Shown piece after piece: positions 1 through 64,000 of a stretch of DNA of 64,000 bases; the stretch's first letter is position 1, and each line of letters begins with the position of its first letter. This DNA comes from Sedimentisphaerales bacterium (GTDB taxonomy: Bacteria; Planctomycetota; Phycisphaerae; Sedimentisphaerales; Anaerobacaceae). Under the pieces are notes generated by a model. It was not told the DNA's origin. It saw only the letters and a list, made by a program, of their open reading frames with translations, and did no database searches. The position numbers were made by a program, and so were the translations under genes. Location of the stretch: contig JAFGRL010000184.1 in assembly GCA_016935195.1 (NCBI GenBank), positions 1 through 64,000 on the forward strand, read 5' to 3'.

Positions 1-53
1 CAGGAGTCCTCCGTAAGGAGTCCCAAGGACTTAGGACGGCAATTTTGCATTTT

Positions 54-82
54 ACCCCCTAAGGGGTTAACTTTTTGTTTTT
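54..82 (+). terminator. possible intrinsic terminator
   Basis: acccc-ctaa-ggggt hairpin followed by taactttttgttttt. Confidence 0.35.
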
Positions 83-128
83 GCATTCTCAAACCGGCCA
101 CCGGTCAGTTTGAGTAGTTTAGTTCCAT

Positions 129-212
129 TGGCCGAGGTGGGAATCGAACCCACACGCCCACTCAGGGCAGGGGATTTTAAGTCCCCAGCGTCTGCCGTTC
201 CGCCACTCGGCC
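129..212 (-). tRNA. tRNA-Leu (anticodon TAA)
   Basis: Reverse complement GGCCGAGTGGCGGAACGGCAGACGC...GGGGACTTAAAATCCCC...GGTTCGATTCCCACCTCGGCCA; 7-bp acceptor GGCCGAG/CTCGGCC, anticodon loop CTTAAAA, long variable arm. Confidence 0.95.
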
Positions 213-330
213 GGGAATTTATCAGCGCCAAGTGTTTAATATATACACCAAAAACCTGTGTTTTTCAAAATAAAAATGTGAAGGTTTGGTATGGCTGTCG
301 AAGGCTGCAGGCAAAAATCAAGAAAATGGC

Positions 331-357
331 TGCCTAAAAGGCCCTGCAAAAAACAGG
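331..357 (-). terminator. possible terminator of the TPR gene
   Basis: On minus strand CCTG-TTTTTTG-CAGG followed by GCCTTTTAGG just after the stop codon at 361. Confidence 0.35.
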
Positions 358-360
358 ACA

Positions 361-1854
361 TCACCATTTCTTTTTCACTCGGGGTGCTTTTATGCTAAAA
401 TTTTGCAGGGGCCCTGTTATTTTTTTGTTTTTCAACTTTCGACTTCTAATATGAGGTTTGAATCTGCTGCAAATGTCCGTTATGCCTCGCACAAATCGAG
501 CCAGTCTAATCCTTCGACTAAGCGAAGTTAACTGAGAGTCATTTTCGGCTAAAGTCTTTGCCTTTTCAATCCTAACAACAGCTTTTTCAAGCGCCCCTTT
601 TGCCAAACAAACAAGGGCGGAATCTCGTAACGCTCTATAATGCTCCGGATTTATGTCCAGCGTATGGCCGAAGAACTCCGAAGCTTCTTCCAGAGAACCA
701 TTCATAGCGCTGACCAGACCAAGATAGTAATATATATCTGCATTGCTGTGATTCACGTCAGCAGCTTTGAGCAAGCTGTATTTTGCCAGGTCAAGCTCAC
801 CGATGGTCAAGAACATCGACGCAATTGATACGAACACTTCGGGGCATTCTTTAGCGGTATTAAGCTCTCGGATAAGATGCTGCTTTGCTTTTTCTATTTG
901 GCCCTGGGCCAGGGCTTTTTGGGCAAGTCGGTATCGAGGCCCGGCAAGTTTGCTATCATCGTTTAACGCCTTTTTGAACAACTTCAGCGCCTGTTCATAA
1001 CTGCCGTTATCTAAAGCTATTTCACCGAGATAAAACAAGGCCGTTGGAGAATCAGGTTTCAACTCAAGCACTCTATGAAACTTTTCCTTAGCTGCTTCGA
1101 CCTCTCCGGTGTCGAGCAAAAACAAACCATAATCAATTATCACATCTGTATCACCAGGGTTAAGACGGATTTCGTCAAGGAAGCGCTTCCGCCCCTTCCC
1201 CATCTGTCCTAACGACCAGTAGCCCTGAGCAATTCGATAATTAATCTGTGGGTGGCTCGGCTCTAATTCAGCGGTCCTTTGCCAGCAGCTTATTGCCTTT
1301 TTATATTGGCCTCGTATGAAGAGACTGTTGCCTATATTGTAATAACACAGGGGGCAATCAGGATCTATCTGCTGAGCTAAGTAAAACATCTGCTCGGCTA
1401 AATCGTGCTGACCCATCTCGGTGTATGTGATCATGCGGTTGCAGTAGCAGGGCTCAAATTGTGGGTCAATGTCTTCAATGTGTTCAAATGCCTCGATTGC
1501 CAGGTCATACTGGCCGGTGCGTGTGTAATCAACTGCTAAAGAGTTCAATATCTCTGTATCAAGCGGATTTGACTCCAGAGCTGTCTGGTATTCTCTTATC
1601 GCCTCTTCAAATCGCTCTTTTGCATCCAGAACAAGGCCCTTATTGAAATGCCAGGAGCTGTTGGAAGGGTTTATATGCAGAGCCTCTTCGAGCTGGGCAA
1701 GGGCCTGTGACATTTCGCCGTCTTCATAAAGTTCGTAAGCCCTGCGAGCTTTCAGCTCGGCTTTATCATACCAACCAAACTCTGTTTCCTCAAAAAGCAT
1801 ATACCTTGGCCTTAAGCTTAAATCCAGACCGTCCAATTGCTTTTTCCCAGCCAC
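361..1854 (-). CDS. tetratricopeptide repeat protein
   Basis: 497-aa ORF with repeated TPR signatures (e.g. SWHFNKGLVLDAKERFEEAIREYQTALESNPLDTEILNSLA). Confidence 0.85.
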   Translation of the reverse strand: MAGKKQLDGLDLSLRPRYMLFEETEFGWYDKAELKARRAYELYEDGEMSQALAQLEEALHINPSNSSWHFNKGLVLDAKERFEEAIREYQTALESNPLDTEILNSLAVDYTRTGQYDLAIEAFEHIEDIDPQFEPCYCNRMITYTEMGQHDLAEQMFYLAQQIDPDCPLCYYNIGNSLFIRGQYKKAISCWQRTAELEPSHPQINYRIAQGYWSLGQMGKGRKRFLDEIRLNPGDTDVIIDYGLFLLDTGEVEAAKEKFHRVLELKPDSPTALFYLGEIALDNGSYEQALKLFKKALNDDSKLAGPRYRLAQKALAQGQIEKAKQHLIRELNTAKECPEVFVSIASMFLTIGELDLAKYSLLKAADVNHSNADIYYYLGLVSAMNGSLEEASEFFGHTLDINPEHYRALRDSALVCLAKGALEKAVVRIEKAKTLAENDSQLTSLSRRIRLARFVRGITDICSRFKPHIRSRKLKNKKITGPLQNFSIKAPRVKKKW

Positions 1855-2178
1855 ATGACGCTACCTGAGCGCATACTGGATTTACTTAAAGGCGATATCG
1901 CCCATAAAACGTTTGCAGTTAACCGCTTTTACTGTATGTGCTCTCTTTTAGGCAAGACTGAAGTTTTTACTGGAAAACTGGTGCGTAAGCTCTTAAAATT
2001 GCAAAAGTTAAGTACTGTGACTGTAATAATAAAGCTGTGCCTTAATTTTTGACAAATCTGTTTTTCTGGCAAGTGCCTGTTGATGGTCTTATAATGTCAG
2101 CCTGATACAGGTATGCTGCACAAAGGAGCGAACTCTGTTTTTTGCTCATAAATAAGAATTTTTTGGAGAAATGGAGCT

Positions 2179-2643
2179 ATGGTTAAACAGATAACCGGAC
2201 AGATAACAGCCGGCAAGGGTAATTACGCCATTGTAGCGAGCAGATTCAACGAATTCATAACCAGCAAGCTGCTTGACGGAGCGATAGATTGTCTCAAGCG
2301 TCACGGAGCTTCACAGGAGCAGATTTCTGTCATTTGGGTTCCGGGTGCCTGCGAAATTACTATGGCGGCTAAAAAGCTCGCAAAAAGTGGAAAATATGCT
2401 GCGATTATTTGTCTTGGTGCGGTTATACGTGGCCAGACCAGCCACTACGATTACGTATGCCAGCAGGTCAGCCGAGGTATAAGCCAGATAAATTATGAGC
2501 TGTCGGTCCCTGCTGTCTTTGCTATTTTGACATGTGAGACGCTTGAGCAGGCCATCGAAAGGGCCGGCACTAAGATGGGAAATGCCGGAGCCGACGCAGC
2601 ATCAACCGCTATGGAAATGGTAAATGTGCTTGAGCAGATTTAG
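2179..2643 (+). CDS. ribH: 6,7-dimethyl-8-ribityllumazine synthase
   Basis: Lumazine synthase motifs: [48 protein letters not shown]. Confidence 0.97.
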
Positions 2644-2682
2644 CCAGGAGAGTAGTTCTTTAACTTATCAGTTCCCAAACAA

Positions 2683-3099
2683 GTGAAGACCGATAAAAGG
2701 ACAAGAGCCAGAGAACTGGCAATACAGGCATTGTATCAGCTCGATGTACAGGGCACGGTTCTGCTTGAGCATTTGCAGGATTTTCTTCTTGAAAATGAAA
2801 ACGACAGTTTTGTCCGCAGGCTTGCAGCAGATTGGTCCAGAGGCACCTGGGATAATCTGAAAGCCTGTGACCAGTTAATAGCAGATTCAGTAATAAGGTG
2901 GAATTTCTCAAGACTTGCCCCTGTCGATAAAAGTATCCTGAGGCTGGCATGTTACCAGTTGAGTTTTTGTCCGGATATTCCGCCAAATGTGGTGATTAAT
3001 GAAGCTATTGAGCTTGCCAAAAAGTTCAGCACAACGCAGTCACCTGCTTTTGTAAATGGTGTGCTCGATGCGATACTGAAGAAACTAAAAAGCGGATAG
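2683..3099 (+). CDS. nusB: transcription antitermination factor NusB
   Basis: RTRARELAIQALYQLDVQG, DKSILRLACYQL, VVINEAIELAKKFSTTQSPAFVNGVLDAI; GTG start. Confidence 0.95.
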   Translation: MKTDKRTRARELAIQALYQLDVQGTVLLEHLQDFLLENENDSFVRRLAADWSRGTWDNLKACDQLIADSVIRWNFSRLAPVDKSILRLACYQLSFCPDIPPNVVINEAIELAKKFSTTQSPAFVNGVLDAILKKLKSG

Positions 3100-3116
3100 T
3101 TATCGAGGCCGATAAA

Positions 3117-3995
3117 TTGAGAAGGATTGCCGTATTAAATCAAAAAGGAGGTGTCGGCAAGACCACTACAGTGGCAAATATTGCAGCAGCTCTTGCTTCG
3201 ATGGGTCAGAAAGTAGCTGTCGTCGACCTCGACCCACAGGCGCATTTGACAATTCATCTTGGCCTTGAACCTGACTCTGTTAAGTCCGGCTCCTATCAAG
3301 TACTTACCAAATCCACTAATTTCGCGGCAGAGCTGTTAATTGTAAGGCCAAACCTCTGGCTGCTGCCGGCGAATATCGACTTGGTTGGCGCAGAAAGTGA
3401 ATTAGTGAGCGTGGTCGGCAGAGAAACCATTCTACGAGAAGCTATCAAAGAAATTCAGGACAAATTTGATTATCTGATAATCGACTGCCCTCCTTCTCTT
3501 GGCTTATTGACCTTGAATGCACTTGCTGCCGCCGACGAAATCCTCATTCCGCTTCAGCCGCATTTCCTTGCTCTGCAAGGCTTCGGAAAACTCCTGCAGA
3601 CAGTTGAGCTTGTTAACAAGAGGATAAACCCAAACCTGAAAGTAAAAGGAATTTTATTGTGTATGTTCGACAGCAGGGCATCGCTTCCCAAAGAAGTAAA
3701 GGCCGACATCCAACAGTTCCTCGAAAAGGCCAGGGGCACCAATTGTGCCTGGTCGCAGGCAAAGCTTTTACCTGTCTATGTCAGAAGAAACATAAAACTT
3801 GCAGAAGCCCCCAGCTACGGCAGGACAATTTTTGAATATGAGCAAAATTGCCACGGCGCCGAAGATTATATAAAAGTTGCCCAATTCATACATTCCAGCA
3901 CCTTCGACTTCGAACAGAAGCCAAATACACAAATAAATATGGAACAAAGCCAAAACCAAATCCCAAATTCTGCCGATTCTGTCATATATGAATAA
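3117..3995 (+). CDS. ParA/Soj-family ATPase
   Basis: MRRIAVLNQKGGVGKTTTVANIAAAL deviant Walker A, VVDLDPQAH, LIIDCPPSLGLLTLNAL; TTG start. Confidence 0.93.
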   Translation: MRRIAVLNQKGGVGKTTTVANIAAALASMGQKVAVVDLDPQAHLTIHLGLEPDSVKSGSYQVLTKSTNFAAELLIVRPNLWLLPANIDLVGAESELVSVVGRETILREAIKEIQDKFDYLIIDCPPSLGLLTLNALAAADEILIPLQPHFLALQGFGKLLQTVELVNKRINPNLKVKGILLCMFDSRASLPKEVKADIQQFLEKARGTNCAWSQAKLLPVYVRRNIKLAEAPSYGRTIFEYEQNCHGAEDYIKVAQFIHSSTFDFEQKPNTQINMEQSQNQIPNSADSVIYE

Positions 3996-5631
3996 TCAGT
4001 CGAATAAATTTCCGAACTTCTGGGTTTGTGGCGGGATGCTGGCAATACTGCTTGCTTCAATTTTGGCTCGCGACATAACGCGCCCTTTCTATGGCCTTCA
4101 TAGCTGGGCACAGGCCAGCGGCGCATGGGCAGCACGCTCTCATGTCAGATATGGCCTGGGATATACCAAAGGAATCTCCACATGGGCTGTGGGTCAGCCG
4201 CCGAGTGAGAACCCGAAGAGATATTGGGACCATCCGCAATTGAATGTATTGATCGCTTCGTTCTTTATGTGGATCCTGGGGATCAATGAGTGGAGCCTGA
4301 GGGTAACGGGTATAATATTTACGGTGGCGAGCTTTCTGATGTTTCTAAAAATCTTAAAGCACATTACCGACCATAAGACCGCACTGTTAGCAGGACTTAT
4401 TTTTGCCCTTTTTCCCCTCACTGGTTATTTTGGCCTCGGCGGCTGGGCGACACTGATGTGGTTCATAGCACTTTGGTGTTACCTCGTTCTCATCAAGGCA
4501 CTGAAAGATGGTCCGGAGCCGGCCCGGATGCACAGGATTGGCTTAGCTGTCAGCCTTTTTTTGGCTATACAATTTGGATGGCCGGGCTTTTTCTGTGCGC
4601 TTGGCATCGGCGTACATTACGTTGGTAGGTGTCTTTTCCGCCGGCAAGCACCGAGCATCGGCCTGCTGGCCATACTGGTTCTTGCGCCATTATCGAGTAT
4701 GCTGCTGAATTTTACTGTTATGGCAGCAGGATATGGCTGGGATATTGATAAAATCCTTGCCCTTTATAAATGGCGATCAGCAAAAGCCGAGTTAACTCCT
4801 GCGATGCCGAAGTTTAACTGGGGTATGTGGTTTGCCCAGTTTTGGCAGTTCGCAGTAACGAACTTCACAAAGCCAATTTTGATAACAGCTATCACATACC
4901 TTACAGCAGGACAGCTAATAGTTTTTACATCGAAAGGAACTTCAAACGAGAAATCCTTTGAATCCAGAAGGTTCCCTCAATTCTGGCTTTTCTTTCTCAC
5001 GCCGGTTTTTCAGCTTTTTATCCTTCGCGGCTGCCTGTGGAGGCACCAGACATGGGAGAGGCCTTTTGGCCCGTTTATAGCCATTGCTGCTGCCCAGGGA
5101 ATTCTTCTTTTGGCGAGTGTGTTAAAAAAAATACATCCAAAACTATCAACTATTAGTATAGCAGCACTTTTGGGATTGTTCTTTGTCTTCTGTGCCAGGG
5201 GCACAAATTACTACTATGCCGTAAGGTGGCAATCACCAGCAAAAATAAGATTGTTCAAGATGCTAAACCAGATGATTCCACCCGATAAGGCCCTGCTAAG
5301 TTTCGAAGACCATATAGTTAATCAACATTCGTCCAAAGGCGGATTCTATAGACCTGAAGTTGCCTGGTATCTCGACAGAGAAATAGTTCCTGCAAAAAGT
5401 GTCGAAGAAGTGGAGCGTCTTGCGAAAACAGGCAGGTATCCCTACTATCTTATTCCTTATGTACAGGAGTTGGTTCCCCGTATAAACAAGCTCAGCAAGC
5501 GATACAAATACATACCAATTCCCAGAGAACCCGGAGAAAGCAGCAAAGATGGAAAACCACTAAAAGCTTCAATGACAGCCCAGATGATATTCGAGCTGGG
5601 CAGTCCACGAAAATCTTTGCAGCAGCGGTAA
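3988..5631 (+). CDS. glycosyltransferase family 39 / ArnT-like membrane protein
   Basis: 547-aa multi-TM protein with N-terminal DITRPFYGLHSWAQASGAWAARSH and DHPQLNVLIASFFMWILGINEWSLRV. Confidence 0.7.
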   Translation: MNNQSNKFPNFWVCGGMLAILLASILARDITRPFYGLHSWAQASGAWAARSHVRYGLGYTKGISTWAVGQPPSENPKRYWDHPQLNVLIASFFMWILGINEWSLRVTGIIFTVASFLMFLKILKHITDHKTALLAGLIFALFPLTGYFGLGGWATLMWFIALWCYLVLIKALKDGPEPARMHRIGLAVSLFLAIQFGWPGFFCALGIGVHYVGRCLFRRQAPSIGLLAILVLAPLSSMLLNFTVMAAGYGWDIDKILALYKWRSAKAELTPAMPKFNWGMWFAQFWQFAVTNFTKPILITAITYLTAGQLIVFTSKGTSNEKSFESRRFPQFWLFFLTPVFQLFILRGCLWRHQTWERPFGPFIAIAAAQGILLLASVLKKIHPKLSTISIAALLGLFFVFCARGTNYYYAVRWQSPAKIRLFKMLNQMIPPDKALLSFEDHIVNQHSSKGGFYRPEVAWYLDREIVPAKSVEEVERLAKTGRYPYYLIPYVQELVPRINKLSKRYKYIPIPREPGESSKDGKPLKASMTAQMIFELGSPRKSLQQR

Positions 5632-5699
5632 AATTTGTATAACCATCTGTCTGTATTTAGCAATGCTTCGTTATTGATTCCAAAAAAATTGAAGCCACT

Positions 5700-6626
5700 A
5701 TGACACAAGAAGCCGAATCCAAAATAACGGTCTTTACTGTAAGCTGGTACTCAGCTCAGCTTATGGAAAAGCTTTTTATTAACTTAAATGAAAAGGCACA
5801 GTTTCCGAAAACAATCCGCTACCTTATTATTGACAATACGGCAGGAAAAGATAGTTCGCTCGACCATCTCAAACAAATGTTACTGCCAATTGATATATGT
5901 ACTTTTGACCCAAGGGGGAAAACCGGCTCGTTCGCACATGCTGCTGCGCTTAATTTTGGTCTTGGTCAAATTCAGACTGACTTTGCGCTGTCTATCGACC
6001 CTGATGTTTATGTGTTCAAGAAAAATTGGGACACCTTTGCAACCTATTTAATCGCTAAACAGGGCTATTCTGCCATCGGAACCACATACCCGAATTGGCA
6101 GCTCGGCAAATACCACAATTTCCCTAATCCTGTCTTTTGTTTCTTTCGTACGGAAGATTTCAGGTCAATAAATGCAGACTGGACTGCCTACTCGAAAAGC
6201 CCTATCGAAGACTTTGTTAATCTTATTAGACGCCAGATTGTCCGGCTCGGAGGCCTTATCAACCGACAAAGGTATCAGTCGTCTGCTGCTCTAAGAAAAC
6301 TATCAAATAGCCTGGAAAATGTTGTTGGTATTTGCAGCCATGATACCGGCTATAAAATTGCCGAACTCGCACAAAAAGGTCATCTAAAGGCAGCATTATT
6401 CAAAGCGGTTTCGCCTGATGACAATGTATCAGGCAGCACGTTTAATTGTTTCAGGGAACTTGCCAGCCAGTTTGAGCTTTATTACTATGAAAATGAGCCT
6501 ATTTTAACGCACAAGTATTCAACCGCTTCAAGAATTTGGAGAACCTCCAGAGGCTCGGATACCGATTTCTGGCAGCAGTGCGTAGAAAAGTTTCAAAAAG
6601 AACTAAATCAAATTCAACAAGGATAA
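5700..6626 (+). CDS. glycosyltransferase family 2-like protein
   Basis: YLIIDNTAGKDSS, LSIDPDVYVFKKNW; GT-A-like layout. Confidence 0.7.
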   Translation: MTQEAESKITVFTVSWYSAQLMEKLFINLNEKAQFPKTIRYLIIDNTAGKDSSLDHLKQMLLPIDICTFDPRGKTGSFAHAAALNFGLGQIQTDFALSIDPDVYVFKKNWDTFATYLIAKQGYSAIGTTYPNWQLGKYHNFPNPVFCFFRTEDFRSINADWTAYSKSPIEDFVNLIRRQIVRLGGLINRQRYQSSAALRKLSNSLENVVGICSHDTGYKIAELAQKGHLKAALFKAVSPDDNVSGSTFNCFRELASQFELYYYENEPILTHKYSTASRIWRTSRGSDTDFWQQCVEKFQKELNQIQQG

Positions 6627-6628
6627 AA

Positions 6629-7597
6629 TTGAAAATACAGCTTAAAAAAATCATAAAGCTGCTCATAGCAACTGTCTGCATCATCTACCTGGTCAGGTTT
6701 TTTTGGACAAACACAGATTCTCTGAAACTCCTTGCAAAAATAAATATCTTTGCGCTGGTTCTTCTTGGTGTGCTTTCGGCTGGTTATATATTGCTGTATA
6801 GTTACAGGTTTCAACTGATACTTGAGAAATGCAGCGGCCAAAAACTCCCATTCTTTCCCTGGCTTAAAATCCTTGTCTTAGGCAGGTTTCTTAATATGGT
6901 TTTCTCCCAGTTGGGAACCGTCTATCGAGGAGTATCTTTGAAGCGAAATCATAACATCTCTTACACAAGCTACATCAGCGGCTTTGCATCATTCGCCTGG
7001 ATGGATACCTGTATGAATATGATAATCGCCATTATTGTGATTTTATTAATTCGGCCGGATTTAAAGATAGGCCAATTCAGTGCACTAAAGGTTACAATTT
7101 ACCTTTGCAGCCTTGTAATCCTGGCTCCATTGATAGCTCATATCATTCTTCAAAAGATAAAATTTAAAAAGCAATCATTAGCCTGGCTGCGTTCAAAGCT
7201 CGCAGAAGTGCTGACTACAACAATACACAACCTACGCGATGGGGTGTATCTTACAAAAATCGTGATTCTGGGCATGTTAGTGTTTGCCGAAACTATATTG
7301 AGCTTCTATATTCTGTTCGCAAGTTTCGGGATAAAGTTAGACCTGGCGACGCTTACGGTTTTTTTTGTCTTGCTGAAGTTAAGCGTTTTTATCAACATTA
7401 CACCAGGCAACATTGGAATCCAGGAGGTTGCCTACGGCTTTTTAAGTGAGCAGATGGGTATCGGAATGGCCCAGGGCATTCTCGCATCAGTAGTAGCAAG
7501 GCTCCTGAGCTCTTTGGTAGTTTTTGTTCTCGGCTTAATGTTCGGCGGCGCAGAACTTCTTCGCCATCGAAAAGAATATCGCAATTCGCTTGAGTAA
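6629..7597 (+). CDS. lysylphosphatidylglycerol synthase TM region / UPF0104 family membrane protein
   Basis: Multi-TM, INITPGNIGIQEVAYGFLSEQMGI motif; TTG at 6629 chosen as start to avoid overlap with the upstream gene. Confidence 0.8.
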   Translation: MKIQLKKIIKLLIATVCIIYLVRFFWTNTDSLKLLAKINIFALVLLGVLSAGYILLYSYRFQLILEKCSGQKLPFFPWLKILVLGRFLNMVFSQLGTVYRGVSLKRNHNISYTSYISGFASFAWMDTCMNMIIAIIVILLIRPDLKIGQFSALKVTIYLCSLVILAPLIAHIILQKIKFKKQSLAWLRSKLAEVLTTTIHNLRDGVYLTKIVILGMLVFAETILSFYILFASFGIKLDLATLTVFFVLLKLSVFINITPGNIGIQEVAYGFLSEQMGIGMAQGILASVVARLLSSLVVFVLGLMFGGAELLRHRKEYRNSLE

Positions 7598-8495
7598 TTC
7601 TCTGAAACGGAAAATGACCAAATATCGGCAGCTTATTAAAAGTTATGGCCTTGTGAAATTCAGCTTATTGGCTTTAGACCATGTTTTATTTGAGATTGTA
7701 AAATTCTTCAGAAAAAGGCTTTACAGGTGGACTGGGAACGATTTCGGTCTGAAGGAAGCCATATTCTGGTCCAAAGACATTAGCATTTACCTAAGGTATT
7801 CTGCCATTCTAAATGAGCTCAAAACTCACTTATTGGAGCCTAATAACAAACTTCGCATCCTTGAAGTCGGTGCCGGCGGTGAAGGAATATCAAGATTCTT
7901 GAAATATGCCGGTGACTTTGACAAATGCCAGGTGTATCTTGCTGACACTAATCCCCAATTATTGGAAGGTGTCAAATTTGGCAAGCCAGTCGTGATCGAA
8001 GGTGACAATTTGCCTTTCGAAGATGATTCATTCGATGTCGTCATCTCTGTCGACACTCTTGAACATGTCCCCGAGCCGAAAAGAGAACATTTTCTCCACG
8101 AGCTAAAAAGAGTCTGCAAGGATACAATATTAATGCACTTCGTTATGCACGATCCACAAAGGGAATTTCTTTCAAGAAACGCTGATCTAAGGTTCCAAGA
8201 CTGGTATATGCAACATTTTAATAAGCCGCATATTTGGACAGCCGAGCATCTTAAAATAGAACCGCCAAAATCTCAAGAGATCGAGAAAGCCCTTCCTGAT
8301 GCATTTATCAAGGGGACGGAAAATATTGATGTTTGGTTTAAATGTATTACTTGGCGAGCAAGGCCGATTATCGGTTTTTTTACAGGCTTTCTCTATATGC
8401 TGAAATTGAAACATAAGTATAAGCAACCACCATTTCATGGATGTCTTGTAAAATGGACAACCCGAATGCCCATAAGTGATAGTGTATTGTTATGA
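7590..8495 (+). CDS. class I SAM-dependent methyltransferase
   Basis: RILEVGAGGEGISRFL ... DDSFDVVISVDTLEHVPEPKREHFLHELKRV. Confidence 0.88.
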   Translation: MSNSLKRKMTKYRQLIKSYGLVKFSLLALDHVLFEIVKFFRKRLYRWTGNDFGLKEAIFWSKDISIYLRYSAILNELKTHLLEPNNKLRILEVGAGGEGISRFLKYAGDFDKCQVYLADTNPQLLEGVKFGKPVVIEGDNLPFEDDSFDVVISVDTLEHVPEPKREHFLHELKRVCKDTILMHFVMHDPQREFLSRNADLRFQDWYMQHFNKPHIWTAEHLKIEPPKSQEIEKALPDAFIKGTENIDVWFKCITWRARPIIGFFTGFLYMLKLKHKYKQPPFHGCLVKWTTRMPISDSVLL

Positions 8496-9334
8496 GTGAG
8501 TTAAAAATTAGTATACTCTTAGCAACATATAACGGTGAGAAGTACCTGAGCCAGCAGATAGACTCTATCCTTACCCAATCGAATCAGAACTTGCAGCTTC
8601 TGATACGAGATGATGGCTCGACAGACCAGACAGTTAAGATAATTGAAGATTATGCTGCCAAACACACTGACAAAATAGAACTTATCAAAGATGATTCCGG
8701 CCACCTCGGCCTGACTGAAAACTTCGCCAGACTGCTCGAACATGCAAAGAGTTCTTACATTATGTTCTGTGACCAGGATGACGTATGGCTGCCAAATAAA
8801 ATAGAGATTACCCTCAATCTTATGAAATCCGCAGAAGCTATCTATCCGGATAAACCTATCCTCGTTCACACGGACCTCAAGATTGTGGACTCAAACCTAA
8901 AACCAATTGCCGAGTCTATGTGGTTTCACCAGAGAATAAATCCTATAATAAGTAATAGTCTTTATAAAATAATGGCCAAAAATATTGTTACCGGCTGCAC
9001 AATGATGATTAACAAAAAAGCAAGAGATATTTGCCTGCCTGTCCCATCAGTAGCAAGAGTCCACGACTGGTGGATTGCTATAAATGTCGAAAAATATGGA
9101 AAGATAGTTTCTCTCTCGCTGCCAACAGTACTTTACCGCCAGCACCGAACAAATATAATAGGTACTAAATCAACAGAAAAACTGCTCATCGAAAACATCT
9201 GGGGGAAAATATTCCATCTAAAAGAACGTTTATCTAACCACTTCAAGATGGTAAAAAAAATCTACCCCAAGGTCAGTCTCACCTGGCTTTTAATAAATAT
9301 GATTCGTATAAAAATCGCCAGATTACTTCCGTAA
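8492..9334 (+). CDS. glycosyltransferase family 2 (rhamnosyltransferase-like)
   Basis: ISILLATYNGEKYLSQQIDSILTQSNQNLQLLIRDDGSTDQT, FCDQDDVWLPNKIE. Confidence 0.93.
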   Translation: MSELKISILLATYNGEKYLSQQIDSILTQSNQNLQLLIRDDGSTDQTVKIIEDYAAKHTDKIELIKDDSGHLGLTENFARLLEHAKSSYIMFCDQDDVWLPNKIEITLNLMKSAEAIYPDKPILVHTDLKIVDSNLKPIAESMWFHQRINPIISNSLYKIMAKNIVTGCTMMINKKARDICLPVPSVARVHDWWIAINVEKYGKIVSLSLPTVLYRQHRTNIIGTKSTEKLLIENIWGKIFHLKERLSNHFKMVKKIYPKVSLTWLLINMIRIKIARLLP

Positions 9335-9363
9335 ATCCATCCTGTATTATTATAACATAAATT

Positions 9364-10143
9364 TTAACTATGTCTCTTGCGCAGCAAAATTATTGAACCA
9401 ACTGCAAAAAGAGCAATCGTTGCCGGCTCAGGAACACCGTTGATGTAGATGTCTGTCACTTCATCGGAAGAAAGAGCATGATTCCAAATGGCTGCTTCAT
9501 CTATTATGCCGTACAAGTTGCTATGGACTTCTGTTATACTGCCCACAGTAGCTGGTGCTGTGGTATAGGCCAGAGGCCCACCGGTACCACTGTATGTGCC
9601 TTCATCATCAATACCGTCTATATAGATGTCCATATCCTCCGGGCCTCTTATAACCCCCACAATATGGTACCACGTATCGCTCTGGAGTATAGATGTTCCA
9701 TATTTTGATCTCCTGTGAGAAGGACCTGTCCCCATACCATCTCCATAGGAAATCTTAATATAGTTGTCTGGCATAACTGCAAGATTTGTACCTGCATAAG
9801 GTTCCGTTTGAGCAGCATTCAGGTGTATAATTTGCTGTACAACATCCAAAGCTGACAATTTAATCCAGGCGCACAGAGAGACAGACAGCAGCGGCTTCAG
9901 GCTGGCATCGTTCCCTAAATCAACATAGTCTCCAACGCCATCAAACTGCAGAGCATCGCCGACTTTTCCTTCTGTCCAGCCTAGATCCCCATAAACCGTG
10001 CCGTGATTGCTTCCTGCTGAATCGTCCGCATTTTCTTCGAAGCGATACCAGGATACCAGCTCTGCCTTGGCTTCAATCGCTGCGAAACAAAAGACAATTG
10101 CAAAAAATAAACAAATAAATGAATTTTCCTTCCCCTTTTCCAT
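9364..10143 (-). CDS. LamG-domain protein with PEP-CTERM sorting signal
   Basis: Signal peptide; LVSWYRFEENADDSAGSNHGTVYGD..FDGVGDYVDLG (LamG); C-terminus GVPEPATIALFAVGSIILLRKRHS. Confidence 0.92.
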   Translation of the reverse strand: MEKGKENSFICLFFAIVFCFAAIEAKAELVSWYRFEENADDSAGSNHGTVYGDLGWTEGKVGDALQFDGVGDYVDLGNDASLKPLLSVSLCAWIKLSALDVVQQIIHLNAAQTEPYAGTNLAVMPDNYIKISYGDGMGTGPSHRRSKYGTSILQSDTWYHIVGVIRGPEDMDIYIDGIDDEGTYSGTGGPLAYTTAPATVGSITEVHSNLYGIIDEAAIWNHALSSDEVTDIYINGVPEPATIALFAVGSIILLRKRHS

Positions 10144-10191
10144 TTTTTTTCCTTTTCCTCTTCAATTCCGATACTTTGTTATAGTTATGGG

Positions 10192-10210
10192 TGCGCACAC
10201 ACTGTGCGCA
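10192..10210. promoter_or_regulatory. perfect 8-bp dyad TGCGCACA-CAC-TGTGCGCA upstream of the LamG gene
   Basis: Direct reading of the inverted repeat; about 50 bp upstream of the LamG start, followed on plus strand by AGTTTTTT. Confidence 0.6.
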
Positions 10211-10459
10211 AGTTTTTTATGCCTTATTTGTGCCACTCTCCTCTTCGATGTCCATATCTCCCCCGGCCAGATAACAAATTATAGACTATTATAACTACAG
10301 GATTATTTCAAGTAAAAAATCTAATTATTTTTCACTTAAGGATAGCTCTCTTCATAATAGACGTCTTCTGATAGCATTTTTAAATGCCGTTTTTTGAATT
10401 GCGATTTTGGCAAAGATTGTGTAAAGTATGCTCGAAGCACAGGTATTTGTGTAACCTTG

Positions 10460-10504
10460 CGGGGTTTAGCTCAGTTTGGCTAGAGCGCCTGCTTTGGGAG
10501 CAGT
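10460..10504 (+). pseudogene. truncated tRNA-Pro (TGG), 5' half only
   Basis: CGGGGTTTAGCTCAGTTTGGCTAGAGCGCCTGCTTTGGGAGCAG matches acceptor 5' strand, D-arm and anticodon arm; no T-arm or acceptor 3' strand follows. Confidence 0.85.
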
Positions 10505-10642
10505 CTCGGTGGTTTCCTAACCACTTGCCAATAAGGTACTTACTATTTATGGCATAAGGACTTATGAACTGTTTTCAGACTCAAACTGGCACAATTTCTT
10601 ATCCGTCTTTCTGGCAAATGAGGTTGTCAGTAATAGGCGGAT

Positions 10643-11023
10643 TTACTTGAGGAATGCCAAGAAAATCCAAGCTATTATTGCTATTTGAAAGACAAAAACA
10701 ACCCAGAAAATTGTTTGGAATGAATGCTTTCTTGTTTTGTGTAAAGGGCTTCCAGCAAATAGAGCTAAGAAATGCAACACTCGTTCAGGTATTCGTAATA
10801 ACGATGTGTTGGAAGGAGCTTTATCTAGATCATACATTATAAAAGTTGTTATGTTTATTGAGATCAAATAAGAACAAAAAGAATTTATTTGGTGGTTGAT
10901 CCTGAAGTAACAGATGAAACTTAATACGACAAATCCAGTGATAGTGCCATATATCGCGTATGGAGATAACTGTTTCTCGCCCGGAATCACATTTCTTGCA
11001 GCCAAGCATGCATAATCTTGCAA
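10643..11023 (-). CDS. DUF1294-like small membrane protein (possibly degenerate)
   Basis: [46 protein letters not shown]-terminal start uncertain. Confidence 0.55.
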
Positions 11024-11427
11024 TCAACGACAGAACGAAGCTGCTAAGTGATAACGGCTCAGCTCTTGTCGGAAAAGACTTTGGTGATTACCTGGAGGCC
11101 AAAGGTATAGGGCATATATTTGCATCGCCGTATCATCCGCAGACCAATGGCAAGATCGAATGGTATCATCGCTCGATGAAAGAAAAACTATTTTTACATG
11201 TATGGAAATTACCGGAAGAATTAGAAAAAGAGATCGCCAAGTTTGTCAGCTGGTATAACAAATGCAGGCATCATGAAGCTATTGGTAATGTGACACCTGA
11301 TGATGTCTATTTTGGCAGGCGGAAAGAAATATTGGAAAAGCGAAAACAGTTGAAAGCCAAAACAATTCTTGAAAGGAAAAGAATTAATTGTAAAATCATT
11401 GAGGGCGGAGCTGAAATCGTCTCCTAA
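11023..11427 (+). mobile_element. truncated DDE integrase-core transposase (IS3-like) C-terminal fragment
   Basis: [48 protein letters not shown]...[24 protein letters not shown]-terminal part and first catalytic Asp missing. Confidence 0.88.
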
Positions 11428-11514
11428 TTTAAAGGTAAATTTGTCTCATTTTTGCTGAAGACGTACATATACAGGTATGAAATAATAACAATTATTGGAG
11501 AGTGAGGTAGGGTG

Positions 11515-11661
11515 ATGAGAAGAACAATTCTTGTGATGGCAGTGTCAAATATTGCTTGGGCTACTGTCGATACCTTTGGGACGGGAGTAAATCAATTCAC
11601 AATCGACTTTGTGAGTATTTCCGGTGACATGGTAAACGGAGGAGCAAAAGAACGATTGTAA
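11515..11661 (+). pseudogene. truncated N-terminus resembling planctomycete formylglycine-generating-enzyme-like secreted proteins
   Basis: MRRTILVMAVSNIAWATVDTFGTGVNQFTIDFVSISGDMVNGGAKERL* - signal-like start plus FG(T/S)G.NQF.I.FV motif, then stop. Confidence 0.5.
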
Positions 11662-11792
11662 GAAAAGTCTATCAGCTTAGCCTTTAAAATGGAATTCGAA
11701 GATACATAATAGTTGCGTGAAACAAACAGTTCTCATTATGGATAGGGTAAAAAATGAGGCGGGGATGTGGCTGATGGGTTTCACGTAGTGGA

Positions 11793-12323
11793 CTACTGGA
11801 GATTCGATTTGAGAGTTGATATGTGTATTATAGCATCAAGCAGATTCGGATTAGACGCATTCCTCTGAGTATAAAAACTTTTAACCAGCAAAAAGCGGCT
11901 TGAAGACCTTGTTTTTAAAAGAATGTTAACGAGCTGCTTAATCGTTAGATTTTCCAGTTCAATCTCAGCAGTAATCTCAAAATAATCTGAATCCAGCTTC
12001 AATACATCTTGTTTCATCATTGTGATTTTTTTTATCAGGCCGGAATCTTTGAACATAGACTCCAGAAAGGGAATCAGCTCAAATCCTTTTTCTTCAAAAA
12101 CAGCTTGTTTCTTCAGATAATGCAATCTGTCTTGCATCGCAAGATATTGTGCGCTCTTTATTCGAAGCTGCTGAAGCACAGCTTGTTTTTCCGGTATTAC
12201 TCGTTTGAGAGTCTCCGTGCGCTCAATTGCAGGTCTGACAGCAAAAATAAATGACAACCATAAAGCGACAAGAATCGCGAAACCGACTAATAACCAGTGT
12301 TCTCTGCGTGTCAACCGTATCAT
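11793..12323 (-). CDS. gspM: type II secretion system protein M-like (GspM/PilO-like)
   Basis: Short N-terminal TM then coiled coil; position after GspL-like gene, 4-bp overlap. Confidence 0.65.
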   Translation of the reverse strand: MIRLTRREHWLLVGFAILVALWLSFIFAVRPAIERTETLKRVIPEKQAVLQQLRIKSAQYLAMQDRLHYLKKQAVFEEKGFELIPFLESMFKDSGLIKKITMMKQDVLKLDSDYFEITAEIELENLTIKQLVNILLKTRSSSRFLLVKSFYTQRNASNPNLLDAIIHISTLKSNLQ

Positions 12324-13798
12324 TTTTGCTCCGACATTTCAAGCAACATAAAGATAGTAAAGTGTACTGATTCGTTTTTCGGCTCCCTTCGAATATCCTG
12401 GACATCCACAGATGAAAACTGTGATGCCTTCTGCAATTGTTGCTGCCAATCGTATACTGATTCAAATGATTGGGCGATCCCTTTCAGCCGTACCGATTCA
12501 GTGTCTATTAAGATATTGTTAATACTGATATTCGCCTGTTGAGGGATGCTTATGGTGATAGCACGAAGGATTTCCAAAGGACCAACACCAGATTCAGAAA
12601 TCGGGGCAAATAGCATGTAGGTTTTTCGCAGTATCTGCCACTTCTGCTCCAACTGGGCAAGAGGATTTACGATGTTTTTTTCCTCTGGAAGAACATGGAC
12701 AAAAGTTTGTCTGATTTCGTTCCTGATATTGCGGTATTTTGTCTCTAAATGTGCCAGTCGCATAAAAAGCCCTATCGGTGAGACAACTACAATTGCAGCA
12801 ATCAGTATGCCAAGAGTTGTGAGCTCCTTTCTTAGGTTTAAAGCTTGCTTCTCGCTTCTATTATCGACATTGAGAAAATTGACTCCTACGTTTTTCTCAG
12901 GTGCCAGAAGCCTCAAAGCAAGTCCCTGGGCCACGCATACTTGAGCATGGCCATTGTCGCCCGCCGTGGATTTTACCCTGGCGTAGGGATTAACAATAAT
13001 TGTTTCGCAACAGAGGCATTGTTCAATGGCAGTCTGCAACTCATTGGGAGTTTGGCCCTGGACGACCAGATAAATCTTAGTGTTCTGCTCAATCTCGGTA
13101 CCGAGAACTTTCCACCAAGTGATTCTTGCCTCGCGTGAGAAGGTCTCTATGAGTTGTTGCTGAGCTAAACCAGCATCGTTTTGCGAACGGGAGACAATCG
13201 GGATATTTCTAACGATCAAAATATCATTGTCCTTTGTGACTGCAAAGGTAAGATAGGAAGTATTTATATATACAATTATAGCAAGACCGACTGCAATTTC
13301 AGGATGATTGGTTACAATTGTAGCGTAAATCGCAAAAATATCTGCATCTACCAGCTTGGGATACATTTTTCCTTCGGCTAAGACGTTTAGCCGTTCGCGT
13401 AACGATTTTTTCGTAAGCGCTACTGTCAGCGCAGAATACTTTTCATCAGGCAGTTGGCGATATGAGTATGGCTGGGCAATTATCTCATCAGGTTTGACGG
13501 GAAAACTGTGTTCCAGAGCGGACATCTCACCTTTGTGGATTTGCTCCAGCGTGGTAGAGTCAATTTCTACATTTGTAAAAAAAGCACCATCGTGTGGGAT
13601 TCCCATAGCCACATCAGCGCGATGGTCAAATCCGTGTTGGCTAGTCAGGGACCTGAGTTTCTCTGATGGCGAATCTTTCTTTCGCCGTATTTGGGCAGTG
13701 AAGACTTTTTCAAGACAGAACTGGTCTAAGTCGCGTGCAATCTGCACCGCGCACACGTAGGAAGATGTCATGTCTATACCAATGCATCGCTTAACCAT
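12320..13798 (-). CDS. gspL: GspL-like protein, PilM-like actin fold plus PilN-like domain
   Basis: MVKRCIGIDMTSSYVCAVQIAR (PilM-like start) with C-terminal TM and PilN-like region. Confidence 0.7.
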   Translation of the reverse strand: MVKRCIGIDMTSSYVCAVQIARDLDQFCLEKVFTAQIRRKKDSPSEKLRSLTSQHGFDHRADVAMGIPHDGAFFTNVEIDSTTLEQIHKGEMSALEHSFPVKPDEIIAQPYSYRQLPDEKYSALTVALTKKSLRERLNVLAEGKMYPKLVDADIFAIYATIVTNHPEIAVGLAIIVYINTSYLTFAVTKDNDILIVRNIPIVSRSQNDAGLAQQQLIETFSREARITWWKVLGTEIEQNTKIYLVVQGQTPNELQTAIEQCLCCETIIVNPYARVKSTAGDNGHAQVCVAQGLALRLLAPEKNVGVNFLNVDNRSEKQALNLRKELTTLGILIAAIVVVSPIGLFMRLAHLETKYRNIRNEIRQTFVHVLPEEKNIVNPLAQLEQKWQILRKTYMLFAPISESGVGPLEILRAITISIPQQANISINNILIDTESVRLKGIAQSFESVYDWQQQLQKASQFSSVDVQDIRREPKNESVHFTIFMLLEMSEQK

Positions 13799-13847
13799 TG
13801 TTCTCTCTTTTGCCTATTTATACTCCGATACCCGAATGAGCGGTTTT

Positions 13848-14837
13848 TTAAACTTCTTTGTAAAGAATCACATCAATATTTTTGGTTTTCACGTTTTTTC
13901 GAAGTACTGCAACTATTTTGCAGGTAAAATTGTCAACAATTCCTTGCGACGTGACACGATAATATTGGTCTGGGTGGCTTACAGTGGCTGTCTTCTTAAT
14001 TGTCTGATAGATACTGTCTGTAACCAAAGGTAAATCCCGCAGCTCAGTTATGTTCTCAAAAGGCTTTAGCTGTCTTCGCTCAATAATCATTTCGGCCACA
14101 GAGGGGTCCTTTTCTTCCAAGAGACTCTGAATAACAAGCTTGGAGGCGGAATTGATATTGACTTTTCCGTCGCCTTTTACCGTTACGTAATCATATATGA
14201 GGTCGAATATATCCTGTTTCACGCCTTTGACTAAGAGCAGTTCTTCAATTGTCTCAAGCGAAGCATTCTTGCAAGTGTAAGGGGGCTTCAGACTGCTATA
14301 GTAGCTTGACTCTGCTCCGGGATTGTTGTGCTTTACAAAGGGCAGATACGTAACTTGTTCGTCATTGTCTGTCCAGTCGATAATTGATGGCACAAGGTCG
14401 TAGCTGATACGAGCCTGCCCAGAATTCTTTCGGTTTAACAGTTTTATGAGCTGAAGCAGTTGACCAATTCTGGTTTGATTTAGCCTGCCACTGGCATCTC
14501 TAAGCATGTTTAGATTAAATTTTCCATTCTCTTCGGAGATGGCCAACGAACACTGTCCATCACCTATAGGGAAAACAGTCTCTTGTGACAACAGGTCAGT
14601 CACATTGTTTCGTGTATGGCTATCCGAATTGGCCGCGATACTGGCGATAGCAATATTGAGCCCTGCTCTGGCGCAATTAAGTGCCTTTTCTGATTTTAAG
14701 AAACTGTTCGCAGAAGAGATGTTGGCGCGAGATTTGTAATTGAAACCAAGCACCAGCACATGTAGCAGGATGATCATGCAAAGGACAACTACAGCTATGA
14801 ATCCTTTTCGTTCTGTTTTTGCCTGTTTTATTCTCAT
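13848..14837 (-). CDS. gspK: general secretion pathway protein K
   Basis: Prepilin-like N-term GFIAVVVLCMIILLHVLVLGF; VPSIIDWTDNDEQ; helix-hairpin-helix VNINSASKLVIQSLLEEKD. Confidence 0.85.
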   Translation of the reverse strand: MRIKQAKTERKGFIAVVVLCMIILLHVLVLGFNYKSRANISSANSFLKSEKALNCARAGLNIAIASIAANSDSHTRNNVTDLLSQETVFPIGDGQCSLAISEENGKFNLNMLRDASGRLNQTRIGQLLQLIKLLNRKNSGQARISYDLVPSIIDWTDNDEQVTYLPFVKHNNPGAESSYYSSLKPPYTCKNASLETIEELLLVKGVKQDIFDLIYDYVTVKGDGKVNINSASKLVIQSLLEEKDPSVAEMIIERRQLKPFENITELRDLPLVTDSIYQTIKKTATVSHPDQYYRVTSQGIVDNFTCKIVAVLRKNVKTKNIDVILYKEV

Positions 14838-14852
14838 AACTTGTTAATAGCA

Positions 14853-15581
14853 TTATTTTGTAATGTTCGAACTGGCAAGGCAATTTACATACGCAGTAGT
14901 CGTGTAATGACATTGCCGATGGTTGTCATCTTGGCTTATAACAGTAATTCTTACTATACGCGGGAGGCTCTTACTGTCATTGAAATCCCACTTGGACAGC
15001 CACAGCTGTCCGTCAAAAAAGGCTAACTCGAAAGATACAATATTGGTTAAAATTGGTTGCCAATTTTTTACTGAGCCGACATTTGTAGCTGCCCCGATAA
15101 ATCGTTGCTCGCTTACGAAAAGCACACCCCTTGTTTTATCAAATTTGTAAACAACATCGAATAAGCCATTCTGTGGAACTTTGCCGCTTAATATTGTGTT
15201 CGTGGTTACTAGGTGTAAAACTTCCCCGCCGGGAATGTCGGGATTGCTATTCAAATAGTTGATCCTTCTTTTGGGTTCTGTTCTTTGCAGGGAGACTGAT
15301 TGGGCGGGATCAAAAGACTTAGCGTCTGTGTCGGAGAACGGTAACGTATCTTTTGCTGTGTTCACTGAATGTGGCGCGTAGGCGCACCGTATTTGTCGGG
15401 CCATTCGCTCCACTGTCTGGCGTAAGTATTGAAAGGGAACAATTGTGTTATCACAGGCTTCAGCGGACCTGGACGTCGCGGCAAAGCTGCCATGCAATAT
15501 AAAGAGAATCGTGACAATTATTGCAAGAGCCACGAGAATCTCAACAAGTGTAAAACTATCTTTTCTTGTTCTATTGCTCAT
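14853..15581 (-). CDS. gspJ: type II secretion pseudopilin GspJ-like
   Basis: Prepilin motif DSFTLVEILVALAIIVTILFIL; gene order. Confidence 0.8.
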   Translation of the reverse strand: MSNRTRKDSFTLVEILVALAIIVTILFILHGSFAATSRSAEACDNTIVPFQYLRQTVERMARQIRCAYAPHSVNTAKDTLPFSDTDAKSFDPAQSVSLQRTEPKRRINYLNSNPDIPGGEVLHLVTTNTILSGKVPQNGLFDVVYKFDKTRGVLFVSEQRFIGAATNVGSVKNWQPILTNIVSFELAFFDGQLWLSKWDFNDSKSLPRIVRITVISQDDNHRQCHYTTTAYVNCLASSNITK

Positions 15582-16005
15582 TCAATTTCCTGTTGGCAAC
15601 GTAAGTTAACATTTGTATTTGTTTTCTGCCCATCTCCTTTTTCCAACTGACGTCTACAAGTATTTTGCGCAATCCGCTAATATCGGTTTGGTCCAACTGG
15701 GACAGTTGCAGGTCTGCCACCTCAGTTCTCCAGTTGAAGCTCAAGTTGTCTTTCTCTGTAATTCCCGTTTCGATACCGACATGCGGATAACCACGGGCCA
15801 GCGTCTCAGCGATTTTATCTTCGGCTAATGAGATAGCATGGGAGGTGCTTTTGGCTATACCGATCATGCCGACACTTCTAATATGCAAACTCATCAGCGC
15901 TGTGAGAGCGATTGAGACCATCGCAAGGGCCACGACAACCTCAACGAAGGTAAGGCCGCCGGCGCGTTCTTTCTTTATTGCTGAGAGAGTATTCTTCTTT
16001 CGCAT
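15571..16005 (-). CDS. gspI: type II secretion pseudopilin GspI-like
   Basis: GGLTFVEVVVALAMVSIALTALMSLH prepilin motif; start taken at MRKKNTL. Confidence 0.8.
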   Translation of the reverse strand: MRKKNTLSAIKKERAGGLTFVEVVVALAMVSIALTALMSLHIRSVGMIGIAKSTSHAISLAEDKIAETLARGYPHVGIETGITEKDNLSFNWRTEVADLQLSQLDQTDISGLRKILVDVSWKKEMGRKQIQMLTYVANRKLNEQ

Positions 16006-16012
16006 ATTGTGC

Positions 16013-16489
16013 TCAGCCTTCAAAGTTCCAGCTTTCAATGTCAGCGTTATCTTCTGTGCCGCCATCCTCGCCGTCTTTTCCATAAGACTCCAGGTCGTAG
16101 TCTTTGCTGTGGATTGCCGGCGAAACATAGATATATTCGTTACCCCATGGGTCCGAAGGCACTTTGTCAAGGTACCCATCACTATTGTAGCCCTTTATCC
16201 CGGGGTCTGAAACGAGCACACCAAGACTTTCGGAGGTTGTGGGGAAGCGGCCTGTATCGGTTTTGAACAAAGCCAGTGCTGATTCGATATTGCGTATATC
16301 GATTTTGGCCTTCATCCTTCGAGCTTGCTCTGGCCTTTTTAATATTCTCGGCACAATTACTGTCGACAAAAGGCCGAGAATCAGAATCACAATCATAAGC
16401 TCAATTAAAGTAAAACCGATGGCCCGCGATGGCGCAATCCCCATAGACACTGCTGGAAACGCTGGTTTTCGTTCCTTTTCTTCCATCAT
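16013..16489 (-). CDS. gspG: type II secretion major pseudopilin GspG
   Basis: GFTLIELMIVILILGLLSTVIVPRI; DTGRFPTTSESLGVLV; LDKVPSDPWGNEYIYVSP. Confidence 0.95.
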   Translation of the reverse strand: MMEEKERKPAFPAVSMGIAPSRAIGFTLIELMIVILILGLLSTVIVPRILKRPEQARRMKAKIDIRNIESALALFKTDTGRFPTTSESLGVLVSDPGIKGYNSDGYLDKVPSDPWGNEYIYVSPAIHSKDYDLESYGKDGEDGGTEDNADIESWNFEG

Positions 16490-16504
16490 CTTATTGACTT
16501 TCTG

Positions 16505-17689
16505 TTAAATTAGCTGATTTATTTCGAATATAGGCAGTAAAATGGCCATCACTATGAAACCTACTATGCCTCCCATAAGCAGCAGTATGGCAGGTTCAAG
16601 CAATGAGGTGAGCGTTTTAGCGGTTATCTCAACCTCATCGTCGTACATATCTGCGATGTTTATAAGGCCTGTTTCTATCTCACCGCTGATCTGCCCCGTT
16701 GCTATTATGTGAAAGACAATGGGTGGAAACAAACGTGTTTTTTGTATTGCGTTTGCGATATTATCTCCTCTGCTGACAAGTCCCTTTACAGAGTCTAAGG
16801 CTGCTGCGATAAAACTGTTTTGAACCACACGTTTTGCAATTTCAATGGCATTGAGTATGGGAATTCCGCAGATAAGAAGCGTTCCCAGTGTTCTTGTCAG
16901 GCGTGCTATCTCTAATTTAAGGAAAAGACTGCCAAACAACGGCAGCTTCAGCTTGTAGCGATCCACAAACAATCTACCCTCTTTGGTTTTGTAAGCAGCT
17001 GCTATACCGAACAAGGCCACGCAGGCAACAATGACTATTGACACACAGTACGTTTTCGTAAAGGCACTCGCTGAAATAAGTAGTCTTGTTGGCCAGGGAA
17101 GAGTACGATTCATTTCAAGAAAGATTCCAGTGATGGTCGGCACCACAAAAGACAAAAGAAACACCACCACACCTATAGCAACGACAATCATCATTAGCGG
17201 ATAAGCGACAGCGAGCTTCACCTTGGCGACAAGGTGAAGGCGTTTCTCCATCATTTCCGCCAGGTGCAGTAACGTTTCTTCCAAAGCGCCACCTGCTTCT
17301 CCTGCTGCCACCATATTGACAAAGAGGTTTGAGAAGACGTCTGGGTGTTTTGCAAGTGCATCAGCCAGTGTACTTCCGGCATTAACATCATCTGCAACCT
17401 GTTCTATAATTACTGCTATCGGGTCTTCCCCAGAGCCAAAGCGGGCTATTTTAGGCCCAAGAATGCTTTGTAGTTGTTCTGCGAGCGCACGCAGGGCAGG
17501 TACGAGCGGCATGCCAGCATTCAGCAGTGTTGCCAACTGGCGTGTCAAACTGCATATTTCCCTTGTGCTGACCCTTCTGAGAGTGTCTCGCTTATGGGGC
17601 CGTTTCTTCGCATCAGGCATATCTTTGCGTGCCACTCGACGCTTCGGCAGTGCTCTTGTGTTCGGCAATTTACATTCAACTTCTGACAC
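16505..17689 (-). CDS. gspF: type II secretion inner membrane protein GspF
   Basis: TRQLATLLNAGMPLVPALRAL; VNMVAAGEAGGALEETLLHLAEMME; SLLEPAILLLMGGIVGFIVMAILLPIFEINQ. Confidence 0.95.
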   Translation of the reverse strand: MSEVECKLPNTRALPKRRVARKDMPDAKKRPHKRDTLRRVSTREICSLTRQLATLLNAGMPLVPALRALAEQLQSILGPKIARFGSGEDPIAVIIEQVADDVNAGSTLADALAKHPDVFSNLFVNMVAAGEAGGALEETLLHLAEMMEKRLHLVAKVKLAVAYPLMMIVVAIGVVVFLLSFVVPTITGIFLEMNRTLPWPTRLLISASAFTKTYCVSIVIVACVALFGIAAAYKTKEGRLFVDRYKLKLPLFGSLFLKLEIARLTRTLGTLLICGIPILNAIEIAKRVVQNSFIAAALDSVKGLVSRGDNIANAIQKTRLFPPIVFHIIATGQISGEIETGLINIADMYDDEVEITAKTLTSLLEPAILLLMGGIVGFIVMAILLPIFEINQLI

Positions 17690-19283
17690 GTTCCATTACC
17701 TCGAATCTGCTTGAACAATCCTGTGTGACTCTGCAAACTTCCTCAAGTGTAGTTTCACCAGCCAGGGCTTTTCGCAGGCCGTCTTCTCGCAAAGTGCTCA
17801 TACCCTTTTCGATAGCAATTTCTTTAATAACTTGTGACGTGCTTCGCTTTGCTATTAGTTCTTTTATATCGTCATCGATCACTAAGAGCTCAAAGAGCCC
17901 CGTTCTTCCCAAGTATCCTGTGTTAAGACAGGTTTCGCAACCGGCTCCTTTGTAGAACTGTGTCGGCGTGGTCGGTATTGTTCCATTTGTGTTCAACGAA
18001 GAGAGTATTTCCTGGTCCGGTTCGTGCAGCCTCTTGCAGTCTGGGCAGATAATCCGTGAAAGCCTCTGCGCCATAACTGCCACGACTGATGAGGAAATCA
18101 GGTAAGGTTCCACACCCATATCTATCAGACGGGTCATCGCTGAAGCTGAATCGTTCGTGTGCAGAGTGCTTAGAACTAAATGACCTGTCAAAGAAGCCTG
18201 GATTGCGATTTGGGCAGTCTCGACATCACGAATTTCTCCTATCATAATTACATCAGGGTCCTGCCTTAGGATGTGACGAAGACAATTGGCAAACTTAAGA
18301 TTAATTTTCGGTTTAACCTGCATCTGGCCAACGCCTGGTAGTTCATACTCAATGGGATCTTCAACCGTAAGGATATTTCTTTCTTCGCAGTTAAGTTCAT
18401 TAATCGCTGCGTAGAGTGTCGTTGTCTTACCGCTACCGGTAGGGCCGGTGATAAGGATTATACCGTGCGCTGATCTAATCACATTTCTAAAGCGGCGGAG
18501 TACTTCCGGACAAAATCCTATATCATCCAAATCCAGTTCACCGCTTCCTTTGTTCAGTAACCTAAGTACTATGCGTTCACCGCCCAGTGTCGGAATCACC
18601 GAAACTCGAATATCTACGAACTCCTGGCCAATTTTTACACGGCTTTTGCCATCCTGTGGCAATCTTCGTTCAGCGATGTTGAGATTTGCCATGATCTTAA
18701 GTCGTGACAGTAGCGCTGCCGTCTGCTGCTTTGGCAAACTAAGCACTTCGTGCAACACGCCATCAATCCGAAAACGTATTCGCATCTCGCTTTCGTACGG
18801 TTCCATGTGAATATCACTTGCCCGACTGTGAAGCGCCTGAAAGAAAATCTTGTTAACTAATTTTATCACCGGTGCCTTATTGGCGATGCTAAGCAGGTCT
18901 TCAGCCTGGCCGTGAATAAAAGCTGAATCATTAGATTCGCTTTCAGTTTCCGGTAGTTCCCACACGTCGGAATCTTCGTAATCGCTATTTGAAGCGGCAC
19001 TGTGATAATAGCACCGACTTATGGCTTGCTCTATTGCGGATGTGGGGCAAATAACGCGTATGCAAGCTTGGCCGAGGATACTCAAAATAGCATCATACGC
19101 TTCTACGTTAAGTGGGTCAGCCAACGCTATCGCAATTTGGCCATTATCCAGTGTGATTGGGATGGCGCACTGCCGTTTTAGAAACTCAAGCGGAAGATTT
19201 TTTACGAGTTCCGGATTCAACTGCTGTGGCGATATGGTTTTCAAACGCATTTCGCCTGGCTGTTTTGTCATTTGTTCACTCAT
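17676..19283 (-). CDS. gspE: type II secretion ATPase GspE
   Basis: ILITGPTGSGKTTTLYAAI; VEDPIEYELPGVGQMQV; LRQDPDVIMIGEIRDVETAQIAIQASLTGHLVLSTLHTNDS; CPDC/CETCLNTGYLGRTGLFELL. Confidence 0.97.
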   Translation of the reverse strand: MSEQMTKQPGEMRLKTISPQQLNPELVKNLPLEFLKRQCAIPITLDNGQIAIALADPLNVEAYDAILSILGQACIRVICPTSAIEQAISRCYYHSAASNSDYEDSDVWELPETESESNDSAFIHGQAEDLLSIANKAPVIKLVNKIFFQALHSRASDIHMEPYESEMRIRFRIDGVLHEVLSLPKQQTAALLSRLKIMANLNIAERRLPQDGKSRVKIGQEFVDIRVSVIPTLGGERIVLRLLNKGSGELDLDDIGFCPEVLRRFRNVIRSAHGIILITGPTGSGKTTTLYAAINELNCEERNILTVEDPIEYELPGVGQMQVKPKINLKFANCLRHILRQDPDVIMIGEIRDVETAQIAIQASLTGHLVLSTLHTNDSASAMTRLIDMGVEPYLISSSVVAVMAQRLSRIICPDCKRLHEPDQEILSSLNTNGTIPTTPTQFYKGAGCETCLNTGYLGRTGLFELLVIDDDIKELIAKRSTSQVIKEIAIEKGMSTLREDGLRKALAGETTLEEVCRVTQDCSSRFEVMERVRS

Positions 19284-21559
19284 TTTTGCACCGACTTTTG
19301 GTCACCTTCCGGCCGATTAAGTGCCATTGAACTGTTGCTGCTGTCCTCTGTTTTTCCGAGCTCATCCAGTGCAGGCTCTACTTCTTTTTTCTTTTGTTCG
19401 GTTATTTGGTCTAAGTCTGCTTGGCTGCTCATAACATATGGTGTTATGAATATAAGCAGGTTTGTCTTTTGCAGTCGGTCTCTCTGGAATCTAAACAAGC
19501 CACCAACCAGTGGAAGATCGCCCACCAGGGGAATCTTTTTCTCGATGCTAACTTTGTCATCTCGAATAAGGCCACCGATTACAATAGTGGAGCCGCTGTT
19601 CATCGAAACAACTGTCTGCGCCTGCCGCTTGGCTGTCGTAGGCGTATTGACCGAAGTCCCCGTGACACCTTCAATGAGTTTTGTAAACTCGCTGTCAACT
19701 TCAAGTCTCACAAGTCCGTTTTGACTAATGTGTGGTGTTATCTCCAGGCTAATGCCAACATCCTTGTAATCGAAAGTATCGATCACAGTAGGCGTAATGA
19801 AATCTGTTGTTTCGGTAATTCTGGATTCCACGACGAACGGGATGTTTTCACCCACTATTATTTTCGCCTTATTGTGATTGGAAGTTAAGATATGTGGCGT
19901 CGACAGGATGTTTACACCTGATGTCTTTTCTAAAGCGTGCAGTATTGTCCCAATTCTGACATTTGAGCCCAACCCTTTCCATGAGCCAACAGCCAAACCT
20001 TCAAGGTCTCCATTAGCGAAATCAACTCTTGGGCCGAAATTGGTCGCACCGAAGAATCTGACACTGCCTGCGACGGCTTCATCAAGTGTGGCCCAGTCGA
20101 TACCTATTTCCTTCAGGCTATCCTCGCTAACCTCCATTATGAGCATTTCAACCAGAACCTGCTCGCGAACGATATCGAGCTTTTCTACGATCTGAGCTAT
20201 GACTTCATAGTCCTGCGCCGAAGCAGTGATAATCAATGCGTTTGTGCCTTCGTCTGCAGTAACCTGAACATTCTGTGCTGATTCAAGTGCACCTGCGATA
20301 CTCAGATTTGCCACCGCACCGGCAAGTGATTCGGCTACATCTTTGGCTTGTGCGTTCTTTAGGTACACAACGTGAACATTATGCGATTGGCTCGGTCGCT
20401 GGACATCAAGATCTATTATCAGTCTTTTTATTGCATAAGTATCCCGAGCATTAGCGACGATAATAAGGGAATTAGTTCTCAAATCAGGCAGAATTTTTGT
20501 CTCTGTGTCGGTCTGTGGTACTTTGGGCCCACGTTTAATCTTTGAAGAGCCAAGCTTGCTTTTTTCCATAATGCGTGTTATCTGCTCGCTTAGCACTTGC
20601 GCAGAAGCATGCTCTAACCCAACTACGGTAACCTGTTCCTCAGAACTCACTACGTCAAATTCCTGAATAATCTTGGCAACATGATGGATGCTTGAAGATG
20701 TATCTGTAATCAAAATCGAATTCGTTCTCGGATAAGTCGCCATGTATGCGCCAGTACTCAGAAGTGGTTTAATGATGTGACTTACCTCTTTTGCGTCAGC
20801 ATGCCTCAACGGAATAATCTGAGTGAGAATAGAATCACTCCGTAGGATCTCTGAGGGATTATTGCCAACTCGTACCTGTAGATTGTGCTTGGTCGCCTCT
20901 GCTCTTGGTATTATTTTTACCAGGTCCCCGGCAGGGACGGCTGCATACCCTTTCACTTCAAGAATTGATTCTAGGACTCCATATATCTCACGAAGAGGTA
21001 TCTTCGTAGGAGACATCACTGTGACGGAGCCGTTGACTTTGTCGTCAACGACAAAATTAACCCCGGTTATTTCACCGATGGTTTTGAGCACAACCCGAAT
21101 ATCCACTTGGTCAAAATTTATGGATACAAGCTGATCAGCCATACTTGGTTTATCGAGCACGGGCAGCTTCGTAGTTGCCTGGGGAGATGTCTGTTTTTGA
21201 GTGGGCGCACTGGTTTTGGTCGTAGTTAGGGGCTCTTTGCTGGGCGCCTCAGGGGCTGTAGAAAGAACCGGAGATGTCTGTTCGTTCTCTATAGGCAGGC
21301 TCGCACTGGCTTGCCTTAGCTGCTCAGTGCGTTTTGCGGCGATACCTTCGGCCCGCAGCATGTTGTTGAGCCCGATACTCGGATTAGGATAAAGTTCTTG
21401 AGTTGCTTGGGTAGCAGGGTGCAGCTGATGATCTGTCGCTGTGCCAAAGTCTGACTGACAGCCCGCAAGATTGATGAAAAGTATGTATGTAAGACAAAGA
21501 AAAGTCTTTAAAAGCATGTTTACTTTTTGGCTGTTTGTGACCAAATCGTTTGTTGTCAT
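19280..21559 (-). CDS. gspD: type II secretion secretin GspD
   Basis: Repeated N-domains, VEMLIMEVSEDSLKEIGIDW, secretin ending GLIRDDKVSIEKKIPLVGDLPLVGGLFR...TNLLIFITPYV. Confidence 0.97.
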   Translation of the reverse strand: MTTNDLVTNSQKVNMLLKTFLCLTYILFINLAGCQSDFGTATDHQLHPATQATQELYPNPSIGLNNMLRAEGIAAKRTEQLRQASASLPIENEQTSPVLSTAPEAPSKEPLTTTKTSAPTQKQTSPQATTKLPVLDKPSMADQLVSINFDQVDIRVVLKTIGEITGVNFVVDDKVNGSVTVMSPTKIPLREIYGVLESILEVKGYAAVPAGDLVKIIPRAEATKHNLQVRVGNNPSEILRSDSILTQIIPLRHADAKEVSHIIKPLLSTGAYMATYPRTNSILITDTSSSIHHVAKIIQEFDVVSSEEQVTVVGLEHASAQVLSEQITRIMEKSKLGSSKIKRGPKVPQTDTETKILPDLRTNSLIIVANARDTYAIKRLIIDLDVQRPSQSHNVHVVYLKNAQAKDVAESLAGAVANLSIAGALESAQNVQVTADEGTNALIITASAQDYEVIAQIVEKLDIVREQVLVEMLIMEVSEDSLKEIGIDWATLDEAVAGSVRFFGATNFGPRVDFANGDLEGLAVGSWKGLGSNVRIGTILHALEKTSGVNILSTPHILTSNHNKAKIIVGENIPFVVESRITETTDFITPTVIDTFDYKDVGISLEITPHISQNGLVRLEVDSEFTKLIEGVTGTSVNTPTTAKRQAQTVVSMNSGSTIVIGGLIRDDKVSIEKKIPLVGDLPLVGGLFRFQRDRLQKTNLLIFITPYVMSSQADLDQITEQKKKEVEPALDELGKTEDSSNSSMALNRPEGDQKSVQK

Positions 21560-21603
21560 TGGTATTACCTACTGGCACAGATTCCACTAATTTTCCAAAT
21601 AGT

Positions 21604-22626
21604 TTATTGCAAATTAAACGAGAACCTCATAGTCTTATCGTTTCGCAATATCTCTATGTCCATATTTGCTCGAGACCTTGCTTTCTTAAAAACTTGGTAA
21701 GCCTTCTGTTTGCTGGTCAATCGGTGACCATTAACTACTCGAAGAACATCGCCGTTTCTTAAACCAAGGTCTTGTGCTGCTTGCAAGTTATCCAAACTTG
21801 TTAACCGTAGTCCTTCCACTTCACCATCGATGATACAAGGTGTAATGACGGCCTCATTCAATATTTTTTCCGCACATTTGAGTTTTGTTTTTACCTCGGC
21901 CACGCTCGTTTCGATCGATGTATGATTTTCTGCGGCATCACTTACTTCAGCAGAAGTTTCAAACGAAAGTAGTGGGGTATTACTTTCGTTCGAGTCGGTC
22001 AACTGAGTCGTATTAAGCTTCAGCGTTTCTCTTCTCCCATCATAGAGCAGGACTATGGCATCTTTCTCTATCGCTTCAATCCGAGCACCGGCAACTGTTT
22101 GGCCGATCTTGTACACGTCGATGAAATCGGATTTTGGGTCCTTTATGATAGATCTTGCAACTGCTGGGTCCCCGGCGATTGTCCCCAGCAATATCAACGC
22201 TAAACACTCTGAAGCCGGGGTCTCAAAGCCGAATGACTTTGCTATTGACTCCCAATTACCACAGTCTATTATTTCATCGGCGGTGACAAACGGATTTCTC
22301 TCTACGATTTCTGTGTCGTATATAAGCACTGAATCTGGTTGGCCGACTGTCACAACTGAGTCGTTGTTGAGTTCGCCCCGTGCTGCGGTTGGGGTCAGAC
22401 TTTTTTCAATGTGCTTTGGCAATAGCACAGTTCTGACGGTCACTAATCCGAGCACAATGACAAGTGCTAATTTATTTAAATATAAGATGTTACGGGAGTA
22501 CAACTTGTGCATCCTTTCCTTGTCCAAACGCATATTCTGCACCTCAAAATCTATCGTCTGACCACTTACTTGACTTAAGCTGGAAAATGTCAGATTAAGC
22601 CTTGCGGGAACAGTCTTTGTGCCCAT
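21604..22626 (-). CDS. gspC: type II secretion protein GspC with PDZ domain
   Basis: N-terminal TM, ILLGTIAGDPAVARSIIKD, YKIGQTVAGARIEAIEKDAIVLLYDGRRETL, PDZ-like LGLRNGDVLRVVNGHRLTS. Confidence 0.85.
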   Translation of the reverse strand: MGTKTVPARLNLTFSSLSQVSGQTIDFEVQNMRLDKERMHKLYSRNILYLNKLALVIVLGLVTVRTVLLPKHIEKSLTPTAARGELNNDSVVTVGQPDSVLIYDTEIVERNPFVTADEIIDCGNWESIAKSFGFETPASECLALILLGTIAGDPAVARSIIKDPKSDFIDVYKIGQTVAGARIEAIEKDAIVLLYDGRRETLKLNTTQLTDSNESNTPLLSFETSAEVSDAAENHTSIETSVAEVKTKLKCAEKILNEAVITPCIIDGEVEGLRLTSLDNLQAAQDLGLRNGDVLRVVNGHRLTSKQKAYQVFKKARSRANMDIEILRNDKTMRFSFNLQ

Positions 22627-22706
22627 TTTTTCTTAAAGGTTATTATAGGGCTATGGTCTCGAAATTAGATAGCCTTGCACCACAATAAAAGGCCTGTTAT
22701 GCGTGG

Positions 22707-23459
22707 TTAGGTAAGCGTTGCCAACATCACAAAATAACACGTGTTTGATAGCCCATGAAACAAGATCGGTGCCAATAGAGATTTGGTCCGAATAAAAAGC
22801 CAGCCGAAAATCAGACCAGGTAAAAAAGTCAGTACTGATGTTATTGTTCCGTGCACAATGACGTGAGCAACTGCAAAAACCGCAGCTGATAACACTATGC
22901 TTGTCCACGGCTGCAGCCTGCGTTTGGAGGGCATTATAGTGGTTCTCAATCTTAGAATGTTATTTTGTACATAGCCCCTGAAAAATACTTCTTCAGCTAC
23001 TGCAACATACATGAACTGATATAATATCAACTGAATCCATTCTTGATTTTTAGGTATCACAGCCTGTAAAGGTAATTGGAAACCATATAATTTTAGCAAC
23101 CACAGACCACAAAACACGGGCGGGAGAATGATAATACTGGTCCAGCCGATTATTTTGAGTGCAGACAGAACTTGCCCTGTGCTGAAACCTATGTCAGGAA
23201 GCTTTCTCTTTTTAATCATGGTAGGGATTGTCCCCGCAGCCACTAAGATGCCAGGGGACAGAAGCCATGTCCATCTGAAAGGGGAACCTTGAGCCAACAA
23301 CTTAATTACCAATGTGGCAACAATTGTTATCAGAACGGTTTCAATTAGCAAAGGTGTGTCGAACTGGCTCGGTCTGTTTCCGACCAGTTGAACAGACTCA
23401 ATCGTCGGCGATATACAGACAGCGTCTGGCTGGGCAAATAGATAATCTTTTTTTAACAT
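22707..23459 (-). CDS. CPBP (Rce1/CAAX-like) glutamic intramembrane endopeptidase
   Basis: EEVFFRGYVQ (EExxxR), FAVAHVIVHG (FxxxH), FHGLSNT (HxxxN) in a multi-TM protein. Confidence 0.93.
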   Translation of the reverse strand: MLKKDYLFAQPDAVCISPTIESVQLVGNRPSQFDTPLLIETVLITIVATLVIKLLAQGSPFRWTWLLSPGILVAAGTIPTMIKKRKLPDIGFSTGQVLSALKIIGWTSIIILPPVFCGLWLLKLYGFQLPLQAVIPKNQEWIQLILYQFMYVAVAEEVFFRGYVQNNILRLRTTIMPSKRRLQPWTSIVLSAAVFAVAHVIVHGTITSVLTFLPGLIFGWLFIRTKSLLAPILFHGLSNTCYFVMLATLT

Positions 23460-26400
23460 ATATTTTCTTTAATAGCCCGAATTCTTCTTCTCCTGGCATC
23501 CCGCCGTTTCAGAACTGCTATTACAAGAGCCAATCCAATATAAGGCAGTGCGAATTCCAGTATATTACCTTGGGGATTGCCAGAGACCGAGCAACCTCCA
23601 CCACCACCACTGCTAGCTGCGGCGGCAATGCCACCAACAAAAAACTGCGTGAAGTGCGTTGTTTTGAAACGCAGAGCACACAAGGTTGGGGAGATTACTA
23701 CGTTTTCAACGTCGGTTATCCCCTGTTGGCTAAGAGCACAGGTTAGTGGATTATACCAGTACACGGAAACTAAGTTGTCAGAGCTGTGAACCTCATATGG
23801 TATCGTAATCGTAACGGGCTCGGTAAAATCTATCCCGCTGGGACCGAACTCATATAGTGTGCTAAGATGCTCGACAGTGAGTTTCTGCGGATTTTGTACT
23901 TCTGAGATAGTAATCTTTACATCACAGGCATATGCTCCTGCAGGCACAGTGACCGATACGTCACCTGCACCGCTTATAGCTGCCGGATCGGTCCCAACAA
24001 TTGCGCCTGACGAAGCGGAGACAACCTCAGATGCCAGCAAGTCAGAGGCCGTGAAGGTACTTCCAGCATAGTAAATATCCCCGGTTATGTTCCTGCCGTC
24101 GGTCCATACCAAGTACGGATGGCCATACATATCTGTCGCCATTGCCGGTTCAGCCTGGTTAGCATTGGTGCCGTTATCACCTACGAAGATATTTGTTTGA
24201 GAGCTGGAGCCTATTTCAACGAAGTACAGATCTGTGTCTGCGTTGCGCTTGTCCTGCCAACAAGTAAATACTCTCAGACCGTTTCCAGTACTGCCTGTAG
24301 TAATAATGGCCGGGGCAACCTGATCTGCGCCAGAACTGTCATCGATAATGCTGCTGCCGCTTAAGGATGTCGCAGGCAAACCACTCGAAGATGCGTAATA
24401 TATATCGCTGTTGCCGGCGGTGTCGTCGACCCACAGGAAATGCAAAACAGAGCCTGCAGCCTCGGTAGCAATCGCGGGAGACGACTGATTACCAGCCTCA
24501 CTTACTATGGGTACGTTTGTCCACGGACCGTTATTTGAGGCGGCTGCGTAAACGTCCTGTGAACCACCTCTGTTATCTGTCCATAAAACGTAAATCGTGT
24601 TATCGGTGTCTGCAGCAATAACAGGGGCGCTCTGGTCGGAACTGTCTGAGGTTATTCGTGAAACTGTCTTAGTCAGAAAACCGTTGGTTGAAGAGGCTAT
24701 ATATATATCTTGATTACCATGACGGTTGTCTTCCCAGGCGACATATACGCTGCTCGGAGACAAGCCGTCAACAGCTATAGCGGGATTGGTCTGGTGGTCA
24801 TTTGAATCGCTGACTTTTGTCTCTGTTGACCAGTTTATTCCATCAGTCGAGGTTGATATGTAAATATCCCAGTTTCCATGTCTGTTATCCTGCCATGCAA
24901 CATACAGCTTGTCCTCAGCATCCAAAGCAACCACTGCATTGCACTGATCAGCGCTACTGTTTGTTAGCTTAATACTGCTGCCAAAATAGTTTTCTCCTGC
25001 GACAAGCATGCTGACATATACGTCTCTATCCCCTGTCGGCCCTGCATGCCAGGTTACCCAGATATTTCCCCTCCTGTCACAGACGGTTTGAGCTTTTCCG
25101 CTGCTCAGATTAAGCAAGTCTGAACTCACGTGTCTATTTTCGCTAAACTCACGCATCACGGTGCTAAAGGAATAGACATGCTGGGTCATCACATTTCCAA
25201 CAAGGTCTGTGGCATCCACCTTAATGGTTATCGCCTGGTCGAAGTCAAACAATTCATTGGGTTGGTAGACAAATACATAATCGGCTGTAGTGCCGGTTCT
25301 GCGGCAACTACCATATTGGCTGGCATAGTGATCCGTATCGCCTGTGTAAATAGTGTTGTTGTTAAGTTTAATCGTTACGGAACTGTTATCTATACGTTCT
25401 CCGGCATCAACAACATGTAAAAGTACCAAGTTATCTCGAAGAACCTGTACCGCATCTGCCGCTGGCGAACAATTCGTAACGCTGGGAGCTGTTTGGTCCG
25501 GCTGCTCGGCAGCAAAGCTTGCCGTGACGGATTTATCTGCATTCATAGTTATTGAGGTAGGATTGCTACCTCCGGATAAGTCGCCCGCCCAGCTTATAAA
25601 GAGGTATCCTAAATCAGGGACCGCCTGTAAAGTTACGGTTTCGCCATCATTGTAGTTGGTGCTACTAGGCGTTTTAGTTACCGTGCCGTTGACTGCTGTT
25701 ATATTTAGGGTGTATGTTTCGGCAATAGGGTCATCAAAGCCCTTGTCTGCGGCACTGATGGTTATCGTAATAGTCTCAAAATCCTGTGCCTGACCATCGC
25801 TGGCATAAAATGTGGCCTGGTGCGTTCCCACCTGGTCTTGGCTGGGTGTCCAGCTGAAAGTTTGCCCTGAGAACGCTGCACCACTTGGCAAACCTTGGGC
25901 AGAGTATGTGATTGTATCTCCATCTGCATCTGTTGCGGTTACTTGAAAAGTCAAAAGAGTATTCTCGAGTCCCGATTGATTTCCGATACTCTGCATTACC
26001 GGAGCGCTGTTGCTTGATTGACCTGCGGCATACTCGTACGCGCCAAGATCAAAGCCTGCGCCTTGTGGTCTCGCAGCCCTTTCAATATCAACAGCAGGAG
26101 CCGACAGGCTGCTACCTGCATCTATTGCAGGACTTCCTTGTTTATGGCGTAGATTGAGACTTTGACTATTCTGCCACTGAACAAAAAGGTCGTCCCAGTT
26201 GTAGTTATCAAGATCCAAATTGTGGTCTTGCTCAATCCCTCCACCACCACTCCAAGAATGCGCCATGTTATTTCTAATAATGCAATTCTCAGGATAACCA
26301 AAACCATTATTGACAAAAGTTATAGTTGGAGGGTCACTATCATTGCTATCATGAAGATTCATCACAATATTATTTAATACCTTGACTCCATTGGGATCAT

Positions 26401-27502
26401 CAAATTTGATCCCTATATTGTGCGAAGTAAGAATCACGTTGTTTTCTATTGTTATATTGTGATAATCACCTCCTTCATTGAATGCCCCAATGCCCTGTAC
26501 CGTCCCTGCCCAGCCCCAAGCAGGATTATCATAATCCAAAATAAGATTACCACTGATCTCCATGTCATGGAAATATCCGGTAAGCAGTTGAATTGCATCA
26601 CAATGACGACTGCTTTGACCGATTGGGGTTGGAAGCCTTATAACATTCTTGATTGTATTGTACCGGATATTCCCTCCTCCAGGACGTATACCATCATGAC
26701 TAAAATACTCAATAAGATTGCCCTCAATTAATGGATACCACCCAGTAGTTATACCATAGCCAACGTTCCAAATATGGTTATTCTTGATGGTTGTGTAGCC
26801 TACACTATCCATACGAATACCACCGGAAAGGCTATACCACAAATCCTCGGTGCTCCAGGAAGAAATATCACTGGCAGAGAAGATATTGCAATCCTCAATC
26901 CAAATGTGCGAGCTATTACCATAGGTGTTATGATTCTGGACTGAGAAAAGGCGGTCGCCAACCTTGGACTCCTGGTTGTATTCGGGGCTTATATTCAAAC
27001 CAATAAATTTCCACTTACTAACTGATTCTAACTCGATATTCCTGAGCTTCGGGGTGTGTCCAGTTTGAGCCGCAATTGTTATGTATTCTGTATTGTAGCC
27101 GCCAGTGTAATCTATCCTTCCATGGTAACCGTTCCTTAATAGTATTGTGTCTCCCGATTTAACAGGAGCGCCGAGGTTTTTGATTTGCCCTGTATTTGTA
27201 TAAGTCTCAATTAATCTATTGTCAAAAACCGCCTGCAGAGTGCTCCATGGCTTATCATAGGTTCCGTCATTGTTCAGGTTTCCGTTTGCTGGATCTACGT
27301 AATAGGTTTGTGCCGACGTATTACTGGGCAAGACCGCGCTTATTGCAGGCACCAAGCAAAGGATGAGCAATCTCGCCATGCGCAGGCTATCACGCATTAG
27401 GAAACAAATTATCACTTTTTTGCTCTTAGTACACATAAACTTATCGGCGGTCGCATCGGCTCGGGTGTCTCTACCCGGAATTACCCGCTTCAACCTGCTC
27501 AA
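23453..27502 (-). CDS. secreted multidomain surface protein: right-handed beta-helix, Ig/cadherin-like, Bacterial-repeat domain, propeller-like repeats, C-terminal Cys-type sorting tail
   Basis: 1349 aa; signal peptide MARLLILCLVPAISAVLPSNTSAQ; YYVDPANGNLNNDGTYDKPWSTLQ; GTVTKTPSSTNYNDGETVTLQAVPDLGYLFISWAGDLSGG; C-term SSGGGGGCSVSGNPQGNILEFALPYIGLALVIAVLKRRDARRRR; true start may be an internal Met. Confidence 0.9.
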   Translation of the reverse strand: MSRLKRVIPGRDTRADATADKFMCTKSKKVIICFLMRDSLRMARLLILCLVPAISAVLPSNTSAQTYYVDPANGNLNNDGTYDKPWSTLQAVFDNRLIETYTNTGQIKNLGAPVKSGDTILLRNGYHGRIDYTGGYNTEYITIAAQTGHTPKLRNIELESVSKWKFIGLNISPEYNQESKVGDRLFSVQNHNTYGNSSHIWIEDCNIFSASDISSWSTEDLWYSLSGGIRMDSVGYTTIKNNHIWNVGYGITTGWYPLIEGNLIEYFSHDGIRPGGGNIRYNTIKNVIRLPTPIGQSSRHCDAIQLLTGYFHDMEISGNLILDYDNPAWGWAGTVQGIGAFNEGGDYHNITIENNVILTSHNIGIKFDDPNGVKVLNNIVMNLHDSNDSDPPTITFVNNGFGYPENCIIRNNMAHSWSGGGGIEQDHNLDLDNYNWDDLFVQWQNSQSLNLRHKQGSPAIDAGSSLSAPAVDIERAARPQGAGFDLGAYEYAAGQSSNSAPVMQSIGNQSGLENTLLTFQVTATDADGDTITYSAQGLPSGAAFSGQTFSWTPSQDQVGTHQATFYASDGQAQDFETITITISAADKGFDDPIAETYTLNITAVNGTVTKTPSSTNYNDGETVTLQAVPDLGYLFISWAGDLSGGSNPTSITMNADKSVTASFAAEQPDQTAPSVTNCSPAADAVQVLRDNLVLLHVVDAGERIDNSSVTIKLNNNTIYTGDTDHYASQYGSCRRTGTTADYVFVYQPNELFDFDQAITIKVDATDLVGNVMTQHVYSFSTVMREFSENRHVSSDLLNLSSGKAQTVCDRRGNIWVTWHAGPTGDRDVYVSMLVAGENYFGSSIKLTNSSADQCNAVVALDAEDKLYVAWQDNRHGNWDIYISTSTDGINWSTETKVSDSNDHQTNPAIAVDGLSPSSVYVAWEDNRHGNQDIYIASSTNGFLTKTVSRITSDSSDQSAPVIAADTDNTIYVLWTDNRGGSQDVYAAASNNGPWTNVPIVSEAGNQSSPAIATEAAGSVLHFLWVDDTAGNSDIYYASSSGLPATSLSGSSIIDDSSGADQVAPAIITTGSTGNGLRVFTCWQDKRNADTDLYFVEIGSSSQTNIFVGDNGTNANQAEPAMATDMYGHPYLVWTDGRNITGDIYYAGSTFTASDLLASEVVSASSGAIVGTDPAAISGAGDVSVTVPAGAYACDVKITISEVQNPQKLTVEHLSTLYEFGPSGIDFTEPVTITIPYEVHSSDNLVSVYWYNPLTCALSQQGITDVENVVISPTLCALRFKTTHFTQFFVGGIAAAASSGGGGGCSVSGNPQGNILEFALPYIGLALVIAVLKRRDARRRRIRAIKENIC

Positions 27503-27748
27503 CTAAATGCTGCGCTATCCTCCTGATTGCGAGTTGTAGCTCTGCCACACAGCGTTCCACTATAAAATATTACAAATAAGTTTGACAGAGCAAAATACAA
27601 TCTCTTATCCTTGGTTAATCATATAGATACATTGACATTTATTGTCGGGTTAACCAAATCGTTTTAAGAGCAGGGAGACGTTAAAAAATCTACACTTATC
27701 GGAGCTTTGCTAAATTCTGCTTTTTTCCCATTTTACAAGAAAAATAGT

Positions 27749-27777
27749 TTGACGGGCAGCGATGAATTGCCTATAAT
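27749..27777 (+). promoter_or_regulatory. sigma70-like promoter for the EPS locus
   Basis: TTGACG (27749-27754) - 17 nt - TATAAT (27772-27777). Confidence 0.8.
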
Positions 27778-27800
27778 AATATAAAGTTTTCGATACACCC

Positions 27801-27930
27801 CTCAGGGAGGAGGCTCAGCATCTTAGTCAGTGTGAAGGGACTCTGTCCTCTTGGTGCGAGGCGGTAAGAATGCATTAGAGATGCTTAATTTGTTGACTAT
27901 TACCATCTGTCTTCCGACGTGGGGAGGTGA
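27801..27930 (+). ncRNA. candidate structured 5' leader RNA (ops-like motif, potential pseudoknot)
   Basis: agcatct(27817-27823)/agatgct(27879-27885) and tagtca(27824-27829)/tgacta(27894-27899) in A-B-A'-B' order; cctc/gagg hairpin 27847-27861; GGCGGTAAG at 27860-27868. Confidence 0.45.
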
Positions 27931-28002
27931 TATAATTTAAAGTTTTTTTTGTCCAGTTAGTACTACTTTAGGGTTAGGTCTTTAAGATATGGGTTCTCTT
28001 AT

Positions 28003-28671
28003 ATGGCTGTACAGAGTAACACAGAAAGAGAGGTGTCTGTGGTCCACTATACACTGACGAAAACGCTGGGCAGAATTTCAGCACCAGTAATGTGGCTGAT
28101 TGCGATTAGTCTGGTAATACTATCAGGAATAGGATATCGTGTCCTGGCCTCGCGGTTGAGGCTTGTTGTTAACACTCCGATCAACCTGCCAGTACCTCTG
28201 GATACTTTGCCTGTGAAGATAGGTCATTGGACTGGTACTAATGTACCAGTCCCTGAGAATATTCGCCGTATAACCGGAAATGATGACTGTCTAAACCGTT
28301 CATATTCCAATGAAGCCACCAAGCAGCAAGTGCATGTATACGTGGCTTATACCGCTCGACCGCGAACAATGCGGGGGCATAGACCACAGGTATGCTATGT
28401 GGCTGGCGGCTGGGTACATGATAGTAGCGACGCAAGCGAAGTCGTTTCCAGTGCCGGCGAGAAAGTGCCCTGTCTGATTCATCGCTTCCACAAACCTGCC
28501 CCTGATCGCAGTGAGATAGTGGTATTGAATTACTATATTGCCAACGGCCGGATTATAAATGACAAAAGCGTTTTCGCTGGTGTTGGGTGGCGGACGCCAA
28601 ATATCCACGGTGACGTTGCGCGGTATGTAGCTCAGGTTCAGATAAGTTCGGTATCCGAAAGCTCCGTTTGA
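28003..28671 (+). CDS. exosortase-associated EpsI family protein
   Basis: LPVKIGHWTGTNVPVPENIRRITG, SYSNEATKQQVHVYVAYTARPRTMRGHRPQVCYVAGGWV. Confidence 0.88.
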   Translation: MAVQSNTEREVSVVHYTLTKTLGRISAPVMWLIAISLVILSGIGYRVLASRLRLVVNTPINLPVPLDTLPVKIGHWTGTNVPVPENIRRITGNDDCLNRSYSNEATKQQVHVYVAYTARPRTMRGHRPQVCYVAGGWVHDSSDASEVVSSAGEKVPCLIHRFHKPAPDRSEIVVLNYYIANGRIINDKSVFAGVGWRTPNIHGDVARYVAQVQISSVSESSV

Positions 28672-28850
28672 AAAACCGGTGCAGATATGACTGATCAAAT
28701 ACTTGACTACTTGCCCGAGGAGAATGGCACGGTGAGGGCAACGGAGTATGTCAGCCGGGGCGGTCTTGATGTAAAGTGAAACAGTGTACTGCCGGCGGCA
28801 GCTGCTGTTTATAGATAGTGAGATAAGTGTAGTCTTGACAGCGTGTTACA

Positions 28851-29504
28851 TTGTATTTTTTCAATGCGACCGAGGGGGACGAAGTGTATTCGGACTTAAG
28901 CTGGCGGAACTTCAAAGGTTGCTTGAAGGCGCTTCTGCAGGAATTGGGCAGTGATAAGAGATGCCAACAAGTTGATGGTTTGTTGCAGCAGACCGAGTGC
29001 AGAGATAGTAAAAGGAGTTGGACAACGGAAAACGCAGAGATAAGAATATCAGGTCTTGTTATAAAGCAACTGAAGCCTGCGAGTGATGAAAGAGGGTGGC
29101 TGGCAGAGTGCTTCAGATGTGATGAAATTAGCAAGGAGATATATCCTTTAATGTCATATGCGACCATGACTCTTCCGGGCCACGCTCGGGGGCCTCATGA
29201 GCATCTTGAGCAGACGGACTATTTTTGTTTTTTAGGGACATCAACATTTAAACTTCATCTCTGGGATAACAGAGAGGAATCTTCCACTTTTGGTGAGAAG
29301 ATGACAGTTCGAATGGAGGAAGGAGTCCCGATGATAGCAATTGTGCCTCCGGGTGTAGTGCATGCACTCAAGAACGTAGGAGAGAATGAGGGATTGGTTC
29401 TCAACTTTCCAAACAGGTTGTACGCAGGATGGGGCAGGAAAGGCAAAGTTGATGAGATCAGATATGAAAGTGACTACAACTCGCGGTTTAAGATAGAAGC
29501 CTGA
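28851..29504 (+). CDS. RmlC-like cupin, dTDP-4-dehydrorhamnose 3,5-epimerase-related
   Basis: LVIKQLKPASDERGWLAECFRCDEI ... ARGPHEHLEQTDYFCFLG ... IVPPGVVHALKNVGENEGLVLNFPNRLYAGWG; N-terminal start uncertain. Confidence 0.85.
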   Translation: MYFFNATEGDEVYSDLSWRNFKGCLKALLQELGSDKRCQQVDGLLQQTECRDSKRSWTTENAEIRISGLVIKQLKPASDERGWLAECFRCDEISKEIYPLMSYATMTLPGHARGPHEHLEQTDYFCFLGTSTFKLHLWDNREESSTFGEKMTVRMEEGVPMIAIVPPGVVHALKNVGENEGLVLNFPNRLYAGWGRKGKVDEIRYESDYNSRFKIEA

Positions 29505-29583
29505 CTGCATACATGCGATCCACGGCTCGTAGCTGCAACCAGGTATCATACAAAGTGTGATTAGGGCATAAGGATTAGGAAAT

Positions 29584-30933
29584 ATGGCGGTATACAAGGA
29601 ACTACTTGAGAAAAGAGGAAAGAAGTTCCCAATAAATGTTGCGGTTGTCGGAGCTGGTTGGTTTGGCAAAGGTCTGATTGGGGAAATATGCAGATGGCCG
29701 GCAATGGAGCCACGATTGGTTGTTACAAGGACTGTTGATAAAGCAGTTGATGCCTACGTGCAAGCTGGAATCTCACAAAGCCAAATTACTGTAGCAAGAT
29801 CGGCGAGTGAATTGAATTATCAGATGTCCGAAAATGGATATGTTGTTTCAGATAAAATTGAAGTCATTAGCCAGCTAAGAGATATCGACGTCGTGTTTGA
29901 GGCTACGGGAGACATTGAGATAGGAGCAAAGACTGCACTGTGGACTATCGAACAGGGCATAGACTTCATTACGATTAGTGCTGAAATGGATGCAACCATT
30001 GGTTTCATTTTAAAGAAACTTGCTGAGGAAAAAGGGGTAGTTTATTCCAACAGTGATGGAGATCAGCCCGGGGTGCTGGCACGGATGATAGATGAGGCAA
30101 AACTGCTTGGTTTTGACATAGTCGTGGCAGGAAATGGCAAAGGTTTCTTGGACTATCACACAGTTCCTGAAGATATTATGAAGTGGGTAAGAAAGGGGCA
30201 AAACGCAAGGAAGACCACTTCTTTTACCGATGGAACAAAGCAAAGCATGGAATTGGCTGTGGTTTCCAACGCTACTGGACTTGTTCCTGAGAAAAGAGGG
30301 ATGCATGGCCCTAAAGTCACGAAAGAAACCCTGGTGGATAACTTCCTGAAAATCATTTCCAGGGAAGGAATAGTTGATTATGTGATGGGCGTGAATGTCA
30401 ATCTCGGCATGACTGTTTTTGTGATAGGCAAAAGAAATGGAGATTTCGTTTCTGAGGCGTTAGATTATTACAAAATGGGGAAGGGGCCCTATTATTTGTT
30501 TTTCCGAGATCATCATTTATGTTTCTTTGAGGCTCCAAAATCAATAGCAGATGCGGTGTTATTTGATACCGCGACGATAGCACCAAAAGGTAAATTTGCA
30601 GATGTTTTTGCCGTGGCAAAAAAGGATTTGAAAGCGGGGCAGAAACTCGACGGTATCGGTGGTTACTCTGTTTACGGGCTTATTGACCGGGCAGAAACTG
30701 TAAGAGAAGAAAAGTTGCTTCCCCTGGGGCTTGCAGAATATGCGAAGCTTACTTGCGATGTCAAAAGAGACGAGCCAATTACATACGATATGGTGGACTT
30801 TCCTGAGGAGAACGTGGTCTTAGAATTAAGGAGACGGCAGGATACCTGGTCTGAAGGCGGAATGCATAGCGGAAAAGGTAAAAACCAAAGAAAGACAGAA
30901 GAAGAATGGCCGACCAGGCAGTGGAAAAGATGA
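29584..30933 (+). CDS. homoserine-dehydrogenase-like oxidoreductase with C-terminal SAF domain
   Basis: INVAVVGAGWFGKGLIGEI Rossmann motif; SAF-like KKDLKAGQKLDGIGGYSVYGLID. Confidence 0.8.
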   Translation: MAVYKELLEKRGKKFPINVAVVGAGWFGKGLIGEICRWPAMEPRLVVTRTVDKAVDAYVQAGISQSQITVARSASELNYQMSENGYVVSDKIEVISQLRDIDVVFEATGDIEIGAKTALWTIEQGIDFITISAEMDATIGFILKKLAEEKGVVYSNSDGDQPGVLARMIDEAKLLGFDIVVAGNGKGFLDYHTVPEDIMKWVRKGQNARKTTSFTDGTKQSMELAVVSNATGLVPEKRGMHGPKVTKETLVDNFLKIISREGIVDYVMGVNVNLGMTVFVIGKRNGDFVSEALDYYKMGKGPYYLFFRDHHLCFFEAPKSIADAVLFDTATIAPKGKFADVFAVAKKDLKAGQKLDGIGGYSVYGLIDRAETVREEKLLPLGLAEYAKLTCDVKRDEPITYDMVDFPEENVVLELRRRQDTWSEGGMHSGKGKNQRKTEEEWPTRQWKR

Positions 30934-31025
30934 TTCGAATAGTAGAATCTTTCGATGCGCAAAGGAGATATCTTGTCCGATGGCCGCTGGGTTATGATAC
31001 GGGTCTTTGAGAGAGTGCAATTAAC

Positions 31026-31889
31026 ATGACGCAGGCAAAAGATAACAGTCACGTACGAGAAGTTGTGTATACCCCTTATTCCCACCTGGGGTTTGGTTGG
31101 AGTGTGTGGAAGGAGATGTTGCGTGAGCTTGTGCGGGGTCGGGAGCTGATGTGGAGACTTTTTCGACGCGAACTATCCGCTCATTATAGACAGTCGGTGT
31201 TTGGGTACGTCTGGGCGGTGGCCCCGGCGATCGTAACTGTTGTCACTTTTACTTATTTGAACCGTTCAAAGATACTGCCGATTGGCGAAACGAATTTGCC
31301 CTACCCGGCGTATGTGCTTTTGGGCGTCAGCGTCTGGCAACTATTTGCTACAGGATTAAGCAAGACTGCGCAGTCTCTGGTTCAATCGCGATCCATCATC
31401 ATTCACATCAATTTCTCACGGGAGACTCTTGTACTTGCCGTTTTTGGGGAGTCCGTATTTAATTTCCTAATACGAATGGTGCTGATTGTGGCGGTTTTTG
31501 CTTGGTTTCGGGTAGTACCTGTCTGGACGGTGTTTTTAGTTCCATTTGTGCTGCTTCCTTTGGCATTGCTGACGGTTGGTTTCGGTTTTATTTTGGCTTT
31601 TACGAACGGGGTCTTTCGGGACATCGGCAATTCGCTTACAGTTGTGCTGACCTTCGCAATGTTTTTGACACCTGTTGTCTACCCGCCACCAACACAATGG
31701 CCAAAGGTTCTGCTCAACTATGTTAATCCGGTCAGCCCCTTTATCATTGCCACAAGAGACCTGACTACAATAGGTGTACTTAGTCAGCCGTATGGGCTGC
31801 TATGGGCGTCAGTATTTAGCTTACTGGTATATTTGGTCTGTTGGCGCGTGTTTCATCTTGCAATGTGCCGCGTGGCAGAGAGAGTGTGA
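31026..31889 (+). CDS. polysaccharide ABC transporter permease (Wzm-like)
   Basis: LMWRLFRRELSAHYRQSVFGYVWAVAPAIVTVVTFTYLNRSKI; ABC-2 type permease. Confidence 0.92.
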   Translation: MTQAKDNSHVREVVYTPYSHLGFGWSVWKEMLRELVRGRELMWRLFRRELSAHYRQSVFGYVWAVAPAIVTVVTFTYLNRSKILPIGETNLPYPAYVLLGVSVWQLFATGLSKTAQSLVQSRSIIIHINFSRETLVLAVFGESVFNFLIRMVLIVAVFAWFRVVPVWTVFLVPFVLLPLALLTVGFGFILAFTNGVFRDIGNSLTVVLTFAMFLTPVVYPPPTQWPKVLLNYVNPVSPFIIATRDLTTIGVLSQPYGLLWASVFSLLVYLVCWRVFHLAMCRVAERV

Positions 31890-31961
31890 AAAATCGAACA
31901 AGACGCTGTTGTCAAAGTAGATAGAGTTTCCAAGAAGTTCTCCCGAAGCCTGAAGCGATCG

Positions 31962-33137
31962 ATGTGGTATGGTTTCCAGGATGTACTACGAGATACTTTG
32001 TGTATTCGTTCGAAATCAAACCGTCTGCGCCCAAGGGAATTCTGGGCCGTGGATGATGTGTCCTTTGAACTTAAAAGGGGAGATACGCTTGGAATTATTG
32101 GTCCGAATGGCTCAGGTAAGACAACTATCTTAAGAATGCTGAATGGTATTATCTTTCCAGACGATGGGCAGATCGCAATTAAGGGGAGGATCGGCGCACT
32201 GATTGCCGTTGGTGCCGGTTTTCATCCAATGTTAAGCGGAAGGGAGAACGTCTACATTAATGGCGCCATCTTGGGCATGAGCAAGCGGGAAATAGACAGT
32301 AAATTCGATAGGATAGTTAAATTTGCTGATATTGGTGATTTCTTGGAAACACCAGTCAAGCATTACTCAAGTGGAATGTACGTACGGCTGGGCTTTGCAG
32401 TGGCGGTGCACTGTGAGCCGGACATTTTGCTGGTCGATGAAATATTGGCTGTCGGTGACATAGGATTCCGCGCAAAGTGCTACGAAGTCATTAGGCAGCT
32501 AAAAAGAAAGGGTGTCACGATTATTTTTATATCTCATAATCTGGCAACCATATCCGAAATATGTAACAAGACCATGCTTTTGTGGAAGGGGCAGATAAAA
32601 TTTATTGGTGATTCAGAAGACGCTGTAGATATATTCCAAAGAGAGATATTCTCTGAATCCGTTGCGGAAGGAACAAGAAACCTAAGTGACCCATTGCTCG
32701 GGCCTGTGCAATTTAGAAGTGGAGCAAAGATAAAATCAGTGAGACTCTTAGATGTTGCTGGGAATGAGTGCAAGACTCTGCACAACGGCCAGGAGCAAGT
32801 GGTCGAAACCGTCATCAGGTTCGACAAAGATGTGAGCAACCCTATGGCCGGCTGTTTTATCTGGGATAATCAAGGGCGTGTTATTCACGACATTAATACT
32901 TTCCTGCTTGGGATTAATACCGGCGAATTCAAGGCTGGCAAAGAATACGTTTTCAGATGGTTTTTGAATCCCCATTTGTTACCGGATCACTATAATCTGG
33001 GGGTCGATATTAGCCAGGCAGATGTTGAACACTTTTATTACGACCGAAGGGTCAAAGCCCTGATACTGTCAGTGGAATCTAATTCCAGAGCTCAGGGTTT
33101 TGTTGATATGGATGCGAGATTAGAGATAGCAAGTTGA
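31962..33137 (+). CDS. polysaccharide ABC transporter ATP-binding protein (Wzt-like)
   Basis: GIIGPNGSGKTTILRML, YSSGMYVRLGFAVAVHCEPDILLVDEILAVGD; open frame extends upstream to 31890 (KIEQDAVVKVDRVSKKFSRSLKRS) without a canonical start codon. Confidence 0.93.
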   Translation: MWYGFQDVLRDTLCIRSKSNRLRPREFWAVDDVSFELKRGDTLGIIGPNGSGKTTILRMLNGIIFPDDGQIAIKGRIGALIAVGAGFHPMLSGRENVYINGAILGMSKREIDSKFDRIVKFADIGDFLETPVKHYSSGMYVRLGFAVAVHCEPDILLVDEILAVGDIGFRAKCYEVIRQLKRKGVTIIFISHNLATISEICNKTMLLWKGQIKFIGDSEDAVDIFQREIFSESVAEGTRNLSDPLLGPVQFRSGAKIKSVRLLDVAGNECKTLHNGQEQVVETVIRFDKDVSNPMAGCFIWDNQGRVIHDINTFLLGINTGEFKAGKEYVFRWFLNPHLLPDHYNLGVDISQADVEHFYYDRRVKALILSVESNSRAQGFVDMDARLEIAS

Positions 33138-34138
33138 GAGAGCTTAAGATTGGAATAATTGGTTGTGGCGCGGTTGCTAAGTACCTCTATTTGCCAGCCG
33201 TTTCCGCTTGTTCATTTGCCAAAGTCGAAGCGTTGGTAGATAAGAATATATCTCGCGCAGAAGCTCTGGCAAAGAAGTTCAGTGCGGGGTATGTAGCCGG
33301 CGACTATAGCGAAGTTTTTAACAGGGTAGAGGCCGTAATCATTGCGTTGCCTCACTTCCTGCATGCCCCTGTATCCATAGACTTTCTCAAACGAGGTATT
33401 CATGTTCTTGTAGAAAAGCCGATGGCCATGACCGTCGAACAGTGTGATGACATGATAGAGGCAGCGGATTTGACAGGCAGTGTTCTCGCCGTTGGACTTG
33501 TTAGACGTTTTTATAATACTTCCAGATTTGTCAAGCAGATAATCGACGAAGGCTGGCTTGGACGGATACAATCGTTTGATTTCAGGGAAGGCTCTATTTA
33601 CAACTGGCCGGTAGCGTCTGACTTTTTCTTTAAAAAGGATAGCGGTGGAGGGCTTCTTGCCGACACCGGTGCCCACACGTTGGACATGTTGCTTTGGTGG
33701 CTGGGGGACTATGAAGCTCTCGAATACTATGATGACTCCTTTGGGGGAGTAGAAGCAAACTGCGAGTTGCACTTAAGTCTTAAAAGCGGTGCCCGAGGGA
33801 TTGTCGAGTTAAGCCGGGTGCGCAACCTTAGAAACACATATCGATTGAATGGAGATAAGGCTTCACTGGAACTTGGGCTCGATTTCAATTCAACCATTTG
33901 CTTAAAACCAAATAACGGGTATGGTCTGGAAGGGAAGATTAATTCATCAGAGTCTACAAGTGGAAGCTTCCTGGATATCGTGTGCCAGCAGTTGCAGGAT
34001 TTTGCCACCGCTGTTCGAGAAAATCGCAAGCCTTTCGTCAAGGCCACCGATGCTAAAAAGTCCGTAGCTTTAATTGAAGATTGTTACTGGAAACGCCTAA
34101 GGTTGAACCAGCCTTGGCTAACGGCGGCATGCGATTAG
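33134..34138 (+). CDS. Gfo/Idh/MocA family oxidoreductase
   Basis: LKIGIIGCGAVAKYLYLPAV ... HVLVEKPMAMTVEQCDDMI. Confidence 0.93.
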   Translation: MRELKIGIIGCGAVAKYLYLPAVSACSFAKVEALVDKNISRAEALAKKFSAGYVAGDYSEVFNRVEAVIIALPHFLHAPVSIDFLKRGIHVLVEKPMAMTVEQCDDMIEAADLTGSVLAVGLVRRFYNTSRFVKQIIDEGWLGRIQSFDFREGSIYNWPVASDFFFKKDSGGGLLADTGAHTLDMLLWWLGDYEALEYYDDSFGGVEANCELHLSLKSGARGIVELSRVRNLRNTYRLNGDKASLELGLDFNSTICLKPNNGYGLEGKINSSESTSGSFLDIVCQQLQDFATAVRENRKPFVKATDAKKSVALIEDCYWKRLRLNQPWLTAACD

Positions 34139-34145
34139 GACACAC

Positions 34146-35339
34146 ATGAAGGACCTCAATTTCGAAAATAAACGTGTTCTTGTGACCGGTGGGACGGGTT
34201 TCATCGGGGGCAGACTCGTCGAGAGACTTGTTCTCGATTGTAACGCAACGGTCAGGGTATTAGTCCGTGACTTTGCCAGAGCGTCATGGATCGCACGTTT
34301 TCCTGTTGAGATGATTAAGGGCGACGTTGCTCAATTCGACGATGTTGCTGATGCATTGAAGAATTGTCAGTACGTTTTCCACTGTGCCTACGGGAACCGA
34401 GGTAATGATTTGTCGCGGCGAATGGTCAATGTAGAAGGGACCAGGAACATAATGAAAGCTTCCCTGGACACAGGCGTTGAACGAGTTGTTCATGTAAGCA
34501 CTGTGGCCGTTTATGGAAACGCACTAGACACATATTTAGATGAAGAATCTCCTTGTAGGTACTCGGGAGATGAATATTCTGATACAAAGCTGGATGGAGA
34601 TAAGGTTGCGTTGGAATTTTCCAGTCGGGGCCTGCCCGTTGTGATTGCACGACCGACGGTGGTGTATGGTCCTTGGGCGCCGATATGGACAGTTGGGATT
34701 CTTAATCAACTAAAAGAAGGCAGGGTGGTAGTAGGCGATGGAGAAGGCTTGTGTAATGCCGTGTACGTGGATGACGTTGTGAACGCACTACTGTTATCGG
34801 CATTCGAGGAAAAAGCTGTCGGAGAAGTGTTTCTGATTTCCGGAGAAGAACCTGTGAAATGGAAAGATTTCTACGGTGCCTACGAATGTATGTTGAGCAC
34901 AGATTCGGTAGTTTGCATGAGCCAGGCTGAGTTGAATGAATGTCTACAGAAACAGAAGCGGGCTAAACGCACTATAAATCGCGTTCGCAAGGCCTTGCAG
35001 GATAAGCCCAGGAGAAAACAACTGCTTCAAGAAATCCCCCCTCTTGCAAAATTGCATCAGTTTACAAAATTCGTGTTGCCCAGATTTGTCTGGACAAGTC
35101 TAAAAAGACTGATGATAGGAAAGGATTCGTGTAATGATCGCCCTGGTTCCTCAGAGACGGGTTTGAAGAAAGATGGGTCTTTGCTACTGCCAAGTGAAGA
35201 ACTCGTGAACCTATTCTGCAGTAAAATACATGTGCGAATAGACAAAGCAAAGCGGACATTAAACTATCGTCCTGAATTTGATCTTGAGCGAGGTATGGAA
35301 CTAACACGCCAGTGGGCGAAGTGGGCTAATTTGTTGTAG
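34146..35339 (+). CDS. NAD-dependent epimerase/dehydratase (extended SDR)
   Basis: RVLVTGGTGFIGGRLVERL, HVSTVAVYGN, YSDTKLDGDK. Confidence 0.92.
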   Translation: MKDLNFENKRVLVTGGTGFIGGRLVERLVLDCNATVRVLVRDFARASWIARFPVEMIKGDVAQFDDVADALKNCQYVFHCAYGNRGNDLSRRMVNVEGTRNIMKASLDTGVERVVHVSTVAVYGNALDTYLDEESPCRYSGDEYSDTKLDGDKVALEFSSRGLPVVIARPTVVYGPWAPIWTVGILNQLKEGRVVVGDGEGLCNAVYVDDVVNALLLSAFEEKAVGEVFLISGEEPVKWKDFYGAYECMLSTDSVVCMSQAELNECLQKQKRAKRTINRVRKALQDKPRRKQLLQEIPPLAKLHQFTKFVLPRFVWTSLKRLMIGKDSCNDRPGSSETGLKKDGSLLLPSEELVNLFCSKIHVRIDKAKRTLNYRPEFDLERGMELTRQWAKWANLL

Positions 35340-35364
35340 GAATTGTCTTTATTATTCACATTAG

Positions 35365-36699
35365 TTGCTGTCGAACATGCCTTCACGCAAAAAAGTCAAT
35401 ATTTTGTTTGTATCTCATGCAGCCGGGTTGAGCGGTTCAGAGAAGTGTTTGCTTGCATTACTAAAGGGGTTAGACAAAGATAAGTTCGAGCCTTTGGCTT
35501 TGTTGCCCGAGGATGGGCAACTAAAACAGAAGCTTGAGGAACTGAGAATTAAGACCTTTGTATACCCTGTCGAGCGATGGATAGCCTACTCTTTGGAACA
35601 TAGCAAGCGACACTTCAAAAAGGTTTTCGGCGGTCTTCCGAGGCGCGTGCGTTTTCTCTCTAAGCTTATAAGAAAAGAAAAAATCGATGTGGTTTATTCT
35701 AACTCGATAATAGTAATAGATGATGCCATTGCTGCGAAGATAAATGGTGTTCCACATATCCGTCATATACACAATTTCCTTGTTGATAACCCGTATTTGA
35801 GACCTTACCTTCCCATGCCTTTAACTTCTGTTTTGCTTAAGACCCTCTCCTCTGAAATAATTGCGGTTTCCGATGCTGTTAAAAGAAACTTCAATTTTAA
35901 AAGACTTCGTCATTACGATAGGAAAGTGAAGGTAGTCCACAACGGCATTGATGTAGATGAGTTTACCGCAGGTATAGCGGCGTGCAAAGAAGAAGACTTG
36001 CGCACAGAACTCGGATTGAGGCGTGAAACAAGAATCGTTACTTCTGTTGGAAGGTATCAGGAGGAAAAAGGTATAAGAGAATTCATTCAGGCTGCGAAGA
36101 CAGTGACAGCTGTTGTTGAAAACGTTATGTTTGTTCTGGTTGGCTATAAATATCAAAGGACCTTTGACGAGTTTAAAAAGTTGGCAGTAGAGCTTGGATT
36201 GCAGGAGAGTATCCGCTTCTTGGAATTTCGTGAGAATATATTTCCGGTGTATAAATCTACGGACCTGCTTGTTTCGGCATCCTGGATTGAGGCCTGTCCT
36301 CTTAACATTATCGAGGCGATGGCTGCGGGCAAGCCTGTTGTTGCTACGAGGTGTGGGGGCTCAGAGGAATTGGTTGTTGATGGTGAAACAGGATTTCTGG
36401 TTTCTCCTAAGTCGCCTCATGATTTGGCAATTGCTATTACAAATATCCTTCAAGATCCCCGTTGTGGTGAGCAAATGGGCAAACTCGGTTGCCAGCGTGC
36501 TTCAAGGCTGTTTGATTCTAGAAGATACGTCTCATCTGTGGAAGAGGTTCTTGATAAAGCAATAGAGGAAAAAGGCCTTTGCTTCAATATGACAGAGTTA
36601 GCCGAAGTGTCACGTGCATTTTTTGAATGTCTTCCGCAAATGAGCCGGACAGCTATGAGGCTGGCGTCAAGGAAACTGCTCAATGCAATGAAAGGCTGA
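35365..36699 (+). CDS. glycosyltransferase family 4
   Basis: SHAAGLSGSEKCLLALL, VVHNGIDVDEF, SWIEACPLNIIEAMAAGKPVVATRCGGSEELV. Confidence 0.93.
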   Translation: MLSNMPSRKKVNILFVSHAAGLSGSEKCLLALLKGLDKDKFEPLALLPEDGQLKQKLEELRIKTFVYPVERWIAYSLEHSKRHFKKVFGGLPRRVRFLSKLIRKEKIDVVYSNSIIVIDDAIAAKINGVPHIRHIHNFLVDNPYLRPYLPMPLTSVLLKTLSSEIIAVSDAVKRNFNFKRLRHYDRKVKVVHNGIDVDEFTAGIAACKEEDLRTELGLRRETRIVTSVGRYQEEKGIREFIQAAKTVTAVVENVMFVLVGYKYQRTFDEFKKLAVELGLQESIRFLEFRENIFPVYKSTDLLVSASWIEACPLNIIEAMAAGKPVVATRCGGSEELVVDGETGFLVSPKSPHDLAIAITNILQDPRCGEQMGKLGCQRASRLFDSRRYVSSVEEVLDKAIEEKGLCFNMTELAEVSRAFFECLPQMSRTAMRLASRKLLNAMKG

Positions 36700-36744
36700 A
36701 CACAAAAGTCGGAGGGCGATATTTTCGAAACGGAGTTTAGCTGC

Positions 36745-37803
36745 ATGGTTTCAAAATCACAGACAAATAGCCCAAAGGTGTCAGCTGTCATTGTTAATTG
36801 GAACAGTGTAGACACTACTGTTGATTGCCTCAATTCACTCAAGGAAATCGACTACCCTAATTGCGAAGTGATAGTTGTCGACAATGCTTCCCCAGACGAC
36901 TCGGCAGACGTAATTGAAAAGTCTTTTCCTGAAGTAACGGTATTAAGAAGCCAGAAGAATTTAGGGTGGGGTGGCGGCACAAATCTTGGATTAAAACACG
37001 CACTGGCTAATGAGACCAAGTACATTTGGCTTCTTAATAACGATCTTGTTGTCGAACCTGATACGTTAAGCAAGCTTGTGCGTGTTGCTGAAAAGGGCCC
37101 GGATGCCGCTCTGGTAAGTCCGGTTCTCTATTTCTATTCTACGCGTTCTAAAATCCAGCATTGCGGTTCAATCTTCGATTGGAAAGGTTATTCCATCAGA
37201 CACCTTAACAATCCTGATGAGACAGAATCAGTGAATAAGCAGGACTTTTGGCTTTGGTGTACAGCTATCCTAATAAAGCGTGAAGTTGTTGAAACGGTAG
37301 GCTATTTTGACGAGAAATATTTTATTTACTTTGACGATATGGATTACTCCGCAAGAGCTATTAGCATAGGATATCACCATAAACTCCAGCCAACTGCAAA
37401 AGTGTACCACAGAAGCCATTCGGTAGATTTGGGTGGCTTACAAAAGGCGCCGCTTCATTATTTTTACTATATGACCAGGAATGAGTACTGGTTCTGGAAA
37501 AAGAAGGTCAGCGGACTTAGAAAGTTTCTGTTGATACGGACATATTTGGCGAGTGTGATAAGAAAACTGGCATTCTATAAAAAGCAGGCGTGGAACGACA
37601 TTATTGACGCATGCCTTGACGGTCTCTACTGCAGTTTTCGCGGCATCGGCGGTGAATGGGACAAAAGTATAAAGATGCCCGGAATTCTCAAGAAGCTTAT
37701 TATGTGGCGCCCATATTTTTGGGTGAGACTTTTCGAGTTGAATACTAGGAGGGTCTGTGACCGTCTTCTTGGAAGAAAAAAACTTACTGCACCCAAAATG
37801 TAA
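36745..37803 (+). CDS. glycosyltransferase family 2
   Basis: VSAVIVNWNSVDTTVDCLNSL, VIVVDNASPDDSADVIE, WLLNNDLVVEPDTL. Confidence 0.94.
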   Translation: MVSKSQTNSPKVSAVIVNWNSVDTTVDCLNSLKEIDYPNCEVIVVDNASPDDSADVIEKSFPEVTVLRSQKNLGWGGGTNLGLKHALANETKYIWLLNNDLVVEPDTLSKLVRVAEKGPDAALVSPVLYFYSTRSKIQHCGSIFDWKGYSIRHLNNPDETESVNKQDFWLWCTAILIKREVVETVGYFDEKYFIYFDDMDYSARAISIGYHHKLQPTAKVYHRSHSVDLGGLQKAPLHYFYYMTRNEYWFWKKKVSGLRKFLLIRTYLASVIRKLAFYKKQAWNDIIDACLDGLYCSFRGIGGEWDKSIKMPGILKKLIMWRPYFWVRLFELNTRRVCDRLLGRKKLTAPKM

Positions 37804-37866
37804 GGACATGAATCACTACGTATTTCTGAATGCTTCGAATGGAGCTTTTACAAAAACGTTTTTACT

Positions 37867-39111
37867 ATGCGTCATTTGACGGTTAACATGAAACACCATG
37901 TTTTTTTGACAAATGTTCCTCCGGAATGCGATTGGGGAGGATGTGAGCGACAGCTTCTGGATTACTTAAGTGAAGTAGATTATACCCGCACCAAAGTGTC
38001 ATTGGTTGCTACGAAAGATGTATTCTCTGAAAGATTCGAGCGACTGGGACTGCCCGTTGAGGTTTTGCAGATCCCATTTGTCCTTGAAGGTCGATTTCCA
38101 CAAAGATTTCGTAAGATGTTTGCTTTCTTAAAATCTCTTAAACCCAGCCATGTAGTCTACGTCCATAATTATTTCCTAACATTCAAATGCGCCGACTTTC
38201 TTGCGGGATTTATTGCAACACGTGGAAACACTTTTTCGGTCGAAGTTCTTGGTGCACCTGCTCCTCGTGAGAAGCGCGATGGGCGGTATTTCGGAATAAT
38301 CCCTATCATTGACTGGCGGTGGTGGAGGAGAATGATACCAATTATTCTTAGAGGTTGGCTTTGTAGAAGAATTTTAGTGGTTAGTCACGAAGTAAAAGAA
38401 AGAATAGCAAAGTTATATCATTATCCCAAAAAGAGAATGCAGGTTGTGTACCACGGCGTAGATTTGGAGGAGTTTTCTCCAGATGCAGACATTAGGTGTG
38501 CTATGAGAAACGCTCTGGATATTCCTGAAAATGATACAGTTATCATCAGCGCAGCTCGATTATCGACACAAAAGTGTCTGCACAGACTGATCAATGCTTT
38601 TGATTCAATATCAAAGGAGCACAAGAATTGTTGGCTGTTGTTGCTTGGTGACGGGCCGTTGCGAAGTGACCTGGAAAAATTAGCAAATCAGAAACCATCA
38701 AAAGAGAGGATTAAGTTCCTGGGATTTCGGGAGAATGTGGCGGATTTTCTTAGAACCAGCGATATTTTTGTTTTGCCTTCTGATATGGAAGGATTGGCAA
38801 TTTGTATGGAAGCTGCAATGGCGACTGAACTCGCATGCGTAGTGACCAAAACGCCTGGCGCCACAGAGGTTATAAGAGACGGGGTCAACGGCTTCTTTGT
38901 GGAACGCAGTGAACGTGGCGTATTAGAGGGGTTGGTTAAAGTTTTGTCTTTAAGCCAGGAACAGCGTGAGAAAGTATCCCGCCAAGCCCGTGAGTTTGTA
39001 AAGGAAAACCTGAATTCAAAGAATGGGGTACAAAAGGCATTAGGAATTCTGGAGATGGATAGCAAGACGGAATTAAACGATAAGCTCAGCAGCAGCTTAT
39101 TGGCCTCATAA
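37867..39111 (+). CDS. glycosyltransferase family 4
   Basis: WGGCERQLLDYL, VVYHGVDLEEFSPD, VLPSDMEGLAICMEAAMATELACVVTKTPGATEVI; start may be the later Met. Confidence 0.92.
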   Translation: MRHLTVNMKHHVFLTNVPPECDWGGCERQLLDYLSEVDYTRTKVSLVATKDVFSERFERLGLPVEVLQIPFVLEGRFPQRFRKMFAFLKSLKPSHVVYVHNYFLTFKCADFLAGFIATRGNTFSVEVLGAPAPREKRDGRYFGIIPIIDWRWWRRMIPIILRGWLCRRILVVSHEVKERIAKLYHYPKKRMQVVYHGVDLEEFSPDADIRCAMRNALDIPENDTVIISAARLSTQKCLHRLINAFDSISKEHKNCWLLLLGDGPLRSDLEKLANQKPSKERIKFLGFRENVADFLRTSDIFVLPSDMEGLAICMEAAMATELACVVTKTPGATEVIRDGVNGFFVERSERGVLEGLVKVLSLSQEQREKVSRQAREFVKENLNSKNGVQKALGILEMDSKTELNDKLSSSLLAS

Positions 39112-39133
39112 TAAACTAATCCGCGCCTAAGAT

Positions 39134-40372
39134 ATGGAACGCGATATGAAAAGCAAACAGCCTGAAATTATCACTGATAATAGCGGCCAAGCAACGGACA
39201 AAAGGAAACGTAAAGTTCGTGACAGTTTTCTGATATTTGGCAGCCCATTGATAGAACAGGCGGAGATAGACGAAGTTATTGCGACTTTGCGTTCAGGCTG
39301 GATTTCGACAGGTCCGAGGACAGCAAAATTTGAAGAGCTTTTCGCAGCTTACATAGGCTCAAAACATGCGCTGGCATTGAACTCCTGCAGTGCTGCTCTT
39401 CATGTGTCTCTACTCGTTAGCGGCGTTAAGCCGGGAGATGAAGTGATAACAAGCCCCATGACTTTCGCTGCAACTGGAAATGCCATAATTCACGTCGGTG
39501 CAAAGCCGGTTCTTGTGGATATCGAACTTCCATCGATGAACATCAATCCCGATTTGATCGAGGAAAAAATCACCGCCAAGACGAAAGCGATCATTCCAGT
39601 TCATTTTGCTGGCAGGCCCTGCAGGATGGATAGAATAATGTCCATAGCGAAAAAACACAATCTCGTGGTTATTGAAGATGCAGCACATGCTATCGAGGCG
39701 CGGTACAACGGCAAAAAGATTGGCACCATTGGAAACTTGACCTGTTTTAGTTTCTACGTAACAAAGAATATTGTAACAGGTGAAGGTGGGATGGTTACTA
39801 CAGATAATGACGAATTTGCTGAGAAGATACAAACGTATGCCCTTCACGGCTTAAGTATGGGAGCCTGGAAAAGGTACTCAGATGAGGGCTTCAAGCATTA
39901 CGAAGTGGTAATACCTGGTTACAAATACAATATGATGGATATTCAGGCGGCAATAGGCATTCACCAACTGCCAAGAGTGGAAAGATATCTTAGGAGACGA
40001 GAAGAGGTTTGGAAACGATATGACCAGGCGTTTGAGGGTTTGCCGGCTAAGATCCCTGCACCACCTGAACCTAACACAAAACATGCTCGTCATCTTTATA
40101 CGCTTCTGTTGGATAAGCCCAGGATTGACAGGGATGACTTTCAGCAGGCGCTATACAGAAGAAATATCGGAACAGGCATCCACTTCATCGCTTTGCATTT
40201 ACACCCTTATTATCAACAGGAGTTTGCATACAAAAGAGGCGATTTCCCCAATGCAGAGTATGTTTCAGATAGAACTATCTCTCTGCCGCTCTCAGCCAAA
40301 TTAAGCGACGAGGACGTAGAGGATGTCATAGAAACGGTCTGCACCTGTGCCAAAGAAAAAAATGCTCGTTAA
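39134..40372 (+). CDS. DegT/DnrJ/EryC1/StrS-family PLP aminotransferase
   Basis: LALNSCSAALHVSLLVSGVKPGDEVITSPMTFAATGNAI, VIEDAAHAIEARYNGKKIGTIGNLTCFSFYVTKNI. Confidence 0.95.
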   Translation: MERDMKSKQPEIITDNSGQATDKRKRKVRDSFLIFGSPLIEQAEIDEVIATLRSGWISTGPRTAKFEELFAAYIGSKHALALNSCSAALHVSLLVSGVKPGDEVITSPMTFAATGNAIIHVGAKPVLVDIELPSMNINPDLIEEKITAKTKAIIPVHFAGRPCRMDRIMSIAKKHNLVVIEDAAHAIEARYNGKKIGTIGNLTCFSFYVTKNIVTGEGGMVTTDNDEFAEKIQTYALHGLSMGAWKRYSDEGFKHYEVVIPGYKYNMMDIQAAIGIHQLPRVERYLRRREEVWKRYDQAFEGLPAKIPAPPEPNTKHARHLYTLLLDKPRIDRDDFQQALYRRNIGTGIHFIALHLHPYYQQEFAYKRGDFPNAEYVSDRTISLPLSAKLSDEDVEDVIETVCTCAKEKNAR

Positions 40373-40460
40373 ACCTTTACAACCAGGATGCGTCCTACGT
40401 TTTAAAACTGCCTTAGAACAAGTAATGAGTTTTTGAGTGTTTGTTGAACGTTTATAAGCA

Positions 40461-41519
40461 ATGTCTGAGAATAATAGTTACAAACTAAATTTTGTGTTTC
40501 ACCGGTTCAAGCATCATTCGTCGCACTCCGGTTATGATTGTCTGGTGCGCTATGCAGATGCCAATCATATCAATTCTGATTTGTCACCATTAGCCTCCGC
40601 AGCACTCCAAAAGGCACTAAAATTGGCATTGAAAAATGCAGATGTCGGAGCTTACAACCAGCACCGGCTATTTGGTGAAATAAAGGTAAGTCTAAAGCTC
40701 TTAGGTTTAAATGGGAACAGAGAGATCTTTCATTTCCTGTATGGCGAAGATGCTTATTGTTATTCTGGTTTTGTGCCAAGAGGCAAGGGTAAGAAAATTA
40801 TCGCGACTTTTCATCAGCCTCAGCCACATTTCGAGAGATCTATCCGCAGGAGAAATCATCTCAAAAGACTTGACAAAATTGTGACCGTATCTCGAGACCG
40901 TTTGACATACTTCTCCGAGTTCGTAGAGAAAGATAAGGTGTGCTTTATTCCGCACGGTATCGATACTGATTTTTTTGTACCGGTAAAGGAAGACAAAGAA
41001 CAGGGCTCTTACGCATGCCTTTTTGTTGGGCATTGGCTAAGAGATTTTGAAACTCTAAAAGACGTTATTGAAATAGTAACTGCAAAAAATAAGGATATAG
41101 AATTTATAATCGTAACGACGCAAAGGGACCTTAAACATCTCACAAATGTATCCAATGCAGATATCCGCATTGGAATTCCCGAAGATGAATTGTTGGATCA
41201 CTACCAAAGCTCATCTCTGCTTGTGCTGCCCCTGGTAGATTGCACAGCCAACAATTCCATTTTAGAAGGATTAGCATGTGGACTTCCAATTGTGACTACA
41301 GATGTTGGCGGAATTAGGGATTATGTGGATGACAATTGTGCTGTGTTAGTCCCGCCAAAGGCACCGGAAATCATGGCAGAAAAAGTCCTGGAGCTTATAG
41401 AGAATAAGCCTCTAAGAAAAACTATGGGTGAGAACGCGAGAAAAAAGGCTTTGGAATTTAGTTGGCCGTTAGTAGCTCAGAAATTCGAAAAGCTGTATCT
41501 TGATTTGTTTTCCGAGTAA
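40461..41519 (+). CDS. glycosyltransferase family 4
   Basis: CFIPHGIDTDFF, NNSILEGLACGLPIVTTDVGGIRDYV. Confidence 0.9.
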   Translation: MSENNSYKLNFVFHRFKHHSSHSGYDCLVRYADANHINSDLSPLASAALQKALKLALKNADVGAYNQHRLFGEIKVSLKLLGLNGNREIFHFLYGEDAYCYSGFVPRGKGKKIIATFHQPQPHFERSIRRRNHLKRLDKIVTVSRDRLTYFSEFVEKDKVCFIPHGIDTDFFVPVKEDKEQGSYACLFVGHWLRDFETLKDVIEIVTAKNKDIEFIIVTTQRDLKHLTNVSNADIRIGIPEDELLDHYQSSSLLVLPLVDCTANNSILEGLACGLPIVTTDVGGIRDYVDDNCAVLVPPKAPEIMAEKVLELIENKPLRKTMGENARKKALEFSWPLVAQKFEKLYLDLFSE

Positions 41520-41579
41520 GGCCCAGATTCAATTGAACGTGTTAAGTTGGCCATTGGATACTATAAGCAGTGGTGTAAA

Positions 41580-42833
41580 ATGAGAATTGCTTTCCTGGTG
41601 AAATTTTTTCCCACATTGTCTGAGACTTTTATTCTTAACCAAATAACTGGTTTGATCGACCGTGGTCATGAGGTCGACATATTTGCGAGTTATCGAGGTG
41701 ATACGACAAATATGCACCCAGATGTACACAAGTACGAATTGCTGAAAAGAACCCATTATAGTATTTCAGTACCGAGCAATATCTTCATCCGTATATGCAA
41801 AGCTGCTTGCCTTACCGCTGCAGGAATCTGGAAAAAGCCCATTGCTATTGTGCGAGCCTTAAACTTCTTTAAATACGGCCGAGAAGCTGTGTCACTGAGG
41901 TTGTTGTACAAGGTTCTCGCGCACATTGACTCTAAACCATATGACATTATTCAATGTCATTTTGGACCAAAAGGAATCCTCGCTGCCGAACTTCGCGAAG
42001 TTGGTGCGATTACAGGCCGCATAGTAACCACATTCCACGGTTACGATGTCAGCCGGTACCTTTGCGATAGAGGTAACCAGGTCTATGACGGCCTCTTTCA
42101 CAAAGGGGATTTGTTTCTTGCAATCAGCGAACTTGGCAGTCGCAATCTTAGTGATTTAGGTTGTCCTATCCAAAAGCTGAAAATTCACCATATGGGTATC
42201 GACTCTCAAAGATTTGCATTCATGCCCAGAGATGTTCCTGCTGAGGCGGACATACTTATATTGACGGTAGCTCGTTTAGTGGAAAAAAAGGGTATCGAGT
42301 ATGGTATCCGCGCAATAGCAAAATTAAAGCAGCGATACCATCGTATTAAATACAAAATTATCGGTGACGGACCCTTAAGAAAACACCTACAGAAACTGGT
42401 GCAGGAACTTGGCTTGGAGAATACAGTTGAGCTTGTCGGATGGAGACTTCAAGACGAAATCATTAATGAGCTTCACAGCGCATGTATTCTATTGGCGCCG
42501 AGCATAACCGCCAGCAATGGCGACAAAGAAGGTGTTCCTGTTGTGATGATGGAAGCAATGGCTACAGGGTTGCCGGTAATTAGCACTTTGCACAGTGGGA
42601 TACCTGGTTTGGTCGAAGACGGCGTTTCCGGCTTTCTGGTTCCCGAGAGAGACACCGATGCATTAGCTGAAAAATTGGGCTACTTAATAGAGCATCCCGA
42701 TATTTGGAGTCGTATGGGCCGATCTGGGCGTGACCAGATCGAAGGCAATTATGATATTAACAAGCTTAACGACAAACTGGTCAGCATTTATCAGGGGTTA
42801 ATAGAAGACGATAGGGTACACCAGAACAACTGA
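41580..42833 (+). CDS. glycosyltransferase family 4 (colanic-acid type)
   Basis: MRIAFLVKFFPTLSETFILNQITGLIDRGHEVDIFA, HHMGIDSQRF, EGVPVVMMEAMATGLPVISTLHSGIPGLVEDG. Confidence 0.93.
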   Translation: MRIAFLVKFFPTLSETFILNQITGLIDRGHEVDIFASYRGDTTNMHPDVHKYELLKRTHYSISVPSNIFIRICKAACLTAAGIWKKPIAIVRALNFFKYGREAVSLRLLYKVLAHIDSKPYDIIQCHFGPKGILAAELREVGAITGRIVTTFHGYDVSRYLCDRGNQVYDGLFHKGDLFLAISELGSRNLSDLGCPIQKLKIHHMGIDSQRFAFMPRDVPAEADILILTVARLVEKKGIEYGIRAIAKLKQRYHRIKYKIIGDGPLRKHLQKLVQELGLENTVELVGWRLQDEIINELHSACILLAPSITASNGDKEGVPVVMMEAMATGLPVISTLHSGIPGLVEDGVSGFLVPERDTDALAEKLGYLIEHPDIWSRMGRSGRDQIEGNYDINKLNDKLVSIYQGLIEDDRVHQNN

Positions 42834-42849
42834 AGGTGCTTAACAGGAA

Positions 42850-43824
42850 ATGGTCCAGGTGAGAGATAATCTTGATATTTCTGTGCTCATAGCCACATAT
42901 AATCGCGCCGAGATATTGTGCGAAACGCTGGATGCCATGACCCGTCTGGAGTGGAACGGACTCTCAGTTGAGTTTGTTATAGTGGACAACAACAGCTCAG
43001 ACCACACAAAGCAAATGATAGAATCTTTTAAAGACCGCCTTCCCATCCTGTATCTCTTTGAGCCAAGGCAGGGTAAGAATTGTGCCTTGAACCGCGCTTT
43101 GGACGAGGTGAGCTTGGGAAGAGTAGTAGTCTTTACCGACGATGATGTCGAACCCCAGTCTGATTGGCTGAAAGCTATTGAGTCAATCACGAAGCGAAAG
43201 TCTGAATACAACGTGTTTGGTGGCAAGGTGACCTTGATTATGCCCGATATAGAGCTGCCATACTGGGAGCAGATTAAAAATGTCACGGGTCTGCGTTTTG
43301 GAGCCCATGGCTTGGCTGATGTTGAATGCCCATTTCCTGCTGGCAGATTTCCCTCTGGATCAAATCTCTGGGTGTCACGGCATATACTAAAAAGCGACTT
43401 CCGTTTTGACGAGTTTTTTGGCCCGCGCCCCGACAGCCGAATAATGGGTAGTGAGTCAACATTCATAAGAAAACTTACCGAAGATGGCCACGAGATTTTT
43501 TATTCTCCGCATGCTGTTGTCAGACATCGCCTTCAGCCTGAGATGTTAAGCTTATCTGGCATTAAGGAGAGGGTATGTCGCGCCGGGCGTACCAGCCCTC
43601 ATTTTTGGGGCCTGAAGCCACGCAAGCTGTATGAGCAACATCGCTTCTTATGGTGGCTGTTGCGTACACTTGCGCTGGCTAAGTGTTTGTTGAAATACAT
43701 TGTAGCTAAGATTTCTTTGTCACGCTGTCAGCGAGTTGTAAGGACTCTCAAAGCTCTGAACGGGATAGCCTACAATATTGAGTCGCTGAAAATTGCATAT
43801 GGGGATTTATGGTCGAAGGCGTAA
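42850..43824 (+). CDS. glycosyltransferase family 2
   Basis: ISVLIATYNRAEILCETLDAM, FVIVDNNSSDHT, VVFTDDDVEPQSDWL. Confidence 0.94.
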   Translation: MVQVRDNLDISVLIATYNRAEILCETLDAMTRLEWNGLSVEFVIVDNNSSDHTKQMIESFKDRLPILYLFEPRQGKNCALNRALDEVSLGRVVVFTDDDVEPQSDWLKAIESITKRKSEYNVFGGKVTLIMPDIELPYWEQIKNVTGLRFGAHGLADVECPFPAGRFPSGSNLWVSRHILKSDFRFDEFFGPRPDSRIMGSESTFIRKLTEDGHEIFYSPHAVVRHRLQPEMLSLSGIKERVCRAGRTSPHFWGLKPRKLYEQHRFLWWLLRTLALAKCLLKYIVAKISLSRCQRVVRTLKALNGIAYNIESLKIAYGDLWSKA

Positions 43825-43829
43825 CGTAA

Positions 43830-44684
43830 ATGGCTATAGAGTTGGTCTTCATAACTTACAATAGGTTGAAGTACACGAAACTGGCGTTAGCATCCATCAT
43901 CGCCGACCCAGAGGAGGAGTTCTCTTTAGTTATTTGGGATAATGCCTCAACAGACGGTACCGTCGAGTACTTAAAACACGAAGTTAATGACTCCAGGATT
44001 TCTGACATTATCTTTTCCAATGAGAATGTTGGCCAAATATCAGCAGTAAACGAAATATGGAGCAAATCCAGGGCCGACCTTGTAGGTAAACTTGACAACG
44101 ATTGCCTCATGACGCCGGGCTGGACTCGCACCTTGGCCAAGGCGCACCAGGACATTGACAATTTAGGAGTAGTGGCCTGCTGGCACTTTTCTCCGGAGGA
44201 TTTTGACTATGCCCGTGCTATGCACAAAATACAGCAATTCAATAACCATCGAATTCTAAGACATGCCTGGACTTGTGGTACGGGTTTTTTGATTAAACGC
44301 GACACATTCCGCAAATTTGGTCCTATACAAGGAAATGCCACTACGAAATATTGGCTTCGTATAGCAACCGCGGGATATATTAATGGCTTCTATTATCCAT
44401 TGATTTACCAGGAGCACATGGATTATCCCTGGTCTGAGCACTATGCATATTTTGACAACTTAGAAAAAGGTTTTGAAAGGGCTGCTACAGCTAGAAAAAT
44501 CAACATACGTACTATCGATGAGGCCAGAGCCTGGCACAAGACCGTTGTGGAAAACGTACTCTCCGGTCCATTGGATCACAAATATTATATCGGTTGGCGT
44601 GCGAGATTGAGAAGGACAGCTTCAAGAGCTTCAAAGATGTTTATACATCGTGTCGGAAAAGACGGAAATAATTCTTCAGGTTGA
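43830..44684 (+). CDS. glycosyltransferase family 2
   Basis: ELVFITYNRLKYTKLALASI, LVIWDNASTDGTVEYL, KLDNDCLMTPGW. Confidence 0.92.
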   Translation: MAIELVFITYNRLKYTKLALASIIADPEEEFSLVIWDNASTDGTVEYLKHEVNDSRISDIIFSNENVGQISAVNEIWSKSRADLVGKLDNDCLMTPGWTRTLAKAHQDIDNLGVVACWHFSPEDFDYARAMHKIQQFNNHRILRHAWTCGTGFLIKRDTFRKFGPIQGNATTKYWLRIATAGYINGFYYPLIYQEHMDYPWSEHYAYFDNLEKGFERAATARKINIRTIDEARAWHKTVVENVLSGPLDHKYYIGWRARLRRTASRASKMFIHRVGKDGNNSSG

Positions 44685-45997
44685 GTGTGGAAACACTGCA
44701 AAACAGAAAAACACAAGTCTGCCTTTTAGGTGCTTCACTTAGCGCAAGCAATCTGGGCTTATGTGCGTTGGCAGAGGGCAGCATAAAGTGCATTCTCAAT
44801 CGTTGGCCTAACGCCGAGATTACATTGCTTGGCCACGACATAGAAGTCAAAGACCACCGTTTGAAGTTACTCAACCAAGAAGTGAAGATAGTAACAATGC
44901 CTATAAGATTTTGTAAGAATCTTTTACTGCCGTACCATTTCAACGTGTTGTTGCTGAGTGCTTTGCTACTGAAAATACTGCCTTGGAGACGGTTCACGAA
45001 TTTTCTTTGCAAAGTCAATCCTTATGTCAGGAGATTGGTTGAAACAGACCTTGTGTTTGATCTTACCAGCGGCGATAGCTTCAGCGACATGTATGGAATG
45101 CGCAGGTTCATAATAGGTTGGTTGCGCAGATTTCTTGTCATAATGTATGGCAAGAACTTGATGATGTTGCCGCAGACTTACGGACCACTTGAAAGGCCAC
45201 TGACTAAAGCAATGGCTAAGTACATTTTAAGTCATGCAGATATCATTTATTCGAGAGACGCAGACGGGGTAAAAGTTGTACGTAGTCTTTTGAACAGTTG
45301 CAGTCTTGACCGAAAGATAGATTTTGCTCCTGACGTTGCCTTTGTTTTAGATGCCCAAAGACCTGAGGTAGTTGATGTGGGATTGTTGGCTGACAGCAAA
45401 AGCAACGATTCTATTGTAATCGGTTTCAATATCAGCGGCCTTCTCTTCAATGGCGGGTATACTCGTGACAACATGTTTGGTCTCAAAGTTGCATACACTG
45501 ACTTAATTCATGGCATCATAGACCTCTTCATGAAGATGGACTCCACGATTATGCTATTGGTTCCCCACGTATTTGCACCTGTCAACAAGGTTGAAAGCGA
45601 CGTGTACGCGTGTTCGCAGGTATATGCATCAGCATGTGAAAAATATAAGAATAGAATATTCATAACTCGCGGCGAATACAACCAGCATGAAATCAAGTAT
45701 GTAATTGGCACATGCGACTTCTTTGTAGGTTCGCGAATGCACGCTTGTATCGCAGCACTGTCCCAGGGAATACCAACCGTTGGGTTTGCTTACAGCACCA
45801 AATTTCGTGGCGTGTTTGAAACTGCTGGGATGGAACAATTTGTTACTGATATGCGTCAAAATACCCAACAGGAGGTTCTTGCAACCGTATCTCAGGCATT
45901 CCAGCAGCGTCGGTCGGCCGCTGCACATCTTAACTCTGTTCTGCCCGGCATAAAGAAAACAGTTCTAAATATATTCGAGGATGTAGGAAAACCGTGA
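44681..45997 (+). CDS. polysaccharide pyruvyl transferase family protein
   Basis: CLLGASLSASNLGLCALAEGSIK, LMMLPQTYGPLERPLTKAMAKYILSHADIIYSRDADGVKVVRSL, FVGSRMHACIAALSQGIPTVGFAYSTKFRGV. Confidence 0.9.
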   Translation: MSVETLQNRKTQVCLLGASLSASNLGLCALAEGSIKCILNRWPNAEITLLGHDIEVKDHRLKLLNQEVKIVTMPIRFCKNLLLPYHFNVLLLSALLLKILPWRRFTNFLCKVNPYVRRLVETDLVFDLTSGDSFSDMYGMRRFIIGWLRRFLVIMYGKNLMMLPQTYGPLERPLTKAMAKYILSHADIIYSRDADGVKVVRSLLNSCSLDRKIDFAPDVAFVLDAQRPEVVDVGLLADSKSNDSIVIGFNISGLLFNGGYTRDNMFGLKVAYTDLIHGIIDLFMKMDSTIMLLVPHVFAPVNKVESDVYACSQVYASACEKYKNRIFITRGEYNQHEIKYVIGTCDFFVGSRMHACIAALSQGIPTVGFAYSTKFRGVFETAGMEQFVTDMRQNTQQEVLATVSQAFQQRRSAAAHLNSVLPGIKKTVLNIFEDVGKP

Positions 45998-47241
45998 AAC
46001 AATTAAAAACTGTTGACCAGTTGGTTTCGTGGCGGCTGTGTCTGGGCTGCGGCGCATGCCTTCACGCCTGCGAAGACAAGAATATCAAGCTAATTGATAT
46101 CCCAGATGAGGGATTGCGCCCGACAGTTAATACGGCAAGCTGCAAGCGGTGCGGCAAGTGTATGGAGGTATGTCCTGGCGCAAAAGTGACACACCAGAAA
46201 TTCAATGACAAGTCAATGCCACAACTTCGCCGGTCCTGGGGTCCAGTGCTGGAAGTATGGGAAGGTTATGCAAGTGATCCCGAAATTCGCTTTAGGGGCT
46301 CATCTGGAGGGCTTGTCACAGCGCTGGCGCTGTTTTGCCAGAAAGAAAAGCAAATGGCAGGTGTTCTGCACATCGGAGCTGATCCCCAAAAAGCCTGGCG
46401 TAACGTGCCAGTGATCAGTCGTAACAGATCGGAGCTGCTGGCAAACTCCGGTTCACGCTATTCACCGGCAGCGCCATGTGAAATGATAGCCTCAGTCGAA
46501 AAAGCTGATTCTCCTTGTGTCTTCGTCGGCAAACCGTGTGATGTTGAAGCCTTGTATAAGTTACAGCAGGTCAAACCGAAATTGAAAGATAAGGTGGGAT
46601 TGTCGATTAGTATTTTCTGTGCGGGCACACCGAGTACCAATGGTAATAAGGCAATGCTTGAGGTTATGGGCGTGAAGCCCTCGGAGGTGGTGGAGATTCG
46701 ATACCGAGGCTGCGGTTGGCCTGGAATGACTACTGTCAAGCATCGCGATAACGGACAGCTATACCAGTTGACCTACGAACAGTCGTGGGGCCAAATTCTA
46801 AGTAATTATGTGCCTTTAAGATGCCGTTTATGTCCCGATGGCACAGGTGAGTTTGCAGATATTTCGTGTGGTGATCCATGGTACAGGGATATAGAACCGG
46901 ATGAACCGGGTCAGTCGCTGATACTGGTCAGAACAGAAAGAGGACGCAGACTTTTACGCGACGCTATTGACGCAGGTTATATCAAGTTGGTTAAGGCGGA
47001 ACACGAAATTGTGGCTCTCTCTCAAAAATCACTGCTTAATAAGAGGCGAAATCTCTGGGGTCGACTTTTTGCAATGCACTTAATGCGGGTTCCTACACCA
47101 CATTTTGTAGGCTTTTCTTTGTTCGCAGGCTGGTGGAAGCTGTCTGTGTCACAGCAGATTCGCTCGGTCTTTGGGACATTTTATCGTATCGTATCCAGGA
47201 AACTGAATAGACCTTCAGATAATTGTTCAACAGGAGTTTAA
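45994..47241 (+). CDS. coenzyme F420 hydrogenase/dehydrogenase beta-subunit (FrhB)-like iron-sulfur protein
   Basis: Ferredoxin motifs CLGCGACLHAC and CKRCGKCMEVCPG; RGSSGGLVTALALF; CVFVGKPCDVEAL; CRLCPDGTGEFADISCGDPW. Confidence 0.92.
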   Translation: MKQLKTVDQLVSWRLCLGCGACLHACEDKNIKLIDIPDEGLRPTVNTASCKRCGKCMEVCPGAKVTHQKFNDKSMPQLRRSWGPVLEVWEGYASDPEIRFRGSSGGLVTALALFCQKEKQMAGVLHIGADPQKAWRNVPVISRNRSELLANSGSRYSPAAPCEMIASVEKADSPCVFVGKPCDVEALYKLQQVKPKLKDKVGLSISIFCAGTPSTNGNKAMLEVMGVKPSEVVEIRYRGCGWPGMTTVKHRDNGQLYQLTYEQSWGQILSNYVPLRCRLCPDGTGEFADISCGDPWYRDIEPDEPGQSLILVRTERGRRLLRDAIDAGYIKLVKAEHEIVALSQKSLLNKRRNLWGRLFAMHLMRVPTPHFVGFSLFAGWWKLSVSQQIRSVFGTFYRIVSRKLNRPSDNCSTGV

Positions 47242-47251
47242 GCGGCAAATA

Positions 47252-48574
47252 ATGTACGGTCCGACCATAATAATCACGTGTATTTTGGTGTTGCTAACAT
47301 TTGCATTGCCTCGAAAATACTTTCTGATACCTTTCATACTGACGGTCTCCTTTATCCCTTTTGATCAGAGAGTTATTATTGGAGGTTTGGACTTCACACC
47401 GTTGAGAATACTGCTGGTAATAGGAGTGTTGAGAACATTCCTTCGATCCGAGGCAAGACATATTAAATGGAACGTATTCGACAAAATGATTTTTGCATGG
47501 GCTGCTTGGGGGGCCATCGCTTATATAATTCAGCAAGGCAACATGTCAGCTGTTATCAACAGATCGGGCGTAACGTTTGATATTGTAGGTTTGTACTGGT
47601 TATTTCGACAAAATATTCGTTCGTGGGATGACGTTGACTTTATTGCACGAGCTTTTGCTGCAGCTGCATTGGTGTCAGCGTTGATGGTGTTGCTTGAGAG
47701 GGGAACAGGGTGCAATCCCTTTCAAATTTTGGGCAGAGTCTATACGGGAATGCACCGCGGACGATACAGGTGCAGAGGCTCATTTCAACACTCAATCATG
47801 TTAGGACTGTTTTGGGTTAATCTCATTCCAATATTTGTTGGTTACGCCCTGACCAACCGTGCCAAGGCTTTTTACTGGTGGATGACCGCAGCAGCTTGCG
47901 TATTAATCGTCTTTTCCTCCGGTTCGAGCACCACTTTGGTTACATTATTATGGATTTTACTCCTGCTGCCTCTTTTTGCTATTCGACAGCATGGCAAAGT
48001 GATGGCTTTTGGCTTATTGGGATCAATTGCAGGTCTTCACCTCGTTATGAACAAGCCTGTATGGCACCTCATCGGCCGAGTCAGGATTATAAGTGGTTCA
48101 ACTGGCTATCACAGGTATCGTCTGATTGACGCAGCCGTTAAGCACTTCGATGAGTGGGCGTTCGTAGGCATACGCAACACCGAGCATTGGGGTTATGGCT
48201 TGTTTGATATTACAAATAATTACATACGTCAGGGTGTGAATGGCGGTGTAGTAACCCTGGGACTGTTTATTGTCGTCTTGGTGATGGCGATAAGCATTTG
48301 CGGCAGGTATTCCTTGCGAAAAGTGCCGAGGAAAGAGCAGTGGCTGGCATGGGCTTTTTGCGTTTCGGTTCTGGCACATTGCATGTCTTTCCTTGGTGTT
48401 TCTTATTTTGGAAAGATTCCTATGCTTCTCTATTTGACCTTTGCAGTTGTGGCAATGGTGTATGATATGTCACGCAGCCCGTCGTTGGCTAACCGGTTTA
48501 CTCTATATGAACCTTATCGCACACAGCCTCAGGATTATACCGCCGACGCCACACATGGGCCTGTAACCCTTTGA
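47252..48574 (+). CDS. O-antigen ligase/polymerase-like membrane protein
   Basis: Multi-TM 440 aa with RYRCRGSFQHSIMLGLFWVNLIPI and VFSSGSSTTLVTLLWILLL. Confidence 0.8.
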   Translation: MYGPTIIITCILVLLTFALPRKYFLIPFILTVSFIPFDQRVIIGGLDFTPLRILLVIGVLRTFLRSEARHIKWNVFDKMIFAWAAWGAIAYIIQQGNMSAVINRSGVTFDIVGLYWLFRQNIRSWDDVDFIARAFAAAALVSALMVLLERGTGCNPFQILGRVYTGMHRGRYRCRGSFQHSIMLGLFWVNLIPIFVGYALTNRAKAFYWWMTAAACVLIVFSSGSSTTLVTLLWILLLLPLFAIRQHGKVMAFGLLGSIAGLHLVMNKPVWHLIGRVRIISGSTGYHRYRLIDAAVKHFDEWAFVGIRNTEHWGYGLFDITNNYIRQGVNGGVVTLGLFIVVLVMAISICGRYSLRKVPRKEQWLAWAFCVSVLAHCMSFLGVSYFGKIPMLLYLTFAVVAMVYDMSRSPSLANRFTLYEPYRTQPQDYTADATHGPVTL

Positions 48575-48594
48575 TATGAATAACGTTAAGGGAC

Positions 48595-49878
48595 ATGAGT
48601 CAACCAGCAAGTCCTTACAAAGTGACAACACGAAATTTTATTGATGATTTTGCGATGCAAAGGATAAATGAAAATAGCACAAAAGCTACCGAGAGCAGTT
48701 GGGAAGTTACTGTTGCAAAAAGCATAGATGCTGTGGAAGGCATACGCCCCATTTGGGAGAAAATGCACAGTGGCGAGAGTTATCCTATCATTAATTCAGA
48801 CATCGATAGATACCTTTCTGTCATCGAAGCATGCGGTAATAACGTTCGCCCATACGTTATGTTGCTTAAGGAAAACGACCAGCCTGTAGCAATGTTAATT
48901 GGCCGGCTTGAGCAAAATCAAATAAAGTCGAGACTGGGCTATAAAACATTGCTTACACCAAAGCTAAGATGCCTGACAGTTGTATATGGTGGCATTATTG
49001 GTCAGCCCAGACCAGACGCTTATGTCTTATTGGTTTATGAGCTTATGAAGATTTTATCTCGCCGCGAATCTGATGTGGTGTATTTCAACCATCTTAGAAC
49101 CGATTCCGTTGTCTATCAGCTCGCGCGGGAAATGCCCGGTTTTTGGTGTAGAAGCCGTTTTCCTAAAATCGAGCCGCATTGGAAAATGTCCGTGCCGGAT
49201 AATATTGATCTGTTCTATGTGAGGTGTTCTAAGAGTCACCGAAAACACCTTCGGAGATATCAACGAAGACTGCAGAATGATTACGAAGACCGAGTAAAGA
49301 TTTCGACCTATAGTCAAATGAACGAAATTGAAAGGGTGATCGAAGATGCTTCTGAGATATCTCGAAAAACATATCAATATGCCCTCGGGTACGGTTTTGC
49401 TAAAGATGGGAAAAGACAGGTACAACTCCAGACTGCGGCGAGAAACGGGTGGCTTCGAGCCCACATTCTGTACGTAGCTAATGAACCAATTGCCTATCGG
49501 ATTGTCCTGAAATATGGAAGAACTTGTTTCCTTAGTGGCACTGGCTACGATCCGAAGTGGCGAAAATATAACCCTGGTACGATATTGTTTCTAAATGTTT
49601 TGGAAAAGCTCTGTGCTGACCATGCGGTTGAGTCGATTGATTTTGGCTTTGGTGATGCTGAGTTCAAACGTAGCTACGGTGATCATCATTGGCAGGAAGC
49701 TTCCATTTACATTTTTGCCCCAAGGCTGTATCCAATCGTTGTTAACGTACTGCGCACCTCTATTGTGGCAGTAAATTCGGCTCTGAAACACATTTTCCGA
49801 AAGGCAGGTTTTGCCGCCATAATAAAACGCAAGTGGCGTAATGCCTTACAGGCAGGAAACAAACATCGTAGGGAGTAA
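48595..49878 (+). CDS. FemAB/GNAT-like acyltransferase
   Basis: SHRKHLRRYQRRL, LRAHILYVANEPIAYRIVLKYGRTCFLSGTGYDPKWRKYNPGTILFLNVLE, DFGFGDAEFKRSYGD. Confidence 0.85.
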   Translation: MSQPASPYKVTTRNFIDDFAMQRINENSTKATESSWEVTVAKSIDAVEGIRPIWEKMHSGESYPIINSDIDRYLSVIEACGNNVRPYVMLLKENDQPVAMLIGRLEQNQIKSRLGYKTLLTPKLRCLTVVYGGIIGQPRPDAYVLLVYELMKILSRRESDVVYFNHLRTDSVVYQLAREMPGFWCRSRFPKIEPHWKMSVPDNIDLFYVRCSKSHRKHLRRYQRRLQNDYEDRVKISTYSQMNEIERVIEDASEISRKTYQYALGYGFAKDGKRQVQLQTAARNGWLRAHILYVANEPIAYRIVLKYGRTCFLSGTGYDPKWRKYNPGTILFLNVLEKLCADHAVESIDFGFGDAEFKRSYGDHHWQEASIYIFAPRLYPIVVNVLRTSIVAVNSALKHIFRKAGFAAIIKRKWRNALQAGNKHRRE

Positions 49879-50617
49879 CGAAATCATATTTTTACGTGTC
49901 ATTATCAGCATTCTTGGCGCCGTTTTTCTTTACATTGGAATCCCATGGATTCATAAGCAGAGTTTACGGTTATTGCTGAAACGAAAAACTAGAAAGTTTA
50001 AGTGTTTTGCCCTGACTTTTGATGACGGCATGTCTTTTCACAATGGTCCTGGTGCCAAGCTCACTACAGCCGTCTTGGATATTTTGGCGCAATATAATGT
50101 TAAAGCTACTTTCTTCCTTGTGGGCAGACATATAACCGGCCGTGAAGAGGTAGTGACCCGGATAAAGGCTGATGGACATGAGATCGGAGTACATGGATAC
50201 GAACATCTGAATTACTGGAAGGTGTCCCCTTTTAGGGCGTTGTCTGACATTAAGCGTGGCTCGGAGGTTGTCAACGAGATACTTAGAACTAGCAGGGTCG
50301 CCTATCCATTTCGTCCGCCGTACGGAAAACTCAACTTGCTTTGTCTGTTGTACCTCTGGATATGTAGAGTGCCAATTGTGTATTGGACCTTTGACCTGGG
50401 TGATACGTGGCCTGCTGACAAACGGGATAGTCAAAGGATTGTCGCTATGGCAAAAGAGTGCGACGGTGCTGTGGTACTAGCCCATGACTTTGATAGGATC
50501 GACGAGAGTGCAAACCAAATGGTTTTGGAATCGGTATCGGGGATTTTGGCGCAGGCTGATAAAAGAGCAATGCCCCTGCTTACAGTTTCGCAGTTGTTAA
50601 AAGGCCACAAACAGTGA
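49841..50617 (+). CDS. polysaccharide deacetylase (NodB-like)
   Basis: ALTFDDGMSFHNGPGAKLTTAVLDILAQYNVKATFFLVGRHI, EIGVHGYEHLNYW, YPFRPPYGKLN. Confidence 0.94.
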   Translation: MPYRQETNIVGSNEIIFLRVIISILGAVFLYIGIPWIHKQSLRLLLKRKTRKFKCFALTFDDGMSFHNGPGAKLTTAVLDILAQYNVKATFFLVGRHITGREEVVTRIKADGHEIGVHGYEHLNYWKVSPFRALSDIKRGSEVVNEILRTSRVAYPFRPPYGKLNLLCLLYLWICRVPIVYWTFDLGDTWPADKRDSQRIVAMAKECDGAVVLAHDFDRIDESANQMVLESVSGILAQADKRAMPLLTVSQLLKGHKQ

Positions 50618-51573
50618 AGTCATTGGATGTTTCGATCATTATAGTTAGCTGGAACACACGCGATATTCTGCGTAATTGTATGAAATCTGTATATGACAAG
50701 TCTGGCAAGGTCGACTTTGAGGTGATTGTCATTGATAACGCTTCAGACGACGATTCAGCGGAAATGGTCGAAACCAACTATCCACAAGCTATCCTAATCA
50801 AGAATGAAGAAAACCGTGGTTTTGCTGTGGCGAATAATCAGGGCATGAAAATTGCAAAAGGTAGATATGTGCTGCTTTTGAATAGTGACACAGTCGTTTT
50901 AGAAGACGCCATCGCTGAAACGGTATCGTTTTCAGATGCACATCCTGAAGCAGCCGCGGTAGGCTGCAAAGTTCTTAATCCGGACAGAACACTACAGCCA
51001 ACATGCTTCATGTTCCCATCAGCGGTTAACATGGTTCTATCAAGTACCTATTTATACAAGGTGTTTCCGCAGAGCCGGTTTTTCGGTCGTGAGCGAATGT
51101 CCTGGTGGGATAGAAGCGATACAAGAGAAGTTGACGTTGTGACCGGCTGTTTCATGTTGGTCAGGCGGGAAGCAATAGACCAGGTTGGCATGATGGATGA
51201 GCGTTTCTTCATGTATGGAGAAGAAACCGATTGGTGTTATCGTTTTAAGAAATCCGGATGCAAGGTATTCTTTACTCCGTGTGCTCAGATTATCCATTTC
51301 GGAGGACAAAGCACCAGGCAACGTGCAACGGAGATGATTCTGAGACGTATGGGCAGCAGACTACTGTTCTTTGAAAAGCACGGGGGCAGGTTAGAATATG
51401 CCACGGCATGTCTGCTAATCGCATTGTTCTTTTTCTTAAGAGTTCCTTTCTGGCTGGCAAGAACCCTGGTTTCAAAGAACAATGGAAGGGATTGTCTGAG
51501 AATAGCACACACGTATGTCATAGGCGGATTCTATGCTCTTACTGGTGGATCGGGTCTGTACAGAGTGAGATGA
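50614..51573 (+). CDS. glycosyltransferase family 2
   Basis: VSIIIVSWNTRDILRNCMKSV, VIVIDNASDDDSAEMVE, LLLNSDTVVLEDAI. Confidence 0.94.
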   Translation: MKSLDVSIIIVSWNTRDILRNCMKSVYDKSGKVDFEVIVIDNASDDDSAEMVETNYPQAILIKNEENRGFAVANNQGMKIAKGRYVLLLNSDTVVLEDAIAETVSFSDAHPEAAAVGCKVLNPDRTLQPTCFMFPSAVNMVLSSTYLYKVFPQSRFFGRERMSWWDRSDTREVDVVTGCFMLVRREAIDQVGMMDERFFMYGEETDWCYRFKKSGCKVFFTPCAQIIHFGGQSTRQRATEMILRRMGSRLLFFEKHGGRLEYATACLLIALFFFLRVPFWLARTLVSKNNGRDCLRIAHTYVIGGFYALTGGSGLYRVR

Positions 51574-51592
51574 AAGCAAAGCCGGAGATGAT

Positions 51593-52771
51593 ATGAGACA
51601 GATTGACGTTATCTGTTTTGGTGGTAATGACTGGTGGTACCACAACCGTGACCACTTAGATATACAAATGCTCAGCCGATTCGCAAGATACGGTAAGGCT
51701 GTCTATATAAATTCCATAGTTATGCAGAAACCTAATATTACGCAGAACAGAAACTTCACAAGGAAACTTATTAGAAAAGCGAAAAGCATCCTCAGAGGTT
51801 TGAAAAGAACCGAGAAGGGCTTTTGGGTATACAGCCCATTTTCGCTGCCTGTCCACCATATTGCCTGGGCCAGGAGGATGAATGAACGATTATTGCTATT
51901 GCAGGTATGGCTAATGAAACTCAGAGTCGGGATTCAAAAGCCTGTTGTATGGGTGGCTTGCCCGGCAGCGTGCGACGTGGCGATAAAAATAAAGAAGCAG
52001 CGGCTTATCTATCAGAGAAGTGACCGCTTTGAAGAATACCCTAACGTGGATGCAGAAACAATACGGTATTACGATCGGAAACTAAAAGCCAAGGCTGATT
52101 TAACAGTATTTGTAAACAGTTCAATGTACGAGCAAGAACGCGCACAGTGTAAAAAGGCAGTGTATATTGACCAAGGCGTTGACTATGACATGTTTGCTTC
52201 GGCGGAGAGAATCGAAACTGTTCCTGATGAAATGCGAGAGATGAAAAAACCGATAGTCGGTTTTTTCGGCGGGATTGATGATCATACTTCTGATATTGGT
52301 CTTCTCGAAAAGGTAACGGAACTGCTGGGGGAAATTACTTTTGCATTCGTTGGCAATGCCTCGTCGGACTGCTCCCAATTAAGCTCGAAAGACAATGTTT
52401 TGATGCTTGGCAAGAAACCATACGAACAAATACCTCACTATGGCAAATGTTTTGATGTGGCCATTTTGCCGTGGCGAAACAATCGCTGGATAGAAACTTG
52501 CAATCCCATAAAACTCAAAGAGTATCTGGCACTTGGCAAACCTGTAGTCAGCACGCCATTCCCCGAGTTGCGCAAGTATCGCGATGTTGTCTACGAAGCT
52601 AAGACACCGGAGGAATTCGCCGGATGCATAAAAAAAGCGCTGGCAGAAAATGGGCCACAGCGCATAGCTGCTCGAAGAAAAAGGGTTCATCTGGCTACAT
52701 GGGATAATAAGATGCAATTAGTTATAGATGAGCTTTTTGGAAAAGAGGCCAATTCTGAAAAATCAAACTGA
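51593..52771 (+). CDS. GT4-like glycosyltransferase
   Basis: YIDQGVDYDMF, PIVGFFGGIDDHTSDIGLLEKV, CNPIKLKEYLALGKPVVSTPFPELRKY. Confidence 0.88.
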   Translation: MRQIDVICFGGNDWWYHNRDHLDIQMLSRFARYGKAVYINSIVMQKPNITQNRNFTRKLIRKAKSILRGLKRTEKGFWVYSPFSLPVHHIAWARRMNERLLLLQVWLMKLRVGIQKPVVWVACPAACDVAIKIKKQRLIYQRSDRFEEYPNVDAETIRYYDRKLKAKADLTVFVNSSMYEQERAQCKKAVYIDQGVDYDMFASAERIETVPDEMREMKKPIVGFFGGIDDHTSDIGLLEKVTELLGEITFAFVGNASSDCSQLSSKDNVLMLGKKPYEQIPHYGKCFDVAILPWRNNRWIETCNPIKLKEYLALGKPVVSTPFPELRKYRDVVYEAKTPEEFAGCIKKALAENGPQRIAARRKRVHLATWDNKMQLVIDELFGKEANSEKSN

Positions 52772-53241
52772 TGGCTAAACGAAAACAGAAATTGCGAATT
52801 TGTCTGGCTGCTTCGGCTGGGGGACATGTGTCCCAACTTCTCAAACTTGCCTCTAGTTGGGAAGGACATGAGACTGTCTGCATTGTTACTACAGACGTGG
52901 TGCGGAACCGACTGGCTGAACTCGGTAGGGTCTATGTGGTCGGGGAATGCAATCACCGCTATCCTTTGCGAGTAATGAAAGTGCTGTTACGCTGTATCAG
53001 GGCAATTCTTAGGGAATACCCGGATGTGTTGATCAGCACAGGAGCAGCAGTGGGTTGTATAGCGTGTTTCCTGGGTAAGCTTATCGGTGCTAAGGTCATC
53101 TGGATTGAAAGTATTGCCAATGTTGAAGGACTTTCGCTATCCGGCAAAATGGTTCGTCCTATAGCCAATTTGTTTATAGTGCAATGGCCCCAGATTGCTG
53201 AGCAATATAGTAATGTCGAATACTTAGGCGCATTAATATGA
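52771..53241 (+). CDS. ALG14/PssD-like glycosyltransferase subunit
   Basis: RICLAASAGGHVSQLLKLASSWEGHETVCIVTTD, YPDVLISTGAAVGCIACFLGKLIGAKVIWIESIANVEGLSLSGKMVRPIANLFIVQWPQ. Confidence 0.92.
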   Translation: MAKRKQKLRICLAASAGGHVSQLLKLASSWEGHETVCIVTTDVVRNRLAELGRVYVVGECNHRYPLRVMKVLLRCIRAILREYPDVLISTGAAVGCIACFLGKLIGAKVIWIESIANVEGLSLSGKMVRPIANLFIVQWPQIAEQYSNVEYLGALI

Positions 53242-53726
53242 TTTTTCTTACTGTTGGAACGCAGTTTCCATTTGATCGTTTCGTTAGAACCGTGGATAGC
53301 CTCTTGGATAATGCTATGATTGACGAAGAGATATTTGCCCAAATAGGAGAAAGTGCATACAAACCCCGCAACTTCGAAGCTGTCTGTTTTCTGGACAGGC
53401 ATATCTATGAAAGCTATATGCAAAAGGCGTCAGCTGTGATGAGTCATGCGGGAATGGGCACGATAATGATGGCCTTTCAAAAGGAAAAGCCGTTATTGGT
53501 TATGCCGAGGCTGAGAAAACATAAAGAAGCTGTAAATGACCACCAAGTGGCTATTGCAAGGGTATTTTCCGACCTTGGTCATTTGTTGGCTGCGTATGAA
53601 GTTGAGGACCTCCATCATTGCATTCATAAATTAAAGAACTTCATTCCCAGGAAAAGAAAAGCCAGCCCTCATGCAGTTGCTGATAGAATTCGTTGTTTTC
53701 TCGGTAGCTTGACCGAAGAGTGTTGA
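53238..53726 (+). CDS. ALG13/PssE-like glycosyltransferase subunit (GT28 C-terminal domain)
   Basis: MIFLTVGTQFPFDRFVRTVD, AVMSHAGMGTIMMAFQKEKPLLVMPRLRKHKEAVNDHQ. Confidence 0.93.
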   Translation: MIFLTVGTQFPFDRFVRTVDSLLDNAMIDEEIFAQIGESAYKPRNFEAVCFLDRHIYESYMQKASAVMSHAGMGTIMMAFQKEKPLLVMPRLRKHKEAVNDHQVAIARVFSDLGHLLAAYEVEDLHHCIHKLKNFIPRKRKASPHAVADRIRCFLGSLTEEC

Positions 53727-53751
53727 GGCCAATTTTTTGGTATAAAACAAA

Positions 53752-54855
53752 ATGAGTATTAAAAAGCCAACTAAAGCCGTCATACTCGTTGGAAGCCGGG
53801 ATTTCGGAAGATCCCCGCTGGCATCGCGGTTACCTACGGCGTTGTGGCCGATAGCAGATAGGTCTGTGCTCGAACGTCTGTTACATCATCTCGATACCCA
53901 GGGCTTAACTGAAGCCGTAGTTTGTTCGAGCGGTAACGCTGCACTGCTGCAAAAACATAATACCATTACAAAATCTATCCGCTTAAGCTTCCTGGATGAA
54001 CAGCTTCCGTCCGGTACCGCTGGATGTATCCGAGATGCTGTTGATGGCGATATGAGCACGCCGCTGCTTGTGTTGCACGCTGCAATTGTATTGCCACCTG
54101 CTATTGATTCACTTGTGCAAACACACCAGGCCGGCAACGCGGATCTGACAGTTATGTTAAAGCCTGGTGCTCAAGAAAGTGGAACTAACGACTTTGCGTC
54201 GATGGGAATTTATATTTGTGAACCTTCGATCTTAAAATATATACCGAAAAAAGGCTACTGCGATATCAAAGAAGGCCTAATTCCTGCCATGGTCCAGGCT
54301 GGCCAAGCTGTGAATACCGCAGTTCTAAATGGAGCTACAACAGGCTTTCAGCATCGGGCCGGGTATCTGACTGCAATAGGAAACTTCCTTGCCAGTGCTA
54401 CCAGCGAAGATATAGACTTGCCTCGCAGGAGGTGGAATGATTCAACAGATGTGTGGCTTGCCGATTGTGCGAACGTCGATTCAAGCGCCCGAATCTACGG
54501 GCCCGTTGTAATCATGGACGGTGCTGCCGTATCGGAAAACGTAATTATCTTTGGGCCCGTTATCATTGGGCGCAATGTCACTATTGAAAGGAACACTTTC
54601 ATTCGAAACAGTGTATTCTGGGATGGTTCGAGCCTTGGGCAAGGCTGCGAGATTCATAATAGTGTACTTGATTATGATGCTGCTGTACCCAGTGACCGTA
54701 TTGTAGACAGCGCTGCTGTGACATCTGAGCAAAACAGCATGCTCGGACAAATGTTGGACAAAGCCGTATTATTAGTGAGTGGCAAATCAGACCGAATGTG
54801 TCCCGCAGTATCTAAAGGGAAAACGCAAACAATCATTCACAAATCTAACAACTAA
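53752..54855 (+). CDS. NDP-sugar pyrophosphorylase-like protein with C-terminal left-handed beta-helix
   Basis: SRLPTALWPIADRSVLERLLHHLDTQGLTEAVVC; hexapeptide-like ARIYGPVVIMDGAAVSENVIIFGPVIIGRNVTIERNTFIRNSVFWDG. Confidence 0.82.
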   Translation: MSIKKPTKAVILVGSRDFGRSPLASRLPTALWPIADRSVLERLLHHLDTQGLTEAVVCSSGNAALLQKHNTITKSIRLSFLDEQLPSGTAGCIRDAVDGDMSTPLLVLHAAIVLPPAIDSLVQTHQAGNADLTVMLKPGAQESGTNDFASMGIYICEPSILKYIPKKGYCDIKEGLIPAMVQAGQAVNTAVLNGATTGFQHRAGYLTAIGNFLASATSEDIDLPRRRWNDSTDVWLADCANVDSSARIYGPVVIMDGAAVSENVIIFGPVIIGRNVTIERNTFIRNSVFWDGSSLGQGCEIHNSVLDYDAAVPSDRIVDSAAVTSEQNSMLGQMLDKAVLLVSGKSDRMCPAVSKGKTQTIIHKSNN

Positions 54856-54890
54856 CCTGGTTGGTATTTTAAGAAAGGGCAGGTAATAAA

Positions 54891-57242
54891 ATGGACGAAA
54901 TTGAAAAATATCAGGAACAACAGGTTGCTCATTACGGCGGCCCAGTCGAAACTGAAGGCGATGATTCTTACGCTAATCTGATTCAGCCTATCTTGCGACG
55001 TTGGGGTACGGTACTTTTGATATCTGTGATGGTTTGCGCTGTTGGCGTTCCATCTGTATGGTATCTTACTAAACCCAAGTACAGGGCTGTTGCATCAATT
55101 CGAGTAGCTCCAATTATACCAAGCGTGCTCTTTGGCGACAGGGACTCAGACCGTGTAATGCCTATGTACGACAACTTCAAGAATGACCAGGCGGCCCTTA
55201 TTAGGACAGATCCGAGAGTACTGCAAAGAGTGGCCGACGATTTAGTGGACAAGAACCTTAAGTTTTTCAACGAAAGATCGGTTTTATACGAAAAATCAAT
55301 CGATCCGGTTGTGAAGGTGCTGCAAAGAGTAACGGACCAGAACAAAGAGCTTTCTGAAGAAAAAGTGACGTTGTCTGAAAAGCCAATCTATCCGGTTGAA
55401 ATTCTAAAAGAAGCGATAAGTAAAGAAGTCATCTCGGTCTATCCGGTCCGGCACAGTGAGCTGATAAATATAACAATGGAAAGCTACTATCCCGAAGAAG
55501 CCCTTCAAATTGTCAGTGCCTTTCGTACCGCTTATATGGCTATTGAGGTTTCAGGGTCCGTGAAAGACCAGAACAGACAACTGGATCTCCTGGAAAACGA
55601 ACGCAAAATGCTATCAGAGAAGTTACACAGACAGCGCGAGCAAATCCATCAATTGGCACAAGAATATGGAACCGACGCGCTGGGCAGCCGTTATGAGGTG
55701 ATGTTACAACGTGTGGCAAATCTTCGAGCCAGACTTACCGAAATCCAGCTACAGAGAATAACCTTTCAAGCGCAGCTCCAATTCCTAACTGCTGAATCAA
55801 TTCCGACTAAGAAGCTGGAAAAGATGCGTACCGAATTTATCAACTCTAACTCTGAAATACGCAAACTATCGAGCAACATTGAACAAATGGAGCAACAACT
55901 AATTGCTGCCAAGGAAGCACTGGGACCAACAAACACTCTAATAGAACGCAAGACCGCGCTTTTGCAAGAGTTTCAAGATCGTCTTGAGCAAAAGCGCCAA
56001 AGCCTCGGAAAAATGTACGATGACGCTAGGCAGGAAAAGCGTGTAAGAACTCTTAAGGAAGTCCCCGGCCTTGCAAATCTCAAAGCAGAATTAGGGCTAA
56101 TCAGGGAGCGCGAAAGAATCCTGGAAAGTATGCTGGCTAAGGATGACGAAGAAACTATAGCACTTGGCCGCAAGCAGCTGGCAATCAAAGACCTGCAGGA
56201 TGAACTGGAAATAACCAAGGAAATGTACGATATAACCCAGCGACGCGTACAGGAAATGATAACGGAAAGCAAGCGGCCCGCACGTATCTCTGTCCCCTAC
56301 GAGGCTACCAGTGGCCTTGTACCTGACAAGCGGATTCAGTTCATCGCGGTTGTGCTATTCGGAGCATTGGTTTTCGGAGCGATGATTGCCTTTCTTAGAG
56401 CTAAGGGTGATTCGAGCCTGCACACGCCTGAGGACATCGTAAAATGCGTGGGAGTTCGAATCATAGGTACTACTACCGGCACACAAAGCGTCAAGAAAAC
56501 GCTTCTGCCCCAGTTTCTTGCAAACGACTATCAAGCTATTTGTACAAACTTAGAACTACTAAGCACCAATGGGATTCCAAATAAGTTAGTCATTACTAGT
56601 GCTGGCATTCGCGATGGGAAGACAACCTTTGCTATAAATCTGGCAACGAGTCTGGCCAAGTCAGGCAAAAAAGTCTTATTGATAGACGCCGATTTGAGAA
56701 AGCCTGACGTACGGCGTCTTATGAATCTTCCCAACGGTTCACGGGGACTGCAGGAGGTGTTTTTGACCAAAGACTTTGACAATGCTGTTCAAACTGTCTG
56801 TTCAAAAGGATTTGACTTGTTGACCCCGCATTCCCATGATGTAGTGAATGCCTGTGAGTTTCTCTCTCAACCTGCCGTAAAGGAGTCCCTGGATATTGTT
56901 GGCGCAAAATACGACCATGTTATCGTTGATACTCCTCCGGTTCTGGCCTGCCCTGATACGCTTCTATGGTCAAAGATGGTTGATGGAGTAATCCTTGCGA
57001 GTTTTGCAGGTCATACCGCTAAACAAGACTTAAAAGACACATACAAGAGACTGGAGCAAATAGGGGCGAAAGTCCTCGGCACAATACTTAATAATGTTCA
57101 GGCCCACGATAGCTACAATCGTTATGGTTATAGTTACTACGCCTATCAAGCTGAGTCTGACAGTGCTCTTAGTAGAAAGAAGATAGTCGGTCTTCTCGCT
57201 TCAGCACAGCAAGGCGATGACGGTGGTAAGGACTCAGAATAG
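54891..57242 (+). CDS. polysaccharide co-polymerase / bacterial tyrosine kinase (Wzc/GumC-like)
   Basis: Wzz-type N-terminus with two TM regions, coiled coil, Walker A ITSAGIRDGKTTFAINLA, VLLIDADLRKPDVRRL, C-terminal Tyr cluster SYNRYGYSYYAYQ. Confidence 0.93.
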   Translation: MDEIEKYQEQQVAHYGGPVETEGDDSYANLIQPILRRWGTVLLISVMVCAVGVPSVWYLTKPKYRAVASIRVAPIIPSVLFGDRDSDRVMPMYDNFKNDQAALIRTDPRVLQRVADDLVDKNLKFFNERSVLYEKSIDPVVKVLQRVTDQNKELSEEKVTLSEKPIYPVEILKEAISKEVISVYPVRHSELINITMESYYPEEALQIVSAFRTAYMAIEVSGSVKDQNRQLDLLENERKMLSEKLHRQREQIHQLAQEYGTDALGSRYEVMLQRVANLRARLTEIQLQRITFQAQLQFLTAESIPTKKLEKMRTEFINSNSEIRKLSSNIEQMEQQLIAAKEALGPTNTLIERKTALLQEFQDRLEQKRQSLGKMYDDARQEKRVRTLKEVPGLANLKAELGLIRERERILESMLAKDDEETIALGRKQLAIKDLQDELEITKEMYDITQRRVQEMITESKRPARISVPYEATSGLVPDKRIQFIAVVLFGALVFGAMIAFLRAKGDSSLHTPEDIVKCVGVRIIGTTTGTQSVKKTLLPQFLANDYQAICTNLELLSTNGIPNKLVITSAGIRDGKTTFAINLATSLAKSGKKVLLIDADLRKPDVRRLMNLPNGSRGLQEVFLTKDFDNAVQTVCSKGFDLLTPHSHDVVNACEFLSQPAVKESLDIVGAKYDHVIVDTPPVLACPDTLLWSKMVDGVILASFAGHTAKQDLKDTYKRLEQIGAKVLGTILNNVQAHDSYNRYGYSYYAYQAESDSALSRKKIVGLLASAQQGDDGGKDSE

Positions 57243-57282
57243 TTCCGTGTAACTTCCATACCCCGAAGACCTGTTTAAGAAA

Positions 57283-58998
57283 ATGCTGCTTTTTAACAAT
57301 AACAAGAAGTTGACTGTTATCCACAAAGGTGGAGGCCTTTCGTCCACTGGTTCCGATGGCTTGCTTCGACTTGCCGTTGGTACTGAGCCTCTCGCGAGTA
57401 TTATTTTGGACTGCTTTGGCTCTAATAATCGCCTACTAGCCAACAGTGCTGTTTTAGCAATTCCCCAGGATTGGGCTTTTCAGACATTCAAGGCTGGCGT
57501 AGAGATAATACGTTACAAAGAAAACTTACCTGTACCGTCAAAAGCAAGGAATCCACTTGGCTTAGGGCAATGGTTCATTATCTCAAATGGTAGATTTGTT
57601 ACCCTGGTAGATGATAGATGGCTCTGGAGAGTATTGGCTCGTCACAAAGCTGATGTCGTAGCAGTCAATGTGGCTCCAACTTTGCAGGCCCCCAGCGAAA
57701 AGGTACTTTTTAGCTCTCAAGGTATGCTTGTGGGATTTCGACGGTTGTACAATGATTGGGTCCAACTGAGACCAATTCCTGATGATTGGCCACATCTGCT
57801 TTTTATAAACATTGATGCTAGTAAAAAGCTATTGATTAAAAATTCGTTGCCACTTGCGTTTCCCGAGCTCCTTGACAGATGCTTTTCGAATTCACTGTTG
57901 GTACGTGCTCTCAGTATTGGTGGTGCCGTGTTGGATTTGGAAACAGAGGAGGGCTTGCTCGGTGCTGTTGCAACCGCAGCGCGTTTGAGGCGTGGCCGTT
58001 CATACATTACCAATGGCCGAAGGCATAACAAAACAAATCACACCAACAGCAATGGCACAATGTCTGCCAAGGCGAGGCTTTTTGGCGAGGTAATATTAGG
58101 GGAAAATGTACATATTAGCGGCAATGCTGTTGTAGCAGGCCCAACAGTTCTTGGCGATAATTCAAGAATAGGAGAAGGGGCTGTAGTGAACGCCTCGATT
58201 GTTGGCCCGGGAATTTCCATACCAGAAAATTGCTTTGTTCAAAATCGTGTTCTCCTTGGAGAACAGTCGAAAGATGAGTTATTCATAGGTGGCCATAATG
58301 TGGCTGTGCGACATTTCAATAGTACGAGATTGCCGTTTGTCAAAAATAAGAACGCAAACAATAATTTCCGTACTTGGCCGTGGTTTGCTTATCCGCGATG
58401 TCTCAAGCGAATAGGTGACATAATAGCCTCTCTGGCTATCCTGATATTGTCTTCGCCGATTTTTGCTGTAGTTGCTGTCGTTGTCAAATTGAGCTCATTA
58501 GGCCCGGTATTCTTCAAAGACAAACGTCAAGGACTGCATGGCAGGACATTCAACTGTCTCAAGTTCAGGACGATGTACGCCGGCACTCATAAAATGCAAG
58601 ACCACTTGCGAGCTGTCAATGAAGTCGATGGTCCACAGTTCAAGCTGAAAAATGATCCGCGAGTAAGCATCGTAGGCAAATTCTTGCGAGAATCTTACAT
58701 TGATGAAATGCCTCAATTAATTAACGTTCTTCTGGGACAAATGAGCATTGTTGGTCCAAGGCCTTCCCCCGAATCGGAGAATATATTATGCCCATCGTGG
58801 CGGGATGCTCGGCTCTCCGTGCGTCCGGGTATCACGGGGCTCTGGCAAGTCCGCAGAACACGCCGTTCAGGTTGCGATTTTCAGGAATGGATCTATCACG
58901 ATACTGAATACGTCAAGAGTTTGTCACTGCATTTGGATTTACTGATATTGTGGCAAACATCTAAAGAAGTCATCATAAATTTCATTAAGCAATTATGA
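57283..58998 (+). CDS. polyprenyl phosphoglycosyltransferase with N-terminal nucleotidyltransferase-like and hexapeptide-repeat regions
   Basis: C-term KRIGDIIASLAILILSSPIFAVVAVVVKLSSLGPVFFKDKRQGLHGRTFNCLKFRTMY ... YIDEMPQLINVLLGQMSIVGPRPSPE ... RPGITGLWQV; middle GEVILGENVHISGNAVVAGPTVLGDNSRIGEGAVV. Confidence 0.9.
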   Translation: MLLFNNNKKLTVIHKGGGLSSTGSDGLLRLAVGTEPLASIILDCFGSNNRLLANSAVLAIPQDWAFQTFKAGVEIIRYKENLPVPSKARNPLGLGQWFIISNGRFVTLVDDRWLWRVLARHKADVVAVNVAPTLQAPSEKVLFSSQGMLVGFRRLYNDWVQLRPIPDDWPHLLFINIDASKKLLIKNSLPLAFPELLDRCFSNSLLVRALSIGGAVLDLETEEGLLGAVATAARLRRGRSYITNGRRHNKTNHTNSNGTMSAKARLFGEVILGENVHISGNAVVAGPTVLGDNSRIGEGAVVNASIVGPGISIPENCFVQNRVLLGEQSKDELFIGGHNVAVRHFNSTRLPFVKNKNANNNFRTWPWFAYPRCLKRIGDIIASLAILILSSPIFAVVAVVVKLSSLGPVFFKDKRQGLHGRTFNCLKFRTMYAGTHKMQDHLRAVNEVDGPQFKLKNDPRVSIVGKFLRESYIDEMPQLINVLLGQMSIVGPRPSPESENILCPSWRDARLSVRPGITGLWQVRRTRRSGCDFQEWIYHDTEYVKSLSLHLDLLILWQTSKEVIINFIKQL

Positions 58999-59032
58999 TT
59001 AATAATCCACAAGCACCGGTAAGGAAACAAAG

Positions 59033-62000
59033 GTGATACAAAGACGTTTTAATTGCAAAGTCGCAGTTGTACTTGTAATTGCATTATTACTTTTAGTGAC
59101 AACTGCCTTCTTCTTCCGAAGATGGCAACAAATACGTAGAGCGCGTCTCGCATGCGCTGCCGGCATAAGAGCCTACGACCAGCGCTTATGGCACGACGCT
59201 GCAAGAAATTTGGGCCGCTATTTGGCTATCGACCACAGCAATATCCAGATACAGCTTAAGTATGCCGAAGCCCAGATGAACATACGACCTCTCAAACGGA
59301 ACAACATTCAGCAGGCTATAGCAGCCTATCGAAACACCTTGAGGATAGACAAAGGTAACTCTGAAGCTGCTCTGAGGCTTGTGGGATTGTACCTGAAGAT
59401 GGAAATGTTTGGTGAGGCCGAGGTAATCAGCGTTCGTGCACTTGAAGCAAACCCGACGCCGGAATTACGAAGAATGTTGGCGATGGCCTTAGCCAGCCAG
59501 AGAAAATTCAAAGAGGCTGAGAAAGAATTAAAGAATACTATTAAACTGTACCCTGAGCATGTTTTGGCATACGATACCTTGGCGCGATTGATCGAGAAGC
59601 GTCCTGACGATTACTCCGAATCCCCTTACTTCTGGTTCAATAAGGCAGTACAACAGAATCCATCGGCCCCAGAGGCTTATATCATTCGGGGAGCTTACCA
59701 TTTAAGGAATGAAGACCTTGAAAAAGCCTTGGCAGATTTGACAAGAGCTGAGAAGGAAAATTTATCTAACCCGGCCACACGACTATCTCTGGCCGAACAA
59801 TTAATTAACGCCAACGCTCTTGACAAGGCCGAAGAACACCTAAAGGCCGTTAAAGCTGCCGATCCTGCAAACCAGGTTCTGTGGCAAATTTGGTCGCAGC
59901 TCGCGCTGAAATCGAAGTCGCAGAAAAAGATGCAGGAAGTTGCTGCGATTGGATTAGAGGAGCTTTCTTCTCAACCCTGGGATTTTCTCCCATTGGCCGC
60001 CGAGTTATTTATCCACGCTGGTGTATATGACCGTGCCGAGGATTGCATTAGCAAGCTACGTCAGGCTGATATTGCCTCGCAAGCAACCGCATACCTGCGG
60101 GGCCTTTTGTCCGACCGAATGGGACAGGGGTATCAGGCAGTTAAATACTGGCGTCGGGCAATACAGTTGGGAGCCAATTCTGAGAGAACTCGATTGGCAT
60201 TGGCCCAGACATTATCGCGCTTAGGAGACACGCAGTCTGCCATTAAGCAGTTGCGAATGGTAGTTTCCGAGCAGCCAAATCTAATTATCGCTCGTGTGAG
60301 CCTTGCCAGACTGCTGGCCGAGACCGGCAACTGGCCTGAAGCATCAGAACAAGCTCGCACGGCGATTCAGGTTTCGCCGAAAAATGTTGATGCATTGCTA
60401 TTGCATGCTCAGGGCCTGATACAATTGCTTGCAGAAAACTGCACGGACACAAATTCCAGAGCTTGGCAGGAAATAGTGGACAATTTAGCTGCGCTTCAGA
60501 AAACCTCCCCTGATGTGCTTCAAGTTAGAATTCTGCAGCTTCAGCTTGCAATCAAACGGTCACAGTTCAACGAAGCCAGGCAGTTACTAAATCTATTAGA
60601 GAATGATTTTTCCTCTCAGCCGGAAGTGGCTATGGCAGAGATTGAGCTTCTGATTGCTCGGAATGAAACCGACGCTGCAATATCAAAACTATACGATGCT
60701 ATCAGCGACTTTCCGCAGTCAACCAGGCCGGTAAGATACCTTGTCACCGTATTAGCGGCGCAAGGCAAACGCCAAGAGTGCGAGAGTGTTATTAAAGACG
60801 CCTTGTCTGACAATAAACAGCCTGCTGTTAAGAGCCGCTTGGCTTTGCTGCTCTCGCAGCTCTATGATCGGTGGAACGAGCAGGCAAAACGCTACCTAAT
60901 TCTAAAACAGCTCGTTACCGAAATCCCGGATGATATTCTTCTCAAACGCGAACTCTTAAGGTGCGACAGCACACTGAAGCAGTCTGATCGCGCACAGAGA
61001 CTTGTCGACGAAATTAAAGCAGTTGAAGGGCAAAAGGGCTGGCAATGGCGATACGAGCAGGCAAGAGTCTGGTTTGCAGCAAGCAGTTTCAAAAACAACT
61101 ATCCGCAAGTTGTCTCACTTCTCAAAGATAATTTGGTTGTCAATCCACAAAACCAGGGCAGCCGAATTCTTCTCGGTGCAGCATACGAACGAGCAGGCGA
61201 GTTGAATCTTGCCACTGTGGCTTATCGCGAGGCGTTGAATAGTCCGTCAGTCGATCTTTGTGAAATCAGTAATATTGTCCATCTCCTATATAAGGCAGGT
61301 AACTACAGCCTGGCAGACGAGCCTGATCGTTCTTTGTTGCTATGTGACGAAATAGTGAACCGGCTTAATGACGTTTCTGCTTATATGCTTCGCGCAAAAA
61401 CGTATGCCATGTTAGGACAACACACCCTGGCAAAAAGAGATTTTAAACAGGCCGCGACAATAGAACCGAATAATGCTGAAACCTGGGTAGCCATAAGCAG
61501 TTCCATCGACTCTATGGGCGACACTGATAGCGCAATTACTGCTATCCAAAAGGCAATGTCTATAGCTCCGGACAAACTCAGCATTCAAAAAAGGGCTCTT
61601 TCACTTTTCCTGGCCTCCAGAAAGCCCGATCTGATACAGAAAGGCAAATGCATTCTTAACAATAACCTTTTAAAAAATTCAAAGGATATGGAACTACACA
61701 TTTATAAGGCCCATTATCTGCTGACCGACGGGATAGCCCCAGCCATGGAGCAGGCCACAGATATTCTAAAAAAGGTAACTGAAGATGAGCCCAACTTCAG
61801 CAACGCCTGGGCACTTTTGGCCAAAATTGCCCTTCGGCAGGGACGATCGGACAAAGCGATAGATGTAGTCTTGCAGGGACTAAGCCACAAGCCTGATGAT
61901 AAATCCTTGCTTCTTCTCAAAGCTAAGCTCGAAGCTGCGAAATCACCAGCTTTGGCAGTTCCAACTTTGAAGCAACTTCGAGGACTCGATCCTATGGACA

Positions 62001-62923
62001 GTCGTATTATCACACTCTTGGCCGAGACATACTTGGCTGCAGACAACTGTGAAAAAGCCATAGATCTCCTAAGAAAAGAACAGCTCTTCTGTAATAGCAT
62101 CTCTGATAGACTAAGAATAAGAGCTGCTCTTGCAGTAGCATTACACAAAAACGGTGAGAAAGCCGAGGCTCAAGAGATTCTTAACTCTCTATGTCAAGCT
62201 GCTCCTGATGACAGAACTGTGCTTCTGGCGCAGGTCCAAGTACTCAAAAACGATCAACTCTGGACGTCACTGAGCCAGAAGGTCGTCAACTGGCATGAGA
62301 AGTACTCTGAAGATACGTGCACACCGATTGCTGTTGCGGAAGATTTGATTACTTCCCAAAACGACAAAGCCAAAGAAACAGCAGAGCAAATACTTCGAGT
62401 AATAATTGAGAATCATCCCGATTCTACCAAGGCAATGCATATTCTTGCCGTACTTTTGCACGTTACCGGTCATTCTGCAGAATCAATTGCACTTTACGAA
62501 CAGATTCTTGCGATTGAACCTGCTAATGTGACAGCTATGAATAACCTTACCTGGATACTCTGTAAAGAGCAAGGCCAATATCAGCAGGCTCTTGAGCTTG
62601 CCCAGCGTGGTTTGGAAATTGCCCCCAGCAACGTTGACCTTATCGATATTCGTGGTGTGGCATACTATGGACTTGGTCAATATGACCTCGCGATTGAAGA
62701 TTTTAACCTGTCCCTTAAGCTGTACGCTGACAGAACACCCCCTCGTGTAGCTTCGTATTTACACTTAGGAAAGGCCTTAGCCGGGCTTGAAAAGAATGAA
62801 GAGGCAATCAAGATTTTAAGACATGCCTTAGAACTAAATAGCGATTTTGGTAATCTATCCCACAGCGAAATCACCCAGGCACGGGATTTGATAAAGGAAT
62901 TATCACAGGGAGTTTCACGATGA
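59033..62923 (+). CDS. large TPR protein (possibly of the PEP-CTERM/PrsT-type TPR family)
   Basis: 1296 aa, N-terminal TM anchor, TPR motifs throughout (e.g. PANVTAMNNLTWILCKEQGQYQQALELAQRGLEIAPSNVDLIDIRGVAYYGLGQYDLAIEDF). Confidence 0.88.
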   Translation: MIQRRFNCKVAVVLVIALLLLVTTAFFFRRWQQIRRARLACAAGIRAYDQRLWHDAARNLGRYLAIDHSNIQIQLKYAEAQMNIRPLKRNNIQQAIAAYRNTLRIDKGNSEAALRLVGLYLKMEMFGEAEVISVRALEANPTPELRRMLAMALASQRKFKEAEKELKNTIKLYPEHVLAYDTLARLIEKRPDDYSESPYFWFNKAVQQNPSAPEAYIIRGAYHLRNEDLEKALADLTRAEKENLSNPATRLSLAEQLINANALDKAEEHLKAVKAADPANQVLWQIWSQLALKSKSQKKMQEVAAIGLEELSSQPWDFLPLAAELFIHAGVYDRAEDCISKLRQADIASQATAYLRGLLSDRMGQGYQAVKYWRRAIQLGANSERTRLALAQTLSRLGDTQSAIKQLRMVVSEQPNLIIARVSLARLLAETGNWPEASEQARTAIQVSPKNVDALLLHAQGLIQLLAENCTDTNSRAWQEIVDNLAALQKTSPDVLQVRILQLQLAIKRSQFNEARQLLNLLENDFSSQPEVAMAEIELLIARNETDAAISKLYDAISDFPQSTRPVRYLVTVLAAQGKRQECESVIKDALSDNKQPAVKSRLALLLSQLYDRWNEQAKRYLILKQLVTEIPDDILLKRELLRCDSTLKQSDRAQRLVDEIKAVEGQKGWQWRYEQARVWFAASSFKNNYPQVVSLLKDNLVVNPQNQGSRILLGAAYERAGELNLATVAYREALNSPSVDLCEISNIVHLLYKAGNYSLADEPDRSLLLCDEIVNRLNDVSAYMLRAKTYAMLGQHTLAKRDFKQAATIEPNNAETWVAISSSIDSMGDTDSAITAIQKAMSIAPDKLSIQKRALSLFLASRKPDLIQKGKCILNNNLLKNSKDMELHIYKAHYLLTDGIAPAMEQATDILKKVTEDEPNFSNAWALLAKIALRQGRSDKAIDVVLQGLSHKPDDKSLLLLKAKLEAAKSPALAVPTLKQLRGLDPMDSRIITLLAETYLAADNCEKAIDLLRKEQLFCNSISDRLRIRAALAVALHKNGEKAEAQEILNSLCQAAPDDRTVLLAQVQVLKNDQLWTSLSQKVVNWHEKYSEDTCTPIAVAEDLITSQNDKAKETAEQILRVIIENHPDSTKAMHILAVLLHVTGHSAESIALYEQILAIEPANVTAMNNLTWILCKEQGQYQQALELAQRGLEIAPSNVDLIDIRGVAYYGLGQYDLAIEDFNLSLKLYADRTPPRVASYLHLGKALAGLEKNEEAIKILRHALELNSDFGNLSHSEITQARDLIKELSQGVSR

Positions 62924-63273
62924 TCCAAGACGAATATTCTAAGAATGACGTTAAAAGAGATTGTAAATTTTCTCTCCGGAGGCCACGTAGTGCTTTACTC
63001 GATGAAAAGCACTGGCTTTATATCCAAAGGCGATACTATATGAGCCCAAGAGAGCTTGAGGTAGCAAAACTTGTTTGTCAGGGTCTCAATAATAAAGAGA
63101 TATCAAAGGATTTGGAGATAAGGTCCGGCACCGTAAAAACTCACATACGCAATATCTACAGAAGAATCCATGTCGACAGCAAGATTGCCATGCTTCTCAA
63201 ATTTGTAGATGATGCAAGGAGATTATCTGGTAGACCGGATACCGGCATTCCGATAGTCGAAATAAAGAAATGA
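62920..63273 (+). CDS. LuxR-type HTH regulator lacking a receiver domain
   Basis: MSPRELEVAKLVCQGLNNKEISKDLEIRSGTVKTHIRNIYRRIHVDSKIAML. Confidence 0.92.
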   Translation: MIQDEYSKNDVKRDCKFSLRRPRSALLDEKHWLYIQRRYYMSPRELEVAKLVCQGLNNKEISKDLEIRSGTVKTHIRNIYRRIHVDSKIAMLLKFVDDARRLSGRPDTGIPIVEIKK

Positions 63274-63369
63274 GACCAGGGGCAAGTACCTCTTCTCACC
63301 TACTCCTCTGCTAAGCCTGGGTGGGGTGATGTTAAGAAGAAACCGCTGACCTTTTGAAAGGGAAACGCT

Positions 63370-64000
63370 ATGAACGCTAGAAAGTATTGGATTCTGACAA
63401 CCTTGCTTGTGACGGTTTTTACAGCCAGCTCGGCAACAAAAATATTTGCCCTTGAATTGGAACCAAAGTATTGGGGCGAAGAAGTTGAAAAAGACAAACT
63501 TGAAATTACCCTTGCTACCAAAGTTGTAAGCAAATACATCTGGCGCGGCTTCGATAAGTTTGACGACTACGGAGCAGTCCAGCCAAGTATTAACTTAGAT
63601 TGGTTCGGTACAAATCTCAGCACAATGGTCTGGGCTTCTACTCCATTATCAAAGGGCTTCGTGAACGATGAAGAGATGGATTACATCGTAGCGTATAAAG
63701 GTTCTTTTTTCCAGGACACCAGTTATGCTACTAACTATTCGGTCAATTGGATCTATTATGACTTTCCCAATACCTTTTCCAGGCATAAAGATCTCCAGGA
63801 AGGAGGCGTAGGTTTTTCGTGGCCCGGCTCTTTTGTCTTAGGCAGATATTCTTTAATACCGAGTTACTACGTCGCTAAACTCTGGCCGGCCAAAAGCAAT
63901 TCAGTCAATAGCAGGGAGGGTGGCTGGATACATATTCTCGCCCTTGGCTATGATGTCCCCGTTTTTGGCGTGATGGTAGAGGAACAGCTCATTCATCTTT
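63370..64000 (+). CDS. exported, outer-membrane-barrel-like protein (partial, runs off window)
   Basis: MNARKYWILTTLLVTVFTASSATKIFALELEPKYWG...LEITLATKVVSKYIWRGFDKFDDYGAVQPSINLDW; open to window end. Confidence 0.7.
   Translation, partial: MNARKYWILTTLLVTVFTASSATKIFALELEPKYWGEEVEKDKLEITLATKVVSKYIWRGFDKFDDYGAVQPSINLDWFGTNLSTMVWASTPLSKGFVNDEEMDYIVAYKGSFFQDTSYATNYSVNWIYYDFPNTFSRHKDLQEGGVGFSWPGSFVLGRYSLIPSYYVAKLWPAKSNSVNSREGGWIHILALGYDVPVFGVMVEEQLIHL

Follow-up and report, generated by a model that had tools for sequence, protein, structure and literature searches.

The window, by which we mean the whole stretch of 64,000 nucleotides analysed here, is part of a 2.86-Mb MAG (G000, contig C44). 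It carries on the minus strand a run of genes in which a large surface protein, hereafter SURF (27502–23453), is followed by a CPBP protease (23459–22707) and by the T2SS genes gspC, D, E, F, G, I, J, K, L and M (22626–11793). The preliminary description of this DNA had reported the first two ORFs and a 7-bp overlap between them; both coordinates are confirmed and the overlap reads ATGTTAA, while the T2SS operon downstream on the minus strand (gspC to gspM) had been overlooked. The features are as follows.

23453..27502, minus strand: SURF, tailed surface protein (Pfam/NCBIfam, start codon, N-termini of homologues, AlphaFold model, conservation in 35 homologues)
23453..23608, minus strand: tripartite tail of SURF (tail alignments; modelled as a disordered Gly linker and one helix)
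22707..23459, minus strand: CPBP/Rce1-like glutamic intramembrane protease, myxosortase-like (Pfam/NCBIfam, motifs, model)
21604..22626, minus strand: gspC-like, 80 bp past the CPBP gene (GspC_delta 103 bits, cut-off 150; TIGR01713 73 bits, cut-off 101.6)
19280..21559, minus strand: gspD secretin (TIGR02517 485 bits, cut-off 351)
17676..19283, minus strand: gspE ATPase (TIGR02533 650 bits, cut-off 630)
16505..17689, minus strand: gspF (TIGR02120 356 bits, cut-off 424)
16013..16489, minus strand: gspG major pseudopilin (TIGR01710 142 bits, cut-off 89)
15571..16182, minus strand: gspI-like minor pseudopilin (TIGR01707 30 bits, below cut-off; the listed GTG probably lies upstream of the true start)
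14853..15581, minus strand: gspJ-like minor pseudopilin (TIGR01711 25 bits, below cut-off; position)
13848..14837, minus strand: gspK minor pseudopilin (NF037980 120 bits, cut-off 130)
12320..13798, minus strand: gspL-like (TIGR01709 33 bits, below cut-off; position)
11793..12323, minus strand: gspM-like (position and size only; no family match)

The assignment to a T2SS follows from GspD, GspE and GspG, which exceed their equivalog cut-offs, and from the canonical order of the remaining components; C, F, K, I, J and L score below their own cut-offs and M is unmatched, all in the canonical place. A scan for promoters and terminators gave a signal no better than that of shuffled sequences. At other loci (L041, L044, L045, L050, L054, L057, L061) a gap of ~180–210 nt between the CPBP gene and gspC recurs and is possibly an internal promoter or RNA element, and the tailed protein and the CPBP lie between two gspC-like genes in L055 (6239–7138, 10501–11412) and L112 (6429–7328, 10692–11591). 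Elsewhere in the window, a PEP-CTERM protein is encoded at 9364–10143 on the minus strand (TIGR02595, 20.7 bits, cut-off 16), so that the genome has a second C-terminal sorting signal. A cluster of exopolysaccharide genes begins with an EpsI-like exosortase-associated protein at 28003–28671 on the plus strand (43.4 bits, cut-off 42.8), near which no exosortase was identified.

SURF and its C-terminal tail

The SURF ORF had been read as a protein of 1349 aa; its coordinates stand, but that length depends on an upstream TTG start that is probably too early. The ATG at 27397 gives a plausible signal peptide (N-terminus MRDSLRMARLLILCLVPAISAVLPSNTSA, followed by Q), which makes about 1314 aa the likelier length; a similar hydrophobic N-terminal segment is present in nearly all homologues. 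Pfam and NCBIfam recognize an N-terminal right-handed beta-helix-like region, then an Ig-like domain (He_PIG) and an InlB B-repeat, and the N-terminal domains vary among tailed members of the family (Ig, beta-helix, laminin G, NHL). The C-terminal part before the tail is a conserved, beta-rich, propeller-like region of ~700 aa (35 homologues compared). In the AlphaFold model of residues 595–1349 this beta-rich fold extends to about residue 1292, beyond which lie a disordered Gly linker and a single helix. The modelled conserved region resembles a sialidase-type propeller at low TM-score only, a likeness that supports no claim of enzymatic function.

The protein ends in SSGGGGGCSVSGNPQGNILEFALPYIGLALVIAVLKRRDARRRRIRAIKENIC. 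Its tail consists of a Gly run (G1299–G1303), Cys1304 (TGC at 23593–23591), a hydrophobic segment (~1314–1331) containing LPY, and the basic cluster KRRDARRRR. The GGGGGC motif, hydrophobic segment and Arg cluster had been described correctly, but the end had been set at RRRR, beyond which IRAIKENIC continues. We compared the window genome with 98 relatives of the same family and order (Phycisphaerae, Planctomycetota), 99 genomes in all; the named relatives with a matching locus are Phycisphaerae/Sedimentisphaerales bacteria of the Planctomycetota. From this set 36 distinct tails were collected; an alignment covered 22 tails. The Cys is invariant in all 36; a Gly run precedes it, and S or A, a hydrophobic residue, and S or A again usually follow. 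Next come a helix, in which a Pro is conserved (as LPY or VPY in most tails), and a basic end.

Tails occur in 28 of the 98 relatives, one to three per genome, all on the SURF family. A genome-wide look for further tails, proposed earlier, detected in the window genome that of SURF only, a count that is provisional because the MAG is incomplete (96%, 199 contigs); the other GGGGC sites in this genome are no tails. We also rejected the idea that many unrelated proteins within a genome share the tail as a modular tag, the second tails being on paralogues of the SURF family. As all tailed proteins are homologues in a single family, simple orthology could account for part of the tail's conservation. 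At L195 (G013:C548, 414–3440) the tail lies inside a longer ORF, in which the SURF C-terminus and tail run in frame into an RHS-repeat protein; either a genuine fusion or a chimera from assembly of the MAG could explain this.

The protease and its known relatives

The CPBP protein matches PF02517 (Pfam, Rce1-like) with 73.1 bits against a cut-off of 22.4. The EExxxR, FxxxH and HxxxN motifs of the preliminary description are present (E156-E157-V-F-F-R161, F195xxxH199, H235xxxN239), and E156, E157, R161, F195, H199, H235 and N239 are invariant among the CPBPs of 27 relatives. Its AlphaFold model (pLDDT 86) has one clear PDB neighbour, MmRce1 (4CAD; probability 1.00, with a modest TM-score of 0.49 and E of 0.046), and fold and motifs together place it with Rce1. 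On Mrt_core (NF040914) it reaches 86.1 bits, below the cut-off of 100, and for the three remaining CPBPs of the genome the scores are 35, 35 and none; all 27 relatives' CPBPs match this model at E ≤ 0.001 (best 8e-27). The scores on MrtX, MrtC and MrtP (45.8, 85 and 101 bits) lie under cut-offs of 180, 195 and 250, and the same applies to MrtJ (NF033192; 61.4 bits, cut-off 75) and MrtS (71.1 bits, cut-off 130). Judged by sequence scores, the enzyme is nearest to the myxosortases, yet outside every named subclass by the curated cut-offs. In the tree, the CPBPs of the operon loci form one supported clade (33 rows, 99/90).

The tail was likewise run against the sorting-signal HMMs, as had been suggested. 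With MYXO-CTERM (TIGR03901) the window tail scored 7–8 bits (E 3.7–7.7), short of the cut-off of 20; it gave no match to JDVT-CTERM (NF033191) at E ≤ 10 and none to the Synerg-CTERM and GlyGly-CTERM models. JDVT-CTERM weakly matches 11 of 22 tails (best E 0.0013); the tail is nearest to JDVT-CTERM without matching that model.

In Myxococcus xanthus, MrtX cleaves MYXO-CTERM, Cys residues are required, and the T2SS exports the proteins concerned (PMC11980579). The MrtX/MYXO-CTERM systems (also MrtC, MrtP) share with our locus a CPBP enzyme with the same catalytic motifs, a tripartite tail with an invariant Cys, and Sec-exported surface proteins, which M. xanthus exports by its T2SS (PMC11980579). 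They differ in that the window tail reaches only 7 bits with the MYXO-CTERM HMM and the enzyme falls under the MrtX, MrtC and MrtP cut-offs, in having dozens of substrates where we find one to three, and in that enzyme and substrate here lie in a T2SS operon. The described MrtJ/JDVT-CTERM pair comprises two genes only, in beta- and gammaproteobacteria (PMC11980579), and resembles the locus in having the enzyme gene beside a single target and a tail with a Gly run and Cys. Our genes could accordingly be a plain JDVT-CTERM/MrtJ pair that existing models miss through divergence, as the one-enzyme, one-adjacent-target arrangement, the weak matches of 11 tails and an MrtJ score of 61 bits against 75 would allow. 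We consider this unlikely: the MrtJ cut-off is missed, the window tail has no JDVT-CTERM match, MrtP, MrtC, MrtS and Mrt_core all score above MrtJ, and the T2SS operon that follows here is absent from the described pair.

Two further systems were compared. MrtS/Synerg-CTERM shares the Mrt core, and its tail is of the Cys type, as is the window tail, but the MrtS cut-off is missed (71 bits against 130) and Synerg-CTERM is unmatched. The rhombosortase/GlyGly-CTERM system of Vibrio cholerae has a similar Gly-rich motif, helix and basic end, and its substrate VesB is a T2SS substrate retained on the surface (PMC6219818, PMC13393428); its enzyme is a rhomboid serine protease, unlike the CPBP glutamic protease found here, and GlyGly-CTERM does not match our tail. 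Of the readings compared, the best one is a new variant of the myxosortase systems, dedicated to its substrate and encoded together with a T2SS. In the literature searched, which did not include the main in silico study of myxosortases from 2024, no description of a Cys-type sorting class in Phycisphaerae was found.

Conservation and probable joint loss of tail and protease

In 17 of the loci fetched from the window genome and its 98 relatives, the genes for the tailed protein and the CPBP and gspC stand one after another. By hand count, gspC directly follows the CPBP gene in 25 of the 29 loci with sequence there; the two do not adjoin in G039, G093, G028 and G036. SURF and CPBP overlap or sit close in most loci (spacing –41 to +173 bp in those measured, 1.2 kb in L046). 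Besides the window genome, 30 of the 98 relatives have a close CPBP match (the copy in G034 is split). Across the 99 genomes, enzyme and tail are both present in 26, the CPBP alone in 5, the tail alone in 3 and neither in 65 (Fisher p about 1e-15, a statistic that ignores phylogeny and is inflated by relatedness), a shared distribution of the kind looked for in a Cys-type sorting system. It had been pointed out that the pairing would be coincidental if the tail were unique to this protein or if the CPBP clade were widespread in genomes lacking such tails; neither is the case, since 28 relatives carry the tail and the clade is almost confined to tailed genomes. A phylum-wide sample of 392 genomes contained no close CPBP member outside the order and five distant matches (76–83 bits). 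Membership in T2SS operons was also considered for the distantly related CPBPs of Aquificota and rejected, no such operon being seen in L124, L129 and L130, and only a GspK-like gene in L176.

Where SURF is kept without the CPBP, an intact tail is absent (G063, G080, G005, G072). In G063 and G080, gspC comes immediately after SURF, CPBP and tail are both lacking, and the SURF C-termini are hydrophilic; G005 has a tail-less SURF homologue and lacks both the CPBP and this T2SS; in G072, decayed relics of the tail (GGGYSMN, with the Cys read as Tyr) and of the CPBP (ILFHGLAN) lie beside a persisting gspC-G. Because G063, G080 and G072 share a GspD clade (98/95, with weakly supported branching inside it) with G083, G086 and G092, which keep CPBP and tail, joint loss of the two is the simplest reading for these three genomes. 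Of the three genomes with a tail only, G058 has the expected place missing from its assembly, and the tail match of G015 lies where a contig ends; in G049 the tailed SURF directly precedes gspC, with no CPBP between, and a second tail lies at a contig edge. L197 of this genome (G049:C21, 5722–6844) shows a gspM fragment immediately after gspC, the scar of a deletion in which most of the T2SS is gone and the tailed protein stays. The CPBP occurs without a detected tail in G007, G009, G023, G028 (some of these loci end at contig ends) and G034. In L065 (G034:C132, 8554–12946) the CPBP is split by transposase-like ORFs and the gsp genes are kept; no intact surface protein was found in the G034 genome.

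These losses bear on the possibility that the tail is a mere C-terminal membrane anchor, with the CPBP serving something else, for instance as a T2SS component, and the operon simply co-inherited. The restriction of the tail to one protein family fits this account, as does the position of the CPBP beside gspC in 25 loci. It seems to us quite improbable, however: in G063, G080 and G072, loss of the CPBP with the T2SS kept goes with loss of the tail, a plain anchor needs no invariant Cys with fixed neighbours, and the CPBP scores with sorting enzymes. That tail and CPBP form a functional pair is, on the comparative sequence data, very probable. The earlier proposal, a relative of the myxosortase/JDVT systems encoded beside its substrate in a planctomycete, is supported and strengthened by co-occurrence, conserved order and joint loss.

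A candidate surface-display operon

Experimental proof of cleavage by a myxosortase dates from 2025 only, and how the cleaved protein reaches the surface is so far described by a model. Tail, enzyme family, gene order, co-occurrence and joint loss are read directly from the genomes; for cleavage, lipidation, export by the T2SS and anchoring we infer from MrtX/MYXO-CTERM of M. xanthus. On both grounds we propose, with a probability of roughly 0.7, a dedicated surface-display operon made of SURF, its CPBP sorting protease and a T2SS. SURF would be exported by Sec through its putative signal peptide. The C-terminal helix would hold it in the inner membrane, with the Gly run and Cys1304 periplasmic and the Arg cluster cytoplasmic. 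Cys1304 would probably be lipidated, perhaps by Lgt, after which the adjacent CPBP would remove the helix, cutting next to the Cys. Mature SURF would then cross the outer membrane via the downstream T2SS and be kept on the surface by its lipid. By analogy with M. xanthus, export of the SURF product by this T2SS is probable, and Cys lipidation is slightly favoured. Two Lgt-family genes are present in the window genome; no acyltransferase is encoded within the operon.

The CPBP could instead cut the tail for free release, shedding SURF rather than anchoring it by a lipid. CPBP cleavage requires no transpeptidation, and the tail-less relatives beside the T2SS may be fully secreted. Nevertheless, Cys variants and mrtX mutants of M. 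xanthus are defective in surface anchoring (PMC11980579), and if release were the goal, loss of the tail alone would suffice; we hold shedding to be very unlikely.

Beyond the planctomycetes, in a single case, a Nitrospira MAG (L128), a separate set comprises a subtilisin-like protease with the tail GGGGGGCSIG..VKRRTN, T2SS genes and a convergent CPBP (10191–12491, minus strand; 9555–10082, plus strand; 13272–20063, minus strand). If the operon reading is true, then with this linkage coupling to a T2SS would become more widely the rule among Cys-type tails.

With enzyme, single substrate and export machine side by side, the locus would offer a compact system that can be tested in E. coli, and one that bears on the coupling of C-terminal cleavage, modification of the Cys and export by the T2SS. 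It also comes with a natural deletion, in which protease and tail disappear together and substrate and T2SS remain. The operon may tentatively be viewed as self-contained, a T2SS with its own tagged substrate and its own protease, in which protease and tail are a removable module, lost while substrate and T2SS stay. If so, in lineages that lose protease and tail, a protein once anchored to the surface may become freely secreted.
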